A stretch of DNA of 64,000 nt from NCBI GenBank assembly GCA_027482185.1, contig JAIXWF010000019.1, positions 310,001 through 374,000 on the forward strand. Direction: 5' to 3'. Positions 1-64,000 of this stretch are shown here, one piece after another. Positions within the stretch are counted from its first letter, which is position 1, and every line of letters begins with the position of its first letter. This stretch comes from Opitutaceae bacterium (lineage in GTDB: Bacteria; Verrucomicrobiota; Verrucomicrobiia; Opitutales; Opitutaceae). The position numbers and the translations under genes were made by a program. The notes under the pieces are model-generated. The model made no database searches, had not been told where the DNA came from, and saw nothing but the letters and a program-made list of their open reading frames with translations.

Positions 1-585
1 CAGGCTAGATTCATGCTGCAGGCCAACCTCGCCCTCGAGGGCGGCGGCGCGGCTTTCCGGCCGCTGATGGGTTTCTCGATCCTCGGCAGCCGGCTGATCA
101 CGTGGCCTTTCTTCGGGCCCGTCGCGGTCAAGGCCTGGCCCTTCGCCGTGCACGCCGCGTTGTTCGCCGCGGTGGTGGTCTTCGTCGCGTGGCGGACGTG
201 GCGCGCTGCCGCCGACCGCCCGATCCGCGCCGTGCTGTTCGCCGCGTTCGTCCTTGTCACCGTCGCCTGCAGCATCCGCGTCCGCGCCGACACGTGGGAG
301 GACGACAACCTCGTCAACGGCGACCGCTACTTCTTCATTTCCCGCGTCCTGCTCGCCTGGTTGCTGCTCCTCGAGTGGCGCGCGCCCTCGCGGTTCGTGG
401 CGTGGCCCATCCGGGCCGCCTTCGTGCTCGGCGCCGCGTTGCACGTGCCGCACTACGCGATCCCCGCCCCGCCGGACTACCGGTGGCGCCAGCACTGCGA
501 TCCGATCCGCCAAGGCACTCCCGCCAACATCTACACGCTGCCCGAAGGTTGGTGGATCGAATACCCCGGCCGACCGAAACCCTGA
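1..585 (+). CDS. C-terminal part of a multi-pass membrane protein (5' truncated by the window edge)
   Basis: The frame is open from the first base of the window, so the true start lies upstream; the first internal ATG is at 13. The visible part has about three to four hydrophobic segments separated by short arginine-rich loops and ends in a polar tail rich in Tyr, Trp and Pro. No catalytic motif is visible. The tail and the polysaccharide genes that follow fit a membrane protein of surface-glycan assembly, perhaps of GT-C type, but this is only contextual. The function is not recognised. Confidence 0.6.
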   Translation, partial: QARFMLQANLALEGGGAAFRPLMGFSILGSRLITWPFFGPVAVKAWPFAVHAALFAAVVVFVAWRTWRAAADRPIRAVLFAAFVLVTVACSIRVRADTWEDDNLVNGDRYFFISRVLLAWLLLLEWRAPSRFVAWPIRAAFVLGAALHVPHYAIPAPPDYRWRQHCDPIRQGTPANIYTLPEGWWIEYPGRPKP

Positions 586-666
586 GCGCCCGCGCGCGCC
601 GCCCTCCAGCCCGCGCGTGACTTCCCGCCCGCCACCCCTCAACGTCCCCGTCCCGCTTTTCCGTCC

Positions 667-1725
667 ATGCCCAAGACCCTCCTTGTCACCGGTTCCTCCG
701 GCCTCATCGGTTCCGAAGTCTGCGCGTATTTCGCGCGCGAACTCGGCTACACGGTCCACGGCGTGGACAACAACCAGCGCGCCGTCTTCTTCGGCCCGCA
801 GGGCGACACGCGCTGGAACCAGCAGCGGCTCGCGCAGGAACTGCCCGGCTTCGTGCACCACGAGCTCGATATCCGCGACCGCGCCGGCGTCCTCGCCCTG
901 ATCAAGTCGGTCAAGCCGTCGGTCATCGTCCACACCGCCGCCCAGCCCAGCCACGACCGCGCCGCGGCGATTCCCTTCGACGACTTCGACACCAACGCCG
1001 TCGGCACCCTCAATCTCCTCGAGGCCGCGCGCCAGGCCTGCCCCGAATCGCCCTTCGTGCACATGAGCACGAACAAGGTCTACGGCGACGCCCCCAACCG
1101 CATCGCCCTGCGCGAACTGCCCACGCGCTGGGACTACGCCGACGCCGCCTACGGCCACGGCATCGCGGAAACGTTCACCATCGACCAATCGAAGCACTCG
1201 CTCTTCGGCGCTTCCAAGGTCGCCGCCGACGTCATGGTCCAGGAGTACGGCCGCTACTTCAACCTGCCGACCTGCGCCCTGCGCGGCGGTTGCCTCACCG
1301 GCCCCAACCACACCGGCGTCGAGCTCCACGGCTTCCTCAGCTACCTCGTGAAATGCAACCTCGAGGGCCGCGAGTATAAGATTTTCGGGTACAAGGGAAA
1401 ACAGGTCCGCGACAACATCCACTCCCTCGACGTCGCCCGCTTCATGGCCGCCTTCGTCGCCGCCCCGCGCGCCGGCGAGGTCTACAATCTCGGCGGCGGC
1501 AAGGCCAACTCCTGCTCCATCCTCGAGGCGTTCAAGATCGCGGAAAAGTTCTCCGGCAAGGCGCAGGTCCACACCTACGTCGACCAGAACCGCGCCGGCG
1601 ACCACATCTGCTACTACAGCGATCTGCGCAAGATGCGCGCCCACTACCCCGCCTGGGACATCACCCAGTCCCTCGAGGAAACCATCCGCCAGATCGTCGA
1701 CTCCTGGCAGCGCCGCCAAAAATAG
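667..1725 (+). CDS. NAD-dependent epimerase/dehydratase, CDP-paratose 2-epimerase-like
   Basis: Extended SDR of 352 residues. The N-terminal Rossmann motif GSSGLIG (residues 9-15) and an acidic residue at the end of beta-2 indicate NAD binding. The active-site strand MSTNKVYG (133-140) supplies Ser/Thr. The usual catalytic YxxxK is FGASK here (F180, K184), so the tyrosine is replaced by phenylalanine. The [12 protein letters not shown] and KQVRDNIHS segments resemble CDP-tyvelose/paratose 2-epimerases and their relatives, which invert C2 of a nucleotide sugar. No Shine-Dalgarno site precedes the ATG. The family is confident; the exact substrate is not. Confidence 0.82.
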
Positions 1726-1778
1726 CCGCAACTCCGCCGGCCGGCGGGCGTCGAACCGCTCCGGTTTCCCCGCCGTCC

Positions 1779-2402
1779 ATGTCCTCCCGAATCCTCCGTC
1801 CGCTGCGGTTTGTCTTCCTTCTCGCCGCGCTGGTGCCGGCGCTTTCCGCCACCTCCGTCGTTCCGCCGTCGTTCCCGGAACTCGTCGCCGAAGCCGACGC
1901 CATCTACTCGGGCCGCGTCACCGCCGTCGAAGCCCGCAGGCTCACGGCCCCCGACGGCAGCCCGCTGATCAAGACGTTCGTCACCTTCGCGGTCGAACGC
2001 GTCCTCAAGGGCGCCGCCCGCGAATCCGTTACCCTCGAACTGCTCGGCGGCCAGATCGGCGACGACCGCCTGCGCATCCAGGGCATGCCGGTCTTCGCCG
2101 TCGGCGACCGCGACTTCGTCTTCGTCCAACGCAACGGCATCCAGTATTGCCCCCTCGTCGCCCTCGGCCACGGCCGCTACCGCGTGCTCCGCGACCAGGC
2201 CTCGGGCCGCGACTACGTCGCCCGCGACAACCGCCGCCCGCTGGCCGCGACGTCGGACGTCGAATTGCCGCTCCACGGTTTGCCCGCCGGCGTCGCGCCG
2301 GCCCGCGCCGCCGCGCCGGCCGCGGCCCTGAGTCCCGACGCCTTCGCCGCGGAGATCGCGACGGAAGTCGCGCGCATCCCCGCCGTCCGCGAACGTCTCT
2401 GA
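1779..2402 (+). CDS. Secreted protein of unknown function, paired with the downstream matrixin-like protease
   Basis: 207 residues with a clear signal peptide: Arg-rich start, hydrophobic stretch at about residues 9-22, ALSA cleavage region. The mature part begins with PPSFPELVAEADAIYSGRV and looks like a small all-beta domain, with an Ala/Pro-rich linker and helical tail. The stop codon is four bases from the start of the metalloprotease gene, so the two are probably co-transcribed. It may be a partner, inhibitor or chaperone of that protease; this rests on position only. Confidence 0.75.
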   Translation: MSSRILRPLRFVFLLAALVPALSATSVVPPSFPELVAEADAIYSGRVTAVEARRLTAPDGSPLIKTFVTFAVERVLKGAARESVTLELLGGQIGDDRLRIQGMPVFAVGDRDFVFVQRNGIQYCPLVALGHGRYRVLRDQASGRDYVARDNRRPLAATSDVELPLHGLPAGVAPARAAAPAAALSPDAFAAEIATEVARIPAVRERL

Positions 2403-2406
2403 CGCC

Positions 2407-4182
2407 ATGCGCCCCCGCCCGCTCTTCCTCGCCGCGGCCATCCTGCTGTCGGCCGCCCTGCCGGCCCGCGCTTTCAACCTGCTCGGCACCGCCTGGCCCG
2501 CCGGCGACATCGTCATGCACCTCCAGCTGGGCCAGCCGCCCTCGCCGCTGATCGACGGCGCCACCGATTGGAACGCCGTCGCCCAAGCCGCCCTCGACGA
2601 ATGGAACGCCCAGATTGTCCGCGCGCGTTTCACCTCCGTCCCCAATTCCACCGCTGAGATCCGTCGCGGCAACCGCACCAACAACGTCGCCTTCCGCGCC
2701 GATATCTACGGCACCGCCTTCGATTCACGCACCCTCGCCGTCACCATCGGCGCCAGCAGCACGTCGACGGGCCTGTTCACCGAGCAGGACGTCCTGTTCA
2801 ACTCGAACCTCACTTGGAATTCCTACCGCGGCAGCCTGCGGGCTGGCTCGCCGGACCTGCGCCGCGTCGCGCTCCACGAGTTCGGCCACGTCCTCGGCCT
2901 CGACCATCCCGATGAAGCCGAGCCCGTGCAGAACGTTGCGGCGATCATGAACAGCACGATCAGCAGCCTCGAATCCCTGCAGACCGACGACGTGAACGGC
3001 ATCCGCGTCCTCTACGCCGCGGGCACGGGCGTGCTGCCCGTCATCACCGCCCAACCGCAGAGCCGCACCGTCCGGGTCGGCGAAAGCTTCACGCTCGCGG
3101 TGAACGTCGGCGCCGGCAGCGCCCCGCTCACCTACAGCTGGTTTTTCCGCGCCGCCGGCACCACGACCCTGCAGCGCTTCAGCCTCGCCGAAGGCCCGTC
3201 CTACACGATCGGTTCCGTGCAGGCCGCCGACGCCGGCGAATACTCCGTCGGCGTCACCAGCCCGAGCGGCGGCACCGCCGTCAGCACCGCCGCCGTCCTC
3301 ACGGTGCAGCCGGTCGCCACGAGCCAGGACACCCTGCTCACCAATCTCTCCACCCGCGCCGTCGTCGGCACCGGCAGCGACGTCATGATCGCCGGCTTCG
3401 TCGTCGGCGGCACGACTTCGAAAAACATCTTCATCCGCGCCGCCGGTCCCGCGCTCGCCGGCTTCGGCGTCGCCGGCGCCCTCGCCAACCCGACCCTCCG
3501 TCTTGTCAACGGCAGCGGCGCCACGGTGGCGGAAAACGACGACTGGGACGCCGCCGGTGCCGGCACCCCGCTCGTCGCCGCCGCCAACCGGCTCGGCGGG
3601 TTTGCGTTTCCCCGCGGCAGCCGCGACGCCGCCATTCTCACCACCCTTGTGCCCGGCAGCTACACCGCGGTGGTCAGCGGCGTCGGCAACACCGGCGGCA
3701 TCGCCCTCGTCGAGGCCTACGATGCCGACGTCGACCTCGCCACCTCGCGCACCCGCCGGCTCGTCAACATCGCCACCCGCGGCCGCGTCACCGGCGGCGA
3801 CAATCTCCTCATCGCCGGTCTCGTCGTCACCGGCCCCGGCCCGCGCACGTTTCTCATCCGCGCCATCGGTCCCACGCTCGGCCGCGCCCCTTTCAATCTC
3901 GCCGGCGCCATGCTCGATCCGTTTTTGCGCATCTACCGCGGCGCGACGCTGCTGCGCGAAAACGACGACTGGGACACGCCCGCCTCGGCCCAGACCGCGC
4001 TGCGGGAGGCCGCGACGAAAGTCGGCGCCTTCGCCCTGATGGAAACGCGCGACTTGGTCCTCCGCTCCGGCCTCGATTCCGCGATGCTGATCACCCTCGA
4101 ACCCGGCAGCTACACCGCGCAGGTCTCCGGCTTCGAAGGCTCCACCGGCATCGCCCTCGTCGAGATTTACGAGGTGCCTTGA
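2407..4182 (+). CDS. Secreted matrixin-like zinc metalloprotease with Ig-like domain and two C-terminal repeats
   Basis: 591 residues. A signal peptide (about 1-22) is followed by a metzincin catalytic domain. The zinc motif HEFGHVLGLDH (H157, E158, H161, H167) and a Met-turn candidate at M181 (AAIMNS) are intact. Residues about 211-300 form an Ig-like domain (PQSRTVRVGESFTL and DAGEYSV). Two homologous repeats of roughly 130-140 residues follow, at about 310-440 and 450-590. Each has IAGxVV, FxIRAxGP, a NDDWD motif, PGSYTA and a terminal GIALVE. Such repeats are frequent at the ends of exported proteins in Opitutaceae-like genomes and may mediate surface display. The substrate is unknown. 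Confidence 0.88.
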   Translation: MRPRPLFLAAAILLSAALPARAFNLLGTAWPAGDIVMHLQLGQPPSPLIDGATDWNAVAQAALDEWNAQIVRARFTSVPNSTAEIRRGNRTNNVAFRADIYGTAFDSRTLAVTIGASSTSTGLFTEQDVLFNSNLTWNSYRGSLRAGSPDLRRVALHEFGHVLGLDHPDEAEPVQNVAAIMNSTISSLESLQTDDVNGIRVLYAAGTGVLPVITAQPQSRTVRVGESFTLAVNVGAGSAPLTYSWFFRAAGTTTLQRFSLAEGPSYTIGSVQAADAGEYSVGVTSPSGGTAVSTAAVLTVQPVATSQDTLLTNLSTRAVVGTGSDVMIAGFVVGGTTSKNIFIRAAGPALAGFGVAGALANPTLRLVNGSGATVAENDDWDAAGAGTPLVAAANRLGGFAFPRGSRDAAILTTLVPGSYTAVVSGVGNTGGIALVEAYDADVDLATSRTRRLVNIATRGRVTGGDNLLIAGLVVTGPGPRTFLIRAIGPTLGRAPFNLAGAMLDPFLRIYRGATLLRENDDWDTPASAQTALREAATKVGAFALMETRDLVLRSGLDSAMLITLEPGSYTAQVSGFEGSTGIALVEIYEVP

Positions 4183-4219
4183 ACCGCTCGCACCCGCAAC
4201 CGCGCCGCTAAACCCAAGT

Positions 4220-4245
4220 GTAGGGGCGTGGCTCGTCCACGCCCG
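4220..4245 (+). repeat. REP-like hairpin, copy 1 of 3 (GTAGGGGCGYGGC family)
   Basis: GTAGGGG leads into a perfect 8-bp stem, GGGCGTGG at 4224-4231 pairing with CCACGCCC at 4237-4244, with a 5-base loop. The same design recurs at 6130 and 14334, always between genes. The rest of the gap 4183-4473 shows no gene. Confidence 0.8.
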
Positions 4246-4473
4246 TCCGAAGCAAACACCCCGCGCCCCCACCCCCGCACCGCGCACCCACCCGACCCAT
4301 CGGCCATCCGCGACCGGCCACCCACTCCTCGTTTCCGCCTCGCATCGCCGGATTTCTTCTCGTGACGGACCGGACGAGCTGTCTTCCTCCCGCCATCTCC
4401 CAAGGTTCCGATCCCTGACCGCCCCGGCAGGATCGAACGTTTACCCCCCCCAGCCCCGGCCCGCTTTTGCCCC

Positions 4474-5112
4474 ATGCCCACGCGCCCCGTTCCTCGTCGC
4501 GAATTTCTCGAAAAATGCATCACCGGCGGCTTTTTGGTCGGAGCCGCTGCCGTTTCCCAGACCCGGCTCTTCGCCGCCTACAACGAAGCCGTGCAAAAGG
4601 CCGCCAAGCCGACGCCGCCCGAAGTGCTCGGGCCGTTCTTCAAAAAAGGGGCGCCCAACCAGACCAACCTCCGCGTCGCCGGCGAGCCCGGTCTGCCGCT
4701 CGCCATCTCCGGCCGGATCCTCGACGCGCGGGGCGAGCCCGTGCACGACGCCAAAGTCGAACTCTGGCACGCCGACCACCGGGGCATCTACGACGTCCAC
4801 GGTTTCCGCTACCGGTCGAAATTGGCCCTGGGCAACGCAACGCAGTACCGGGTCGAGACCATCATGCCGGGCCACTACCCCAGCCGCCCCGTGCAGCACG
4901 TGCACTACCTGATCACCGCCCCCGGCTGCAAACCGCTGATCACCCAGCTCTACTTCGCCACCGATCCCTACTTCGACGGCGACCCCGATCGGAACTTCGC
5001 CAAGGGCGGCGTCGTGGCGAACCGCGAGTGCGTGCGCCCGGTCATGCTGCTGGACGAAAATACCGCACCGCGCACCGCGGTCACCTTCGACCTTGTGCTG
5101 GAGAAAGCCTGA
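4474..5112 (+). CDS. Intradiol ring-cleavage dioxygenase family protein, probable Tat substrate
   Basis: 212 residues. The N-terminus RREFLEK followed by a hydrophobic stretch looks like a twin-arginine signal, so export is likely. The body has the beta-sandwich signature of intradiol (catechol/protocatechuate) dioxygenases. The expected non-heme iron(III) ligands are in order: Y106 (GIYDVHG), Y135 (PGHYPSRPVQHVH), H142 and H144. A family member would cleave a catecholic ring between its hydroxyls. The protein is shorter than cytosolic catechol 1,2-dioxygenases, and the periplasmic location suggests an atypical substrate. A WD40-type gene starts five bases after its stop. Confidence 0.85.
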   Translation: MPTRPVPRREFLEKCITGGFLVGAAAVSQTRLFAAYNEAVQKAAKPTPPEVLGPFFKKGAPNQTNLRVAGEPGLPLAISGRILDARGEPVHDAKVELWHADHRGIYDVHGFRYRSKLALGNATQYRVETIMPGHYPSRPVQHVHYLITAPGCKPLITQLYFATDPYFDGDPDRNFAKGGVVANRECVRPVMLLDENTAPRTAVTFDLVLEKA

Positions 5113-5117
5113 ACCCG

Positions 5118-6098
5118 ATGCGCACCTTCTTTTGGTCGCTCGTGGCCACCGGAGCCTTGGTGGCAACTGCGTCCGCCGCGACCGCGACGGACCGGACAAT
5201 CCCGCTGGAAGCGGCGGCGACGGATGTCGCCTTCGCCCCCGACGGCCGCTCGCTCTACGTTGTCACCGCGGGGAGAAATCTCCTGCAGTTCGACGTCGCC
5301 GCCGGCCGGGTCGAGCGGACCTATGCGTTGGACAACGACGAACGTCGCCCCGGGGTGCAGGTCGCCGCCGGCCGGTTCACCACCGTCACGTCCGCCGGAG
5401 CCCTGCGGCTGCGCGAATTGAAAAACGGCAACGCGGTCGCGACGTTCTCCGTGCCGGTCGCGCGGGCGCGGATCGGAACTGTGGCCGCTGCGTCGGACGG
5501 CTCGCTCCTCGCGATCGCCGGCGGCGATCCCGCCGCGGCCAGCGCCAACATCGTCCACGTCGTGGACCGAACGGGACAGCCGCGTTTCCGTTTCCCGGCC
5601 GGCATCGGCGCGATGGCCGCCATGGCTTTCTCGCCCGATGGCGGCACATTGGTCGCCGCCAGTTTCGACGCGGACATCCGGATCTGGGACGTGCGCACCG
5701 GCACGCTGGTGCATTGCCTCGAGGAGATGCCGCTCGCGATGTTCGATCTGGATTTCTCGCGCGACGGCCGGCTCCTCGCGACCGCCGGAGCCGACCAAAC
5801 GATCTACCTCTGGGATACGAAAACGTGGCGGATCGTGCGCCGCCTCGAGGGACAACCGGAGACGGTGCGCCGGCTCCGTTTCTCGCCGGACGGAACCCGC
5901 CTGGTTTCGGGCGGCATGAGTGCCTTGGACTTTGAAGCCCCGGTGAAAGTTATCCTTTGGGACGTGGCTTCGGGCAGGAGCCTGCGGACCTGGGAAACCG
6001 CGCATCGGGTCAACGCCCTGGCCTTTTCCTCGGACGGACGCCAGGTGGCGGTCGCGGACGGCAGCAAGCAGGCCAAAGTCTGGGCCGTGCCGAACTGA
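5118..6098 (+). CDS. Exported WD40-type beta-propeller protein
   Basis: 326 residues with a signal peptide (residues 1 to about 21, TASAATA). At least five propeller-like blades are visible, with the recurring pattern AFSPDG...LVAAS...IRIWDVRTG, FSRDGRLLATAGADQTIYLWDTKT and FSPDGTRLVSGG. Such propellers are binding platforms without catalytic residues. The ATG at 5118 was chosen because a signal peptide follows directly and the preceding dioxygenase ends at 5112. The tight spacing suggests one operon and perhaps a shared periplasmic role. Confidence 0.8.
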   Translation: MRTFFWSLVATGALVATASAATATDRTIPLEAAATDVAFAPDGRSLYVVTAGRNLLQFDVAAGRVERTYALDNDERRPGVQVAAGRFTTVTSAGALRLRELKNGNAVATFSVPVARARIGTVAAASDGSLLAIAGGDPAAASANIVHVVDRTGQPRFRFPAGIGAMAAMAFSPDGGTLVAASFDADIRIWDVRTGTLVHCLEEMPLAMFDLDFSRDGRLLATAGADQTIYLWDTKTWRIVRRLEGQPETVRRLRFSPDGTRLVSGGMSALDFEAPVKVILWDVASGRSLRTWETAHRVNALAFSSDGRQVAVADGSKQAKVWAVPN

Positions 6099-6129
6099 GC
6101 GGCCCCGCAAGTCCGGCCGAAATCGAGTC

Positions 6130-6155
6130 GTAGGGGCGCGGCTTGACCGCGCCCG
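6130..6155 (+). repeat. REP-like hairpin, copy 2 of 3
   Basis: GTAGGGGCGCGGCTTG begins an 8-bp perfect stem (6134-6141 with 6147-6154) and a 5-base loop. It lies 32 bases after the WD40-type gene, in the gap 6099-6374. That gap also holds a TTTCAACCTTCAACT-type repeat at about 6275-6297. Confidence 0.8.
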
Positions 6156-6374
6156 GCCGAAAGGGCGCGCTCGAGGCGCGCTCCCACCACGGCGCTGAGT
6201 CAAAGACGCCGACCCGCGCAAGGTGCACCCGGGCGGCGGCCGCAATCGTCAAACCTCCCGCGCCCTTCCTCCCACTTTCACCTTTCAACCTTCAACTCGG
6301 CCGCATCGCCGCCTGCCAACTTCGGCATTCCTTTCGGTCCGCCGCTGTGTTTCGTCTCCGGCTCCGCGCCCGCC

Positions 6375-7166
6375 ATGTCCGACTTCAAACACTTCTTCGG
6401 CGTCCCGCCGTCCGACCAAAACGCCCTCGATCTTTTTGCCGGCGAATGGTCGTCGCAGCCCCCGGCCAACCGCCCGGAGTTGAAGGCCGGCGTCACGCCG
6501 CTCTTCGACGACCCGCGCATCGCCTGGGCCCACCATCGTCTGATGGAAATGGGCCTCGCCGGCGGCGTCACCGGCCGCGATGTCCTCGAACTCGGCCCCC
6601 TCGAAGGCGGCCACACCTACCTCCTCGATCGCCTCGAGGCCAAGTCCGTCACCGCCGTCGAAGCCAACGCCCGCGCCTACCTCAAATGCCTCATCGCCAA
6701 GGAAACCTTCGGCATGCCGCGCGCGCGTTTCCTCCTCGGCGATTGTCTCTCGTTTCTCCAGGCCCCGGGCCCGCGCTACGAAGTCGGCATTGCGTGCGGC
6801 ATCCTCTACCACCTTACCGATCCCGTGGCGCTGCTGCACCTGCTGGCCCAGCGCTGCGACGCCCTCTTCCTCTGGACCGTCTTCTACGATCCTGAATTCG
6901 TGGCGAAGAACCCCGTCCCCGGCGCCAAGTTCTCCGAAGCCCTGCAAATGGAAACCGCCGGCTTCAAGCACACGGTGCATCGCTTCAACTACGGCCCGTC
7001 GCTCGATTGGAAGGGCTTCTGCGGCGGCGGCGAAGTTTACAGCTACTGGATGGAAAAGACGGAAATCATCGGCGCCCTCCGCCAATTCGGTTTCACCGAT
7101 TTCCGTACCGAGGAACACCCCAACGTCCACGGCAGCGCCCTCATGCTCGCCGCGCGCCGCGCCTGA
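6375..7166 (+). CDS. Class I SAM-dependent methyltransferase
   Basis: 263 residues. Motif I is LELGPLEGGHTYLL (from residue 71) with the acidic ribose-binding residue at E97 (AVEANARA). Motif IV is present as CGILYHLTDP, typical of enzymes that modify small molecules or sugars. The position among epimerases and glycosyltransferases suggests methylation of a nucleotide sugar or glycan. The substrate cannot be told from sequence. The start was taken at the ATG just before MSDFKHFFG. Confidence 0.82.
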   Translation: MSDFKHFFGVPPSDQNALDLFAGEWSSQPPANRPELKAGVTPLFDDPRIAWAHHRLMEMGLAGGVTGRDVLELGPLEGGHTYLLDRLEAKSVTAVEANARAYLKCLIAKETFGMPRARFLLGDCLSFLQAPGPRYEVGIACGILYHLTDPVALLHLLAQRCDALFLWTVFYDPEFVAKNPVPGAKFSEALQMETAGFKHTVHRFNYGPSLDWKGFCGGGEVYSYWMEKTEIIGALRQFGFTDFRTEEHPNVHGSALMLAARRA

Positions 7167-7237
7167 GGCCGCCCGCTGCGGCCGAGGCGCACATTTGACG
7201 TAGCTTTCCGCCCGGCCCAACGTCTCACCCGCCGTCC

Positions 7238-7957
7238 ATGTCGTCCCGCTCTCGCCTCGCCGCCCTCGCCCGCGCGTGCCGGATTCCGGCCGCGGCCGCG
7301 TGTCTGGCCGCCTCGGCGTTGTCGGCGGCCGACGCCCCTGCGCCGCGCAAATCGCCGTTCCTCCCGCCCGCCACCGGCGGCGCCGCCGAGGTCTCGGCCA
7401 ACGAAGCGATCGAGTTCGCCGGCGTCGTTGCCGGCAAGACCACGCACCTCATCTTCCACGACAAGACCGCGAAGAAAAACCGCTGGGTCCAGGTCGGCGA
7501 GACCGTCGAGGGCATTTCCGTCGTGAGCTACGACGCCCGCCGCGACCAAGTCGTCGTCAAGATCAACGGCAACCAGAAGGTCCTCGCGTTGCGCAAGGCC
7601 ACCGGCCCCGTCAACGCCCCCGCCGCGGTCGCGGCCCTGCCGCCCGCCGCCGGCTTCAACGTCCCGTCCGCCCCGCCGCCCGCCGCGCCGACGACCGAGC
7701 CTTTGGTGCTGACGCCGACCACTCTCGCCACCACGGCGGCGACGCCGGTCGCCGCCCCGACCCCCGCCCCGCAGCCCGCGGGTCCGGCCACGCCCGAGAT
7801 TCAGCAGAAGCAGGAAACGGAAGCCCGCATGCTCGTCAGCGACCTCCTCGAGATCGGCATGGCCCAGCGCCGCGCCTACGAGGAAGCGCAACGCAAGGCC
7901 GCCTCCGCCCAACCCGACGGCGCCCAACCCGCGCCCCCGGCGACGCCCGCACCGTGA
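7238..7957 (+). CDS. Exported Ala/Pro-rich protein, faintly GspC/PilP-like
   Basis: 239 residues. The N-terminus is a signal peptide or membrane anchor (about residues 12-31). The segment at about residues 60-125 forms a short beta-rich domain (FAGVVAGKTTHLIFHD, WVQVGETVEGISVVSYD) that recalls the periplasmic homology region of GspC/PilP secretion-pilus proteins. A long Ala/Pro linker and a charged helical tail with QQKQETEAR follow. No other secretion genes are nearby, so the resemblance is weak. The function is not assigned. Confidence 0.65.
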   Translation: MSSRSRLAALARACRIPAAAACLAASALSAADAPAPRKSPFLPPATGGAAEVSANEAIEFAGVVAGKTTHLIFHDKTAKKNRWVQVGETVEGISVVSYDARRDQVVVKINGNQKVLALRKATGPVNAPAAVAALPPAAGFNVPSAPPPAAPTTEPLVLTPTTLATTAATPVAAPTPAPQPAGPATPEIQQKQETEARMLVSDLLEIGMAQRRAYEEAQRKAASAQPDGAQPAPPATPAP

Positions 7958-7984
7958 CCACCGCGCGGCGCAGCCGCGGGTGGA

Positions 7985-8134
7985 GTTGAAAGGTGAAAGT
8001 TGAAGGTTGAAAGACCGGACCTCGGTGCCCGGCCCCATCAACCCAGAACCCAAAACTCAAAACCCAAAACTCAAAACCCCAAACCCGCCCGCCCGCCCCA
8101 ACTCCGAACTCCAAACCCCAAACTCCAAACCGAG
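7985..8134. repeat. Low-complexity intergenic repeats (GTTGAAAG type and ACCCAAAACTCAAAAC type)
   Basis: The gap between two convergent genes opens with a GTTGAAAGGTGAAAGTTGAAGG stretch (to about 8013). Tandem copies of a unit near ACCCAAAACTCAAAAC occupy about 8041-8085, and a degenerate AACTCCAAACCCC series continues to about 8130. The 16-mer ACCCAAAACTCAAAAC recurs inside queG near 45568. The TTTCAAC family recurs near 6275 and 27765. Confidence 0.75.
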
Positions 8135-8143
8135 AAACCGGCC

Positions 8144-8821
8144 TCAGGCCGGTTTCACGCCCCAGGCATAGGCCCAGAAATCGAGCCGGCCCGCGACCTT
8201 CACGTCGGCAAAGCCCGCGCGCTTGAGAAACGTTTCCAGTTCCGGCTGCGAGGAACATTTCGAGATCTGCGCCGGGCGCTCCTTCGGTTGGAAGGTCCGC
8301 CGGCTTTCCTCGAACACCGCCCAGCCCGCGCCCGACGCGATGTCGACGTTGTCGCAATAGAATCGCCCGCCCGGTTTCAGCACGCGCTTCGCCTCGAGCA
8401 CGTAATTGTAGCGGTCCCATTCCTCGAGGTGCATGAAGACCACGGTCGTGTACACGACGTCGACCGACGCATCCGCGATCGGTTGCAAGTCGTAGCCCGA
8501 CACCTCCTGCAGGCGGATATTCTCGAGCCCGAGCAGCCGCCGCCCGGCCAGCCGGATCATGTTCGCGGATACGTCGCAGCCGATCCATTGCTTCACGAAC
8601 GGCGACAGCACCCGCCCAACGCGCCCCACGCCGCAGCCGATTTCCAATACGACGTCGTCGCGCCGGAGGCCCACGGTGTCGCGCAAAATGTCCGCCGTGT
8701 CCTCGGCGTCGGCGTGGAACTTGTCCTCGTCCGTGTACCCCGAGACCACGAGGTAGGCGTCCTTTTTCGTGCCCGAGAGGGCGTTCCAGACCGCTTTGTA
8801 ATCGCCGCGAAGTTGGCTCAT
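8144..8821 (-). CDS. Class I SAM-dependent methyltransferase
   Basis: 225 residues, read leftward. Motif I is VLEIGCGVGRVGR (from residue 58), with an acidic residue in beta-2 (GCDVSANMI). The post-motif segments VDVVYTTVVFMHLEEWDRY and LKPGGRFYCDN are standard for this superfamily. The start at 8821 (MSQLRGDYKA) was preferred over further upstream in-frame starts because the extension is low-complexity. It converges with the upstream exported protein and lies among polysaccharide genes; substrate unknown. Confidence 0.83.
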   Translation of the reverse strand: MSQLRGDYKAVWNALSGTKKDAYLVVSGYTDEDKFHADAEDTADILRDTVGLRRDDVVLEIGCGVGRVGRVLSPFVKQWIGCDVSANMIRLAGRRLLGLENIRLQEVSGYDLQPIADASVDVVYTTVVFMHLEEWDRYNYVLEAKRVLKPGGRFYCDNVDIASGAGWAVFEESRRTFQPKERPAQISKCSSQPELETFLKRAGFADVKVAGRLDFWAYAWGVKPA

Positions 8822-8954
8822 GCGGCGCGCACTGTGAGCAAGCCCGCGCCCGATTTCACGGCGAATCTCCGGCCCGCGGCCCCGTTTCGCCGCCCGCCAC
8901 CGCCGCTCCAACTTCCCGCTTCCCGGCCCCCGCGATTTTCGCATGCTCGGCCCG

Positions 8955-10028
8955 ATGCGTATTCTGATCTCCGGCGTTTGCGGCTTCGTGGGCAGCACGC
9001 TCGCGCGCGCCCTCGCCGAGAGCGGCACCGGCCATACGCTCGTCGGTTTCGACAACTTCATCCGCCCCGGCAGCGAGACCAACCGCGACGACCTCAAACG
9101 CCGCGGCGTGAAACTCTTCCACGGCGATCTCCGCTCCGCCAGCGACCTCGAGTCGCTGCCCGCCGTCGATTGGGTGATCGATGCCGCCGCCAACCCCAGC
9201 GTCCTCGCCGGCGTCGACGGCCGCACCAGCTCCCGCCAGCTCGTCGAACACAACCTCGGCGGCACGGTCAACGTCCTCGAATTCTGCAAGCAGCACCGCG
9301 CCGGCTTCATCTTGCTCAGCACGAGCCGCGTCTACGCGATCGAGCCGCTCGCCGCTTTGCCCGTGGAAGCCGCCGGTCCGGCCTTCCGCCTGACGCCGGG
9401 CGCCGCCCTCCCGCCGGGCGTCGGCCCCGCCGGCGTCGCGGAAACGTTTTCCACCGCCGCCCCCGTTTCCCTCTACGGCGCCACCAAGCTCGCCAGCGAG
9501 GCCCTCGCGCTCGAGTACGGCGCCACCTTCAATCTCCCCGTCTTCGTCAACCGCTGCGGCGTGCTCGCCGGCGCCGGCCAATTCGGCCGCGCCGACCAAG
9601 GCATCTTCGCCTACTGGCTCAACGCCTGGCTGCGCCGTCGCCCGCTCAAGTACATCGGCTTCGGCGGCACCGGCCACCAGGTCCGCGATTGCCTGCATCC
9701 GCGCGATCTCGTGCCGGCCCTCGAAAAACAATTCGCCGCCCCCGCCCTCCCGGCCGGCGACCGCATCGCCAACTTCGCCGGCGGCGCCGCCTCCGCGCTG
9801 TCGCTCCGCCAACTCAGCGACTGGTGCTCCGCCCATCTCGGCGCCCACGACGTCGCCGCCGATCTCACCCCGCGGCCCTTCGACATTCCGTGGATGGTCC
9901 TCGACGCCGCCAAGGCACAACGGCTCTGGCAATGGCGCCCCGCAACGCCCGTCGGCGCCGTGCTCGAGGAAATCGCCGCCCACGCCCGCGCGCACCCGGA
10001 CTGGCTCGACCTCTCCGCCCCCTTCTAG
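8955..10028 (+). CDS. NAD-dependent epimerase/dehydratase, CDP-paratose 2-epimerase-like (second copy)
   Basis: 357 residues of an extended SDR. The Rossmann motif is GVCGFVGST (from residue 7), the active-site strand LLSTSRVY is present, and the catalytic pair is canonical: YGATK in PVSLYGATKLAS. The segment NRCGVLAGAGQFGRADQG and the GHQVRDCLHPRDL region parallel the gene at 667, so the two are distant paralogues, one with Tyr and one with Phe at the catalytic position. An ATG at 8943 would add four residues; 8955 was chosen because it starts directly at MRILISG. A GT2 gene follows 13 bases downstream. Confidence 0.82.
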   Translation: MRILISGVCGFVGSTLARALAESGTGHTLVGFDNFIRPGSETNRDDLKRRGVKLFHGDLRSASDLESLPAVDWVIDAAANPSVLAGVDGRTSSRQLVEHNLGGTVNVLEFCKQHRAGFILLSTSRVYAIEPLAALPVEAAGPAFRLTPGAALPPGVGPAGVAETFSTAAPVSLYGATKLASEALALEYGATFNLPVFVNRCGVLAGAGQFGRADQGIFAYWLNAWLRRRPLKYIGFGGTGHQVRDCLHPRDLVPALEKQFAAPALPAGDRIANFAGGAASALSLRQLSDWCSAHLGAHDVAADLTPRPFDIPWMVLDAAKAQRLWQWRPATPVGAVLEEIAAHARAHPDWLDLSAPF

Positions 10029-10041
10029 CCTTCCGGCCCGC

Positions 10042-10797
10042 ATGGTTTCTCCCGCCGCCCCGCTTACCCTTTTCTCCGTCGTCATTCCCGCCCGCGACGA
10101 GGAGGAATCCCTGCCGTCCACGGTCGAGGACATCGTCACGACCTTCAACGCCGCCGGCGTGCCCCACGAGATCGTCGTGGTCGACGACGGCAGCCGCGAC
10201 CGCACCTGGGCCGTCCTGCAGGAACTGAAAACCAAGTTTCCCACCTTGGCCCCGGTGCAGAACACCGGCCAAAACGGCTTCGGCCGCGCCGTGGTCCGCG
10301 GGCTCGATGCCGCCCGCGGCGATGCCGTGGTGGTCATGATGGCCGACGCCTCCGATTCGCCGCACGACGCCGTCCAGTACTGGCGCTTGCTCAACGATGG
10401 CTACGATTGCGCCTTCGGCAGCCGCTTCGTCGACGGCGGCGAGGTCGTCGACTACCCGCGCGTCAAACTCTTCGTCAACCGCCTCGCCAATGCCCTCGTG
10501 CGGATCGGTTTCAACATTCCGCTTAACGATACCACCAACGCCTTCAAGGCCTACCGCCGCACCGTGATCGACGGCTGCCGGCCGTTCCTCGCGCCGCATT
10601 TCAATCTCACCGTCGAAATGCCCCTCAAGGCCATCGTCCGCGGGTTCAGTTTCGCCGTGATTCCGATTTCTTGGCGCAACCGCAAGTTCGGCGTCGCCAA
10701 GTTGAAGATCAAGGAGATGGGCAGCCGCTATTTCTTCATCTGCGCCTACGTCTGGCTGGAAAAGTACTTCAGCCGCGGCGACTACCGGCGGAAGTGA
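10042..10797 (+). CDS. Family 2 glycosyltransferase, dolichol-phosphate-mannose synthase type
   Basis: 251 residues. The GT-A nucleotide-sugar motif VVVDDGSRDRT (residues 46-54) and the acidic MMADASDSP segment (100-107) are intact. There is no long C-terminal membrane domain. Relatives transfer one sugar from a nucleotide donor to polyprenyl phosphate or to a lipid-linked glycan. The gene follows the epimerase by 13 bases, so donor synthesis and transfer may be coupled. Confidence 0.85.
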   Translation: MVSPAAPLTLFSVVIPARDEEESLPSTVEDIVTTFNAAGVPHEIVVVDDGSRDRTWAVLQELKTKFPTLAPVQNTGQNGFGRAVVRGLDAARGDAVVVMMADASDSPHDAVQYWRLLNDGYDCAFGSRFVDGGEVVDYPRVKLFVNRLANALVRIGFNIPLNDTTNAFKAYRRTVIDGCRPFLAPHFNLTVEMPLKAIVRGFSFAVIPISWRNRKFGVAKLKIKEMGSRYFFICAYVWLEKYFSRGDYRRK

Positions 10798-10902
10798 CGC
10801 CCCGGCTGAACCGGTCCGGCCATCCGCCGCTTTCACCGCATCGTCACACCGCCGGGTTGCCGCCGTCCGTCGCTCCGGCGTTGTGAATATCTTGCCCGCA
10901 AT

Positions 10903-10918
10903 CGGCACTAGACCTGCA
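10903..10918 (+). promoter_or_regulatory. Candidate sigma-54 promoter (-24/-12) of the TonB receptor gene
   Basis: The element CGGCACTAGACCTGCA matches the sigma-54 consensus at GGCAC and TGCA. The first G of GG and the G of GC are 12 bases apart, as required. It would put the -12 GC at 10916-10917 and transcription near 10929, upstream of the ATG at 10955. It is a single match in GC-rich DNA and may be chance. Confidence 0.35.
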
Positions 10919-10954
10919 GCGGAATTCATCCGAGAACTGCCAATCCCACCGAAC

Positions 10955-13900
10955 ATGAACCAAACCACGAACCATCACCCGCACCACGCGGCCCGCCGGA
11001 TTTTCCGGGCTGTCACGTGCCTGATCGGCCTTTCCCTGGCCGCCTTTGCCTATGCCCAAGGCCTCGTCTCCTCGGGCATCACCGGCGTCGTCCGCGACAC
11101 CGGCGGCAAGCCCGTCGCCGGCGCGACCCTCACCGCCAAGCACTTGCCCACCGGCACGTCCTACACCGCGGTGTCCTCGGAAAACGGCCGCTATTACTTC
11201 CGCGGTCTCGTGGTCGGCGGGCCCTACACCCTCGCCACCTCCGCCGCGCGCATGAAGCCCGCGGAGATCACCGAGGTCGTCACCCAGCTCGGCCAGGACA
11301 TCGACGTCAACGTCACCCTCGCCCCCGCCGATGTCGTCGTGATGGAAAAGTTCGCCGTCTTCGGCGCCTCCACCGAACTCGACTCGACGGCCACCGGCGC
11401 CGCCTCGGTCCTCACCCGCGACAAGCTCCTCGCGCAGCCGACCGCCCAGCGCTCCTTCGCCGACATGGCCCGCACCAACGCCGCCGTGACCCTGCGCAAC
11501 GTCTTCGGCGATCGCCAGGAAGCCATGCTCACCGCCGTCGGCCAGAACAACCGCTTCAACTCCATCACCCTCGACGGCGCCCGCATCAACGACCAGTTCG
11601 GTCTCAACGCTTCCGGCCTCCAGTCGTTCTTCAATCCCCTCTCCCTCGAGACCGCCGAACAGGTCTCGATCTCCGTCTCCCCCTACGATGTCCGCCAGAG
11701 CGGCTTCACCGGCGCTTCCGTCAACGTCGTCACCCGCAGCGGCACCAACACCTTCCACGGTTCGCTCTACGGCTACTACACGGACGCCAAGTACGCCGAC
11801 AAGGACGTGATCGGCGGCCTCGCCGGCCAGCGCCCGCCCGATGAGCGCAAGACCTGGGGCGCCACCCTCGGCGGTCCCCTCTGGAAGAACCACCTCTTCT
11901 TCTTCGCCAACTACGAGAAGTTCGAGCGCACCCAGGTCGCCGCGGCGCCCACGATGACGCCCGACGCCACGAGCCTCACCGCCATCAACAACGCCATCGC
12001 CTCCATCCGCACCGCGTCCGGCAAGACCTTCGACATCGGTTCGTTCGGCGGCGGCGGCTCCCTGATCACCGAAGAGGAAAAGAAACTCTACAAGGTCGAC
12101 TGGAACATCACCAAGGACCACCGCCTCTCCGTCCGTTACAACGAGACGGTCGGCACGCTCCCGCAGTTCGGCCGCTCCAACAGCATCGGCGGTGCCTTCA
12201 CCGGCATCCTCGGCGCCGCCGGCCCCGCCGCCACCCGCGGCACCGCGCTCAGCTCCAACTTCTATTCGCAGATCCGCTCCGAAGATGTCTGGGCCGCCAC
12301 GCTCAACAGCCAGTGGACCTCCGACTTCAAGAGCGAATTCAAGTGGTCCAAGACCGCCTACGAACAGCTCACCGCTTCCCCGGTCGTCTTCCCCGAAGTC
12401 CGCATCTTCGGCACCTCCGGCACCGGCTCCGACGGCCGCGCCGTCAACGGCACCGGCGTCGTCGTCCTTGGCACCGAGCAATTCCGCCACGGCAACATCA
12501 TCCGCGTGAAGACCGAATCCTTCAGCGGCAACGCCGATTACTTCTGGAAGAATTTCCGCTTCTCCGGCGGCTTCGACCGCGAGGAAAGCGACTTCTTCAA
12601 CCTCTTCCGCCAGTCCTCGTACGGTCTCTTCGACTACGCCAGTCTGGCCGACTTCGCCGCCGACCGCCCCGCCGCCTACACGCGTGCGTTCTACGTCAAC
12701 GGCACGCCCGCCGCCGACATTTCCGACTTCGCGATCACCGGTCTCTTCGCGCAGGCCAAGTGGGACATCACCTCCCGCCTGAACCTCACCGGCGGTGCCC
12801 GCCTCGACCTCGTCGAGTCCAGCTCCCGCCCGCCGCTGAACCAGAATTTCGTCAACACCTTCGGCGTCCGCAACGACGGCAACGTCGACGGCACCCAGAT
12901 CGTCTCCCCGCGCTTCGGCTTCAACTGGGCCCTCGACGAAGCCCGCACCATGCAGCTCCGCGGCGGCGTCGGCTACTTCACCGGCCGCGCCCCCTGGGTC
13001 TTCATCTCCAACGCCTACGGCAACACCGGCGTCGGCCGCTTCTCGCAGCTCGCCTCCGGCGCCGCCGCCCCGCAGCTCGGCGCCTACCTGCGCAACAGCT
13101 TCGACTTCGCCAACCCGATCGGCATGGCCGCTTCCGACCTCGACCCGACCGCCCGCCGCGAAATCAACCTCCTGCAGAACGGCCTCAAGCTCCCCGCCGT
13201 CTGGCGCGCCAACATCGCTGTCGAACGCAAGCTGCCCTTCCTCGACACGACGTTCTCCACCGAGCTGATCCACACCATCAACGACAAGGCGCTGTTCACC
13301 GACAACATGAACATCAAGCCCCTCGTCGCCACCGCCGCCACCGGCCCCGCGATCGGCCGCGACGGCCGCCAGCGCTTCAACGGCGGCTCCACCTCCGCCG
13401 GCGCCACCAGCACCGCCTTCGGCAACGTCATCCGCGTGCGCAATGTCAGCGAGGGCGAGAGCACCTACCTCACCTTCACGCTCGACCGCCCGATGAAGAA
13501 CAACTGGGCCTACAACCTCGCCTACACCCGCGGCTACTCCGAGGAAGCCCAGTCCTTCGGCCAGACCGTCGCCGTCGACGGCTGGAGCCGCAACGCCGTG
13601 TTCAACCAGAACAGCGTCGAGGTCGGCCGCTCCGACTTCGAGGTGAAGAACCGCATCCAGCTCACCGTCGCCCGCCGCTTCGAATTCGTGAAGGGCTGGA
13701 CCACGAAGGCGTCCCTCTACTACGAAGGCCACACGGGCAACCCGTACTCGTTCGCCTACTCGAACGACCTCAACGGCGACGGCATCAACGCCAACGACCT
13801 CGTCTACGTGCCCAACGGCGCGGGCGACACCAACGTCGACTACTCCGGCATGAGCGCCGCCCAGCTGAACGACTTCCTCGGCTTCATCTCCCGCAGCGGC

Positions 13901-14251
13901 CTCGGCAAGTACGCCGGCAGCTATGCCCCGCGCAACGCCTTCGTCCAGCCCTGGATCAACCAGCTCGACCTCCGCCTCACCCAGAAGCTCCCCATCTACA
14001 AGCCGGTCGAGGTCGAACTCTTCTTCGACTTCATCAACTTCGGATATTGGCTCAGCCGGAAAACCTTCGGCTACACCGAGCTCCTCACGAACACCAACAA
14101 CGCCGTGTTCTATCGCCGCCTGATGGGCCCCGCCACCTACAACGCCCAGGGCCAAGTCCGTCCCACCTACACCACGGAACCGGGCAACTGGACCGTCGAC
14201 AACATCGCCAGCCGCTGGCGCGTGCAGTTCGGCGCCACTGTCCGCTTCTGA
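10955..14251 (+). CDS. TonB-dependent outer-membrane receptor with carboxypeptidase-regulatory-like N-domain (Oar-like)
   Basis: 1098 residues. The signal peptide ends near AFAYA|QG. A beta-sandwich follows (SGITGVVRDTGGKPVAGA...YYFRGLVVGGPYTL), then a plug domain with LDGARIND and SFTGASVNVVTRSGTN, then a long beta-barrel ending RVQFGATVRF with terminal Phe, as outer-membrane proteins require. Oar-like receptors of this size take up large ligands through TonB-ExbBD, none of which is in the window. The start at 10955 was chosen over an in-frame ATG at 10883 because a proper signal peptide follows. A strong terminator lies downstream. Confidence 0.92.
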   Translation: MNQTTNHHPHHAARRIFRAVTCLIGLSLAAFAYAQGLVSSGITGVVRDTGGKPVAGATLTAKHLPTGTSYTAVSSENGRYYFRGLVVGGPYTLATSAARMKPAEITEVVTQLGQDIDVNVTLAPADVVVMEKFAVFGASTELDSTATGAASVLTRDKLLAQPTAQRSFADMARTNAAVTLRNVFGDRQEAMLTAVGQNNRFNSITLDGARINDQFGLNASGLQSFFNPLSLETAEQVSISVSPYDVRQSGFTGASVNVVTRSGTNTFHGSLYGYYTDAKYADKDVIGGLAGQRPPDERKTWGATLGGPLWKNHLFFFANYEKFERTQVAAAPTMTPDATSLTAINNAIASIRTASGKTFDIGSFGGGGSLITEEEKKLYKVDWNITKDHRLSVRYNETVGTLPQFGRSNSIGGAFTGILGAAGPAATRGTALSSNFYSQIRSEDVWAATLNSQWTSDFKSEFKWSKTAYEQLTASPVVFPEVRIFGTSGTGSDGRAVNGTGVVVLGTEQFRHGNIIRVKTESFSGNADYFWKNFRFSGGFDREESDFFNLFRQSSYGLFDYASLADFAADRPAAYTRAFYVNGTPAADISDFAITGLFAQAKWDITSRLNLTGGARLDLVESSSRPPLNQNFVNTFGVRNDGNVDGTQIVSPRFGFNWALDEARTMQLRGGVGYFTGRAPWVFISNAYGNTGVGRFSQLASGAAAPQLGAYLRNSFDFANPIGMAASDLDPTARREINLLQNGLKLPAVWRANIAVERKLPFLDTTFSTELIHTINDKALFTDNMNIKPLVATAATGPAIGRDGRQRFNGGSTSAGATSTAFGNVIRVRNVSEGESTYLTFTLDRPMKNNWAYNLAYTRGYSEEAQSFGQTVAVDGWSRNAVFNQNSVEVGRSDFEVKNRIQLTVARRFEFVKGWTTKASLYYEGHTGNPYSFAYSNDLNGDGINANDLVYVPNGAGDTNVDYSGMSAAQLNDFLGFISRSGLGKYAGSYAPRNAFVQPWINQLDLRLTQKLPIYKPVEVELFFDFINFGYWLSRKTFGYTELLTNTNNAVFYRRLMGPATYNAQGQVRPTYTTEPGNWTVDNIASRWRVQFGATVRF

Positions 14252-14286
14252 TCGCCCACCGGCCCCGCCGGTTTCGGCCTTCCTCA

Positions 14287-14321
14287 CCGCCGCACCCTCC
14301 CGGGTGCGGCGGTTTTCTTTT
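14287..14321 (+). terminator. Rho-independent terminator of the TonB receptor gene
   Basis: A perfect 11-bp GC-rich stem (14287-14297 with 14302-14312) and a 4-base loop are followed by TTTTCTTTT. It lies 36 bases after the stop codon, so the receptor is probably a single-gene transcript. Confidence 0.92.
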
Positions 14322-14333
14322 CCCCCATCCCCC

Positions 14334-14359
14334 GTAGGGGCGCGGCTCGCCCGCGCCCT
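14334..14359 (+). repeat. REP-like hairpin, copy 3 of 3
   Basis: GTAGGGGCGCGGCTCG starts a perfect 8-bp stem (14338-14345 with 14351-14358) with a 5-base loop. It sits just after the TonB receptor terminator, in the same orientation as copies 1 and 2. The rest of the gap to 14496 shows nothing else clear. Confidence 0.8.
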
Positions 14360-14496
14360 CGTTCGCGACCTAGCCCGAGTGCAACTCATCGCACCTCGCC
14401 CGCGCCCTCTCCCGCTCCGATTCCCGTCCGTATCGCCCGCACCGGCGCAAATTGCCCTTGTTCCCCTGTAGGCGCGTCCACTTAACTGCGTTTTCC

Positions 14497-15369
14497 ATGA
14501 TCTACTTGCTCGGTGGTTCCGGTTACGTCGGCCAAGCCTATCAGGCGCTTCTGTCCCGCAAGGGCATCCCCTTCCGCAATCTGCGCCGCGCCGACGTCGA
14601 TTACTCGAACCGCGAGACGCTCCGCGCCGCCCTCCTCCGCGACAAGCCGGCGTTCCTCATCAACGCCGCCGGCTACACCGGCAAACCCAACGTCGATGCC
14701 TGCGAGCTCCACAAGCACGAATGCCTCTTCGGCAACGCCGTCCTCCCCGGCATCATCGCCGGCGCCTGCGCCGACGCCGGCGTTCCCTGGGGCCACGTTT
14801 CCTCCGGCTGCATCTACACCGGCAGCCGGCCCGACGGCACCGGCTTCACGGAAACCGACGTGCCGAACTTCACGTTCCGCACCAACAACTGCTCCTTCTA
14901 CTCCGGCACCAAGGCCCTCGGCGAAGAAGTCCTCGCCGGCCAACCGAACGTCTACATCTGGCGCCTGCGCATTCCCTTCGACCAGCACGACAATCCGCGC
15001 AACTACCTCACGAAACTGCTGCGCTACAAACGACTCCTCGAAGCCACCAACTCGATTTCCCAACTCGAGGAATTCTGCGCCGCCACTTTCGCCTGCTGGG
15101 AAAGACGCGTTCCGTTCGGCCTCTACAACGTCACCAATCCTGGCCACATCACCACGAGCGAGATCGTCGAGCTCATCAAGGCCGCCGGCGTTTCCAACCA
15201 AGTCTTCGACTTCTTCAAGGACGAGGGCGAATTCATGCACCTCGCCGCCAAGACGCCCCGCTCCAACTGCGTCATGGATTCCTCCAAGCTCGCCTCCGTC
15301 GGCATCCGCATGACCGAGGTCCGCGAAGCCGTCACCCGCGACCTCAAGCGCTGGGTCCGCGCCGCCTGA
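14497..15369 (+). CDS. Sugar-nucleotide reductase resembling plant NRS/ER (3,5-epimerase/4-reductase) and RmlD
   Basis: 290 residues of the RmlD substrate-binding family. GGSGYVG (6-12) binds NAD(P), S102/S103 and Y135xxxK139 are the catalytic set. Several segments recall the plant bifunctional nucleotide-rhamnose synthase/epimerase-reductase: [12 protein letters not shown] (59-70), [32 protein letters not shown] and [13 protein letters not shown]. That enzyme does both 3,5-epimerisation and 4-reduction of the 4-keto-6-deoxy sugar. The gene leads an operon with rmlB and rmlA and no rmlC, which fits a bifunctional role. The start MIYLLGG was chosen at 14497 over an in-frame 14452 start. The alternative is a plain RmlD. 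Confidence 0.82.
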
Positions 15370-15409
15370 GTTCCTTTATTCCAATCGTCACCTTTCCCCT
15401 TTCAACCGG

Positions 15410-16462
15410 ATGAATATTCTCGTCACCGGCGGCGCCGGCTTCATCGGCAGCAACTTGGTCCGGCTCCTCGTCACGACGACGGAACACTCCGTCCTCAACG
15501 TCGACGCCCTCACCTACGCCGGCAATCCCCACTCCCTCGCCGACCTCGCCGGCCACCCGCGCTACCGCTTCGCGCAGGCCGATATCTGCGACGCCGCGGC
15601 GATGACGAAACTCTTCGCCGAGTTCGCCCCCGACTGGGTCATGCACCTCGCCGCCGAAAGCCACGTTGACCGCTCCATCGACGGCCCCGGCGCCTTCATC
15701 CAGACCAACGTCGTCGGCACCTACACGCTCCTCCAGGCCGCGCGTTCCCACTTCGACAAACTCGCCGGCGCCGCCAAGGACCGCTTCCGTTTCCTCCACG
15801 TCTCGACCGACGAAGTCTACGGCTCCCTCGGCGACACCGGCCTCTTCACCGAAGAGACGCCCTACGATCCCCACTCGCCGTACTCCGCCTCCAAGGCGTC
15901 CTCCGACCACCTCGCGCGCGCCTGGGCCGACACCTACAAGTTGCCCGTCCTCGTCACGAACTGCTCCAACAACTACGGCCCCTACCAGTTCCCCGAGAAA
16001 CTCATTCCCGTCGTCATCCTCAAGGCCCTGCGCGGCGACCCGATCCCGGTCTACGGCAAAGGCGAAAATATCCGCGATTGGCTCTACGTCGTTGACCACG
16101 CCGAGGCCCTCCACGCCGTCATCGCCCGCGGCCGCACCGGCCAGACCTACAACATCGGCGGCAACAACGAGCGGAAGAACCTCGATCTCGTGCGCCTCCT
16201 CTGCGGCCTCCTCGACGAGCTCCGCCCCCGCGCCGACGGCAAAAAATACGAATCCCAGATTTCCTTCGTCACGGACCGTCCCGGCCACGATCTGCGCTAC
16301 GCCATCGACGCCTCGAAGATCAAACGCGAGCTCGGCTGGACGCCGAAGCAGGACCACAGCTCCGGCTTCCGCAAAACCGTCCAGTGGTACCTCGACAATT
16401 CCGCCTGGACCGCCGCCATCCTCAACGGCTCCTACAAACTCGAACGCCTCGGCCAGGCCTGA
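15410..16462 (+). CDS. rmlB: dTDP-glucose 4,6-dehydratase
   Basis: 350 residues, full length for Rml[10 protein letters not shown] (7-15) binds NAD. The dehydratase triad STDEVYG (T133, D134, E135) and Y158xxxK162 (YSASK) are intact. [12 protein letters not shown] and [17 protein letters not shown] are hallmark segments. It converts dTDP-glucose to dTDP-4-keto-6-deoxyglucose, the substrate of the preceding reductase. The 40-base gap to that gene and a further gap to rmlA support one operon. Confidence 0.96.
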
Positions 16463-16470
16463 GGCGGACC

Positions 16471-16570
16471 GGTCACGGAGAACACCGAGGCCAAACCGGA
16501 GCGCACGGAGCCCGCATTCCATCCGTCCCATCTCCGTGACCTCCTTCCTCCCTCCGTGTCCTCCGTGACC
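16471..16570. repeat. Intergenic inverted repeat of the CACGGAG/CTCCGTG family
   Basis: The 20-base arm at 16471-16490 (GGTCACGGAGAACACCGAGG) pairs with 16551-16570 at 18 of 20 positions. Further CACGGAG and CTCCGTGAC units lie between the arms. It fills the gap between rmlB and rmlA and could form a long stem in the mRNA that alters relative expression. Confidence 0.8.
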
Positions 16571-16588
16571 CAATCCGAATAACTTACC

Positions 16589-17467
16589 ATGAATCGCAAG
16601 GGCATCATCCTCGCCGGCGGCTCCGGCACGCGCCTCTACCCGCTGACCATCGCCGTCTCCAAACAGCTGATGCCGGTGTACGACAAGCCGATGGTCTACT
16701 ACCCGCTGTCGGTCCTCATGCTCGCCGGCATCCGCGAGATCCTCGTCATCTCCACGCCGACCGACCTCCCGCTCTTCCGCAAACTGCTCGGCGACGGCGC
16801 CAACCTCGGCCTCAAACTCTCCTACGCCGAACAGCCCAGCCCCGACGGTCTCGCCCAGGCCTTCCACATCGCCGACGACGTCGGCTTCCTCAAAGGCGAG
16901 CCCGCCGCCCTCGTCCTCGGCGACAATCTTTTCTACGGCCACGATTTCGTCCGCTCCCTCGAACGCGCCGGCGAGCGCACCGCCGGCGCCACGATCTTCG
17001 GCTACCACGTCGCCGATCCCAAGAGCTACGGCGTCGTCGAATTCGCGCCCGACGGCCGCGTCCTTTCCCTCGAGGAAAAACCCGCGCAGCCGAAATCCAA
17101 CTACGCCATTCCCGGCATCTATTTCTACGATGCCGACGTCGTCCGCCTCTCCCGCGCCCTCAAGCCCTCGAAGCGCGGCGAATTGGAAATCACGGATCTC
17201 AACCGCCTCTACCTCGAGACCGGCAAACTCCACGTCGAGCTCCTCGGCCGCGGTACGGCCTGGCTGGATACGGGCACCCACGACTCCCTCCTCGAAGCCG
17301 GGCAATTCGTTTCCGTCATCGAGAACCGCCAGGGCCTGAAGATCGCCTGCCTCGAGGAAATCGCCTGGCGCAAAGGCTGGATCGACCGCGCCGGCCTCGA
17401 AGCCAACATCGCGAAGCTCGGCAAGTCGTCCTACGGCGCCTACCTCCGCCGCCTCGCCGCCGAGTAA
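16589..17467 (+). CDS. rmlA: Glucose-1-phosphate thymidylyltransferase
   Basis: 292 residues, typical size. The nucleotide-binding signature [11 protein letters not shown] is at the N-terminus, followed by [17 protein letters not shown]. The [27 protein letters not shown] and [16 protein letters not shown] segments are diagnostic. It forms dTDP-glucose from dTTP and glucose-1-phosphate, the first step of dTDP-rhamnose synthesis. It is the third gene of the operon begun at 14497. Confidence 0.96.
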
Positions 17468-17519
17468 TTCCGCAACCGCGGCTTTACGCGCCGCCGCCGC
17501 GCCCCCACGCTCCGGCGGC

Positions 17520-18473
17520 GTGCAGGTCAGTTTCATCGTCCCCCTCTTCAACTGCCTGCCTCTCACGCAGGCCATGCTCGCCAGCCTGCAGGCGACGCTC
17601 CCGTCCGGCCTCGCGCACGAGATCATTCTCGTCGACGACGGCAGCACCGACGGCACCCGCGCCTGGCTCGAGTCGCTGCCGCCCGGCCAATTCCGGATTC
17701 TCCTCAACGAACGGAACCTCGGCTTCGCCGGCGCCAACAACCGCGCCGCCGCCGTCGCGACCGGTGAGTTTCTCGTTCTCCTCAACAACGATCTCGTGCT
17801 CCTGCCCCATTGGCTCGAGCCCATGCTCGCCGCCCACCGGCACCTCGGCCCCCGCGCCGGCGCCATCGGCAACATCCAGCGCGACGCCCGCTCCGGCGCC
17901 TTCGACCATGTCGGCCTCGTCGTCAACGTCACCGGCAAACCCGAACACGATCGCAGCCCGCCCTGCTGGCTTGAGCGCACCTTCGCGCCCGTCCGCCCCA
18001 TGCCCGCCGTCACCGGCGCCTGTCTGCTGATCGCCCGGCAGCTCTGGACCGAGCTCGGCGGTTTCGATGCGGGCTACCGCAACGGCGGCGAGGACGTCGA
18101 TCTCTGCTTCCGCGCCCGCGCCCGCGGCCGCGTCAACGCCGTCGCCCTCCGCAGCGTCGTGCGCCACCACATCAGCTCCTCGCCCGGCCGCAAAACGCGC
18201 GACGAGGAAAACTCGTACCGCCTCGCCCGCCGCTGGCGCGCCGAATTGGTGGCCGCCGCCGACGCCGGCTGCCGCACGTGGTGCCGCCATTATCTGTCGG
18301 CCCAGCTGTACGCGCCGCGCGCCGCTGAATACCGTCTCGCCGTCGCCGCGCTCGCCTTCCTCGCGCACCTGCGCGGTCCGCCGCCCGAAGCCGTCGCCGC
18401 CATCGCCGCCGGCCTCGAAGGCGAATTCGCCCGCTGGACCGAACTCCTCCCCGCCGCCACCGTCCCGGCTTAA
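17520..18473 (+). CDS. Family 2 glycosyltransferase, rhamnosyltransferase-like
   Basis: 317 residues. The GT-A motif LVDDGSTDGT (38-47) and LNNDLVLLPHW provide donor and metal binding. NGGEDVDLCFRARARG is the ED-containing acceptor-side segment typical of rhamnosyl and galactofuranosyl transferases. The start is GTG at 17520. The gene closes the dTDP-sugar operon, so dTDP-rhamnose or a related sugar is a natural donor; that is inferred from position. Confidence 0.86.
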   Translation: MQVSFIVPLFNCLPLTQAMLASLQATLPSGLAHEIILVDDGSTDGTRAWLESLPPGQFRILLNERNLGFAGANNRAAAVATGEFLVLLNNDLVLLPHWLEPMLAAHRHLGPRAGAIGNIQRDARSGAFDHVGLVVNVTGKPEHDRSPPCWLERTFAPVRPMPAVTGACLLIARQLWTELGGFDAGYRNGGEDVDLCFRARARGRVNAVALRSVVRHHISSSPGRKTRDEENSYRLARRWRAELVAAADAGCRTWCRHYLSAQLYAPRAAEYRLAVAALAFLAHLRGPPPEAVAAIAAGLEGEFARWTELLPAATVPA

Positions 18474-18493
18474 AGCTTGTTGCTTAAAGCTTA
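18468..18493. repeat. Short tandem repeat at a convergent gene junction
   Basis: GCTTAAAGCTT occurs twice, at 18468-18478 and 18483-18493. The two copies supply the TAA stops of the GT2 genes on either strand. The unit contains the palindrome AAGCTT. Confidence 0.6.
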
Positions 18494-19426
18494 GAACTTC
18501 CCGGTCACGACCTCCCGCACCACCGACTGCGGCCGTTGGTTGATCGCAAGGAACATGCGGCCCACGTACTCGCCGATCAGCCCGAGCATCACGAGCTGCG
18601 TGCCGGAAAAGATCAGCAGACCGGCCATGATCCAGCCCCAGCCGGATTCGGGCCCGATGTTGCGCCACCAGAGGATCGCGACCACGAGCAGCGCCAAAAT
18701 GCCGAGCGAGGCGATGATCAGCCCGATCAGCGTCGCGACCCGCAGCGGCAGGACCGAAAAATTGATCCACGCGCTGAGCCACAGCTGCACCAACCGACCG
18801 AGGGTGTAGGTGCTGGTGCCCGCCTGGCGCGCCTCGTGCCGCACCGTGATCGAGCCGATCCGCTGCGTCACCTGCAGCAGCAACCCGTCGATGTACGGGT
18901 AGGGCCCCGCGTAGGAAACCACCTGCTTCGCGGCGAACGCGCTCACGCAGCGGAAACTCGAAAGGTAGAAGCCCGGCGGCTTGTCCAGGGCCCAGTCGGT
19001 CATGCGGTTCGTGAACCAGCTGCCCCAATTCCGAAAAGCCGAATGCTGCTTCTCCTCGTAATGCCCGAAAACGACATCGAGCCCCGTCGCACACGCGTGC
19101 TGCCACAGGCGCAGCGCCTCCGCCGGCGGGTGCTGGCCGTCGTCGTCGAGGTTCACGAAGTGCGCCCCGCGCGCGTGCCGCCAACCCGTGAGCACGGCGT
19201 TGTGCTCGCCGAAATTCCGGGCGTGCTCGACCAGCGTGATCGGCACGCGGGCTGTCTTCAGCAGCTCCCGGCACACCGCGCTCGTTGCCTCGCCGCTGCC
19301 GTCATGCACCAGCACGATCTCGTGCCCGCCGGGCACCTCCAGCGCCTCGATGTCCCGCACCACCGCGCCGATCGTCTCGGCACTGCGGTAGAGCGGAATC
19401 ACGAAACTGAGGGCGGGGCCGGACAT
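18491..19426 (-). CDS. Family 2 glycosyltransferase with two C-terminal membrane helices (GtrB/ArnC-like)
   Basis: 311 residues. The catalytic domain holds LVHDGSGEATS (39-49) and NLDDDGQHPPAEALRLW (92 on). Two strong membrane helices follow at about 228-250 and 262-285. This architecture is that of polyprenyl-phosphate glycosyltransferases such as GtrB and ArnC, which charge undecaprenyl phosphate with a sugar for use at the periplasmic face. A GT-C enzyme usually uses the product, and several such proteins are encoded downstream. Confidence 0.87.
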   Translation of the reverse strand: MSGPALSFVIPLYRSAETIGAVVRDIEALEVPGGHEIVLVHDGSGEATSAVCRELLKTARVPITLVEHARNFGEHNAVLTGWRHARGAHFVNLDDDGQHPPAEALRLWQHACATGLDVVFGHYEEKQHSAFRNWGSWFTNRMTDWALDKPPGFYLSSFRCVSAFAAKQVVSYAGPYPYIDGLLLQVTQRIGSITVRHEARQAGTSTYTLGRLVQLWLSAWINFSVLPLRVATLIGLIIASLGILALLVVAILWWRNIGPESGWGWIMAGLLIFSGTQLVMLGLIGEYVGRMFLAINQRPQSVVREVVTGKF

Positions 19427-19508
19427 CGCGGAAACTTAGCCGCAAATCGCGCAACCGGCGCAAGCCCAGCCTCCCGCCGCCCGTCACTTTATCCCTTCCG
19501 CTCGTCAC

Positions 19509-20481
19509 CTATGCCCGCCTCGGCCGCGGCGAAAGCGCCGCGCTCTTCCGCGCGAGCGCCGTCTCGAGCTCGACCCGCGGTTTCCTGCCCAATTTCTTCC
19601 GGATCAACCGGTCGTCCGCGAAATAATCTCCGATATCGATCTTCTTCCGGTCGCCGGGAAATGCGCGCACGGCGAATTCGCCGCCGCCGTTTAGCCGGAC
19701 CATCGTTTCCGCAAGTTCGCGCAACGTCACCGGCGGCGGCCCGCCGAGATTGAACACTTCGCCCACCGCCGCCGGGCGCGCGGCCGCGAGCAAAAACGCC
19801 TCCACCGCGTCGTCGACATACGTGAAATCGCGACGCTGTTCCCCGCCCCACACTTCGATCGGTTTCCCTTCGATCAGGCGACGGACCCACACGCCGACGA
19901 AGGTCTGCCGCGCGTCCTTGATCCGCATGCGCGGCCCGATCGTGTTCGTCAGCCGCAGCGCCGTCGCCGCGATGCCGTGCACGCGGGAATAGAGCAGATG
20001 GAAAGACTCGCCAGCGATCTTGTTGATGCCGTTCACGTCCACCGGGCGCAGCGGATGCCGTTCGTCCACCGGCAGGTAGTCCGGCCGGCCGTAGATCTGC
20101 CGCGTGCTCGCGAACACGATCCGCACCTTGGGATTGTGCTGCCGGCACGCTTCCAAAATCGCCAGCTGCGCCCGGCAATTGATATCCAGATCCGTCTGCG
20201 GATCCGTCATCGAGTCCATGTGGCTCGTCTGGCCCGCCAGATTGAACAGGTAATCCTGGCCCGCCACGAGCCGCGGCAGCCGCGGCCAATCCCGCACATC
20301 CGCGATGTGCACCTTCACTCGCCGCGCGAGGCCGGCGAGGTTGCGACGGTTGCCGCCCGTACTCCGGCACAAGGCTGTCCACCACCGCCACCTTCGCCCC
20401 GAGCCCGACGAGCCGGCGCACCAGGTTCGAACCGATGAATCCCAACCCGCCGGTCACCAGCACGCGTTTCCCGCGGAACAC
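19509..20481 (-). pseudogene. NAD-dependent epimerase/dehydratase, interrupted by a +1 frameshift
   Basis: The N-terminal Rossmann part (VFRGKRVLVTGGLGFIGSN) reads from a GTG at 20481. The remaining 280 residues continue in another frame from about 20358. The expected sequence VPEYGGNRRNL is restored by removing one G from the GGG run at 20356-20358 (CCC on the top strand). Downstream are ASTRQIYG, NGINKIAGE in place of YxxxK, GPRMRIKDARQTF and RRDFTYVDD. The gene is 973 bases, one more than a multiple of three. Either it is broken or the base is a sequencing error; the coding part is otherwise undecayed, which favours a recent event or an error. Confidence 0.85.
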
Positions 20482-20594
20482 ACGGGCAAGACTTGGGGAG
20501 GCGGGCCTCGGCCCCGAGAAAACACGCGCCGCCGCCGCGGGGCCAAGGACAAAAGTCGGCTCCGGCCGCTCTCGTCCCGCGGGCCGGGCTCGCG

Positions 20595-22790
20595 TCAGCG
20601 GCTCGGCACCAGCGTCAGCCGGTAGACGCTCACCCCGAGGGGCCGGCTGTCGCCGGCGACCGGCGCGGCCGGCGGATCCGTCCGCAGCCGCAGCGCACTC
20701 GCTCCCGGCGGCACGCCCAAAATCGGCAGTCGCACCGAACCTCGCGCCGTGCCCACCGGCACCGCCGGCCGGTCCTCGCCGCCCGCGCGCGTCAGCACCA
20801 GCGTGCGCGGCACCGCCGCGGCGCCGTCGAGCTGGGCCGTCACCGCGAGCGGATACGCGTGCGGATTCGTCAGCTGCAACGTCGCGTCGCCCGCCGTCCA
20901 CCGCCACCGTTCGCCGCCGGGCAGGTACTCCTCGCCGTGCCATCCCGTGTCGAGCGCCTCGTCGATCCACGCCCGCACGAACTCCGGGTGCCGCGTATCC
21001 ACGAGGGAGAAACGCCGATTGACCTCGCGCGTCGCATCGCCGGGCAGCCGCGTCCGCACCGTTCCGCCCTGCAGGTCCCAATCGCCGCGCAACGGCGTGT
21101 TGAGCCGGCCCTCGTACGTGTGCGTCGGGAAATAGTGCGGCTTCCGCAGGAGAAACACGTTCGCCCACAGGCGCGACCACATGTCGGGAACCAGCAGATT
21201 GACGGACTTCACGTCCGGCATCGCCTCGACCGCGCGCAACTGGCGCAGCTCCGCGTCGACGACCAGCGGCGGCCGGCTCAGGCGCCACACGAACATGCCG
21301 CACGCCGCCAAATTCAGCGCCACCACCAGCCCCGCCACCCCGCAGACCAGCAGCCATTCGTGCAGGCGGCGGCTGCGCCGCAGCGTCACCCACCAGCACA
21401 GCGCCGGCAGCAGCAGCGGGTAGAACACCGCGAACAACTTGTACGCGTCGTAGCTCGCGTTCGTACCCAGCCGCGCCCCGCGCGCCTGCAGAAAAAGATA
21501 CCCCGCCAACACCGGCAACGTGAGCGCCGCGACCACCCACAGCGCCTTGCGCCCCTGCTGCGCCGACCGCAGCACCGCCCACATCAGCAAGCCCACCACG
21601 AGCGCCGACAGCGCCCAGCGCACGCCGGGCCACGGCCACGCCGCGAGGTCGCCGCCCTGCACCATGCCCAACCAGCCCTCCGCCGAGAGCGCCGGGATCC
21701 GCCAGCCGAAATCGTACGTGCGCAGCAGCAGGAAACGCTCGGCGAGGCCGGCCACCCGGTCCGCCAACACGATCCCCGCCGGCACCAGCGGCGCCAACAT
21801 CGCGGCGAGCCACCGGCCGAACCGCGCGTACTCGCCCCGCACCAACGCCAACCCGCCCGCGTAAGCGACGGCCGGCACGAGCGCCACGCAGAGGATGAAG
21901 TTGTAACTGCCCAGAATCAGCACGTACGCGATCGCCAGCACCGCGCCGAAGGCGAACCCCCGCCGCCCCGTCAGCCGCCCGCGCCACAACGCCACGCCCG
22001 CCCACGTCGCCAGCGCGATCGCCGGCGCGGCCAACAACTGCCCCGGCGCCACATGCGCGTACGCGTACCACAGGACCGGGCTCACGCCGGCAAGCCCCGC
22101 CACGATCAGGCTCACGCCGCCGCTGTACCCGACGATCGCGCGGGCCGACCAGAACACCACCGGCAGCAGCCCCGCGAGCAGGACCGCCGTCAAAATCGAC
22201 GTCAGCTCGTGCGGCGCACACCCGAACACCGTGCCGTTGAACGCGATCAACGCCGCCGGCGTGAAGTGATTCAGCCGCAGCCAATAGTCGAAGAAGTTGT
22301 CCGCCGACTGCACCTGCACCACTTCGGCCAAACCGATGAAGCCGGCGCGGTCGCCGCGCGCGAACTCCATCAGCACCCGCGCGCCGGCGGCATAATCCGC
22401 GGCGTCGCAGCTGCCGAGCGACACCGTTGTCAGGCCGCGCGATGCCAGCGCCAGCGGCAAAATCAGCAATGCGAGGCACCCCGCGGTCGCCGCGCCCACC
22501 AGCCCGAAACGGCCGAGGTCCGTCCGCGCGGCGCGCAATCCGTGCCGCCACAGCCCGAGCCCGAGCAGCCCCGCCGGCACCAGCTGCGCCGGCCACGCGT
22601 ACGCCGCGGTCCCGGACAGGCCCGCGTACGCGCCCAGCCAAACGACCAGCGACTGCAGCGCCCAGCCGGCCGGCAACACGAGCACGGGCCAGAACCGCGC
22701 CCACGGCCGCGGCATCGCCAGCAGGGCCGCACCGGCGCCCCACGCCGCCCCGTGGAGGAGCAGGCCGAAGGCGACAAGGTAGTGGATCAT
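20595..22790 (-). CDS. Large multi-pass membrane protein, GT-C-like, with C-terminal beta-domain
   Basis: 731 residues. About a dozen hydrophobic segments occupy the first 440 residues. A soluble C-terminal part carries WRWTAGDATLQLTNPHAYPL, a beta-sandwich-like domain shared with the proteins at 23663 and 28734. No DxD or other confirmed catalytic motif was found, so glycosyltransferase function is inferred from topology and context. The next gene on this strand starts 114 bases downstream. The protein may add sugars in the periplasm using lipid-linked donors. Confidence 0.72.
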   Translation of the reverse strand: MIHYLVAFGLLLHGAAWGAGAALLAMPRPWARFWPVLVLPAGWALQSLVVWLGAYAGLSGTAAYAWPAQLVPAGLLGLGLWRHGLRAARTDLGRFGLVGAATAGCLALLILPLALASRGLTTVSLGSCDAADYAAGARVLMEFARGDRAGFIGLAEVVQVQSADNFFDYWLRLNHFTPAALIAFNGTVFGCAPHELTSILTAVLLAGLLPVVFWSARAIVGYSGGVSLIVAGLAGVSPVLWYAYAHVAPGQLLAAPAIALATWAGVALWRGRLTGRRGFAFGAVLAIAYVLILGSYNFILCVALVPAVAYAGGLALVRGEYARFGRWLAAMLAPLVPAGIVLADRVAGLAERFLLLRTYDFGWRIPALSAEGWLGMVQGGDLAAWPWPGVRWALSALVVGLLMWAVLRSAQQGRKALWVVAALTLPVLAGYLFLQARGARLGTNASYDAYKLFAVFYPLLLPALCWWVTLRRSRRLHEWLLVCGVAGLVVALNLAACGMFVWRLSRPPLVVDAELRQLRAVEAMPDVKSVNLLVPDMWSRLWANVFLLRKPHYFPTHTYEGRLNTPLRGDWDLQGGTVRTRLPGDATREVNRRFSLVDTRHPEFVRAWIDEALDTGWHGEEYLPGGERWRWTAGDATLQLTNPHAYPLAVTAQLDGAAAVPRTLVLTRAGGEDRPAVPVGTARGSVRLPILGVPPGASALRLRTDPPAAPVAGDSRPLGVSVYRLTLVPSR

Positions 22791-22849
22791 CGGAAGAGGG
22801 ACGGAACGGCGGACGGACCCGTCCAGCCCGGCCCTTCAGTCCGGCCGCG

Positions 22850-23614
22850 TCAAGCCGCGCCGCCGGCCGGCGGTTTGCGCGCCGTCGCGAAAACCGACGT
22901 GCCCCACGCCCAGCGGCCGCCGAGCTTCAGCCACGCGTGCTCGACCCCCATGAGCCCGCCGAAGATCGCGTCCACGTAACCCGGATACGGCTTCACGTCG
23001 CTCGTGTCCGCCGCCGTCCGGAAGAGTTTCCGTTTCGCCCACACGACGGGGAACGGCAGCGCGTTCCAGTGCGTCGTGCGGATGTCGGCAAACCCCGCCG
23101 CCCGCAGCAGGCCCGCCATTTCCGGCCGCGTGTAGCGGTGCTTCGTCTGGCAGGAATCGTCGTGGTACGACCACATCCACATGTAGGCGGGCACGTTGAT
23201 CACGAGGCAGCCGCCGGGCTTCAGCACCCGGAAAAATTCCCGCACCGCGTTCTCGGGGTCCGCGACCTGGCAGACGACGTCGGCCGACACCACCGCGTCG
23301 AACCCTGCGTCCGCAAAAGGCAGCGCGGTGATCGAAGCCTCGCGGATTTCGGCGTCGGGCCCGCACCGTTTCTGCGCGAGCTCGCAGGCCAGCGGCATGA
23401 AATCGATCCCGGCGTAGCGCACCTGCGGCCAGCGTTCCCGGAGCCGCAAAATCAGCCCGCCGGTGCCGCAGCCGGCATCGAGCCAGCGCGGCCGCGCGCC
23501 CGGCGCCGGCTGCGCCGCGGCGGCGAACTCGCGCGCGACGTGCGCGTGGAGAGACCGGAAGTACCACATCCGGTCCTCGACCTCGGCGAGCTTGATGTAT
23601 TCGTCGGCGTTCAT
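22850..23614 (-). CDS. Class I SAM-dependent methyltransferase
   Basis: 254 residues. Motif I is WLDAGCGTGGLILRL, beta-2 acidic residue is in AGIDFMPLA, and VVSADVVCQVADPENAVREFFRVLKPGG is the classic motif IV to post-motif stretch. This resembles ubiE-like and sugar methyltransferases. The ATG at 23614 (MNADEYIKLAEVEDRMWYF) was chosen rather than an upstream TTG. It lies between two GT-C-like proteins on the same strand and may methylate their glycan or lipid acceptor; this is inference. Confidence 0.85.
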   Translation of the reverse strand: MNADEYIKLAEVEDRMWYFRSLHAHVAREFAAAAQPAPGARPRWLDAGCGTGGLILRLRERWPQVRYAGIDFMPLACELAQKRCGPDAEIREASITALPFADAGFDAVVSADVVCQVADPENAVREFFRVLKPGGCLVINVPAYMWMWSYHDDSCQTKHRYTRPEMAGLLRAAGFADIRTTHWNALPFPVVWAKRKLFRTAADTSDVKPYPGYVDAIFGGLMGVEHAWLKLGGRWAWGTSVFATARKPPAGGAA

Positions 23615-23662
23615 GCGGCGCGGGGCAACCAGCCCGGCAGCGGTCGCCGCCGATTTCAACGT

Positions 23663-25813
23663 TCATTCTCGCCCCGCGCCGCCCGCCGGCGGCGGCAACA
23701 CGATGCGGATCGCGGCTTCCTTCAGGCCGAAGGTCCGCAACCGGTAGCGCCCCCCGCCCGTCCGCACCGGCGGTGCCGACGACACGAGCGTGAAACGGTT
23801 GACCCCCGGGACGAGTTGCAGGTCGGGAATTCTCAGTTCCGTCGGCCCTTCCGCCACGGGCACGGTGCGGAGCGGTTTGCCCTCGTGCCGCAGGGTGACC
23901 TCGCGCGGCGACACCGCCGTCAGCTCGAACCGCAGGTCGGCCGTGATCGGCCGGTCGTGCGGGTTGAAATACGAGATCGCGGCGTCGCCGCTGGCCCAGC
24001 GCACCGGATCGTCGGGCGGCCGCGGATGCCAGCCCTGGCCGTACGTCAGCACCCGGCCGAGCGGCAGTTTCGGCTGGGCCGTGGGATTCAACAACACCAC
24101 GACCTGGAAGCCGCCGCGGCTCTGCAACCGGCGGGTGTACCCCAGCGCGGCGAGATCCGACAGCAGGCGCTCCGCGCGGTCTTCGTAGCCCTTGCGGTTC
24201 AGGTAGAGCGCCGCGAAGCCGTAACTCTCGAGCCGGTGCACGAGCGATCCCGCGTCGAGATTTTCGAGGTCGCGTTGCCACCGGCTGCGCGACCGGAACT
24301 TCGCCGCCCCGTAGCTGAAACGCAGCGTCTCCGTCGCAAGGAACGGCCGGAAATGCTCGTAGTCCGCCAGCCGGTGCGGGGGCAGCACCTCCGGGAAACC
24401 CAGCACCGGCAGCTGGAAAATCATCGCGCCCCGCGGCAGCGCCGCCTCGAGCTCGCGGCCGAGCTGGCGGTCCGAGGCCACGTCGGCCCGCACCCGCGCG
24501 TGGATTTCATCGGGCCAACGGCGCGGCACCTGGTCCATGACGCCCAGCGTCGCCAGCCCCAGCGCCGCCGCCACCGACCACGCCGGCCGCCAGCCGGCGG
24601 TCAGCCGCGCCAGCCGGACGACGAGGTAGACCAGCACGATCGCCGAGAGGAAAATCGCGACGCGGTTGGTCGCGCGGAAAACCTGGAAGCCCGCGAAAAA
24701 CGCAAGGACGTTGGTCAGGCCGCCGACGCAGGCATAGGCCGTCAGCCAACCGGCCGCGAGCGCCTGCCCCGGCAGGCGTTGCCGCTGCAGCAAGCGGCGC
24801 ACCGTCGACAGGGCCAACCAAACCAGGCCCGCGATCCCGGCCAAGCCGAGGTAGGGCATGTAGTCCTCGCCCCGCCAATCCGACCAGCGCTTGTACCGCT
24901 CGCCGAACGCCGCGAACAGATCCCAGGGATGGTACTGCGGCGGGATGAACAGCTCGAGCGGCTTCAACGCGTAGCGCTCCGTGCCGCCGTAGTTGCGCGC
25001 CAGCAACGGCAGACCCTCCGGCTCCTGCACGAAAATCCACACCTCGGCATTCGTCGCGAGGAAAGCCGCCACCGCCAACGCGCCCGCCGCGAGGCCGATC
25101 TGCAGGTTGGCGCGCCGGCGCGCCCCGAACCACTGGGCGGCCAACGCCCAGACCAGCAGTTGCCCCCAGAACAGCAGGTTGTAGGGATTGCTCACGCCGA
25201 GCGCCAACGCCGAGCCGAGGACGACGACGGCCCCGCGGCTGCGCCATTCCAGCCGCCGGCTCTGCGCCACGAGCCACACCGCCAGCAGGCCCAGCGGCAC
25301 CGTCCACGTGAAAACGAAGGAGAAATGCGCCAGCCCCCGGTGGAACGTGTGATAGGTGTACGCGAACAGCAGCGCACCCGCCCACGCCCACTCCCAGCGC
25401 ACCCGCAGCCAGCGGGCCGTGAAGTAGAACGCCAGCGCCGCCGCCAACTGCGCGAGCAACAGGCCCGCGTTCGCCGCGGCGAACAGGCCGATCCCGCGGG
25501 CCAAGCCGCCGAGAAAAAGCATCAACGGTTTGTCCGGGGTCGGGTAGCCGTTCCAATACGCGCCGAAAGGCGCCCCGAGCCGCTCGATGACCTGCGGCGA
25601 GAGCGGAAACGTGTCGCCCTCGGACGCCGCCTTGATCCGGGCCAGAATCTCGTGCGCGTCGCCCACATAGTCCGTCGGCACCTGCCACGCCTCCGGCGTC
25701 CACATGCGGTAGTGCCACGCCCAGACCAGCGTGGTCACGAGCAGAAGCAGAACGACGCGCGAGCGCGCCGCCCAGGCGGAGGCCTTGGAAGTGGGTGAGG
25801 GGTAGGTGGGCAC
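23663..25813 (-). CDS. Large multi-pass membrane protein, GT-C-like, with C-terminal beta-domain
   Basis: About 716 residues from a GTG at 25813. An N-terminal helix is followed by a periplasmic-loop candidate (TDYVGDAHEILARIKAA) and about ten further membrane segments. The C-terminal soluble part has VRWASGDAAISYFNPHDRPI, matching the WRWTxGDA pattern of 20595. The region around residues 330-360 (PPQYHPWDL) recalls loops of integral-membrane glycosyltransferases. The actual substrate is unknown. It is divergent from the GT4 gene at 25955, separated by about 140 bases that may hold both promoters. Confidence 0.7.
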   Translation of the reverse strand: MPTYPSPTSKASAWAARSRVVLLLLVTTLVWAWHYRMWTPEAWQVPTDYVGDAHEILARIKAASEGDTFPLSPQVIERLGAPFGAYWNGYPTPDKPLMLFLGGLARGIGLFAAANAGLLLAQLAAALAFYFTARWLRVRWEWAWAGALLFAYTYHTFHRGLAHFSFVFTWTVPLGLLAVWLVAQSRRLEWRSRGAVVVLGSALALGVSNPYNLLFWGQLLVWALAAQWFGARRRANLQIGLAAGALAVAAFLATNAEVWIFVQEPEGLPLLARNYGGTERYALKPLELFIPPQYHPWDLFAAFGERYKRWSDWRGEDYMPYLGLAGIAGLVWLALSTVRRLLQRQRLPGQALAAGWLTAYACVGGLTNVLAFFAGFQVFRATNRVAIFLSAIVLVYLVVRLARLTAGWRPAWSVAAALGLATLGVMDQVPRRWPDEIHARVRADVASDRQLGRELEAALPRGAMIFQLPVLGFPEVLPPHRLADYEHFRPFLATETLRFSYGAAKFRSRSRWQRDLENLDAGSLVHRLESYGFAALYLNRKGYEDRAERLLSDLAALGYTRRLQSRGGFQVVVLLNPTAQPKLPLGRVLTYGQGWHPRPPDDPVRWASGDAAISYFNPHDRPITADLRFELTAVSPREVTLRHEGKPLRTVPVAEGPTELRIPDLQLVPGVNRFTLVSSAPPVRTGGGRYRLRTFGLKEAAIRIVLPPPAGGAGRE

Positions 25814-25954
25814 GCTGAAGCCTGACGGGCGTGCGATGTTCGCAGCTGACGGCCGCAAGCACGCGGCGACTTCGCGGCCGGTGCAAGCCCGCAGCGCGGC
25901 CGACCCGGAAAGTTTTTGCCAACCTCGGCGCCCCCGCCTTCCCTCGCCGCCACC

Positions 25955-27601
25955 ATGTCGACCAGTCCCCGTACCCCGCCCGCGGGCGGCGCTTTCAGCC
26001 GGCGCTTCGCCGCGTACTCGGGCCTGTTCTTCGACACCTTCGAGGAGAATTCCGCCTGGATCCGCGAATCCGCGGCGGTCCGCCTTCCGCCCCTCGAAGG
26101 CGTGAAGGCGCTCGTGATCCGGGGCCTCATCGCGCCCCACCCCGCCGCCCGCGGCCTCGAAATCGACGCGCCCGGCCTCCGCGTCGCCGTCAACGGCCGC
26201 CCCGCCGCCGAATTGCCCGCCGCGACCGCGGCCGGAGACTGGCTCCTCCGGATCGACCTCCCCGCCAGCGAATCCCTCGCGCTCTCTTTCGCGCTCACCG
26301 GCATCGCCTTCACCAACAGCCTAGCCTGGGCCGGCCGCGTCACCGGCCTCGCTCCGTGGCAGCGCTTCCGCGCCCAAAACAAGAACCGCCAGCTCCGGCT
26401 CGCGACCATCGCCACCGACGCCGGCGAGGTGATCTTCGACTTCTCCCGCCGCGATTCCCCCTACTCCGCCGCCTACGCGCGCCGCCACGCCAAACTCGGG
26501 ATCAACATCGCCGGTTTCCTCACCGCCGATCTCGGCGTCGGCGAATCCGCCCGCTGCATGGTCCGCGCGGCCGATGCCGCCGGCATCCCCTCCGCCCTCG
26601 TCCCGCTCAAACTCAACTGCAAGAACCGCCTCGGCGACCCCACGTTTTCCGAACGGCTGCAGGAAACGAATCCCTACGACGTCAACGTCGTCCACGTCGA
26701 TCCGCCCGCGTCCCGCGACCTCGACCATCACCACGGGGCAGGTTTCCGCGCCGGCAAATACAACATCGGCTATTTCGCCTGGGAGCTGCCCGAGTTCCCC
26801 GACGCCTGGGTCCCGAGTTTCGATTACTTCGACGAGATCTGGTGCCCGAGCGATTTCACCACCGCCGCCGTCGCCGCGAAATCGCCGCTGCCCGTGCTGA
26901 CGATGCCGCACTCGATCGCGTTCGACGAACCCGCGGGCCACGCCGCCGTCTGGCGCGCGCGCTTCGGGCTGCCGGCCGACGCGTTCCTTTTCCTCACGCT
27001 CTTCGATCTCAATTCGTACTCCGCGCGCAAAAATCCCCGCGCCGTCATCGAGGCCTACCGCCTCGCCGGCCTCGCCGGCCGCGGCGCCGCCCTCGTGCTC
27101 AAGGTCCAGAATGTCGCCGGCAACGAAGCCGACTTCGCCGCCCTCCAGGCCGCGGTGCGCGATTTGCCCGGCACGATTCTGCTCACCGAGACGCTCTCGC
27201 GCGCCGACGTGTACGTGCTCGAGGCCGCCTGCGATGTCTTCGTTTCGCTGCATCGCTCCGAAGGCTTCGGCCTCGCCGTCGCGGAGTGCATGCGCCTCGG
27301 CAAACCCGTCATCTCGACGAACTGGTCCGCCACCGCCGAATTCGTAAACCGGGAAAACGGCTGCCCCGTCCGCTGCCGCCTGGTGACGCTCGAGCAGAAT
27401 CACGGCCCCTACGCCAAGGGCTCGACGTGGGCGGAACCGGATCCGGCCCACGCCGCCGACTGCATGCGCGCGCTCTACCACGACCGCCAGCTCGCGGCCC
27501 GGCTCGGCGCGGCCGCCCGCGAAACCATCGCCACCCGCTATTCGCCCGCCGTCATCGGCGCCCGCTACCGCCGCCGGCTCGAGAGCATCGCGACCTTCTG
27601 A
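25955..27601 (+). CDS. GT4-family glycosyltransferase with N-terminal beta-rich extension
   Basis: 548 residues, much longer than a usual 370-residue GT4. Residues 1 to about 180 form a beta-rich domain (LFFDTFEENSAWIRE, GLEIDAPGLRVAVNGR) unlike the GT-B fold. The GT-B part begins near KLGINIAGFLTADLGVGESARCM. HRSEGFGLAVAECMRLGKPVI is the donor-site EX7E motif. The gene starts at ATG 25955; the TTG at 25916 is weaker. The extension might bind the glycan or partner. It ends in a convergent gap bearing REP-like arms. Confidence 0.86.
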   Translation: MSTSPRTPPAGGAFSRRFAAYSGLFFDTFEENSAWIRESAAVRLPPLEGVKALVIRGLIAPHPAARGLEIDAPGLRVAVNGRPAAELPAATAAGDWLLRIDLPASESLALSFALTGIAFTNSLAWAGRVTGLAPWQRFRAQNKNRQLRLATIATDAGEVIFDFSRRDSPYSAAYARRHAKLGINIAGFLTADLGVGESARCMVRAADAAGIPSALVPLKLNCKNRLGDPTFSERLQETNPYDVNVVHVDPPASRDLDHHHGAGFRAGKYNIGYFAWELPEFPDAWVPSFDYFDEIWCPSDFTTAAVAAKSPLPVLTMPHSIAFDEPAGHAAVWRARFGLPADAFLFLTLFDLNSYSARKNPRAVIEAYRLAGLAGRGAALVLKVQNVAGNEADFAALQAAVRDLPGTILLTETLSRADVYVLEAACDVFVSLHRSEGFGLAVAECMRLGKPVISTNWSATAEFVNRENGCPVRCRLVTLEQNHGPYAKGSTWAEPDPAHAADCMRALYHDRQLAARLGAAARETIATRYSPAVIGARYRRRLESIATF

Positions 27602-27625
27602 GCCGGTCCGGCCGCGAGCGCCCCC

Positions 27626-27786
27626 GTAGCCGCAAGCGCCAGCGAGCGGTGCTGAGCGGTGCCAAGACCCACCCCGCCCTCGCGAGCGATTTCCACTCGC
27701 TGGCGCTCGCGGCCACGGCACTTCGCCGCTCCCTCGGCGCCTGGTTTGCCGCGTTCCGATCTCTCAACGTTCAACTTTCAACTTCC
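27626..27786. repeat. Inverted REP-like arms and TTTCAAC repeat in a convergent gap
   Basis: Arm 27629-27647 (GCCGCAAGCGCCAGCGAGC) pairs with 27695-27713 (ACTCGCTGGCGCTCGCGGC) at 17 of 19 positions, with a 47-base spacer. GTAG precedes the first arm, as in the GTAGGGG elements. A CTCTCAACGTTCAACTTTC stretch follows at about 27762-27785. Confidence 0.75.
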
Positions 27787-27796
27787 TACTCCGCCT

Positions 27797-28726
27797 TCAA
27801 CCGACCCGCCGCAGCCACAGCTGACCGCCGCCGCCCTGCGCGCACAAGGGCATGCGCGCGCGGATCAATTCGTGCCGCCGGTTCCACAGCCACGCGCTGA
27901 AGAGCTCGATGCAGAAGGTGCGGTTGAACATCAGGAACGCGCGCAGCAGGTACTGCTCGTTCCACGCCCGGCCTTCCTCGAACCAATCGCGCGGGTACTC
28001 GAGGTTGCCCGCGACATCGTGGATGTGCACCAGCACGCCCGGCGCCAGCCGCGGCAACACGTCGAGGTAGAGGCGGTTCACGTCGCTGCCGATTTTGCTC
28101 ACGTGCGATGAATCGATGAAGAGCACGTCGTTCGCGCCCAGCTGCGCAAATGTCTCCAACGGCACTTCCTGCACCCGCCGCTCAATCAGCGTGACGCGCT
28201 TGTGATCCTCGGGCCGCAGCAGCGGCCGCAGCCGCGACATGTCCGGATCGATGAACGTAAACTCCACCGTCCCGCCGAGCACGTGCTCGTTGAGATCGAG
28301 CATCGCCGCCGAACTGAAGCCGCTGCCGACCTCGATGATCCGCCGCGGCCGCGCCTCGCGCAGCATGCCGTAGAGCATGATCGCGTCGTAATGGCCGTAG
28401 GACGGATTCTCCAGGTAGTAGCGCCGGCCCGGCGTCTGCGGCCCGGGAAACGGCTGCTCCGCGTACCACTCTGCGAACCGCTCGATCCGCCGGTCCTGCT
28501 CCGCCTCGTTCAGATCGACCCCGGCGAACGGCGGACCGAAATCCCCGCGCGCAAACGCCTCGTCGACTTCCGCGCGCGACGGCAGCGGCGAATAGAAATG
28601 CCCCGCGGGAAATCCGCCCGGCCAATCGCCGCGCGCCGTGCGCAGCTCCGTCTGCAGCCGCGCGCGCTCCTTCTCCAGCCGGCGATAGTCGGCAAACAGG
28701 CGCAGAAAGGATCGGATCGCACTCAT
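27797..28726 (-). CDS. Class I SAM-dependent methyltransferase (Methyltransf_24-like)
   Basis: 309 residues. IIEVGSGFSSAAMLDL is motif I, FIDPDMSRL supplies the ribose contact, VLFIDSSHVSKIGSDVNR gives a metal-type acidic/His motif, and VHIHDV follows. These are features of methyltransferases of the class-24 type. An N-terminal helical region (residues 1-45) with many Arg and Glu may be coiled. The ATG at 28726 lies eight bases after the stop of the membrane protein upstream on this strand, indicating an operon. Substrate unknown. Confidence 0.85.
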   Translation of the reverse strand: MSAIRSFLRLFADYRRLEKERARLQTELRTARGDWPGGFPAGHFYSPLPSRAEVDEAFARGDFGPPFAGVDLNEAEQDRRIERFAEWYAEQPFPGPQTPGRRYYLENPSYGHYDAIMLYGMLREARPRRIIEVGSGFSSAAMLDLNEHVLGGTVEFTFIDPDMSRLRPLLRPEDHKRVTLIERRVQEVPLETFAQLGANDVLFIDSSHVSKIGSDVNRLYLDVLPRLAPGVLVHIHDVAGNLEYPRDWFEEGRAWNEQYLLRAFLMFNRTFCIELFSAWLWNRRHELIRARMPLCAQGGGGQLWLRRVG

Positions 28727-28733
28727 GGAAATC

Positions 28734-30323
28734 TCAGCGTGGCACGGCCGCGGGCTGCACGACGATTTCCAAATTCGCGACTTGGAACGCGAGGTCGCGC
28801 GGGTCCGTGCCGATCCGCACCGCCGGCCGGTCCGTGGCAAACACCACCGTCGTCGCCCCCGGCGGCAGCGTCACGCCCGCGCGCCACGCCACCGCATCCG
28901 CCCCGATCGTCCCGCCCCAGATCAATTTGCCGTCGACGAGCAGCCGCAGCGAACGCGGGCCGTCGGCCGAACTCGCCTTGCCCGCCAACGCCACCTGCAC
29001 CGCCGCCGCGCCCGGATTCTCGAGGCGCAACTGCGCCTCGCCCTTGCTCCAGCGCCAATGTGTCTCGAGGTGCCGCTCCGGCCCGTGCCAACCGGCCGAC
29101 GGCACCACGCGCACCGCGGTCGGCGCGCCGCCGGCGCCGCGCACGGTGTAGAATTCGTGCGGCGGCGAAAATTCGAACAGGCTCGCCGCCACCGTCAGGT
29201 TGCCGGCCAGCAACACCGGCAGCCAACGCCAGCCCCGCGGCACGAGCACGTTGAACGCGAGCGTCATCGGCAGCAGCACGCGCGTCGACGCGCCCGGGTA
29301 GCCTTCCCACACCGGCTTCGACAGAAACATCATCATCAGTGCGAACGCCGCGCCGACGCGCCACCAGCGTTCCTGCGGACGCCACCGCAGGGCGAGGAAC
29401 AGCCATTGCACGCCGAGCGCGAGCGCCGTTGCCAACGTGGCCGTGTGCAGCGTCGAAGCGCCCGGGCCGCGCGCTTCGCGCCACGCCGTCGCGACCTTCT
29501 CGGCGTACCCAGCGAACGGCAGAGTGAAGTTGCCCAACCCCGGGTCGTCGGCCGCGCCGAATTTCCAGCGCACATAGCCCATCCACAGCGCCAGCGGCAG
29601 CGCGATCAACGCCACGCCCACGGCCGTCCGCAGCCAGGTGCGCGGCGCGCGCCAATCGAAATCCGTTCCCGCCGTTGCAAGCAGGCTCGTCTCCTTCGCG
29701 AGCCCGGCCAGCGCCAGCGCCGTCCCGCCCGCACCGCGCCGCCCGTCCTCGAGCCAACGCAGGCCCAGCGCGACCAACAGCAGGCTCGGCGCATCCACCA
29801 GCGAATGCCGCACGCTCATGCACACGCCGTGGGAAAACAGAATCGCCGCCCAACGCAGGAAGTTTTCCCAGCCGTCGAGCGGGAACCAACGCAGCAGCAC
29901 CCAGGCGAGCGCCAGCCAGCAAATGACGTTGAGCAACGCGTGCGCCTGCACCACCCAACCGGGCTGTCCGGCCCCGAGCAGCCACGAGGTCCACGACAGC
30001 AGAATGCGTTTCGAGCGGTACGGCAGGTTGTCGATCGCCTTCGTCAGCTCCGGATTGTCCAGCGTCGGGTACAGCGCGAGCTGCACGTAGTACGCGCCGT
30101 CGTAACCGGGTGAATTCTCGTACACGTAATGCGGCACCTGCCGCAGCGCCGTCACCTTCGTTTCGCTAAGTTGGTCGCCGATCGAGATCAGGCTAGTGAA
30201 CCCGGTGTCCGGCCGGAAAAATTGCGCGACCGCCCAGACGAAGAGCGCGACGCACGCGACCGCCGCGACCTTCACGCGCTGCCGCAGGAAACCCAGCAGG
30301 CGTCCGCCCCGTGGCCGCGTCAT
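28734..30323 (-). CDS. Multi-pass membrane protein with C-terminal beta-domain, GT-C-like
   Basis: 529 residues from the ATG MTRPRGGRLL at 30323. The first third has a helix, then a soluble loop with NSPGYDGAYYVQLAL (an acidic loop of the type found in GT-C enzymes), followed by about eight hydrophobic helices. The C-terminal domain shows THWRWSKGEAQLRLENPG, the shared motif of 20595 and 23663. It is co-transcribed with the methyltransferase at 27797. Likely role: membrane-bound glycan assembly; unproven. Confidence 0.74.
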   Translation of the reverse strand: MTRPRGGRLLGFLRQRVKVAAVACVALFVWAVAQFFRPDTGFTSLISIGDQLSETKVTALRQVPHYVYENSPGYDGAYYVQLALYPTLDNPELTKAIDNLPYRSKRILLSWTSWLLGAGQPGWVVQAHALLNVICWLALAWVLLRWFPLDGWENFLRWAAILFSHGVCMSVRHSLVDAPSLLLVALGLRWLEDGRRGAGGTALALAGLAKETSLLATAGTDFDWRAPRTWLRTAVGVALIALPLALWMGYVRWKFGAADDPGLGNFTLPFAGYAEKVATAWREARGPGASTLHTATLATALALGVQWLFLALRWRPQERWWRVGAAFALMMMFLSKPVWEGYPGASTRVLLPMTLAFNVLVPRGWRWLPVLLAGNLTVAASLFEFSPPHEFYTVRGAGGAPTAVRVVPSAGWHGPERHLETHWRWSKGEAQLRLENPGAAAVQVALAGKASSADGPRSLRLLVDGKLIWGGTIGADAVAWRAGVTLPPGATTVVFATDRPAVRIGTDPRDLAFQVANLEIVVQPAAVPR

Positions 30324-30488
30324 GGCTGTTCCGGCCGCGCCGGGCCGGCCGTTCCCGCGCCCGCACGTCTCGCCCTCATCCGCCGCGCCGCGCGCCGCGC
30401 GGGCTGACGGAAGGTCCGGCTCCACGCAGGCGCTTGTCTTCCAAATTTCTCACCGACAGTTTGCCGCATCACAGAACGCGAACGCCTC

Positions 30489-32015
30489 ATGTCAAATCCG
30501 AATCCCCCCGCCGCCGCCGTCGTCGCGCCGCGCTGGGTCCGTTGGTTCGGTCCGATCGCGCTCGCGGCCTTCGCGCTCTTTCTGCTGCGCATTTCCGCCG
30601 GCGTCGCGGGCGGCTCCGATTCGTCGGGTTACCTCAACAGCGCGCGGCTCTTCGCCGAGGGCCGGCTGCTCGCGGACTTGCGCGCCCCGGCCGAGTTCGG
30701 CCCGCGCGAAACCGTCGACGCGATGCACTTCCTGCCGCAGGGCTTTTTTCCGTTCCGCGAACCGGGCCGGCTCACGCCGACCTACCCCACGGGTCTGCCC
30801 CTGCACTTCGCCGCCGCCGGCACCTTGCTCGGCTGGCAAATCGGTCCGCTCACCGTGATGCTCGCGGCCGCCCTCGGCGCGGTCCTGCTGATGTACGCCT
30901 GCGGCCGCGAACTGGGCCTCGCCGCGGAAACCGCCCTTGCCGGCGCCGCATTGCTCGCAGCGTTTCCGGTCTTTCTCTTCACCTCGATCCAGCCGTTGAG
31001 CGACACGCCCGCGGCCACGTGGACCTTGGCGGCGCTGTACGCCGCGTTGCGCGCCCGCCGGGACACGCGCTGGGCCTTGGCCGCCGGCGGCGCCTTCGCG
31101 ATGGCGGTGCTGGTGCGCCCGACCAATTTGCTCTTCGCCCCCGCCCTGCTCGTGCTCCTGGGCGCGAACTTCGGGAAACTCGCCGCGTTCGTCGCCGGCG
31201 GTTTGCCCGGCGCGGCCTGGCTCGCCTGGTACAACCATCAGCTCTACGGCAGCGCGGCGCGCTCCGGCTACGGCGACATTTTCGCGGCATTCGCGTGGAG
31301 CTACGGCGCCCCCACCGCCCTGCACTTCGCCAAGTGGCTCGCCTTCCTGCTCCCCGCGGTGGTCCTCGTGTTGCCTGCCTGGGCTTGGCGACATCCCGAA
31401 CACCGCCGGCCCTTGCTCGCGCTCGGCCTCGGCTTCGCCGCGATCACGGGCCTGTACGTTTTCTATGAGGTATCGCACGAGGTCTGGTGGTGCCTCCGTT
31501 TCATTTTGCCCGCCGTGCCGCTGTTGCTGTTGGCCGCGTTGCTGGGTTTCGAGGTCCTCGTCGCCGGCTTCGGCGCCCGGGCTCGTCGCGCCGCCGTGAT
31601 CGGCCTCGCGCTCTGGGGCCTCGGTCTCGGCGCCTGGTGGACCCCTCGCCTCGATGTCTTCCTGATGAAGGCGTACGAAGAAGCGTACCCCGAAGGCGCG
31701 CAGTTGGCTCTGCGCACCTTGCCGCACGACGCCTTGGTTCTGAGCAATGCCTTCAGCGGCACGCTCTATTTCTACGGCGAATTCCCCGTGCTGCGCTGGG
31801 ACCAAGTCGAAGGCGCGCGCTTCGCGGACTACGCCGCCCGGGCGCGCGCCGCCGGCCGCCCGCTCGGCGCGCTCCTCTTCGATTGGGAAGAAGCGGACGC
31901 CTTCAAGCGCTGCCCCGGCGATTGGCGGCAGCTCGGCGCCGTCCGCAATGTCCGCCTCTGGCAACTCGGCCCCGCGCCCGCGGGCTCGACGCCTCCCGCC
32001 GCCCCGGCACGCTGA
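30489..32015 (+). CDS. Multi-pass membrane protein, GT39/PMT-like
   Basis: 508 residues with about ten hydrophobic segments. Early residues GGSDSSGYLNSARLFAEG form the acidic first periplasmic loop expected of GT-C glycosyltransferases. The middle section carries YYP-like tracts (TYPTGLPLHF). The C-terminal soluble tail is 100 residues and differs from the beta-domain of its neighbours. The GT4 gene at 32024 follows nine bases after the stop. It is divergent from the membrane protein ending at 30323 with about 165 bases between. Confidence 0.75.
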   Translation: MSNPNPPAAAVVAPRWVRWFGPIALAAFALFLLRISAGVAGGSDSSGYLNSARLFAEGRLLADLRAPAEFGPRETVDAMHFLPQGFFPFREPGRLTPTYPTGLPLHFAAAGTLLGWQIGPLTVMLAAALGAVLLMYACGRELGLAAETALAGAALLAAFPVFLFTSIQPLSDTPAATWTLAALYAALRARRDTRWALAAGGAFAMAVLVRPTNLLFAPALLVLLGANFGKLAAFVAGGLPGAAWLAWYNHQLYGSAARSGYGDIFAAFAWSYGAPTALHFAKWLAFLLPAVVLVLPAWAWRHPEHRRPLLALGLGFAAITGLYVFYEVSHEVWWCLRFILPAVPLLLLAALLGFEVLVAGFGARARRAAVIGLALWGLGLGAWWTPRLDVFLMKAYEEAYPEGAQLALRTLPHDALVLSNAFSGTLYFYGEFPVLRWDQVEGARFADYAARARAAGRPLGALLFDWEEADAFKRCPGDWRQLGAVRNVRLWQLGPAPAGSTPPAAPAR

Positions 32016-32023
32016 CGCCCCCG

Positions 32024-33196
32024 ATGGCCGCGCCCTACCTGATCGACCTCTCCCACACCGGCCACACGCGCGCCCGGACCGGGATCCAGCGCGTCACGCG
32101 TTCGCTCCACGCGGCGCTCGGCCCGCGCGCCGTCGCCGTCACCCACGATCCCTATGCCGGCACGTGGCGAACCTTCGAACCTTGGGAAAACGCCAACCTC
32201 GCCGCCGTCGCCCCCGCGGCCAAACGCGGCGCCGCCTGGCCGCTCGCCGCGCGCCTCCGCGGCCGCGCCCGCCGTTGGCTCGGCCCCCGGCCCGCCGTGC
32301 TCCCGCCCGCCGCCGGGCTGATCGTGCCCGAGCTGTTTTCCGCCGCCGTCGGCGCCGCGCTGCCCGCACTCTTCGCGGCCGTCGCCGGCCCGCGCGTCGC
32401 GCTCTTCCACGACGCCATCGCACTCAAGTTTCCCGAACTCTCCGCGGCGAAGACCGTCGCGCGCTTCCCTCCCTACCTGGCGGAATTGCTCCGTTTCGAC
32501 GGCGTCGCCGCCGTCTCCGAGGACTCGCGCGCCTCGCTTGTCGACTACTGGCAATGGCTCGGCGCCAAGTCCGCGCCGCCCGTCGTCGCGATTCCCCTCG
32601 GCATCGACGCGCCTCCGGCTCCAGCGACCGCTTCGCTCAACGCGGGCGAGCCCGAGATCCTGTGCGTCGGCAGCCTCGAGGGCCGCAAAAACCACCTCGC
32701 GCTGCTCGAGGCCTGCGAGTCGCTCTGGGCCCGCGGCGTCCGCTTTTCCCTCCGCCTCATCGGCCTCGCGCAACCGCAGACCGGCGCCGCCGCGCTGCAG
32801 CGCGTCCGCGAACTGCAGGCCGCCGGCCGGCCGCTCCGCTACGACGGCCCCGTCGGCGAAGCCGAACTCGAGCGCGCCTACGCCGCGTGCACGTTCACCG
32901 TGTATCCGTCGCTCGTCGAAGGCTTCGGCCTGCCCGTGCTCGAGAGCCTCGCCCGCGGCAAACCCTGCATCTGCTCCGGCCGCGGCGCCCTCGGCGAATC
33001 CGCCCGCGGCGGCGGCGCGCTCATGCTCGATCGCGTCGGCGCGAACGACTTGGCCGCCGCTCTGGACCGCCTGCTCGGCTCCCCGGCGGAATTGGCCGCG
33101 TTGGCCGAAGCCGCCCGCGCGCGGCGTTTCCGGTCGTGGGCCGACTACACCCGCGACCTGACGTCGTGGCTCGACGGCCTCGCCCGGCGAGCCTGA
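32024..33196 (+). CDS. GT4-family glycosyltransferase
   Basis: 390 residues. The N-terminal GT-B domain contains ALFHDAIALKFPEL and AVSEDSRASLVDYWQWLG. The C-terminal domain has CVGSLEGRKNHLALLEA and YPSLVEGFGLPVLESLARGKPCI (EX7E donor motif). It is a clear paralogue of the enzyme at 54097, with the same FHDAI and YWxWLG signatures. It follows the GT-C-like gene closely, so cytoplasmic and periplasmic steps may share an operon. Confidence 0.88.
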   Translation: MAAPYLIDLSHTGHTRARTGIQRVTRSLHAALGPRAVAVTHDPYAGTWRTFEPWENANLAAVAPAAKRGAAWPLAARLRGRARRWLGPRPAVLPPAAGLIVPELFSAAVGAALPALFAAVAGPRVALFHDAIALKFPELSAAKTVARFPPYLAELLRFDGVAAVSEDSRASLVDYWQWLGAKSAPPVVAIPLGIDAPPAPATASLNAGEPEILCVGSLEGRKNHLALLEACESLWARGVRFSLRLIGLAQPQTGAAALQRVRELQAAGRPLRYDGPVGEAELERAYAACTFTVYPSLVEGFGLPVLESLARGKPCICSGRGALGESARGGGALMLDRVGANDLAAALDRLLGSPAELAALAEAARARRFRSWADYTRDLTSWLDGLARRA

Positions 33197-33272
33197 GTCC
33201 GGCCGCGGCACGCACGATCGAGCCTTAGGGTTTGCAATAGATACCGTCGCGGCTCACGTTCCCGCCCCGCCC

Positions 33273-34469
33273 ATGGCGTTATCTTTCTTCACGAAAAACA
33301 AGAAGCCCCTGCTGGCGCGTTGCCGCGACGACTACGCCACCAAGATGCGCCTGAAGTACGCGCCGTACTATCACGCCATGGAGTACCAGAAGGGCACGAC
33401 CGTGAAGCTCGACGGCCGCGAGATGATCATGCTTTCGAGCAACGATTACCTCGGCCTGTCGTTCCATCCCAAGGTCATCGAGGCCGGCCGCGCCGCCATG
33501 CTCAAGTGGGGCACCAGCACCACGGGCGCCCGCACCTCCAACGGTTCCCGCGCCTACCACGTCGAGCTCGAGGAACGCCTCGCCGCCTTCCTCGGCCGCG
33601 AAGCCTGCCACGTCCACGTCGCCGGCTACATTTCCTGCCTCTCCAGCGTCGCGTCGTTCGCCCAGAAGGGCGACGTCATCCTCGCCGACAAGAATATCCA
33701 TTCCTGTCTCTGGGACGGCATCCGCCTCTCGATGGCCACGGTCGAGCGCTTCTCGCACAACAGCCCCGACGATCTCCGCGAGGTCCTCGGCGCCGTCAGC
33801 GCCGACGCCGTCAAGATGCTCGTCATCGAAGGCGTGTATTCGATGGAGGGCCACATCGCGCGGCTGCCCGAGATCACGGAGATCGCGGAAGAACACGGCT
33901 GCTTCAGCGTCCTCGACGACGCGCACGGCTTCGGCGTCCTCGGCCGCCAGGGCCGCGGCACGGTCGACCACTTCGGTTTGAACGACAAAGTCGACGTTGT
34001 CTGCGGCAGTATGTCGAAGTCGCTCGCCAGCACCGGCGGTTTCGTCGCCGCCTCCCGCGAAATCATCGAGTACCTCCGGACCAATTCGAAGCAGACGATC
34101 TTTTCCGCCGCCATCAGCCCGAGCCAGGCCGCCTGCGCGCAGGCTTCCTTGGATCTGATGCAGTCGGAACCGCAGCACCTCGAGCGTCTCTGGGCCAACA
34201 CCCGCAAGTACCGCGCGATGCTCAAATCGCTCGGCCTCGACACCTGGGAAAGCGAAACGCCGGCCGTGCCGATCGTCCTCGGTTCCAAGGAGCGCGTCTA
34301 CCCGTTCTGGAAGGCCCTGCTCGAGAAAGGCGTCTTCACGGTCATGTCGATCGCGCCCGCCGTGCCCGCCGGCAAAGACTTGGTCCGCACCGCGATCTCC
34401 GCGATGCACACCGACGAGCAGCTCGAGAAAATCGCGGAGGCCATGGCCTACGCGGTGAAGAAGATGTGA
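33273..34469 (+). CDS. Alpha-oxoamine synthase (PLP enzyme; serine palmitoyltransferase / AONS / KBL family)
   Basis: 398 residues, standard for the family. LSSNDYLGLS, HVHVAGYISCLSSV (substrate site), DDAHGFGVLGRQGRG and CGSMSKSLASTGG with the PLP lysine at K249 are all present. Family members condense an acyl-CoA or acyl-ACP with Gly, Ala or Ser. The sequence (VYSMEGHIARLPEI, DHFGLNDKVDVV) is close in style to bacterial serine palmitoyltransferase and KBL. No biotin genes, kbl partner tdh or sphingolipid genes adjoin it, so the substrate is open. A 9-bp hairpin follows the stop. Confidence 0.85.
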   Translation: MALSFFTKNKKPLLARCRDDYATKMRLKYAPYYHAMEYQKGTTVKLDGREMIMLSSNDYLGLSFHPKVIEAGRAAMLKWGTSTTGARTSNGSRAYHVELEERLAAFLGREACHVHVAGYISCLSSVASFAQKGDVILADKNIHSCLWDGIRLSMATVERFSHNSPDDLREVLGAVSADAVKMLVIEGVYSMEGHIARLPEITEIAEEHGCFSVLDDAHGFGVLGRQGRGTVDHFGLNDKVDVVCGSMSKSLASTGGFVAASREIIEYLRTNSKQTIFSAAISPSQAACAQASLDLMQSEPQHLERLWANTRKYRAMLKSLGLDTWESETPAVPIVLGSKERVYPFWKALLEKGVFTVMSIAPAVPAGKDLVRTAISAMHTDEQLEKIAEAMAYAVKKM

Positions 34470-34474
34470 GCGTC

Positions 34475-34540
34475 GGGCCGGCCAAAGGCCGGCCCCATCC
34501 GCCGCATAGGACCCATGGGACCCATAGGTCCTATGGGTCC
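34475..34540. terminator. Two hairpins in a convergent gap (probable bidirectional terminators or repeats)
   Basis: GGGCCGGCC at 34475-34483 pairs with 34487-34495 (9 bp, 3-base loop). A second palindrome, GGACCCATAGG, T, then CCTATGGGTCC, spans 34518-34540 (perfect 11-bp arms). Neither has a clear T-run. They lie between the convergent oxoamine synthase and glyA genes. Confidence 0.7.
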
Positions 34541-34562
34541 GATACGACCCGCCCCGTCCCGC

Positions 34563-35831
34563 TCAGAGCTTGTACGGCAGCGGATACCGCGACGTCACCG
34601 CCGCGACCCGCACCTTCACGGCCTCGAGCGCCGCGGCCTCGCCCGGCGTGCCGATGGCGGCCAGCACGGTGTCGATGCAGCCGGCGATCTCCGCCATGTC
34701 GGACTCGACGAAACCGCGCGTCGTCACCGCCGGCGTGCCGAGGCGGATGCCCGAAGCCTGGAACGGGCTGCGCGTCTCGAACGGCACCGTGTTCTTGTTG
34801 CAGGTGATGTGGGCGAGATCGAGGGTCTCCTGCGCCTTCTTCGCCGTGAGCTCGGGGAACTTGGTCCGCAGGTCCACCAGCATGAGGTGGTTGTCCGTGC
34901 CGCCGGAAACAATCTTGTAGCCGCGCGCCGTCATCGCGGCCGCGAGCGCCCGCGAGTTCTTCACGATCTGCTCCGAGTAGGTCCGGAATTCCGGCTTCAG
35001 GCATTCCGCGAAACACACGGCCTTCGCCGCGATCACGTGCATCAGCGGGCCGCCCTGGCCGCCGGGGAACATCGCGGAGTCGATCGCCTTCGCGTGCGCC
35101 GCCTTGCAGAGAATCAGGCCGCCGCGCGGGCCGCGCAGCGTCTTGTGCGTGGTCGTGGTGACGAAATCGGCATGCGGCACCGGCGACGGGTGCACGCCCG
35201 CGGCCACGAGGCCCGCGATGTGCGCGATGTCGGCGAAGAGGTACGCGCCGACCGAGCGCGCGATCTCGCCCATGCGGGCGAAATCGATTATGCGCGAGTA
35301 GGCGCTCGCGCCCACCGTGATCATCTTCGGCTTTTCGCGCTGCGCCACCGCGGCCAGCTCGTCGTAGTCGATCAGGCCGTTGTCCTCGCGCACGCCGTAT
35401 TGCACGAACGAATACTGCTTGCCGGAGAAATTCGCCGGGTTGCCGTGGGTCAGGTGGCCGCCGTGGCTCAGGTTCATGCCGAGGATCTTGTCCCCGAGCT
35501 GCAGCACCGCCGTGTAGACCGCGAAATTGGCCTGCGAGCCCGAGTGCGGCTGCACGTTGGCGTGCTCGGCGCCGAAGAGTTTCTTCGCGCGCTCGATCGC
35601 CAGGGTCTCGACTTTGTCGACGTGCTCGCAGCCGCCGTACCAGCGCTTGGCCGGATAGCCCTCGGCGTACTTGTTCGTCAGCACGCTGCCCTGGGCTTCC
35701 ATCACCGCCGGGTACGTGAAGTTCTCGGACGCGATCAGCTCGATGTGGCTTTGCTGCCGGCCGAGTTCGGCGGCGATGGCGGCATGGATCTCGGGATCGA
35801 GCGTGCGGAGCGGGACGGCGGCGAGGGACAT
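34563..35831 (-). CDS. glyA: Serine hydroxymethyltransferase
   Basis: 422 residues, typical size. The PLP lysine is K230 in [47 protein letters not shown] and [10 protein letters not shown] are hallmark segments. The enzyme interconverts serine and glycine with tetrahydrofolate in one-carbon metabolism. It lies on the same strand as, and downstream of, the phosphatase at 35923, in a layout sometimes seen with low-molecular-weight phosphatases. No glycine riboswitch was recognised. Confidence 0.97.
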
Positions 35832-35842
35832 CGGAGGACGGG

Positions 35843-35915
35843 TTTCGGATTGAGGGAGGCGGATCGGAAAATCGCCCCCACCCGACTCCGGGAACGCCGT
35901 TTCCGCAATCCGAAA
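35843..35915. repeat. Inverted TTTCGGATTG repeat between glyA and the phosphatase gene
   Basis: TTTCGGATTG at 35843-35852 pairs perfectly with CAATCCGAAA at 35906-35915. The unit belongs to a CCGCAATCC/CCGAAATCC family also present at 59501-59527. Confidence 0.65.
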
Positions 35916-35922
35916 TCCGCGC

Positions 35923-36417
35923 TCAGGCTCCGCTCCGGCCGGCCGCGAGTGTCTTAATGTGCGCCACCAGCGAAGGGATCGACTCCACCATCTCGTCGCG
36001 CGTCGCCTCGTACAGCCGCAGCGGCCCGCCGAAGGGATCGCCGATCTCCTGGTCGCCGGCGCCGGCGATGAATTCGCGGAACAGGTGCAGGTTCGCCGGC
36101 ACCGGATCAGCCTGCAGCTGGATCATCGTGCGGTGCGACTCCGTCATGCACAGCACCAGCAGCGCCTCGTCCAGCATCTCCTGCGTCAACGGCCTGCTGC
36201 GCTGGCCCGCGATGTCGATGCCGACTTTCTTCAGCGCCTGCACCGAATTCTCGGAAACCAATTCGCCGCCCCGCGCCGCCACGCCGGCGGAAATCACCCG
36301 GAGGGAACGCAACGGTTCCGGCTGCGCCGCCAACGCGTGCTGCAACAAAGCCGCGGCCATGGGACTGCGGCAGATGTTGGCCGTGCAAACGGTGACGATG
36401 GTGCCCGGAGCGGACAT
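35923..36417 (-). CDS. Low-molecular-weight protein-tyrosine phosphatase
   Basis: 164 residues. The P-loop is [11 protein letters not shown] (C11, R17), the CX5R signature. IGDPFGGPL near the C-terminus carries the general acid Asp. Ile at position 15 of the loop is the residue common in tyrosine phosphatases; arginine phosphatases of the YwlE type usually have Thr. In bacteria such enzymes often control tyrosine kinases of polysaccharide export. No such kinase is in this window. The gene reads toward glyA, with about 90 bases between them. Confidence 0.88.
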
Positions 36418-36482
36418 GAACGAGCAACGAAAGGATACGCTTTGCCGCGAAACGCAAAGCCCCATTTGCCCGCCGCGCGCAC

Positions 36483-37118
36483 CTACAGACGCCGCAACGC
36501 CGCCAGCGTCCGGTGCACCTGCACCGCGCGCTGCAACGCCGCATCCACCGGCGGCCGCGGTCCCGCGGGCGCGGCCGGCACCGCCGGTTCGTCCGCGCCG
36601 CGGCTGCGGTTCAAACTCGCCTCGTCGTGCCGCACCTTCGGCGGCGATCCGTCGAGCAGCGCCGCGACGGCCGCGCCGTCCGCCAGCGCTTTGTACGCCG
36701 CCGCTTCGGTTTCCGGCCCGACCGCCACGGGCACATCCGGCCGGATCCCGTCCGTCGCCGGCCCGATCACGAGCAGGCCGCGTCCCGGATTCCGTTCCGC
36801 CAAGGTCCGCAGCACCGCCGGCGCCGTATCCGAATTCACAATCAGCAACACGGGCGACTTCCGTTGCGCGCGGAAATCCAGCCACGCGCGGAACGCAGTC
36901 GCCGCCGCCTCGTCCGCCACCGCGTAGCGCACATCGACCACCGTCGGCCCCGCGGCCGCATTGCCCGCCGGCAAATCGCCGGGCAGCTCCCGCAGGCGCA
37001 GCAACCGCAGGCCTTCGCCGAGGTCGCGCTCCAGCGGCGCGGCCCGCCCCATGGCCGTCGCGGCGGCCGCGAGGACCGCCCACCGCACCGTTTGCCGCCA
37101 CAGGGTCCGGAATCTCAT
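36483..37118 (-). CDS. Exported protein of unknown function
   Basis: 211 residues with an N-terminal signal peptide (MRFRTLWRQTVRWAVLAAAATAMGRA). The middle section (VLLIVNSDTAPAVLRTLAERNPGRGLLVIGPATDG) looks like an alpha/beta domain. The tail contains a charged VRHDEASLNRSRG stretch and a helical end. No family is recognised. Its start overlaps the stop of purD by four bases (ATGA), so it is translated with purD, although a functional link is not evident. Confidence 0.75.
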   Translation of the reverse strand: MRFRTLWRQTVRWAVLAAAATAMGRAAPLERDLGEGLRLLRLRELPGDLPAGNAAAGPTVVDVRYAVADEAAATAFRAWLDFRAQRKSPVLLIVNSDTAPAVLRTLAERNPGRGLLVIGPATDGIRPDVPVAVGPETEAAAYKALADGAAVAALLDGSPPKVRHDEASLNRSRGADEPAVPAAPAGPRPPVDAALQRAVQVHRTLAALRRL

Positions 37119-38410
37119 TGTCCGCGGCGCAGCTGTTTCGCCCCGATGTCGCGGCGGTAATACTTGCTCCGGCAACGGATCGCGTCGCACGCCGCGTACG
37201 CCCGGTCCGCCGCCGCCTGCAAGGTCGGCGCCAGCGCCGTCACGCCGAGCACGCGGCCACCGTTCATGACCAGTTCGCCGGCCGCGTTGCGCGCCGTGCC
37301 CGCGTGGAAAATCGCCACGCCCGCCGGCAGCTCCGCCGGCAATTCGATCGGGTCGCCCTTCGGAAACGCGTCCGGGTAGCCCTTCGCCGCCACCACGACG
37401 CAGAGCGCGTAGTCCGGCTTCGTGCGGAGGGTCGCGCCCGCGAGTTCGCCGCGCGCCGCGCGCCACAGCAGCGCCAGCAAATCGTCCGCGATCCGCGGCA
37501 GCACCACCTGCGTCTCCGGGTCGCCGAACCGCGCGTTGTACTCGATCACGCTCGGGCCCGACGGCGTCAGCATGATGCCGATGAACAGCGTACCGCGATA
37601 GTCGATACCTTCGGCCGCGATCGCGTCGACCGACGGCCGCACGATCTCGCGGTCGATGCGGCCGAGCAGCTCCGGCGTCACGACCTCCGCCGGCGAATAC
37701 GTGCCCATGCCGCCGGTGTTGGGGCCGGTGTCGCCGTCGCCGATGCGCTTGTGGTCCTGCGAGGTCGGCAAGATCACGTAGTCGCGGCCCGACACCACGA
37801 CGAGAATCGAGGTTTCTTCGCCGAAGAGGCAGTCCTCGACCAGAATCTGTTTGCCGCTGGCGCCGAAGCGGCCGCCGTCGATCATCTCGCGCACCGCGGC
37901 CTCGGCCTCCGCGCGCGTTTGCGCCACGACCACGCCTTTGCCCGCGGCCAATCCGTCCGCCTTGATCACGATCGGCACCGGCTTTTGCGCGAGGTACTCC
38001 AGCGCCGGCCCCACCGCGTCGAAAAACGCCGCGCCCGCCGTCGGGATCCGGTGCTTCAGCAGCAATTGCTTCGTGAAAATCTTCGACGCCTCGAGCCGCG
38101 CGCCGTCGGCGTTCGGACCGTACACCGGCAAACCCGCCGCGCGCAGCCGGTCGCCCAGCCCGAGCGACAGCGGCACCTCGGGCCCGACGACCACGAACTC
38201 CACGCGTTCGCGCTGCGCGAGCGCGGTGAGGCCGGCGACGTCGTCGGCCGCGACCGGGAAGCACGCCGCGTCGGCCGCGATGCCGGCGTTGCCCGGCGCG
38301 CAGAGCACGCGGGGCCGCGCCGGCGACGCCTGCAACGCGCGCACGAGCGCGTGTTCGCGCCCGCCGGCGCCGACCACGAGAACGGAAGTTGGAAGTGCGG
38401 AAACAGCCAC
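37115..38410 (-). CDS. purD: Phosphoribosylamine-glycine ligase
   Basis: 431 residues. The N-domain begins VLVVGAGGREHALVRAL; the ATP-grasp part has PIVIKADGLAAGKGVVVA, HKRIGDGDTGPNTGGMGTYSPA and YNARFGDPETQVVLPR. The enzyme joins glycine to phosphoribosylamine, step two of purine synthesis. A GTG at 38410 was chosen as start because it precedes VAVSALPTSVLVVG; a TTG at 38446 is less likely. Its stop overlaps the downstream exported-protein gene. Confidence 0.95.
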   Translation of the reverse strand: MAVSALPTSVLVVGAGGREHALVRALQASPARPRVLCAPGNAGIAADAACFPVAADDVAGLTALAQRERVEFVVVGPEVPLSLGLGDRLRAAGLPVYGPNADGARLEASKIFTKQLLLKHRIPTAGAAFFDAVGPALEYLAQKPVPIVIKADGLAAGKGVVVAQTRAEAEAAVREMIDGGRFGASGKQILVEDCLFGEETSILVVVSGRDYVILPTSQDHKRIGDGDTGPNTGGMGTYSPAEVVTPELLGRIDREIVRPSVDAIAAEGIDYRGTLFIGIMLTPSGPSVIEYNARFGDPETQVVLPRIADDLLALLWRAARGELAGATLRTKPDYALCVVVAAKGYPDAFPKGDPIELPAELPAGVAIFHAGTARNAAGELVMNGGRVLGVTALAPTLQAAADRAYAACDAIRCRSKYYRRDIGAKQLRRGQ

Positions 38411-38624
38411 GTTCGCAAAGTGCCCGGAGCGCCGCCCGCGTGGCAAGGCCGCGGTTGGGCCTCACGGACGCTCCGCTGCACCCCCGCCGGTGCGAGCGCC
38501 AGGCCGAGCGGAGAAAGCAGAACCGTTCGCTTCGCCCGGTGCCTGGCTTCGGCAACGTCGTCCGTGCCGCGGCGGATCGATCTCCCGAGCCCCGACGTTG
38601 GATTCCCGACGGCCCGATCTCGGC

Positions 38625-40526
38625 TCAGCCGGCCGCGGTTTCATCCTTGGTCTCGAGCGGCGCCGGGCATCCCAGCACCAGGGCGATGGTGCGGTACAGT
38701 TCGCTCTCCGCCAGCGACACCGTCCGGTCATGGACCACCGTTGCCGCGCACGCCTGAAGCACGCCCTGCTTGATCGTCGGCACCGCCCGTTCCAACCGAT
38801 CGAGCGCGGCGTCGAGCTCGGCCAACGAATCGTCTCCCGCCGGCCGCAAAACGAGCGGCGGCTGCAGCGCCGGCAACTCCCAGGCCCCGGCCGCAAACGC
38901 CGCTTCGGGCGCGCTCCCGTTGCCCGCCCGCGCCAAAGCGGACAACAGCACCGCCATCGCCGGCCCGAGTTCCGCCCACATCTCGATCGGCGGCTCGTCC
39001 GGCTCCGAAGGCCGCCACGGGCTTCGCATCATGCGCTGCACGCAGTACTCCGCCAACGACACGTGGCCGTCGATCTCGACCAGGCGGGCGGCAAGCTCAC
39101 CCAGCACATTGCGGTCCGGCTGCTCCAGGCACCCCAGCGCGGGCAAAGCCATCTGCAGCAGCGGCAAACGCTCCTCCGGGGCCAACGCATCGATCAAAGC
39201 CTCCAGGGCCGGTATCGCCTCGACCCACCGCGCGGTCCCTCCGAGCCGGATCAGCTCATGCTGCCTCGCCCGGATCGCGGGCGAACGATCCAGCAGGAGC
39301 CCGCAGACCAACGCGGACACGCGGTCCGGCGAATGCGCCGCCGCCACCAATTCTCCCGGCAACCGCTTGATCAGCCGCCGGGCCCGGGCGACCGGCGCCG
39401 CGGCCGCGCTTTCCGTTTCCGGCGAGCCCGCGGGCGTGGGCGCAAACGGTGCCGGCAACGGGGCCGGCGCCGCGGACGGCATCCCGGCCCCACCCGGCTC
39501 CACCGCAGTCCGGCGATCCCGCATCGCCGGATGCGGCGTCCAGAGGCGGAACCGCCCGACCTTCCGCCCCGGCGCAAAGAAGAAGTGCGCCAGGTCGGTC
39601 GAAACCGGATGCCGCAGCACACTGCCTTCGGGTCCGCTTTCGATCCGCGCCAGCACGCCCGCCACCGCGGCGGGATTGCGCGTGAATTGGACGGCGGCGG
39701 CATCGGCCAGGAACTCCCGCTCGCGGCAAAAGACGGTCTGCATCAGCCGCCCCCACAGCACGCCGACGCTGCCGATCGCCATGATCGGCAACCCCACCAC
39801 GATCCCCATGGAAATGCCCCCCGGTTTCACCTCGAACTTCGGGCGATCGTCGTCGCGGTTCTGATACGTCCACGATTCTTCCCGGCAGAGCCAAAGCCCC
39901 ACCCGGACCACAGCCCGCAAGCCGTGGACGCACGCGGCGAGGCGCACATTGAGCCGGACATCGCCGCGCAGAATGTGGCCGAACTCGTGCGCCACCAGCG
40001 CCTGCAATTCGTCGCGATCGAGCCGGACCAACGCTCCCTCCGTGACGATCAGCGCCGCCGTTTTCGCCGCGGTTCCCGCCACCAACGCATTGATGGCGGG
40101 TTCGTCGTCCAGCAGGAACAGCTGCGGCACCGGCACTCCGGCGGCGATCGCCATCTCCTCCGTCACATTCCGGATCCGCACCAGCCGCAGATCCGGGTTG
40201 TCCGGCGGAATCGGCACCGCGCCGATCTCGCGGGCGATCGACTCGCCGCTGCGCCGCAGCAGGATCCAACGGTAGTACGCGGCCCCGGCGAGAATCGCCG
40301 GCACGAGCACAAAAACGAGGCCGAATATCTTGGGCTGCCAGAACGAAAACGGCAGCGTCCGGTAATCGAGGATTTCCAACCACCGCAGGATCTCCTGCCC
40401 GCCGCGGAAAGTCGCCACGAGCGCCGCATAGATCGAGGCCACCGTGACGACGACGCCGCCGAAAAACAGCCATTGCAACCGGCGGGAGTTCCGGAGCGCG
40501 CGATCTTGGGCGGCGAAAAAATCCAT
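38625..40526 (-). CDS. M48-family membrane metallopeptidase with long C-terminal extension
   Basis: 633 residues. Two N-terminal membrane helices (about 18-38 and 67-88) precede the HtpX-like catalytic region. The zinc motif is HEFGH at 180-184, with the third ligand E271 in CREREFLADAAAVQ. Another hydrophobic segment is near 240-260. The last 340 residues are Ala/Pro linker followed by helical domains of unknown role; ordinary HtpX is about 290 residues. M48 enzymes degrade misfolded membrane proteins. The start MDFFAAQDRAL at 40526 is supported by a preceding low-complexity frame. Confidence 0.85.
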   Translation of the reverse strand: MDFFAAQDRALRNSRRLQWLFFGGVVVTVASIYAALVATFRGGQEILRWLEILDYRTLPFSFWQPKIFGLVFVLVPAILAGAAYYRWILLRRSGESIAREIGAVPIPPDNPDLRLVRIRNVTEEMAIAAGVPVPQLFLLDDEPAINALVAGTAAKTAALIVTEGALVRLDRDELQALVAHEFGHILRGDVRLNVRLAACVHGLRAVVRVGLWLCREESWTYQNRDDDRPKFEVKPGGISMGIVVGLPIMAIGSVGVLWGRLMQTVFCREREFLADAAAVQFTRNPAAVAGVLARIESGPEGSVLRHPVSTDLAHFFFAPGRKVGRFRLWTPHPAMRDRRTAVEPGGAGMPSAAPAPLPAPFAPTPAGSPETESAAAAPVARARRLIKRLPGELVAAAHSPDRVSALVCGLLLDRSPAIRARQHELIRLGGTARWVEAIPALEALIDALAPEERLPLLQMALPALGCLEQPDRNVLGELAARLVEIDGHVSLAEYCVQRMMRSPWRPSEPDEPPIEMWAELGPAMAVLLSALARAGNGSAPEAAFAAGAWELPALQPPLVLRPAGDDSLAELDAALDRLERAVPTIKQGVLQACAATVVHDRTVSLAESELYRTIALVLGCPAPLETKDETAAG

Positions 40527-40668
40527 GGGCCCCGGCCGGAACCGGACGGGACCAGCCTGGGCGGGCCGCGCCGAAGGTGGCAAGTCCGGGGCGCGCCCGG
40601 GCGGAGCCCGCGTTTTCCGCGGCTCGTCCGCCCCTGAAAGACTCGCTCCGGACGGCCGCGGCCTCCGT

Positions 40669-42576
40669 TCAAAGCACCTGCAGCTTCTTGCGGTAGAACG
40701 CGACCACTTCGTCCGGATCGTCCGTGAAGAGGATGTAGTCCGCCATCCACGCCGGGGCGCGTTTCGTCTGGATCATCGTGCGCACCTGGCGGCGCAGGTC
40801 GCCCCAGAATTTCGCGTTGAAGAACACATACGGCACTCGCGGCCGGATCCCGAGCTTCAGGTTGCAGAGCTCGATGCCGATTTCCTCGAGGGTGCCGACG
40901 CCGCCGACGTTGAAGATGCAGAAATCGGCCGCCTCGAACCATTTTTGCCGGAAGTGCCGCGACGATTCCTGGAAGGTGTTGAAGAAATCGACGCCGAGCT
41001 CCGGCGGCTGCGCCTCGAGCTCGAGGAAGCACGCGCCCGTCAGCGCGCCCTTGTTGCGCGCCTGGTCGGTCGCGAGGCGCATGACGCCGCCGCCGCCGCC
41101 CGTGAGCACGCCGAGGTTGGTGCCGATGAACGACGTCAGTTTGTCGACCAGCGCCGCGATGCGGTCCGTATCCTGTTGCTCGAGACCGATGGCGGAACCG
41201 TAGAACGCGAGGATCGTCGCCTCCTGGAACTTCCGCGCCACTTCCTCGCGCACGAAGAACCCGTGGTCCTTCTTGTAGGTGTGGAGGTAGAGGTCCTTCG
41301 TCAGTTCGTCGTACCAATAGACCTGCAGGCCGATCGCGTCGAAGGTGTCGAGGCGGCCGTGCGCATGGCTGGAAAGGAAGTAGCCGTGCGTGCTTGAAGC
41401 CTGGCGGAACACGATCCGCTTCAGCTTCAGGTCGCTGAGGCGCGCCAACAGCTCGATCTGCTCGGGCAAATTGGGAAACGTATTCAGCACGAGCGTATCC
41501 GCGTTCTCCGGCGCGGCATCGAGGGCCTCGATCATCGTCCGGCTGCCGACCGGGCACGCTTCGCCCTCGAGCATTTTCTTCAGATCGTCGTTGGCCCGCA
41601 CCAGCACGGCGCGGTTCTCGATGGTGCCGCTCTGGCCGCGCACGGTGACGCGCGTCCGCGGCTTGGCTTCGGAGTTGGCGTGGGGCGGATTCGCGTCGAG
41701 GCACTTGTAGAGGTCGGCCGCGGTCGCGAGCAGCTTGGTGCGCCGCTTGGTCAGCGATTTGAATTCCGCATCGCTCGCTTCCGGCGCGCGGAACACCTCG
41801 ACCGACACCACCGGGTTCACGACCGGCTGGTTGCCCGGATTGTAGATCTCGAGCATGATGTTCGTGCCGAAAGTCTTGATCGGATCGAGCAGCACGGCGC
41901 TCGTGTGGATGCCGAAATTGCCCGCGCCCTGGTTGAGCACCACGAAGTGCTCCTTCAGGTACATCGAGCAGCTCGTGAGAATGCCTTTGTGCGGCGGGAT
42001 CGTCAGCGGCGCCGCATCGTGCCGCAGTTGCACGCGGTCGAGGAAGCCGCGGCCGGCGTGGCCGGCGACGACGCGCTCGAAATCCGCGCGCTGCAGCCGC
42101 GGGCTCAGCGTGTAGCTCACCTGGTGCGGCGTGAGGAACACGCGGCCCAGCGAATCGATGCTGATCGTGTTGGGCAGCTTGATCCGGTTGTCCTTGAGGG
42201 CGTCCCAGATTTCCGCGGTCGAAAGCTTGGCGGCGACCGGCGCGTAGTACAGCCGGCCCACCGGGGCGCCGACGCGCATCAGTTTTTTCCAATACGGCGC
42301 ATTGGGAAAACTGGCGTCGTAGATGAAGGCGTCGGCCTCGAGCTCGACGCGGTTGCCCTCGATGCGCGGCTGGCCGTGGATCAGCATCTCGATGCCGATG
42401 CGCGCGAGCGAACTGCGTTCGGTGAACTTCAGCGCACCGAGATGGGTCTTGAGGAATTCGAATTCGGCCGGCTGGCGGGGCCAGAAACCGAGCGTCAGCG
42501 CCACGGAACGGTCGTCCTTCGGTTTCACCGCCAGGATCTGGCCGTCCTGGCTCGTCCAAAATTGGTCAGGGTTCAT
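40669..42576 (-). CDS. LOG-domain protein with a 400-residue N-terminal extension
   Basis: 635 residues. The last 200 residues are a LOG/lysine-decarboxylase-like fold: GVLTGGGGGVMRLATDQARNKG, then FNVGGVGTLEEIG (558-567), the nucleotide-binding GGxGTxxE motif. LOG proteins cleave nucleoside 5'-monophosphates at the N-glycosidic bond, or act as nucleotide-sensing partners. The first 400 residues (MNPDQFWTSQDGQILA..., GILTSCSMYLKEHFVVLNQGAGNFG) match no family known to me. The usual PGGxGT proline is absent. Function is unassigned; the fusion is unusual. Confidence 0.8.
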   Translation of the reverse strand: MNPDQFWTSQDGQILAVKPKDDRSVALTLGFWPRQPAEFEFLKTHLGALKFTERSSLARIGIEMLIHGQPRIEGNRVELEADAFIYDASFPNAPYWKKLMRVGAPVGRLYYAPVAAKLSTAEIWDALKDNRIKLPNTISIDSLGRVFLTPHQVSYTLSPRLQRADFERVVAGHAGRGFLDRVQLRHDAAPLTIPPHKGILTSCSMYLKEHFVVLNQGAGNFGIHTSAVLLDPIKTFGTNIMLEIYNPGNQPVVNPVVSVEVFRAPEASDAEFKSLTKRRTKLLATAADLYKCLDANPPHANSEAKPRTRVTVRGQSGTIENRAVLVRANDDLKKMLEGEACPVGSRTMIEALDAAPENADTLVLNTFPNLPEQIELLARLSDLKLKRIVFRQASSTHGYFLSSHAHGRLDTFDAIGLQVYWYDELTKDLYLHTYKKDHGFFVREEVARKFQEATILAFYGSAIGLEQQDTDRIAALVDKLTSFIGTNLGVLTGGGGGVMRLATDQARNKGALTGACFLELEAQPPELGVDFFNTFQESSRHFRQKWFEAADFCIFNVGGVGTLEEIGIELCNLKLGIRPRVPYVFFNAKFWGDLRRQVRTMIQTKRAPAWMADYILFTDDPDEVVAFYRKKLQVL

Positions 42577-42722
42577 GTGCAGGAGGGAAGACCATGGCCG
42601 GCCCGCGGACTGACACAAGCGGGGAGATCGGTGTTGCCATCGTCGGAGCCGGGTGCATCGCTCGTCACTTTTACGGCACAAAGCCGTCCTTCCGGTTACT
42701 CTATCCGCTCCCTCAACCACGC

Positions 42723-43496
42723 ATGAAATCAAAGTTTGCCATCACCCTCGGCTTTCTCGCGCTCGGCCTTTCCGCCGCGCCGGGCCAGGAGGTCAAGTTG
42801 AACATCCCCGGCCAGCCCGCCGCGCCCGCCGCCGCTCCCGCCAAGCCCGCGTTCAGCGACGCCCAGCTGATCGAGGAGTTCGGCTGGTTCGTCGGCAAAC
42901 GCGTCGGCCTCGCCGAGCTCGAACTTTCCCCGGAAGAAATCGCCACGTTCCTCAAGGGTCTCTCCGCCGCCGCCGGCGGCAAGGATTCGCCCTACGAGCT
43001 CGAGAAAATCGGGCCCGCCATGGACGAGTTCATGCAGAAGAAACAGGCCGCCTACCTCGCCAAGCTGAAGAACAAGAGCATGGCCGAAAACGTCGCCTTC
43101 TTCGCCAAGCTGAAGGAAAACAAGGCCGTCGTCGAACTGCCCAGCGGCCTCCGCTACGAGATCGTCGCCCCGGGCTCCGGCCCGGCCCCGAAGCCCTCCG
43201 AGACCGTCAAGGTCCACTACACCGGCAAGCTGCTCGACGGCTCCACTTTCGACAGCTCCGTCGAACGCAAGGAACCCGCGGAATTCCAGCTCGACCAAGT
43301 CATCCCCGGCTGGACCGAGGGTCTCCAGAAGCTGAGCAAGGGCGGCAAGATCAAGCTCTACGTCCCGCCGCACCTCGCCTACGGCGACGACGGCCGCCCC
43401 GGCATTCCCCCGGGCTCGACGCTGATCTTCGATGTCGAGCTCCTCGACATCAAGCCGGCCGCCGCCGCCGCTCCCGCGGCTCCCGGCGCCAAGTAA
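42723..43496 (+). CDS. Exported FKBP-type peptidyl-prolyl isomerase
   Basis: 257 residues with a signal peptide (residues 1-22). The N-terminal half is a helical dimerisation-like domain of the FkpA/Mip type (AQLIEEFGWFVGKRVGLAEL, MDEFMQKKQAAYLAKLKNKSMAENVAFFAKL). The FKBP domain follows: SETVKVHYTGKLLDGSTFDSS, VIPGWTEGLQKLSKGGKIKLYVPPHLAYG and STLIFDVELLDI. It folds periplasmic or outer-membrane proteins. A UUCG-loop terminator lies 30 bases after the stop. Confidence 0.94.
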   Translation: MKSKFAITLGFLALGLSAAPGQEVKLNIPGQPAAPAAAPAKPAFSDAQLIEEFGWFVGKRVGLAELELSPEEIATFLKGLSAAAGGKDSPYELEKIGPAMDEFMQKKQAAYLAKLKNKSMAENVAFFAKLKENKAVVELPSGLRYEIVAPGSGPAPKPSETVKVHYTGKLLDGSTFDSSVERKEPAEFQLDQVIPGWTEGLQKLSKGGKIKLYVPPHLAYGDDGRPGIPPGSTLIFDVELLDIKPAAAAAPAAPGAK

Positions 43497-43526
43497 GCCG
43501 GCGCCCTCCGCGCCGTTTTCCTTCTC

Positions 43527-43553
43527 AGGCGGGTCTTCGGACCCGCCTTTTTT
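43527..43553 (+). terminator. Rho-independent terminator after the FKBP gene
   Basis: GGCGGGTC at 43528-43535, a TTCG tetraloop, GACCCGCC at 43540-43547, then TTTTTT to 43553. It sits in a convergent gap, so it could also serve the leftward threonine aldolase gene. Confidence 0.93.
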
Positions 43554-43601
43554 GCGCCCGGCATCCGCGCCCTGGCGCGCGGATCAAAGCAACCTATTGG
43601 T

Positions 43602-44666
43602 TTACCTTGCCGCGTGCCCCGAGCCGCCCGCAACGGCGGCCGCATCCGCCAGGAAAGCCGCGACGTCCGCCTCGCGCGTGTCCCACGAGCACATCAGGCG
43701 GTAGCCGTCGTCGCCGACGAATTTGTAGAAATGCCAGCCGCGGACCTCGAGCGCGGCATAAACCGCCGGCGCCAGCCGCACAAACACGCCGTTCGCCTCC
43801 GTCGGTTCGACGAGAGCAAACCCGAGCCGCTGCAACCCCGCGGACAGCGTCCGCGCCAGCCGGTTCGCGTGCGCCGCATGCCGCAACCACGCGCCGTCGC
43901 GCAGCACCGCCGCCCATTGCGCCGAGGCAAACCGCTGCTTCGAGGCGAGCTGGCCGGACTGTTTCACGCGGTAGTCGAACTCGCGCGCCAGCTCGCGGTT
44001 GAAAAACACCACCGCCTCCGTGCCGAGCAGACCGTTCTTCGTGCCGCCGAAGCACAGCACGTCGACGCCCGCGCGCCACGTGAGGTCCGCCGGCGTCGCG
44101 CCGCGCTCGGCCAGCGCCGCGGCGGCGTTCGCGAAACGCGCGCCGTCGACGTGCACCGCCCAGCCGTGCGCGCGCGCAAATTCCCCGAGCGCCCCGAGCT
44201 CCGCCGGCGTGTACACGGTGCCGAGTTCCGTCGCCTGCGTGAGCGACAGCGCGCGCAGCTTCGGGAAATGTACGCCGTGCCCGCGGTGCCGCAGCGGCTC
44301 GAGATCCGCCGGCCGCAGCTTCGCCGCCGGCGCGGCCACCGGCAGCACCTTGCTCCCGCCGGTGAAGAATTCCGGCGCGCCGCATTCGTCGGTGTCGACG
44401 TGCGCGAGCGCATGGCAGGCCACCGCATGGTGCCGCTGGCAAAGCGCGGACAACGCGAGCGCGTTGGCCGCCGTGCCGTTGAAAACGAAGAACACCTCGC
44501 ACTCGCGCCCGAAGAGATCGGCGAAGCGGCGCCGCGCCTCCGCCGTGTGCGCGTCGTCGCCGTAGCTCGGCACGCGGCCGGCGTTTGCGGCCGCCAGCGC
44601 CGCCAGCGCCTCCGGACAAAGTCCCGCGGTGTTGTCGCTCGCAAAGGCGTAGTTGGCAGCTGTCAT
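43602..44666 (-). CDS. Low-specificity L-threonine aldolase
   Basis: 354 residues of the beta-eliminating-lyase fold. FVFNGTAANALAL, VHVDGARFANAAAAL and VLCFGGTKNGLLG with PLP lysine K210 are diagnostic. It cleaves threonine and allo-threonine to glycine and acetaldehyde, feeding glycine to glyA-type metabolism. Start taken at ATG 44666. It diverges from aroK, which begins 57 bases away. Confidence 0.93.
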   Translation of the reverse strand: MTAANYAFASDNTAGLCPEALAALAAANAGRVPSYGDDAHTAEARRRFADLFGRECEVFFVFNGTAANALALSALCQRHHAVACHALAHVDTDECGAPEFFTGGSKVLPVAAPAAKLRPADLEPLRHRGHGVHFPKLRALSLTQATELGTVYTPAELGALGEFARAHGWAVHVDGARFANAAAALAERGATPADLTWRAGVDVLCFGGTKNGLLGTEAVVFFNRELAREFDYRVKQSGQLASKQRFASAQWAAVLRDGAWLRHAAHANRLARTLSAGLQRLGFALVEPTEANGVFVRLAPAVYAALEVRGWHFYKFVGDDGYRLMCSWDTREADVAAFLADAAAVAGGSGHAAR

Positions 44667-44723
44667 AGGTCGTTTCGGGTTTGGCAACGCGCCGCGCACC
44701 CGGTTTCCCTGAGAACGCACGAA

Positions 44724-45269
44724 ATGAATCCCGCGGACGTCAACCTCTACCTCGTCGGTTTCATGGGCACCGGCAAGACGACGGTCGGCCGCGCGGTGGG
44801 CCAGAAGCTCGGCTTCCAGGTCGTCGACAGCGACCACGAGATCGAGCGCCTGCAGGGCAAGTCGATCCCCGAGATCTTCGCGCAGGACGGCGAACCGGCG
44901 TTCCGCGCCCTCGAAAAAGCGTTCGTCGCCACCGGCCATCCCGCCGAGCGCACGCTGGTCGCCTGCGGCGGCGGCCTCGTCGTGCAGCCCGGCATGCTGG
45001 CCGAGCTGAAGGCCCGCGGCATCGTCGTCTGCCTCCACGCCTCCCTCGAGACCATCCTCGCGCGCACCGCGCGCCACCGCAACCGGCCGCTTCTCGACGT
45101 CGAGAACCCCGAGGAACGCATCCGCACGCTGTACGCCGCCCGCGAGGCGATCTACCGGCAGTCGGGCACGCTCATCCTTACCGACTCGCGGCCGCTGTCC
45201 GACATCGTCGCGCACGTCGTCCGCACCTGGCGGCGCGAGGCCGCCGATTTCGCCCGCGCCCGCCGGTGA
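44724..45269 (+). CDS. aroK: Shikimate kinase
   Basis: 181 residues. Walker A is GFMGTGKTT (12-20). DSDHEIE, FRALEKAFV and CGGGLVVQPGMLAELKARG follow, and RPLL with NPEERIRTLY is the lid region. It phosphorylates shikimate in aromatic amino-acid synthesis. The stop overlaps the GTG start of queG (GTGA), so the two are coupled. Confidence 0.94.
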   Translation: MNPADVNLYLVGFMGTGKTTVGRAVGQKLGFQVVDSDHEIERLQGKSIPEIFAQDGEPAFRALEKAFVATGHPAERTLVACGGGLVVQPGMLAELKARGIVVCLHASLETILARTARHRNRPLLDVENPEERIRTLYAAREAIYRQSGTLILTDSRPLSDIVAHVVRTWRREAADFARARR

Positions 45270-46471
45270 ACGCGCCCGCCGGCACCCCCGCGCCCCTGCC
45301 CGGGCCGGACCACGCCACCCAGGAAGCGCTCCGCGCGCGCCTGCACGCCCTCGGCTTCGACAGCGTCCGCTTCGCCGCCGCCGATCCCGCCGTCGCGCCC
45401 CCGCTCAGCGCCTGGCTCGACGCCGGGATGCACGCGGACATGCAGTGGCTCGAACGCGGCGCCGCCAAGCGCCTCGACCCCGGCCTCGTGCTCTCCGGCG
45501 TGCGCTCCGTCATCATGCTCGGCGTCAGCTATTGGTCCGAACAACTCCCGTCGCCCCCAAACCCAAAACCCAAAACTCAAAACGGCGGCACCGCCGGCGC
45601 CGGCCCCGTCTGGGCGCGCTACGCCCTGCACGAGGACTATCACGACACCATCAAGCCCGCCCTCGTCTCCGCGGGGCGGATACTCGAGGAACTCTGCGGC
45701 GCGGCGCCGGCGGACTACCGGTACTACGTCGACACCGGCCCCGTGCTCGAGCGCAGCTGGGCCGCGCGCGCCGGCCTCGGCTTCACCGGCAAGAACGCCA
45801 TGCTCATTTCGCGCGAGCACGGCAACTGGCTCTTCCTCGCGTCGATCCTCACGCGGGTGCCGTTCGCGCCGGACGCGCCCGTGCGCCTGAAATACGCCGA
45901 GCGCGAGGTCGGCCTGCTCTGCGGCCGCTGCACGCGCTGCCTCGACGCCTGCCCGACACAGGCCTTCGCCGCGCCCGGTGTGCTCGACGCGCGCCGCTGC
46001 GTGTCCTACCAGACGATCGAGAACAAGGGCGTCATCCCGCGCGAACTGCGCCCGGGCATCGGCGCCCGGATTTACGGCTGCGACGTCTGCCTCGAGGTCT
46101 GCCCGTGGAACCGTTTCGCGCGCGACGGCCGCCGCCTCCTGCTCTCCGCCCGCTACGACCTCGCGGCCCTCTCGCTGGCCGAACTGCTCGCGCTCACGCC
46201 GGAATCGTTCGCGACCGTCTTCCGCCGCACGCCGATCAAGCGCCTGAAACTCGCGGGCCTGCTCCGCAACGCCTGCGTCGTCGCCGGCAACATCGGCGAT
46301 GTCTCGCTCCTGCCCGCCCTCGTCGGTCTCGCCGCCGGCCATGCGTCGCCGCTCGTGCGCGCCCACGCCGTCTGGGCCGTGCACCGGCTCGGCGGGGGAG
46401 CGGCGCTAGCGGCCGCCCGCGCCGCGGAGACGGATGCGTCCGTCTGCGCCGAATACGCCGCGGAATCCTGA
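45266..46471 (+). CDS. queG: Epoxyqueuosine reductase with an in-frame repeat-derived loop
   Basis: 401 residues. The cobalamin-dependent fold carries the catalytic Asp D156 (YVDTGPVLER) and WAARAGLGFTGKN. Two [4Fe-4S] clusters are formed by CGRCTRCLDACP (C219, C222, C225, C229) and GCDVCLEVCPW (C272, C275, C279) with C245. It reduces epoxyqueuosine to queuosine in tRNA. Residues about 98-106 (NPKPKTQN) are encoded by an ACCCAAAAC-type repeat, in a loop where homologues have a few residues. A HEAT-like C-terminus follows. The start is a GTG overlapping aroK. Confidence 0.93.
   Translation: MNAPAGTPAPLPGPDHATQEALRARLHALGFDSVRFAAADPAVAPPLSAWLDAGMHADMQWLERGAAKRLDPGLVLSGVRSVIMLGVSYWSEQLPSPPNPKPKTQNGGTAGAGPVWARYALHEDYHDTIKPALVSAGRILEELCGAAPADYRYYVDTGPVLERSWAARAGLGFTGKNAMLISREHGNWLFLASILTRVPFAPDAPVRLKYAEREVGLLCGRCTRCLDACPTQAFAAPGVLDARRCVSYQTIENKGVIPRELRPGIGARIYGCDVCLEVCPWNRFARDGRRLLLSARYDLAALSLAELLALTPESFATVFRRTPIKRLKLAGLLRNACVVAGNIGDVSLLPALVGLAAGHASPLVRAHAVWAVHRLGGGAALAAARAAETDASVCAEYAAES
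45559..45584 (+). repeat. ACCCAAAAC repeat inside queG
   Basis: AAACCCAAAACCCAAAACTC and the following AAAAC lie in the coding frame of queG. The 16-mer ACCCAAAACTCAAAAC is shared with the intergenic tandem copies at about 8041-8085. Confidence 0.8.
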
Positions 46472-46507
46472 ACCCGCGCCGGAGTCCGGCGACCGATTCG
46501 CCGCCGC

Positions 46508-46933
46508 TCAGGCCGGCGCCGCGCCGCCCGCACGGGCGAACGCCGCATCGAACACGGCCACCACGTGCGCCGGCGGCCGGATCGGCCGGCCGCCGCGGTC
46601 GATGAACGCATGCACGGTTGCGCCCGTCGCCAACAGCTCTTCGCCGCGCCGCACTTCGTAGGTGAGCTTGATCCGCAGCAGCGGTTTTTCCGCCAACGTC
46701 GTGAGAATCGTCACGGTGTCGTCGTACACCGCCGGCCGCAGGTACTTCACCGCCACCTCGAGCACGGGCAACCGGTAGCCTTCCTCCTCCAATTGCCGGT
46801 ACGGCAGCCCCATTTCCTTCAGCAGCGTCGTGCGCCCGATTTCGAACCATGGCAGGTAGTTGCCGTGGTAGACGACTCCCATCATGTCGGTTTCCGCGTA
46901 GCGGACCGTGACCTGGGCGCGCGACTGGATCAT
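46508..46933 (-). CDS. Hotdog-fold acyl-CoA/ACP thioesterase (YbgC-like)
   Basis: 141 residues, the usual 4HBT size. VRYAETDMMGVVYHGNY contains the catalytic Asp (D16) of YbgC/4-hydroxybenzoyl-CoA thioesterases. It hydrolyses acyl-CoA or acyl-ACP. Its start overlaps the stop of the upstream GT4 gene by four bases (ATGA), so both are made together. The acyl substrate is unknown, but the neighbouring ACP and ketosynthase genes provide a natural one. Confidence 0.9.
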   Translation of the reverse strand: MIQSRAQVTVRYAETDMMGVVYHGNYLPWFEIGRTTLLKEMGLPYRQLEEEGYRLPVLEVAVKYLRPAVYDDTVTILTTLAEKPLLRIKLTYEVRRGEELLATGATVHAFIDRGGRPIRPPAHVVAVFDAAFARAGGAAPA

Positions 46934-48090
46934 GATTCGGAAACGGCCGGCGGCGGGAACAGCGCCGCGGCGCTCTCTTTCCAGCACGTGCGCAGCGCCC
47001 ATTCGCGGCCGGCCTCGCCGAGCCGCCGCCGCAACGCCGGATCGTGGATCAGTTTTTCGAAGGCCGCCGCCAGTTGGACCGGACGCTGCGGCGGCACCAG
47101 CAAGCCGGTCCGGCCGTCGAGCACCGCCTCGGCGACACCTCCGACGTCGTGCGCCACGACCGGCAGCCCGTGCGCCGCGGCCTCGAGGTAGACGAGGCCG
47201 AAGCCCTCGACGCTGCGGTCGAGGTTGATGCTCGTCATCGCGAAGATGTCCGCGCTGTCGTACACGCGCGAGAGTTCCTCGTCGGGCATGTTGCCGAGAA
47301 ACTTCACCGCCAGATCCGGTTTCTCCGCCGCCGCCGCGCGCAGCAGTTCCTCGTAACGGCCTTTGCTCTGGCCGCCGACGATCCAGTATTCGAGACGCGC
47401 GCGGAGTTCGGGCGGGAGCAGCTGCAGCGCCTGCAGGGTGAGCAACTGCCCCTTGCGGGGATGGAGCCGGCCGACCGTCAGGACGACGATCTTGCGGCCC
47501 GCGCGCTCCGGCCGCACGGGCACGACGGCGAAGTCCGACCGCAGCGCGCCGGGGGTCAGGAAGATCTTGTCGGCGGCCTCGGGAAAGTGGTTCAGCAGCA
47601 GTTCCTGCGTGAAGTTGGTCAGCGTGCTGACCCGTGTCGCCCGCCGGATCAATTGTCCCGCCAGCCAACGCCGCAGGGGGCTGCCGGCGAAGAGCAAAAT
47701 CTCCGAACCGTGGAACGTGAGCACCAGCCGCCTCGGCCGGAAGGTCTGGAAAAACTGCAGCAACATCATCGTCATCATCGGCCCCGGTTCGGGCAGGTAG
47801 ACGGTCGCGTTCCGCAAGGCCCGGCGATGCCGGATGAGTTCGCGGGCCAGCTGCACCTGGCAGGACAGGTCGTGCGTGCCGCGCAACGGCATCCGCCGCA
47901 ACCGGAACGGCCAGTCGGACTTCTCGGCCGCCGCCGGCGCCGCCTGGGCCCAGACCTCGACCCGATGCCCGAGCGCCGCCGAAGCCCGCGCGATCTCCTC
48001 CGTGAACGTGGCGATGCCCCCCCGTTTCGGATAGAACTCGTGGGTAATCAGGAAGACCGGCGGCGCGGCGTGGCTGGCGGAAGCGGACAA
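46930..48090 (-). CDS. GT4-family glycosyltransferase
   Basis: 386 residues. FLITHEFYPKRGGIATFTEE is the N-terminal glycine-rich acceptor loop; VLTVGRLHPRKGQ, FLGNMPDEELSRVYDSADIFAM and EGFGLVYLEAAAHGLPVV complete the GT-B signature. No ATG lies near; the start appears to be TTG at 48090, just before MSASASHAAPPVF. It is translationally coupled to the thioesterase and divergent from the ACP-dehydratase gene. Confidence 0.87.
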   Translation of the reverse strand: MSASASHAAPPVFLITHEFYPKRGGIATFTEEIARASAALGHRVEVWAQAAPAAAEKSDWPFRLRRMPLRGTHDLSCQVQLARELIRHRRALRNATVYLPEPGPMMTMMLLQFFQTFRPRRLVLTFHGSEILLFAGSPLRRWLAGQLIRRATRVSTLTNFTQELLLNHFPEAADKIFLTPGALRSDFAVVPVRPERAGRKIVVLTVGRLHPRKGQLLTLQALQLLPPELRARLEYWIVGGQSKGRYEELLRAAAAEKPDLAVKFLGNMPDEELSRVYDSADIFAMTSINLDRSVEGFGLVYLEAAAHGLPVVAHDVGGVAEAVLDGRTGLLVPPQRPVQLAAAFEKLIHDPALRRRLGEAGREWALRTCWKESAAALFPPPAVSES

Positions 48091-48305
48091 GGGACGTGCC
48101 GGCAGGCTCCGCCCGCACGGGCCGGCTGCCGGTCCGACCAGCTACGTTCGCCCCGGCCCGGGTGGCAAGCGCGGCCTGCGTTTCGGCGCATGGACCGAAA
48201 GCTGCTCAGCTTCCGCATCATCCCCGTCGGCAAACTCCTTCATGCTTCGGCGCCGACGAAATAATGGGTTTACTTCCCTCCCCTGTAACATACAACGAAC
48301 GAACA

Positions 48306-49295
48306 ATGCCCGATGCAGTTCAAACCAGTCCCGGAGCGGGCAAACCGCTGCTGCCGACGACACCCAAACCCTTTTCACCAGAAGACGAAGGCAGCCTCCG
48401 GGAAGCTCTGAAACGCTGTTCTCCGTCCACGTTTGAAGCTGCTATCCAGTATCGTAAAACCGGTAACGCTGAACATGTTCCGGCAGTCGTGATCGGGGTG
48501 ATCGAGCGGTTTGTGGAGCCCGACCTGCGGGTCAAGTTGAAGGATGCGGACGACGACCTCCGCCTGATCGAAGACTTGGGGATCGATTCCCTGACGATGA
48601 TGGAAATCGTCATTCTGGTCGAAGATGTCCTGCAGCTTTCGATCAACAACGACGAGTTGCGCAATCTGCGGACCGTCGGCGACGTCAAGACCTTCATCGA
48701 TTGCAAGATCCGCGGTTTGCCCCTGCCCAAACCGACGAAGTTCATCCCGATCGAGACCATCGGCGCCATCATGCCGATCCAGCCGCCGTTCCTGTTCCTG
48801 AACGAGGCCTCCGTCAGCTCCACGGCTGCCAACGGCAAATACAAGATCTCCGGCCAGGAATTCTTCCTGCAAGGTCATTTCAAGGACAACCCCGTGATGC
48901 CCGCCTCGATCATGCTCGAGGCCCTCGGCCAGCTGGCCGTGCTGTATCTCCTGGAAGGTGCCCCCACCGAAACCGGCAAGGTCGTCAGCCCCCAGACCAT
49001 CTTCTTCACCGGCTGCGAAGGCGTCCGCGCCCACCGCGTCTGCAAGCCGGGCGACATCCTCACCCTTTCGATCAAGCCGAAGCGCATGAAGATGCCGCTC
49101 GCCACGTTCGAAGGCGCGATCCGCGTCGGCCCCGAAAAAGCCGTCATCGTCGAGGAAATCACGCTGACCTACGGCTTTGTCGACGCCGTCAACGCCCCCG
49201 TCTCGATCAACGTCAACGGCTCCGCCCACGCGGAACCGGCCGTCCCGAGCCCGACCGCCGCGCCGACTCCGCTCCGCGCCGCCATCAACGCCTGA
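48306..49295 (+). CDS. Acyl carrier protein fused to a FabZ-like dehydratase
   Basis: 329 residues. The ACP domain (about 60-135) has DLGIDSLTMMEIVILVED with the phosphopantetheine serine S95. The FabZ-type hotdog domain follows: IGAIMPIQPPFLFLNEA, QGHFKDNPVMPASIMLEALGQ (catalytic H191, E205) and FFTGCEGVRAHRVCKPGD. The usual HR of the FabZ opening is replaced by IQ. ACP plus dehydratase in one chain implies dedicated elongation of a 3-hydroxyacyl intermediate. The first 600 bases show visibly lower GC at third positions than the neighbours. A terminator follows the gene before the ketosynthase. Confidence 0.88.
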   Translation: MPDAVQTSPGAGKPLLPTTPKPFSPEDEGSLREALKRCSPSTFEAAIQYRKTGNAEHVPAVVIGVIERFVEPDLRVKLKDADDDLRLIEDLGIDSLTMMEIVILVEDVLQLSINNDELRNLRTVGDVKTFIDCKIRGLPLPKPTKFIPIETIGAIMPIQPPFLFLNEASVSSTAANGKYKISGQEFFLQGHFKDNPVMPASIMLEALGQLAVLYLLEGAPTETGKVVSPQTIFFTGCEGVRAHRVCKPGDILTLSIKPKRMKMPLATFEGAIRVGPEKAVIVEEITLTYGFVDAVNAPVSINVNGSAHAEPAVPSPTAAPTPLRAAINA

Positions 49296-49320
49296 ACCGC
49301 ACCTTCCCGGGTGCTTCGCC

Positions 49321-49354
49321 AACGGCGGCCGCTCCGGCCGCCGTTTGTTTTTTT
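49321..49354 (+). terminator. Rho-independent terminator or attenuator between the ACP-dehydratase and ketosynthase genes
   Basis: AACGGCGGCC at 49321-49330 pairs with GGCCGCCGTT at 49336-49345 around a 5-base loop, then TGTTTTTTT. It lies inside what looks like one operon, so it may let the ACP be made in excess over the downstream enzymes. Confidence 0.9.
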
Positions 49355-49453
49355 GGGGGAAACTCCCGGACCGTCGGGGCGTCATCCGCCGCTCCCGCCT
49401 CCCGCGTTGACCACCGCGCGGGAACGCTGTCTCTTCCTTCCTCCCATCGGCGT

Positions 49454-50716
49454 ATGCCCAGAGTTTTCATCACCGGCCTCGGATTCGTCACCAGCATCGG
49501 CAACGACCGCCCCGCCGTCACCCGCAACCTCCGCGATCTCCGCCACGGTTTCGAGCTCTACCCGCCCTTCGACAAGCCCGACATCCCCGTCAAGGTGATC
49601 GGCACGATCAAGGACTTCACGACCGACTCGACCGACCCCGAGGACTGGACCTACCCCGCCCGCTACCGGATCAAGCGCGAACTCCTCCGCACCATGGCGC
49701 CGAGCGGGCTCTTCGCCCACTGCGCGATGCTGCAGGCGATCGAGGATGCGAAACTCTCCGACGCCGACGTCTCCAATCCCGAGACCGGCCTCTACGCGGC
49801 CTCCGGCGGTTCGCCCTACCTGCTCAACTACCACCACAACCGGCTCCACAAGCTCGGTGTGCTGCGCTGCTCCCCGCTCGGCATTGTCGCTTCGATCGCC
49901 GGCACCCTGAATTTCAATCTCGTCGCCGCCTTCCGGATCCAGGGCGCCTCCTGCGGCTTCTCCTCCGCCTGCGCCTCGTCCGCCCACGCCCTCGGCTACG
50001 GCTTCGACGACCTCGTCCTCGGCCGCCAGAAACGCATGTTCATCGTCGGCGCCGAAGACGGCAACCTCGACGCCATTCTGCCCTTCGCGGGCATGCGCAC
50101 GCTGTCGCTGCAAACCGACCCGAATCTCGCCTCCCGCCCCTTCGATGCCGCCCGCGACGGCTTCGTCGGCACCGGCGGCGGCGTGGTCCTCGTCCTTGAG
50201 ACCGAAGACGAAGTCGCCCGCCGCGGCGTCACCCCCTACGCCGAGGTCCTCGGCTGGGGCCAGGCTTCCGACGGTTACAACGTCGCGATTTCCCATCCCG
50301 AAGGCAGCGGTTCCGCCGCCGCCATGACCCTCGCGCTCCGCACCGCCAAGGTCGCGCCCGAGCAGGTCGATTACGTCAACGCCCACGCGACTTCGACGAT
50401 CATCGGCGATGTCTCCGAGGCCCGCGCGCTGCGCAGCGTTTTCAAATCCGGCCTTGGCCGTGTCGCCGTCAGCAGCACGAAAGCCCTCACCGGCCACGGT
50501 CTCTCCCTCGCCGGCGCGATGGAAAGCGCGTTCAGCGCCGTCGCGCTCCGCGAAGGATTCATTCCCGGCAACCCGCATCTGCGCCAGCCCGACCCCGAGT
50601 GCGCCGACCTCAATCTGCCCCGGACCACGGAAAACCGCGCCCCCGGCATCGTGATCAAGAACAGCAGCGGCTTCGGCGGAGCCAACGTCGCGCTGGTCTT
50701 CAAACGCGTCGCCTGA
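49454..50716 (+). CDS. Beta-ketoacyl-ACP synthase (FabF/KAS II family)
   Basis: 420 residues. The triad is C173 (SSACASSAHAL), H311 (NAHATSTIIGD) and H348 (STKALTGHGLSLAG). K343 is the conserved lysine. It condenses malonyl-ACP with an acyl primer. The N-terminal part (HGFELYPPFDKPDIPVKVIGT) differs from ordinary FabF, which suggests a specialised clade. It is followed four bases later by an SDR gene. Start is ATG 49454 with no ribosome-binding site. Confidence 0.92.
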   Translation: MPRVFITGLGFVTSIGNDRPAVTRNLRDLRHGFELYPPFDKPDIPVKVIGTIKDFTTDSTDPEDWTYPARYRIKRELLRTMAPSGLFAHCAMLQAIEDAKLSDADVSNPETGLYAASGGSPYLLNYHHNRLHKLGVLRCSPLGIVASIAGTLNFNLVAAFRIQGASCGFSSACASSAHALGYGFDDLVLGRQKRMFIVGAEDGNLDAILPFAGMRTLSLQTDPNLASRPFDAARDGFVGTGGGVVLVLETEDEVARRGVTPYAEVLGWGQASDGYNVAISHPEGSGSAAAMTLALRTAKVAPEQVDYVNAHATSTIIGDVSEARALRSVFKSGLGRVAVSSTKALTGHGLSLAGAMESAFSAVALREGFIPGNPHLRQPDPECADLNLPRTTENRAPGIVIKNSSGFGGANVALVFKRVA

Positions 50717-50720
50717 CCCC

Positions 50721-51557
50721 GTGGCTGCGACCCGCGTCTCCGAGCTCTACCGCACGGCCTTCGTCACCGGCGCGAGCACCGGCCTCGGCCGCGCCTTTGC
50801 GGAGATGCTCCTCGCCGACGGTGTCCGCGTCTGGGGCACCTCGCGCGACGCCGCCCGCCTCGATCCGCTCGCCCGCGCTTTTCCGGATACCTTCCGCGCC
50901 GTCGCCTGCGACCTCGCCGACGGCGCCGCCGCGGCCGCCGTCTTCCGGACCGCGTCCGACCAGGCCGGCGGTTTCGATCTCGTGGTAAACAACGCCGGCT
51001 ACGGCGTCTTCGCCGAATTCGCCGGAGCCGATTTCGAAGTCTGGCAGGAACAGATCGAGGTCATGCTCGTGAACACCGCGCGTCTCTCCCATGCCGCCCT
51101 GCGCGCCCACCTCGCCCGCGGCCGCGGCGCCCTCGTCAATATCTCGTCCCTCGCCGCCGAGTTCCCGCTGCCGTTCCAGAGCGCCTACAACGTCGTCAAG
51201 GCCGGCCTCTCCGCCCTCAACGAAAGTCTCCTGCTCGAGACCGCCGGTACCGCCGTGATCGTGCTCGATGTCCGGCCCGGCGACTACCGCACCGATTTCG
51301 AAGGGTCCGTCCGCCGCCCCCAAGCCGCGCCCACCCCGCGGATGGAGCGCGCCTGGCGTGCCTTCGACGGCATGATGCGCAGCGGCCCGCCGCCGGCCCA
51401 CGCCGCCGCCTGCCTGCGCACGGCCCTGCTCCGGCAACGCCGCGGCACGTTGCGCATCGGGCGTTTCTTCCAGGCCGTCGTCGCTCCGTTTCTCGCCCGC
51501 CTTGGCTCCCTCGACCTGAAGCGCCGGATCCAGGCCCGCTACTTCGACGTCGGCTGA
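50721..51557 (+). CDS. Short-chain dehydrogenase/reductase, possible ketoreductase
   Basis: 278 residues of a classical SDR. TGASTGLG (16-23), NNAG (90-93), S142/S143 and Y156xxxK160 are intact. The C-terminal 60 residues are basic and hydrophobic (RIGRFFQAVVAPFLARLGSLDLKRRIQARYF), which suggests membrane contact and differs from soluble FabG. Start is GTG at 50721, four bases after the ketosynthase stop. In this setting it probably reduces a ketoacyl or sphinganine-type intermediate; this is inferred. Confidence 0.88.
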   Translation: MAATRVSELYRTAFVTGASTGLGRAFAEMLLADGVRVWGTSRDAARLDPLARAFPDTFRAVACDLADGAAAAAVFRTASDQAGGFDLVVNNAGYGVFAEFAGADFEVWQEQIEVMLVNTARLSHAALRAHLARGRGALVNISSLAAEFPLPFQSAYNVVKAGLSALNESLLLETAGTAVIVLDVRPGDYRTDFEGSVRRPQAAPTPRMERAWRAFDGMMRSGPPPAHAAACLRTALLRQRRGTLRIGRFFQAVVAPFLARLGSLDLKRRIQARYFDVG

Positions 51558-51573
51558 TCCGCCCTCCTCGCCG

Positions 51574-52788
51574 ATGTCCAAGGTCCGAATCCTCGTTCTC
51601 ACGTCCAGCACCGGCGGCGGCCACGACGCCCGCGCCCAGGCCTTCGCGGAGTGGTGCTTCCAGCTCTACCGCCACGACGTCGACGTGCGCATCGAGCAGA
51701 TGCTCGAGAAATCCTCCGTCATCAACCGCGCCGGCGTCGGCTTCTACAACCGCATCCAGCGCGCGGCGCCGTGGATCCACAAACTGTTCTACGCCTTCGT
51801 CGAACTGCTGAGTTATCTCAACCGCAGCTCCGTCGTCCTCGGCAACGGCTACTACGTGAAGGTGCTGCAGGAGTACCGGCCCCACCTCGTCTTCAGCGTC
51901 CACGATTGCCTCAACCGCGGCTACTTCCCGCTGGCCCGCCGCATCCTCGGCGCCGACCGCGTCCGCTGCGCCACCTACTGCGGCGAGTTCTCCGGCGGCT
52001 GGGGCTACTCGCGCAACTGGATCGAGCCCAGCGTCGACCTCTATATTTCGCGCACGCCGACCGCCCGCGACTACGCGGTCAAATGCGGCATCCCCGAGGC
52101 GCGCACGCGCGTCCGCGGCTCGATGATGCTGCCGCGTTCCTACTCCGAGATCGTCCCGCCCGAGGAACGCGGCGAATTCCGCGCCAAGCGCCTCGGCCTC
52201 GATCCCGACAAGTTCACCGTCTTCCTCGCCACCGGCGGCAACGGCGCCAACAACCACGCCGCCCTCCTGCCCGCGCTCCTGCGCCACGCCGACCGTGTGC
52301 AGGCGATCGTGATCTGCGGCCGCAACCAGGAAACCTACAACGAACTCGTCCACTGGCGCGCTCTGCACCCCGAGTTCTCCTGCTACATCGAGGCCTACTC
52401 GGAAATCGTCCATCTGCTGATGCAGGCGAGCGACGCCATCGTCACCCGCGGCGGCACCACCACCTGCGCCAAGGCCCTGCATTTCCGCTGCCCGATCGTC
52501 TTCAATGCCTTCGGCGGCATCATGCCGCAGGAAGAACTGACGTGGAAATTTTTCCGCAACGGCGCCGCGTCCGAAAAGATCGAGAGCGCCGGCGACTTCG
52601 CCCGCATCGTCGACCGCTGGATGGCGGAGCCGGCGAGCTACACCGCCGTCCGCGCCAACTTCCTCCGCCTCCGGTACGAGGACGATCCGACGGTCGTGAT
52701 CGACGAGCTGGTGGAACTCGCCAACGCCGCGGCCGGCGCGAAACTCCGCCGCCAGCCGTTCCCGCCGACCCGCGGCCGAAACACCTAG
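51574..52788 (+). CDS. GT28-type lipid glycosyltransferase (MGDG synthase/UgtP-like)
   Basis: 404 residues. LTSSTGGGHDARAQAF (from residue 10) is the N-terminal membrane and acceptor motif of MGDG synthases, and VTRGGTTTCAKALHFRCPIV is the C-terminal donor site. LYISRTPTARDYAVKCGI and FLATGGNGANNHAALLP are also typical. These enzymes add a hexose from UDP-sugar to diacylglycerol or other lipids. The gene is 17 bases after the SDR, which suggests that the lipid made by the upstream enzymes is glycosylated. Confidence 0.85.
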   Translation: MSKVRILVLTSSTGGGHDARAQAFAEWCFQLYRHDVDVRIEQMLEKSSVINRAGVGFYNRIQRAAPWIHKLFYAFVELLSYLNRSSVVLGNGYYVKVLQEYRPHLVFSVHDCLNRGYFPLARRILGADRVRCATYCGEFSGGWGYSRNWIEPSVDLYISRTPTARDYAVKCGIPEARTRVRGSMMLPRSYSEIVPPEERGEFRAKRLGLDPDKFTVFLATGGNGANNHAALLPALLRHADRVQAIVICGRNQETYNELVHWRALHPEFSCYIEAYSEIVHLLMQASDAIVTRGGTTTCAKALHFRCPIVFNAFGGIMPQEELTWKFFRNGAASEKIESAGDFARIVDRWMAEPASYTAVRANFLRLRYEDDPTVVIDELVELANAAAGAKLRRQPFPPTRGRNT

Positions 52789-52834
52789 GCGCGCGGCGCC
52801 TCTTCCGCGTTGCGCGCCGCGCGGTGCGTTTCCC

Positions 52835-54100
52835 ATGCTCGGACCCACGTTGTCCTCGCCGCCCGCCATCGCCTACCTGTACACGACGTTTCCGAAGAGC
52901 ACGGAAACGTTCCTCCAACGCGAGATCATCGCCCTCCGCGCGCGCGGCGTGAATCTCCGGATTTATTCCCTCTGGGGCGGCGGCGGCACGTTCCGGGGCC
53001 TGCCCGTGGCGACCTTCAACAAATGGCGCCTGCTCACCCTCGTCTGGATGATTCCCTACGAGGCCTGGCGCCGGCCCGAGGTCCTGCGCGAATTGCTCCG
53101 CGGTCTGCGCACGCGCCGCGCGCCCTCGTGGCTCAACTTCTGGGAAAACATGCTCGGCGCCGGCTTCGCCTGCCTCTTCGCCGGCGAATTCCGCCGCGAC
53201 CCGCCCGCTTGGATCCACGCCGCCTGGGGCGGCGCGCCCGCCACCGCCGCGTGGCTGCTCTGGCGCCTCGACGGCCACCGCTTCAGCGCCGCCGCGCACG
53301 CCTACGATATCTTCGAGCACGGCGGCGATTGGTGGCTCGACGAAAAATTGCGCCACGCCGCCTTCGTCCACACCTCCACCGAGATGGGGCGCCGCGCCCT
53401 CCTCGCCCGCGGGCACGACGCCGCCCGCCTCGTCTGCATCCGTCGCGGCCTCGACCGCCTGCCCGAGCTCAAGCCGCTCCGCCGCGACCGCTCCGTGCTC
53501 CGCCTCGTCTGCGTCGCCCGCCTCGTCGAGAAAAAGGGCCTCGACCACCAGCTCCGCATCTACGCCGCGCTGCAGGCCGCCGGCATTCCTTTCGCCGCCC
53601 GCATCATCGGCGAAGGCCCGCTCCGCGGCGAACTCGAGAAACTCGCCGGCCACCTCGGCATCGCCGGCCAACTCACCTTCGCCGGCCACCTGCCCCAGCA
53701 CGAGGTCTGGAACCAACTCGCCTGGGCCGACGTGCTCCTGCACACGGGCGTCATCGCGCCGAGCGGCGACCGCGACGGCCTGCCCAACGTCATCCCCGAG
53801 GCGATGTCCGCCGGCGTGCTCGTGATCACTTCGCCCGCCGCCGCCACCACCGAAGCCGTCGCCCAGGGCATCACCGGGCTCGTCGCCCCCGTCGACCATC
53901 CCGCCGACTGGGTTGCCGCGCTGCGCCGGCTCGCGTCCGACGACGCGTTCGCGGAAAAGCTCCGCACCGCCGCCCGCCGCTGGGTCGAGGAAAACTTCGA
54001 CGCCCACCGCAACTCGGGCCGGCTGCTCGCCCTTTTCCACGAAGTCCTCGCCGGTCCCGCCGCACCCGCGGCCGCGCCCGCGCCGGGCCAGGCGGCGTGA
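52835..54100 (+). CDS. GT4-family glycosyltransferase (colanic-acid-type)
   Basis: 421 residues. IAYLYTTFPKSTETFLQREIIAL is a typical N-terminus of exopolysaccharide GT4 enzymes. VCVARLVEKKGLDHQLRIYA, GEGPLRGELEKLA, FAGHLPQHEVWNQLAWADVLLH and DGLPNVIPEAMSAGVLVI define the donor side. The stop TGA overlaps the GTG start of the next gene. The Ala-rich tail is low-complexity. Confidence 0.88.
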   Translation: MLGPTLSSPPAIAYLYTTFPKSTETFLQREIIALRARGVNLRIYSLWGGGGTFRGLPVATFNKWRLLTLVWMIPYEAWRRPEVLRELLRGLRTRRAPSWLNFWENMLGAGFACLFAGEFRRDPPAWIHAAWGGAPATAAWLLWRLDGHRFSAAAHAYDIFEHGGDWWLDEKLRHAAFVHTSTEMGRRALLARGHDAARLVCIRRGLDRLPELKPLRRDRSVLRLVCVARLVEKKGLDHQLRIYAALQAAGIPFAARIIGEGPLRGELEKLAGHLGIAGQLTFAGHLPQHEVWNQLAWADVLLHTGVIAPSGDRDGLPNVIPEAMSAGVLVITSPAAATTEAVAQGITGLVAPVDHPADWVAALRRLASDDAFAEKLRTAARRWVEENFDAHRNSGRLLALFHEVLAGPAAPAAAPAPGQAA

Positions 54101-55152
54101 TCTACTTCGACGTCACCCAGACCGGCTCCGCCGCCCACCGCTCCGGCCTCACCCGGGTCGGTCGCCGCCTGCTCGCCGAGCTCGGCTCCGCGGCCGTCGC
54201 CGCCGTGTGGCGCGACGGCGCCCTCCGCCGCGCCGACTCCGGCGCCCCTGTCGCCCCGGCACGCGACGACTGGTTTCTCACCGCCGAACTCTTCTCCGAG
54301 GCGGAACGTCCGGGCTTCGCCGCCTTCCTCGCCGCGCGCCCGCTGCGCTGCGCCGCGGTTTTCCACGACGCCATCCCGCTCAAGCACCCGCACATCACCT
54401 GGCCGAAGAGCGTCGCCCGCCACCCGGGCTACCTGAAGCTGCTCGCCGCCTTCGACCGCATCTTCGCCGTCTCCGCCGCCAGCCGCGACGAACTGCTCGG
54501 CTACTGGCGCTGGCTCGGGCTCGCCGCGACGCCGCCCGTCGGGACCGTCGCACTCGGCGCCGACGCCGCCGGCACGCCGCGTATCACCCATCCGGCGACG
54601 CCGTCGGCCCCGCCGGAGCTGCTCTGCCTCGGCATCCTCGAGCCGCGCAAAAACCAGACCCTCCTGCTCGCCGCCTGTGCGCCGCTCTGGCGCGAGGGTC
54701 TCGACTTCCGGCTTCACCTCGTCGGCCGCGTGAACCCGCACTTCGGCCGGCCGATCGCGGAGGCCGTGGCGCGCCTGCGCCGCGAGGTCGGCCCGCGGCT
54801 CGTCCATCATGCGGACGCCGACGATGCCGCCGTGGCCGCACGTTTCGCCGCCGCCCGCGCCACCGTTTTTCCCACGCTGGCCGAGGGTTGCGGCCTGCCG
54901 CTGCTGGAGTCGCTGTGGCACGGCGTGCCCTGCGTGTGCAGCGACCTGCCGGTGCTCCGCGAAAACGCCGACGCCGGCGGTTGCCTGCCGGTGGCGCCCG
55001 ACGATCCCGCGGCGTGGACCGCGGCGCTGCGCCGCATCCTGACCGACGACTCGCGGCACGCCGACTTGGCGCGCGCCGCGGCCACACGCTCCCTGCCCAC
55101 GTGGGCCGCGACCGCCGCGCAGATCCGCGCGTCGCTCGCGTCTCCCGCCTGA
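54097..55152 (+). CDS. GT4-family glycosyltransferase, paralogue of the enzyme at 32024
   Basis: 351 residues beginning at GTG (VIYFDVTQTGSAAHRSG), overlapping the previous gene by GTGA. AVFHDAIPLKHPHI, AVSAASRDELLGYWRWLG, CLGILEPRKNQTLLL and FPTLAEGCGLPLLESLWHGVPCV match the enzyme at 32024 in order. One gene is in the polysaccharide region, the other behind the acyl-lipid genes, so the two products may share acceptors or represent a duplicated step. Confidence 0.87.
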   Translation: MIYFDVTQTGSAAHRSGLTRVGRRLLAELGSAAVAAVWRDGALRRADSGAPVAPARDDWFLTAELFSEAERPGFAAFLAARPLRCAAVFHDAIPLKHPHITWPKSVARHPGYLKLLAAFDRIFAVSAASRDELLGYWRWLGLAATPPVGTVALGADAAGTPRITHPATPSAPPELLCLGILEPRKNQTLLLAACAPLWREGLDFRLHLVGRVNPHFGRPIAEAVARLRREVGPRLVHHADADDAAVAARFAAARATVFPTLAEGCGLPLLESLWHGVPCVCSDLPVLRENADAGGCLPVAPDDPAAWTAALRRILTDDSRHADLARAAATRSLPTWAATAAQIRASLASPA

Positions 55153-55171
55153 GCCGGGGCACCGCCCCGGC

Positions 55172-55828
55172 CTACTTGCCCGCCGGAGCGGCCGCGGCCG
55201 GCGCGGCCGTGGCCTGCTTGGCTTCGAGCGCCTTGATCGCCGTCAACCGCACCGACTCGACCTCGGGGGCATTGTGCGGGATCTCGAGTTTCGTTTCCGA
55301 CTTTGTATCGGTGCCGATGTGCTTGGCCGCGACCGCCGTGAGTACCGGCATCGCGGATTCCATGCGGCCGCTGAGGCCGAGCACCGCCACCTTCACGTCG
55401 AAAATCTCCGGCCCCGTCGCGCGGTCGAGACTTCGGCCGGGATTGGTCCGGCCGGAAAACTGCACGAACGTCTCGCGCGACTTCGGATCCGTGCGCCCGG
55501 CCGTGTCGGTGCCGAATCCGACTTCCACAAAAACGTCCGGCGCCACTTTCTCCGGCGCCTCGTACATCCCGATGCCCGTCAGGGCTGCGTCGACGCAGGC
55601 CTTCACGACCTGCACCTGGACCTGCTGCGCGTTCCCGACGACGGATTTGCGGGCGGACAAGCGGTAAGATTTGCCCGCGACCTTGGTGTCGGGCGCCGCG
55701 AGGGCGTCGACCAGCACGCGGTGCTTCTGGACGAAGATATTGCCGCAGCCCGACAGGAGCAGCAGGCCCACGAGACCGCCGAGCACGATCGCCAGCAGGG
55801 AGCGCGGGGAACTGGGAGAGGGCTTCAT
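55172..55828 (-). CDS. Exported lipoprotein of unknown function
   Basis: 218 residues. A hydrophobic signal ends in the lipobox LLSGC (Cys about residue 28), so lipid anchoring is expected. The mature part has a run VVGNAQQVQVQVVKACVDAAL and a long stretch of alternating beta and polar segments without a known motif. The C-terminus is Ala/Pro-rich. It converges with the GT4 gene to the left; nothing links it to ptsI, which lies upstream on the same strand. Confidence 0.8.
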   Translation of the reverse strand: MKPSPSSPRSLLAIVLGGLVGLLLLSGCGNIFVQKHRVLVDALAAPDTKVAGKSYRLSARKSVVGNAQQVQVQVVKACVDAALTGIGMYEAPEKVAPDVFVEVGFGTDTAGRTDPKSRETFVQFSGRTNPGRSLDRATGPEIFDVKVAVLGLSGRMESAMPVLTAVAAKHIGTDTKSETKLEIPHNAPEVESVRLTAIKALEAKQATAAPAAAAPAGK

Positions 55829-55921
55829 GCTCGCAACGCGAATTTCAATACCCCGATCCCGCCGTTTCGCAACCGGCCCGAAGTAACGCCGCCGTTACCG
55901 TGGACGCCGCCGCCCCGGCGC

Positions 55922-57685
55922 TCAATCCATGCGCACCCGCGCGCGGTAGAAGGCATCGCATTTCGCGTAGATTTCCTTCGCCGAACCCATCGCCAGCGCC
56001 TCGTCGGCCAGCTTGCGCGCGTCGGCCATCGTCATCTCGCGGATCAGGTACTTCACCGACGGCAGCCACGCCGGCGACATGCTCAGCGAATCGATGCCCA
56101 GCCCGAGCAGCAGCGGCGCGTACACCGGATCGCCGGCCATCTCGCCGCACACGCTCACGGGAATCTTCCGCTTGCGCGCCTCGGCGACGACGTTGCGCAG
56201 CGTGCGCAGGATCGCCGGGTGCGTCGGCTCGTACAGGTGCGCGATCCGGTCGTTCACCCGGTCGATCGCCAGCATGTACTGGATCAGGTCGTTCGTCCCG
56301 ATGCTGAAGAACGCGCACTCCTGCGCGAGCAGATCGGCCGTGGCGGCCGCACTCGGGATCTCGATCATCGTGCCGACCTCGAGCTTCTCGTCGAACGGCA
56401 CGCCTTTCGCCTTCAACTCGGCGCGGCATTCGGCGAGCACGGCGTTCGCGCGCGCCAACTCCTCGTTGCCGCTGATCATCGGGTACATGATCTTCGCGCG
56501 GCCGAAGGCGCTCGCGCGCAGGATCGCGCGGAGCTGCTCTTTGAAGATGTCCGTGTGCTCGAGACAGAACCGGATCGCGCGGAAACCCATGAACGGGTTC
56601 GTCTCTTTCGGAAAAAGGTCCGACTTGCCCGCCATCGGCTTGTCGCCGCCGAGGTCGAGCGTCCGGATGATCACGGGCGCCGGCGCCATCGCCTCGACGA
56701 CCGCCTTGTAGGCGAGGAATTGCTCCTGCTCGTTCGGCATGCGCGCCGCGCTCAGGAAAAGGTACTCCGTCCGGAACAACCCGACGCCGTCGGCGGAAAA
56801 CGATTTCACCTTCGCCACTTCCTCGGCCTTCTCGATGTTCGCCAGCAGCGGCACCGTCACGCCGTCCTGCGTCGTCGCCGGCTGCCGGTTGGCCTCCAGC
56901 AGGCGCGCCTCGAACGAGCGCTTCCGTTCCTGGATCTTGCCGTAGCGGAACAGCGTGCTCTCCGACGGATTGAGAATCACGAGGCCGTCGTAGCCGTCGA
57001 CGATCGCCCAGTCGCCGTTGCGCACGCGCTGCGTCAGATTGCGCACGCCGACGACCGACGGGATCTTCATCGACCGCGCCACGATCACGGCGTGGCTCGT
57101 GCGGCTGCCCGAATCCATCACCAGGGCCAGCGCCGCGGAGCGGTCGAGCGTGGCCGATTCCGAAGGCGAGATGTCGCGGCCGACGATGATGCGCTGGTCG
57201 ACGAGGCGGTTGAGCGCATTTTCGGCCTGGCCGAGCAGGTTCTGCAGGACGCGCTGCGCAACGTCGCGCAGGTCGCCCGCGCGCTCGCGCAGGTACTCGT
57301 CGTCGATCTCCGAAAAGGCCTGCACATAGCGCGACGAAACCTTCTGGAAACACGTCTCGATGTTGCAGCCCGTGGCCTCGAACTCGCGGATCGTCTCGCC
57401 GATCAGGGCCTCGTCCTCGAGCACCATGAGATGCGCGTCGAAGATCGCCGCTTCCTCGGGGCCGATGTTCTTTTCGACCTCGTTCTTGATCTTGGAAATC
57501 TGCTGCCGCGTCACCACCAACGCGCGGTCGAAGCGCGCCACCTCGTCGATGCGTTTCTCCGGCTCGACCTGGTAGCTCGGCACCTCGACATCGCTCTGGA
57601 GATAGACGAAAATCTGCCCGTACGCGATTCCCTGTGAGGCGGCGATGCCTTGCACGGTGATCTCGTTCTTCGCGCGGGAGTCCAT
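55922..57685 (-). CDS. ptsI: Phosphoenolpyruvate-protein phosphotransferase (enzyme I)
   Basis: 587 residues. The phosphorylated histidine is H198 in GSRTSHAVIVARS. FRTEYLF, GGDKPM, PMISGNEELARANAVLAECR and the CGEMAGDP segment complete the PEP-binding TIM barrel. It passes phosphate from PEP to HPr. No ptsH or EII gene is adjacent, so it may serve a regulatory or nitrogen PTS; that is open. The start has no visible ribosome-binding site. Confidence 0.95.
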   Translation of the reverse strand: MDSRAKNEITVQGIAASQGIAYGQIFVYLQSDVEVPSYQVEPEKRIDEVARFDRALVVTRQQISKIKNEVEKNIGPEEAAIFDAHLMVLEDEALIGETIREFEATGCNIETCFQKVSSRYVQAFSEIDDEYLRERAGDLRDVAQRVLQNLLGQAENALNRLVDQRIIVGRDISPSESATLDRSAALALVMDSGSRTSHAVIVARSMKIPSVVGVRNLTQRVRNGDWAIVDGYDGLVILNPSESTLFRYGKIQERKRSFEARLLEANRQPATTQDGVTVPLLANIEKAEEVAKVKSFSADGVGLFRTEYLFLSAARMPNEQEQFLAYKAVVEAMAPAPVIIRTLDLGGDKPMAGKSDLFPKETNPFMGFRAIRFCLEHTDIFKEQLRAILRASAFGRAKIMYPMISGNEELARANAVLAECRAELKAKGVPFDEKLEVGTMIEIPSAAATADLLAQECAFFSIGTNDLIQYMLAIDRVNDRIAHLYEPTHPAILRTLRNVVAEARKRKIPVSVCGEMAGDPVYAPLLLGLGIDSLSMSPAWLPSVKYLIREMTMADARKLADEALAMGSAKEIYAKCDAFYRARVRMD

Positions 57686-57792
57686 TTTTTAGATACGGGG
57701 GAACCGCCGCGGTGGGGTGGCCGGCGGTCGGCTCCGAACGATAACGCGCCCGCGGCAAAACGGGTCAATTCGAGATTTGCCAGCGGACGCGA

Positions 57793-58680
57793 TTATGCCA
57801 GCCGCGCTTCGGCCGCATAAGCCGAGGGCCCCCACGCCGCCCGCACCGCCGCGACGATCGGCGCCGCCGCGCCATCGTCACCGAGCAACGCGAAACACGC
57901 GCTGCCGCTCCCGCTCATCCGCGGCGCGAGCCCGAAGTCCCGCCGCAGGTTCTCCAGCAGCACGGGCAACGCCACGAACTTCGCAAACGCCGGCGGCTCC
58001 ATGTTGTTGAAAAGCAATTCCTCCGCCGGCGCCGCCGGGTTCGCGAGCCAACCCGCCAGCCGCGTCTCCGCGGCCTCGGCCGGCAAATAGGAGCCCGGCG
58101 CCCCCGCCGCCAACCGGCCGTAGGCCCAGGGCGTCGCGATGCCGAAATCCGGTTTGAACACGAGCACGCGCCGCCCCCGCAACCGCGCCGCCGCGGCCGC
58201 CGGCAAGGCCTCGATCCGCTCCCCGCGGCCGCGCATCGCCACCGGCCCGTCCGCCAGGAACAACGGGCAATCCGAGCCCAGCTGCGCCGCCACCGCCGCC
58301 AGCCGCTCCGGCCCGAGCGCATAGGCCGGCCCCGCGAGCCGGTTCAACGCCCGCAACGCCGCCACCGCATCGCTGCTCCCGCCCCCGAGCCCCGCCCCCA
58401 TCGGAATCGTTTTCCGCAGCTCAAACCGCGCCGCGCCCGTCCACCCCGTCGCCGCCGCGAACGCCTGCGCCGCCTTCAGCACAAGGTTGCTGCCGTCCGT
58501 CGGCACCGCCGGATCGTCGCAGGCCAGGGCAAACTCCGCCGCCGGCTCGGCGCGCAGCGTGTCGCCGATCGTCAACGGCGCCGCCACCGAGACCAAATCG
58601 TGGAACCCGTCGGGCCGGCGGCCCGTGACGGCGAGGAACAGGTTCAGCTTGGCGGGAGCGAAGACTTCGACGGCGGACAC
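57793..58680 (-). CDS. ispE: 4-diphosphocytidyl-2-C-methyl-D-erythritol kinase
   Basis: 295 residues of the GHMP kinase family. VFAPAKLNLFL is the N-terminal substrate motif; PMGAGLGGGSSDAVA is the ATP loop; MSGSGSACFALLG is the C-terminal GHMP motif. It acts in the MEP isoprenoid pathway, together with ispD and ispF encoded nearby on the other strand. A GTG at 58680 was chosen because VSAVEVFAPAKLN follows; TTG at 58740 is a longer alternative. Confidence 0.93.
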   Translation of the reverse strand: MSAVEVFAPAKLNLFLAVTGRRPDGFHDLVSVAAPLTIGDTLRAEPAAEFALACDDPAVPTDGSNLVLKAAQAFAAATGWTGAARFELRKTIPMGAGLGGGSSDAVAALRALNRLAGPAYALGPERLAAVAAQLGSDCPLFLADGPVAMRGRGERIEALPAAAAARLRGRRVLVFKPDFGIATPWAYGRLAAGAPGSYLPAEAAETRLAGWLANPAAPAEELLFNNMEPPAFAKFVALPVLLENLRRDFGLAPRMSGSGSACFALLGDDGAAAPIVAAVRAAWGPSAYAAEARLA

Positions 58681-58773
58681 GTTGCCCCCGACTAAGCACA
58701 GGCCGGCGCCCGAATCCAGCCGGCGCAGTTTAGTCTTCAACCGGGCGCGTTCGTCGCCCTAAGTGTGCCTCCG

Positions 58774-59469
58774 ATGCCGTGTGACCTGATTCTTGTCCTC
58801 GATGCCCAATCGCCGCGCGAAGTCGTCCCTGCGCTTCGTCAACTCCAGGGCACCGTGCGCTGGGTCAAGGTCGGTCTCGAAATGTACACCGCCTGCGGCC
58901 CCGATGCCGTGCGCGAAATCGCCGACCTCGGGTTCAAGGTCTTCCTCGATCTCAAGCTCCACGACATTCCCAACACCGTCGCCAAGGCCGTCGAATCCGC
59001 GGCCAAATTGCCGATCGGCATGCTCACGCTCCACACCTGCGGCGGCCGCGAAATGATGGAATGGGCCGTCAAAGCCCAACGGCAGCACAAGCCCGACCTC
59101 CTCCTCCTCGGCGTCACCGTGCTCACTTCGATGAGCGCCGCGGGCCTCGCCGAAACCGGCGTCGCCGCCGCGCCCGACCAACAGGTCGTCCGCCTCGGCC
59201 GCCTCGCCGCCGAAGCCGGCCTGCGCGGTCTCGTTTGTTCGCCTTTGGAAATCGCCCCGCTCCGCGCCGTGCTCCCTGCCGACGTCGCCCTCGTCACCCC
59301 CGGCATCCGGCCGCGCGACGCCAAGGCCGACGACCAAACGCGCATCATGACCCCGGCCGACGCCGTCCGCGCCGGCGCCAACTTCCTCGTCGTCGGCCGC
59401 CCGATTTTCAAAGCCCCCGACCCCGTCGCCGCCGCCAAATCGATCTTGGCGGAAATCGCCGCCGCGTAA
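58774..59469 (+). CDS. pyrF: Orotidine 5'-phosphate decarboxylase
   Basis: 231 residues. FLDLKLHDIPNTV carries the catalytic D59, K61 and D64; VTPGIRP and VVGRPIFKAPDPV close the phosphate site. It forms UMP in pyrimidine synthesis. ATG 58774 (MPCDLILVLDAQ) was preferred to a GTG at 58765. It is divergent from ispE with about 90 bases between. Confidence 0.95.
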   Translation: MPCDLILVLDAQSPREVVPALRQLQGTVRWVKVGLEMYTACGPDAVREIADLGFKVFLDLKLHDIPNTVAKAVESAAKLPIGMLTLHTCGGREMMEWAVKAQRQHKPDLLLLGVTVLTSMSAAGLAETGVAAAPDQQVVRLGRLAAEAGLRGLVCSPLEIAPLRAVLPADVALVTPGIRPRDAKADDQTRIMTPADAVRAGANFLVVGRPIFKAPDPVAAAKSILAEIAAA

Positions 59470-59500
59470 CCCCACCGCCCCGCGGTCCGGTTGCTCCCTC

Positions 59501-59527
59501 CGATCCGCAATCCGCAATCCGAAATCC
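59501..59527 (+). repeat. ATCCGCAATCC tandem repeat before ispD
   Basis: Three near-copies of ATCCGCAATCC/ATCCGAAATCC lie just upstream of ispD. The family also occurs as an inverted pair at 35843-35915. Confidence 0.65.
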
Positions 59528-59537
59528 CCAGTTATCC

Positions 59538-60221
59538 ATGAGCCGCACCGCCGCCATTCTCCTCGCCGCCGGCAGCGGCTCCCGCATGCAGGGCTCCGTC
59601 GGCGACAAGGTCCTCGCCCCTCTCGCCGGCCGGCCCGTCTTCGCCTGGTCCGCCGCCGCGTTCATGCAGAGCGCGATCGCCGATCTCTACGTCGTGGTCT
59701 ACCGCGACCAACGCCAGATGATGGAGCTCTCCGCCTACGCGCCCACGCCTTCCGTATTGGTCCAGGGCGGACGCGAACGCCAGGACTCCGTCGCGCGCGC
59801 CCTCGCCGCCCTGCCCGCGGACATCGAATACGTTTTCATCCACGATTGCGCGCGGCCGCTGATCCGCCCGGACCAACTCGTCGCCCTGCACAAAATTGTC
59901 CGGAAGGAATCCGCCGTCGTCCTCGCCCACCGCGTCACCGACACGATCAAGGAACACCGCGACAACGCCCGCCTCCGCACGCTCGTGCGCTCCCGCCTTT
60001 GGGCCATGGAAACGCCGCAGGTCTTCGCCCGCGAATTGGTGACGCGCGCCTACGCCCGCGTCGCCGCCGGCCGTCGCGCGATCACCGACGACGCCCAGGC
60101 CGTCGAACTGCTCGGCCATCCGATCGCGTTGCTCGAGAATCCGCACCCGAATCCCAAGCTGACCACGCCGGCCGATTTGCCGTACCTCGAATTCCTCCTC
60201 GCGCGGGCGGCGGCGGAATAG
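59538..60221 (+). CDS. ispD: 2-C-methyl-D-erythritol 4-phosphate cytidylyltransferase
   Basis: 227 residues. LLAAGSGSRMQGSVGDKVLAPL is the N-terminal CTP loop; VLVQGGRERQDSVARAL, FIHDCARPLI and VTDTIKE are the family hallmarks. It activates MEP with CTP, the third step of the MEP pathway. ispF follows 36 bases downstream. Confidence 0.95.
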   Translation: MSRTAAILLAAGSGSRMQGSVGDKVLAPLAGRPVFAWSAAAFMQSAIADLYVVVYRDQRQMMELSAYAPTPSVLVQGGRERQDSVARALAALPADIEYVFIHDCARPLIRPDQLVALHKIVRKESAVVLAHRVTDTIKEHRDNARLRTLVRSRLWAMETPQVFARELVTRAYARVAAGRRAITDDAQAVELLGHPIALLENPHPNPKLTTPADLPYLEFLLARAAAE

Positions 60222-60257
60222 TTTCCGTATCCCGGATTCCGGCGCCACGCTCCCGCC

Positions 60258-60737
60258 ATGAACTTCCGCATCGGCCACGGCTACGACATCCACCGGATCG
60301 TCGCCGGCCGCCCGCTCGTCCTCGGCGGCGTGAAATTCGACACCGACTACGGCCTCGACGGCCACAGCGACGCCGACTGCCTCACCCACGCGATCTGCGA
60401 CGCCCTCCTCGGCGCCGCCGGCCTGCCCGACATCGGCCACTTTTTCCCCAACACCGATCCGGTCTACAAAAACATCGATTCGCAGATTCTCCTCGCGCGC
60501 GTGTGCAGCGAGCTCGGCCGCCGCGGATTTGCCATTTCCAATATCGACGCCTCCCTCATCGCCGAGAAACCGAAGATCTATCCCCGTCTCGCCGAAATGA
60601 AGGCCGTCCTCGCCAAATCCACCCACGTCCCCGTCGCCAACATCGGGCTCAAGGCCACGACCAACGAAGGCGTCGACGAAATCGGCCGCGGGCTCGCCAT
60701 CGCCGCCCACGCGGTTTGCCTCATCGTCAAGGCATGA
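60258..60737 (+). CDS. ispF: 2-C-methyl-D-erythritol 2,4-cyclodiphosphate synthase
   Basis: 159 residues. GHGYDIHR has the zinc ligands D8 and H10; GHSDADCLTHAICDALLGAAGLPDIG and NIDASLIAEKPK are standard. It closes the cyclodiphosphate of the MEP pathway. Its stop overlaps the start of the peptide-binding lipoprotein by ATGA. Confidence 0.96.
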   Translation: MNFRIGHGYDIHRIVAGRPLVLGGVKFDTDYGLDGHSDADCLTHAICDALLGAAGLPDIGHFFPNTDPVYKNIDSQILLARVCSELGRRGFAISNIDASLIAEKPKIYPRLAEMKAVLAKSTHVPVANIGLKATTNEGVDEIGRGLAIAAHAVCLIVKA

Positions 60738-62353
60738 AACGCCGCACCTTCCTCCACACCGGACTCGCCTCCGCCGCCGTCCTCGCCCTGCCCGGCTGCG
60801 GCAAACGCGAGACCAACGTCGCCCGCGGCAACCGCGAGCAGGTTCTCCACCGCGGCATCGGCTACGAGGTCTCCGAACTCGATCCCCATCTCGTCGTCGG
60901 TCTTGCCGAAGGCGAAGTCCTCCGCGCCCTCGCCGAAGGTTTGGTCGCCGAGGATCCCGTCGATCTCCACCCCGTGCCGGGCGTCGCCGAACGCTGGGAG
61001 GTTTCGCCCGACGGTCTCGTCTACACGTTTCACCTCCGCGCCAACGCCAAGTGGTCCAACGGCGATCCGGTCACGGCCGGCGACTTCGTTGCTTCCTACC
61101 GCCGCATCCTCACGCCGTCGCTCGCCGCCGACTACGCCAATCTGTTGTACATTTTGCAGGGCGCCGAGGCGTTCCACAAAGGCACCGCCAAGGACTTCGC
61201 CCAGGTCGGCGCCAAGGCCGTCGACGACCGCACGCTCCGCCTCACGCTCGAGCACCCCGCGACTTACTTCGTCGCCATGCTGTCGAATCCGCCGTGGCTG
61301 CCCGTGCACCTGCCGACGATCCGCAAACACGGCCCCGAGGACCGTCGCGGCAACGCCTGGACCAAGCCGGAAAACATCGTGACCAACGGCCCCTTCGTCC
61401 TGAAGCAATGGCGCCAGAACCAGGTCATCGTCGTCGAGAAATCGCCGCACTATTGGGATGCCGCCAAGGTCCGCCTCAACGGCGTGCACTTCTACCCGGT
61501 CGAGAGCGTCGACGCCGAGGAACGCATGTTCCGGGCCGGCCAACTCCACCTCACGGAGACGGTCCCGATTTCCAAGATCGAAGCCTACCGGCGCGATTCC
61601 CCGCAGCTCATTCGTTCCGATCCCTACCTCGGTTCCTATTTCTACCGTTTCAACACGCGCCGCGCGCCGTTCACCGACGTCCGCGTCCGCCGAGCCCTTG
61701 CCCTCGGCGTCGACCGCCAAGTCATCGCGACCAAGATTCTCAAGGGCGGCGAACAACCCGCCACCGCCTACACGCCACCCGGCACCGCCGGCTACACGGC
61801 CGCCGCCAAGGTCCCGACCGACTTCGCCGCCGCCCGTCAATTGCTCAAAGAGGCCGGCTTTGAAGGCGGCAAGGGACTCCCTCCCGTCGAGATCCTTTTC
61901 AACACCTCCGAGAATCACAAACTCGTCGCCGAGGCCGTGCAGGAAATGTGGCGCCGCGAACTCGGCGTCGACGCCCGCCTCGTGAACCAGGAGCAGAAGG
62001 TCGTCCTCGCCGCCCGCCGCGCCGGCGACTACCATGTGCTCCGTTCCAATTGGATCGGCGACTACATCGATCCGTCGACCTTCCTCGACATCTTCCGCAC
62101 CGACAGCGGCAACAACTACACCGGCTGGGGCCACCCAGATTACGACGCCGCCCTCTTCGCCGCCGCCCGCACCTCCGATCCCGCCGCCCGCCTCGCGCTC
62201 TTCCAGAAAGCCGAGGCCCTGCTCCTCGAACAGGCGCCGATCATCCCGATCTACTGGTTCACGCACACCTTTCTGAAGCAGCCGTCGGTCAAGGGCTGGA
62301 ACTCCACCCTGCTCGACCACCATCCCTACAAGCACGTGTGGCTCGAGCCCTGA
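60734..62353 (+). CDS. Oligopeptide-binding protein (SBP family 5), probable Tat-exported lipoprotein
   Basis: 539 residues. MKRRTFLHTG is a twin-arginine-like start and LALPGC a lipobox (Cys about residue 22). VYTFHLRANAKWSNGDPVTAGDFVASYRRIL and NGPFVLKQW are typical of OppA/DppA proteins. It would deliver peptides or another solute to an ABC permease, but no permease genes follow in the window. Translationally coupled to ispF, which has no evident functional link. Confidence 0.9.
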   Translation: MKRRTFLHTGLASAAVLALPGCGKRETNVARGNREQVLHRGIGYEVSELDPHLVVGLAEGEVLRALAEGLVAEDPVDLHPVPGVAERWEVSPDGLVYTFHLRANAKWSNGDPVTAGDFVASYRRILTPSLAADYANLLYILQGAEAFHKGTAKDFAQVGAKAVDDRTLRLTLEHPATYFVAMLSNPPWLPVHLPTIRKHGPEDRRGNAWTKPENIVTNGPFVLKQWRQNQVIVVEKSPHYWDAAKVRLNGVHFYPVESVDAEERMFRAGQLHLTETVPISKIEAYRRDSPQLIRSDPYLGSYFYRFNTRRAPFTDVRVRRALALGVDRQVIATKILKGGEQPATAYTPPGTAGYTAAAKVPTDFAAARQLLKEAGFEGGKGLPPVEILFNTSENHKLVAEAVQEMWRRELGVDARLVNQEQKVVLAARRAGDYHVLRSNWIGDYIDPSTFLDIFRTDSGNNYTGWGHPDYDAALFAAARTSDPAARLALFQKAEALLLEQAPIIPIYWFTHTFLKQPSVKGWNSTLLDHHPYKHVWLEP

Positions 62354-62376
62354 GCGCCGCCCGCCCCGGTCCCGCC

Positions 62377-63945
62377 ATGCTCCGGCTCCTCTTTCTTTGC
62401 GCGGCCCTCGCGCCCTGGCTCGGCGGCTGCGCGAAAAAGGAAACGGCTCCGCCCGCCGGCACCCCCGCGCCCGCCGCCCCGCAGGTCCTCCGCGTCAGCC
62501 AACGCAACGAACCCGCCGATCTCGATCCCGCGCGCGTCACGCTGCCCGACGAATTCGGCCTCCTGCGCAATCTGCTCGAAGGTCTCCTCGTGCCCGGCCC
62601 CGACGGCACCCCGCCCCGCCCCGGCGTCGCCGCGCGCCACGAGGTGTCCGCCGACGGCCTCACCCACACGTTCCATCTGCGCCGCGACGCGCGCTGGTCC
62701 AACGGCGACCCCGTCACCGCCGCCGACTTCGTCGCCTCCGCCCGCCGCCAACTCACTCCCGCCGTCGCCGCCCCCAAGGCCGGCGTGTTCTTCGATCTCA
62801 AAAACGCCCGCGCCTTCCTCGCCGGCGAGGTGAAAGACTTCGCCGCCGTCGGTATCCGGGCCGCGGATGCGCAGACGCTCGTCGTCGTCCTCGCGCGCCC
62901 CGTGCCGCGTTTCGCCTACGTGGTCGCCAGCGGCCCCTGGCTGCCCGTCCACACGCCGACCGTGGAAAAACACGGCCGCCGCTGGACCGACCCGGCTCAC
63001 TTCGTGGGCAACGGACCCTTCGTCCTCGCCGAATGGCGCGCCCAGCAGCGCCTCGTCCTCCGCCGCAACCCGCACTGGCACGGCGCCGCCGCCCTGCGCC
63101 TCGACGAACTGCAGTTCCTCCGTTTCGACAGCGGCAACACCGAGGAACAGGCCTATCGCGCCGGCCAAGTCGACGTCACCCTCGCCGTGCCCCTCGCCAA
63201 GGTCGAGGTCTACGCCCGCGAACGCCCCGCCGAACTGCACCGCGCGCCGATGATGGAAACGCGCTACCTCGTCCTCAACACGCAGCGCCCCGCCCTCCGC
63301 GACCCGCGCGTGCGCCGCGCCCTCCTCCTCGCCCTCGACCGCGCGCGGCTCGTCGACCGCGTCACCCGCGGCAGCCAACCCTTCGCCCCGCGCCTGCTCC
63401 CGCCCGCCCTCGCGCCCGCCGGCGCCGCGCCCGCCGCCGTTCCCGCCGATCCCGCCGCCGCCCGCGCGCTGCTCCAGGCCGCCGGCATCGATCCCAAGGC
63501 GTTGCCCAAACTTGAACTCAGCGCCTGGTCCGCGTCGCAGCTCCCGCTGCTCGAGGCGATCCAGGCCGTTTGGAAACAGGAACTCGGGCTCGACGTCGCC
63601 CTCGCCACCCGCGACGCCAAGGTCCACCTCGCCGCCCTCGCCGCCGGCGATTTCGATCTCGGTTTCATCACTGCGATCCCCGACCTCGCCGATCCCGCCA
63701 ACGTCCTCGCCGACTTCCTCTCCGGCGCCCCGGAAAACTACGCGCAGTGGCGCGACGCCGACTTCGACGCCGCCTTCGCCCGCGGCGATCTTGCCGCCGC
63801 GGAAGCCCGTTTGCTCGACGCCGCCGCCGTCATCCCGCTCTACTTCAACACCAAGATCTGGCTCATGTCCCCGCGCGTCCGCGGCTGGTCGGAAGACGGT
63901 CTTTGGTCCCCGCTCCTCTCCGGCGTCCATCTCGCCCCGCCGTAA
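62377..63945 (+). CDS. Second oligopeptide-binding lipoprotein (SBP family 5)
   Basis: 522 residues. The signal peptide ends in a lipobox WLGGC. LRRDARWSNGDPVTAADFVASARRQLTP, FVGNGPFVLAEW and RRNPHWHG parallel the preceding gene, of which it is a diverged tandem paralogue. It starts 23 bases after that gene. The C-terminus MSPRVRGWSEDGLWSPLLSGVHL closes the family pattern. No permease follows before the window ends; the last 55 bases hold no gene. Confidence 0.9.
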   Translation: MLRLLFLCAALAPWLGGCAKKETAPPAGTPAPAAPQVLRVSQRNEPADLDPARVTLPDEFGLLRNLLEGLLVPGPDGTPPRPGVAARHEVSADGLTHTFHLRRDARWSNGDPVTAADFVASARRQLTPAVAAPKAGVFFDLKNARAFLAGEVKDFAAVGIRAADAQTLVVVLARPVPRFAYVVASGPWLPVHTPTVEKHGRRWTDPAHFVGNGPFVLAEWRAQQRLVLRRNPHWHGAAALRLDELQFLRFDSGNTEEQAYRAGQVDVTLAVPLAKVEVYARERPAELHRAPMMETRYLVLNTQRPALRDPRVRRALLLALDRARLVDRVTRGSQPFAPRLLPPALAPAGAAPAAVPADPAAARALLQAAGIDPKALPKLELSAWSASQLPLLEAIQAVWKQELGLDVALATRDAKVHLAALAAGDFDLGFITAIPDLADPANVLADFLSGAPENYAQWRDADFDAAFARGDLAAAEARLLDAAAVIPLYFNTKIWLMSPRVRGWSEDGLWSPLLSGVHLAPP

Positions 63946-64000
63946 TTTTTTCCACCCCTGTCCTTCGCCCATCGCGTGGAATTCCCCTTTTCTTTCTCTT

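Follow-up and report, generated by a model that had tools for sequence, protein, structure and literature searches.

What is made by the fatty acid and glycosyltransferase genes that lie together in the genome of an Opitutaceae bacterium? We analyzed a 64,000-nucleotide stretch of this genome (the window), in a part of which (46508–55152) the original prediction had suggested a single pathway making a glycosylated lipid.

Gene content of the locus

All the genes named in that prediction are present where it had placed them. On the minus strand lie a hotdog thioesterase of the YbgC/FadM type (46508–46933; Pfam 4HBT_2, and TIGR00051 above its cut-off) and the glycosyltransferase GT4a (46930–48090; Pfam Glycos_transf_1), whose TTG start is uncertain. 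Divergent to GT4a, the plus strand carries a fusion of an ACP with a FabZ/FabA-type dehydratase (48306–49295, 329 aa; Pfam PP-binding and FabA) with a conserved N-terminal extension, a ketosynthase of the KAS I/II type (49454–50716, 420 aa; Pfam ketoacyl-synt N and C, scanned from 49523), an SDR with a GTG start (50721–51557, 278 aa; Pfam adh_short) and a GT28-type lipid glycosyltransferase (51574–52788). They are followed on the same strand by GT4b (52835–54100; Pfam Glycos_transf_1) and GT4c (54097–55152, GTG start; Pfam Glyco_trans_1_4). The thioesterase gene overlaps the GT4a stop by 4 bases, and the GT4c start overlaps the GT4b stop by 4 bases; these overlaps and the small gaps elsewhere fit operons.

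Two details of the prediction were not confirmed. The N-terminus of the ketosynthase, thought to be unusual, is ordinary, reading MPRVFITGLGFVTSIGN from the ATG at 49454, and the supposed basic amphipathic tail of the SDR is a short C-terminal helix in the structure model. Using Pfam and NCBIfam, we found neither a malonyl transferase nor a PPTase among the ten proteins scanned (45269–55828), in agreement with the expectation that both come from elsewhere. The same expectation for an enoyl reductase holds with a reservation, since the sole such name among the ten proteins belongs to a generic model, adh_short_C2, matching the SDR itself. Within the window, neither Rfam at its gathering threshold nor a tRNA scan gave a match; PADLOC gave none for the four proteins tested, and PHROGs gave weak matches only, for two proteins.

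The original prediction overlooked two genes on the plus strand: the glycosyltransferase GT4d (32024–33196; Pfam Glycos_transf_1) and, directly downstream of it, an SPT-like alpha-oxoamine synthase (AOS), a PLP enzyme of 398 aa (33273–34469). In the window the AOS gene is 14 kb upstream of the ACP-FabZ block, with other genes between. In many relatives GT4d and AOS adjoin the block, closing the cassette at its other end.

Gene order in relatives

Recurrence of the gene order in relatives had been proposed as a check of the prediction. We ran this check using tblastn, and the order recurs: the thioesterase and GT4a are divergent from ACP-FabZ, the ketosynthase, the SDR, GT28 and two GT4 genes. 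The counts refer to the best 80 of 307 confirmed candidate loci and therefore favor close relatives; denominators are the loci with enough contig, two of the 80 (L105 and L106) seem to be one contig in two records and were each counted, and some gene calls, unlike the counts, come from a crude gene finder that missed or mis-started some genes. Within this sample, GT4a lies divergently upstream of ACP-FabZ in all 77 testable loci, and the ketosynthase (72/74) and GT28 (62/64) are found at almost all of them. The SDR is present in 47/70, GT4b and GT4c follow downstream in 43/58 and 41/55, and the AOS is found in 29/50. The order is kept in relatives whose proteins are down to about 40–50% identical, which would not be expected by chance. 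A looser constellation of ACP-FabZ, ketosynthase, SDR, GT28, GT4 and AOS genes is shared by two genomes from other orders (L185 and L186) and by a different family within the order (L187).

Enzymes of the fatty acid module

The catalytic residues of the module are intact in the window and invariant in the alignments: Ser95 of the ACP and His191 and Glu205 of the dehydratase in 12 ACP-FabZ sequences, Cys173, His311 and His348 in 14 ketosynthases, and Tyr156 and Lys160 in 19 SDRs. KAS I entries top the PDB search with the ketosynthase, and its highest NCBIfam score is to fabF. Where source annotations give the ACP-FabZ homologues a name, it is dehydratase, acyl carrier protein, phosphopantetheine-binding protein or hypothetical protein. 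A protein search listed PF22818 for these homologues; our Pfam scans did not report it even at E ≤ 1, and so we gave it no weight in judging the aryl-polyene reading below. Elsewhere in the same genome, a housekeeping-type ACP lies beside a ketosynthase (L003), and there is a separate FabZ-like domain (L012); thus, the set in the window is an additional one. A second ketosynthase-ACP pair also occurs in this genome (L062) and in relatives, at 20 loci with varied neighbors.

The structure model of the SDR is confident (pLDDT 95). A fold search with this model was uninformative: the 50 matches listed were all generic SDR or FabG-type chains. The window SDR scores 103.5 bits with a FabG-type model versus 90.4 bits with KdsR, which ranks 17th. 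For SDRs of relatives KdsR ranks 2nd (L185, 154.7 bits), 3rd (L052) and 4th (L195), and at E ≤ 1e-28 it does not match the SDR of L187.

SPT-like alpha-oxoamine synthase

The best PDB match of the AOS is the SPT of S. multivorum (3a2b, 320 bits). With the curated SPT models it remains below every cut-off: 391 versus 640 bits for NF047600 (SPT-CFB), and 346 versus 500 and 282 versus 670 for the others. Of two SPT-like proteins from relatives used as controls, one passes (L206, 597 versus 500) and the other is just under (L205, 624.6 versus 640). Because of the score of 391 against 640, we call the SPT activity of the AOS putative only. In a tree of 30 rows, in which SPT was represented by one solved enzyme and two SPT-like proteins from relatives, the AOS forms its own clade, grouped with SPTs apart from Kbl and BioF. 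The tree has long branches (BioF, L084, L098, L206 and 8s1y), so that for this grouping we rely on its support of 94/92 only.

Residues of the SPT type are retained in the AOS clade: N85 in 55/55 sequences, S243 in 55/55, S245 in 51/55 and L365 in 53/55. They differ in Kbl and BioF; N85, S245 and L365 were picked as discriminating in the present analysis, from nine comparison rows, and S243 is not exclusive to SPTs, being Ser also in the Kbl-type 8s1y and two other AOS rows. The available text on the solved SPT describes the G-T-F-S-K-S motif as characteristic of SPT (PMC10196870); in the AOS clade its Thr (T241) is replaced by Ser in 55/55 sequences, and S81 of SPT is Ala in 49/55. Second AOS copies with about 33–39% identity are present in about 28 genomes; those of L083, L098, L205 and L206 and that of the bacterium itself (L084) were classified.

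Co-occurrence of the synthase and the module

Among 95 relatives, AOS and ACP(Z) are both present in 71 and both absent in 15; ACP alone occurs in 7 and AOS alone in 2. They are thus concordant in 86/95 by raw counts not corrected for phylogeny. In 24 of these 71 genomes the two share a contig and are no more than 15 kb apart; in most of the rest they are on different contigs. The AOS is found in 58/61 sampled genomes of the family and in 15/34 others of the order. An SDR ortholog is present in 58/95 genomes, 57 of them AOS-positive, and is absent at E ≤ 1e-50 from 16 of the 73 AOS-positive genomes. Where the AOS is away from ACP-FabZ and the ketosynthase (G037, G057, L195), the SDR remains near the AOS.

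In 288 genomes of the phylum, 29 have both, 4 the module only and 254 neither, and 1 (G239) has an AOS with a weak ACP match beside it. These numbers derive from 61 genomes matching at E ≤ 1e-20, of which 33 were taken as having the module (E < 1e-40) and G239 was counted apart; the remaining 27 are FabZ-type only, presumably housekeeping. Outside the order the ACP-FabZ fusion itself occurs in three of the 288 genomes, and the AOS is present in 3/3.

Alternative explanations

It is conceivable that the module supplies lipid A, or phospholipids in general, with a special fatty acid of the unsaturated, very long or hydroxy type, and that the AOS and the glycosyltransferases are mere neighbors. 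AcpXL-FabZXL-FabFXL is a known module of this type, supplying the very-long-chain fatty acid of rhizobial lipid A. The nine genomes with the module and without AOS (7 of the 95, and G243 and G308 of the 288) speak for such a role and indicate that the module can serve another purpose. A KdtA-like gene comes next after the module in one of them (L056 of G094) and, by sequence similarity, in another (L061 of G075). The lead of KAS I entries in the PDB search with the ketosynthase also fits, though NCBIfam favors fabF. However, ACP is absent from just 2 of the 73 AOS-positive genomes, both at most 70% complete. AOS and module also co-occur in genomes from other orders, and they are neighbors in more than one family. 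No acyltransferase model matches the scanned block proteins, apart from the ketosynthase family's own. We consider this explanation quite unlikely. An aryl-polyene or flexirubin-like pigment locus is very improbable: such clusters also combine ACP, ketosynthase, dehydratase, ketoreductase, thioesterase and transferases, but here the block has a single ketosynthase and is linked to an SPT-like AOS, and no ammonia lyase, aryl-CoA ligase or MMPL exporter was matched among the ten proteins scanned. In the absence of these partner genes from the matches, we rejected this identity.

BioF is an AOS able to use acyl-ACP, and the window AOS scores 330 bits with TIGR00858 (cut-off 426), so that the AOS could be BioF and the module could supply pimeloyl-ACP for biotin. 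This is hardly credible, since the residues of E. coli BioF at positions 85, 243, 245 and 365 differ from those of the AOS clade, and BioB is above cut-off in 16/95 genomes, in only 6 of the 73 AOS-positive ones and not in the bacterium itself; by this distribution of BioB, we rejected the biotin role for most genomes. An SPT-like enzyme that acts on cysteate, glycine, alanine or a larger amino acid in place of serine would give a sulfonolipid-like, 1-deoxy or other amino-ketone glycolipid. The separate clade, the scores under the SPT cut-off and the substitutions of S81 and T241 are compatible with this, and AOSs of sulfonolipid synthesis are described in the available text of one report (PMC9304779; PDB 28eh). 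Against it, one and the same query scores 196 bits with the cysteate enzyme 28eh and 309 with the S. multivorum SPT, and Asn52, His138, Ser243 and Lys244 are kept in 55/55 AOS sequences. In the solved SPT, as far as the available text describes it, the hydroxyl of L-Ser is in contact with the PLP phosphate, with Asn52 and, at their backbones, with Ser243 and Gly80 (PMC10196870). We consider use of another amino acid improbable.

Proposed pathway

We consider it fairly probable, judging from the genes, that the product of the locus is a glycosylated sphingoid-type lipid and that a fatty acid module of the locus itself builds the chain. The ACP domain of the fusion would hold the growing chain, the ketosynthase would elongate it and the FabZ domain would dehydrate it; the remaining steps would fall to FabD, FabG and FabI from primary metabolism. 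The SPT-like AOS would then condense the chain on the module ACP with an amino acid, most likely L-serine, in a decarboxylative reaction that frees the chain from its carrier and yields a 3-keto long-chain base. The SDR, where present, would reduce the ketone of this base, GT28 and several GT4 enzymes would attach sugars, and the thioesterase may remove stalled chains.

The prediction of a single conserved locus for a glycosylated lipid is well supported, as the order recurs; its chemistry was incomplete, the SPT-like AOS having been missed. Since the locus is tied to this enzyme, a sphingoid-type amino lipid is a likelier product than a glycosylated fatty acid of the plain kind. For the same reason release, which had been ascribed to the thioesterase, is more likely due to the putative AOS, and the substrate of the predicted reduction step may be the keto-base instead of keto-acyl-ACP.

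No bCerS, CerR or ceramide synthase was recognized among the scanned block proteins by Pfam and NCBIfam, a search based on these models and not on reference sequences of bCerS or CerR. The bacterium also encodes a GNAT protein (L062:12840–14063), taken as a putative bCerS from its neighbors in L205. As the ceramide synthase of the locus it was rejected for lack of generality: it is found in 9/95 genomes at E ≤ 1e-20.

Comparison with known systems

Among known systems, PfSgaABC, a pathway of a type I PKS, an AOS and a reductase, comes closest. According to the available excerpts of its description, PfSgaAB(C) of Pseudomonas fluorescens MYb115 consists of an iterative type I PKS, an AOS with SPT activity and a KDSR-like SDR, and synthesizes sphinganine (PMC12134224). 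As there, a dedicated chain builder would feed an SPT-type AOS, putative here, with a KDSR-type SDR proposed beside it. In the loci of relatives the ketosynthase, ACP-dehydratase, AOS and SDR are linked, and the KdsR match of the SDR is variable. Unlike in PfSgaABC, as far as these excerpts go, chain building here is dissociated (the ACP-FabZ fusion and a separate ketosynthase), FabG and FabI are needed from elsewhere, four GT4 genes and one GT28 gene are linked, and the AOS, in contrast to that scattered cluster, belongs to nearly the whole sampled family (58/61).

In the available text on the Caulobacter-type ceramide pathway, its components are Spt, a special ACP, an acyl-ACP/CoA synthetase, bCerS and CerR (PMC9386255, PMC11087976), and its AcpR-dependent SPT is a precedent for an ACP-fed SPT (PMC9386255). 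Here too an SPT-like AOS is genetically tied to a special ACP. Set against this partial description, bCerS, CerR and the acyl-ACP synthetase are unrecognized in our block, and the ACP is fused to a dehydratase and has its own ketosynthase. Separate SPT clusters resembling the canonical Caulobacter-type one are present in two relatives (L205 and L206).

The locus also shares with the AcpXL module a special ACP, FabZ and ketosynthase set beside the housekeeping fatty acid synthesis, and differs from it in being linked to an AOS and glycosyltransferases rather than to the LpxXL acyltransferase. GT28 is kin of MGDG synthase and processive diacylglycerol glucosyltransferase: with UgtP/YpfP and MGD1 (PDB matches 9wde and 4wyi) it shares the sequence family and probably a lipid acceptor. 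Unlike them, it stays below the cut-offs of the curated models for diglucosyl-DAG synthase (NF010135, 78 versus 500 bits) and MGDG synthase (Pfam MGDG_synth PF06925, 19 versus 25).

Significance

Among the matches listed, no description of such a locus was found in the open-access full-text literature; most subscription papers are outside this coverage. In the available text, the polar lipids of another verrucomicrobial genus are phospholipids and unidentified lipids, with no sphingolipid named (PMC11980603). Sphingolipids were thought to be rare in bacteria, and according to the available part of one report, likely producers have been inferred mostly from Spt, bCerS and CerR (PMC11334938).

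Tentatively, and with somewhat more doubt than confidence, we suggest that the PKS-AOS pathways to sphingolipids have a type II (dissociated) equivalent in Opitutaceae and in many further members of the Opitutales. It would consist of a private ACP-dehydratase fusion and ketosynthase, building a special acyl chain, with an SPT-like AOS of a new clade, and its long-chain base would be glycosylated without a canonical ceramide synthase. The product would be a core membrane glycolipid of the family and much of the order, apart from the canonical-looking clusters in at least two members. This conserved locus, which most of the sampled relatives share, probably builds its own fatty chain, couples the chain to an amino acid in the manner of sphingolipid synthesis and attaches sugars. 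If this is true, the ACP-FabZ fusion would gain a role, and these bacteria would be a further group of sphingolipid producers, reaching long-chain bases by a different route and perhaps making a new class of glycolipids.

Results

The original prediction described eight genes in the block at 46508-55152, and sequence scans and alignments confirmed that all of them are present with intact catalytic residues. The window lies inside a single contig of the 6.4 Mb genome. The thioesterase and GT4a genes overlap by 4 bases, as do GT4b and GT4c. A gap of 158 bases separates the ACP-FabZ fusion from the ketosynthase (KAS), and the subsequent gaps are 4, 16 and 46 bases. Among named relatives, an Opitutia MAG encodes the protein closest to ACP-FabZ (97% identical). 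Elsewhere in the genome, a housekeeping-type ACP adjoins a ketosynthase (stretch L003), and a FabZ-like domain lies within a 500-residue frame (L012). Therefore, the set in the window is additional. In the left half of the window, RmlB/RmlA-looking nucleotide-sugar genes and several glycosyltransferases were seen by eye at 15410-20372, which suggests a polysaccharide region.

In a set of 40 loci, drawn from the own genome and its relatives, the block was found again across the family and partly across the order. We then counted gene order in named records, using the best 80 of 307 confirmed candidate loci, a sample that favours close relatives and counts both L105 and L106, apparently one contig. 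Only contigs extending far enough were testable. In this sample, KAS lies downstream of ACP-FabZ in 72/74 loci, the SDR in 47/70, GT28 in 62/64, GT4b in 43/58 and GT4c in 41/55. The divergent GT4a and thioesterase lie upstream in 77/77 and 73/73 loci, respectively. It had been predicted that the gene order should recur in relatives, and these counts show that it does recur rather than failing to.

Our own, crude gene finder called a further protein, roughly 400 residues long, past the GT4 end of the block in 14 of the 40 loci; it is usually encoded on the other strand. This protein is an alpha-oxoamine synthase (AOS), and its best solved match is the serine palmitoyltransferase (SPT) of S. multivorum. 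Of the best 80 of 307 loci, 50 were testable for AOS, and in 29 of these it lies downstream of ACP-FabZ at a distance of no more than about 10 kb. In the own genome it is found at window 33273-34469 on the forward strand, directly preceded by a GT4 gene; thus, other genes interrupt the locus here over about 12 kb. A serine hydroxymethyltransferase gene (34563-35831) is convergent with the AOS gene.

To characterize the AOS, we used a tree of 30 rows, several of them on long branches. All 21 rows of the locus type form one clade (100/99), which adjoins three SPT-type rows (94/92) and stands apart from Kbl and BioF. At four positions the SPT rows share a residue that E. coli Kbl and BioF lack, and members of the clade match the SPT rows there as follows: N85 in 55/55, S243 in 55/55 (present in three other AOS rows as well), S245 in 51/55 and L365 in 53/55. 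The window AOS scores 391 bits against a curated SPT cut-off of 640. By its placement, residues and score, the locus AOS is thus SPT-like, yet not filed as SPT. Two relatives carry a second, more SPT-like AOS, which exceeds the cut-off of one SPT model in L206 (597 vs 500) and falls narrowly below that of another in L205 (624.6 vs 640). In L205 (4037-8515) it is adjoined by a GNAT protein and an epimerase-type reductase, as the published bCerS/CerR context would predict; in L206 (4153-7754) its neighbours, read by eye, are an acyl-activating enzyme and a small ACP. These are canonical-looking sphingolipid clusters, additional to the locus AOS.

In 95 relatives (AOS at E<1e-90, ACP(Z) at E<1e-30), 71 genomes had both genes and 15 had neither; a further 7 had just the ACP and 2 just the AOS. 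The 34 relatives outside the family had both in 14, neither in 14, ACP alone in 5 and AOS alone in 1. Within the family, 57/61 genomes have both, and the association there is not significant (Fisher, phylogeny ignored, p 0.10) because the pair is nearly constant. Among 288 genomes of the phylum (AOS at E<1e-140, fusion or ACP+FabZ at E<1e-40), 29 had both, four the module only (G079, G080, G243, G308) and 254 neither; G239 has an AOS adjoined by a weak ACP match. In this set the fusion occurs in three genomes from other orders, all with an AOS, at distances of about 70, 13 and 11 kb. Stretches L185 and L186 from other orders, together with L187, show a wider constellation including GT28 and GT4. 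The third other-order genome, G101, has the fusion with GT4a, KAS and SDR, and the AOS apart.

Discussion

Protein families and linkage suggest that the genes probably act in one pathway. The chain would be carried by the ACP domain and acted on by the ketosynthase, the dehydratase and enzymes of the general FAS. Its release onto an amino acid would fall to the AOS; the SDR would then reduce the AOS product, and GT28 and the GT4 enzymes would glycosylate the reduced product. The SDR is linked to AOS in that 57 of 58 SDR-positive genomes among the 95 relatives are AOS-positive, and it stays near AOS in G037, G057 and L195, where AOS is away from ACPZ-KAS. Against this link, the SDR is absent at E<=1e-50 in 16 of 73 AOS-positive relatives, and the window SDR matches a FabG-type model above KdsR (103.5 vs 90.4 bits). 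The SDRs of L185, L195 and L052 reach KdsR scores of 155, 108 and 104 bits, KdsR never ranking first; that of L187 has no KdsR match at E<=1e-28.

The module also occurs without AOS, in G024, G035, G075, G079, G080, G082 and G094 of the relatives and in G243 and G308 of the phylum set. This may reflect an AOS-independent role, an incomplete draft or a recent loss of AOS. In L056 (G094, 8672-11670) a KdtA-like (Kdo-transferase-like) gene directly follows FabZ-KAS, and in L061 (G075, 8736-11280) the gene after FabZ-KAS has a very similar start, hinting at a link of the module to lipid A, so that such a role is a possibility in these genomes.

Several genomes contain stand-alone ACPs that share about 50-59% identity with the ACP domain of the fusion; alongside the one at L081:7526-8023, no dehydratase or ketosynthase of the block type was found. 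A second ACP-ketosynthase pair of the own genome (L062, C19:276000-294000, at 8365-14063; KAS about 54% identical) adjoins genes for inositol-1-phosphate synthase, a CDP-alcohol phosphotransferase and a GNAT protein. It is possibly a second, inositol-type lipid locus. In another genome (L085), an ACP-KAS pair occurs with matches to the two inositol-lipid genes.

An ACP dedicated to SPT is already known (PMC9386255), as is an AOS that has SPT activity, is supplied by a PKS and is accompanied by a KDSR-like SDR (PMC12134224). Spt-like proteins have been counted in 22 Verrucomicrobiota MAGs (PMC11334938), in passages that do not describe the locus. Among the open-access papers listed, we did not find, by title and beginning of the abstract, the combination seen here. 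Its ACP-FabZ/KAS module is dissociated, its AOS forms a separate clade, five glycosyltransferases are linked to it, and it is conserved across one family and, in part, across its order.
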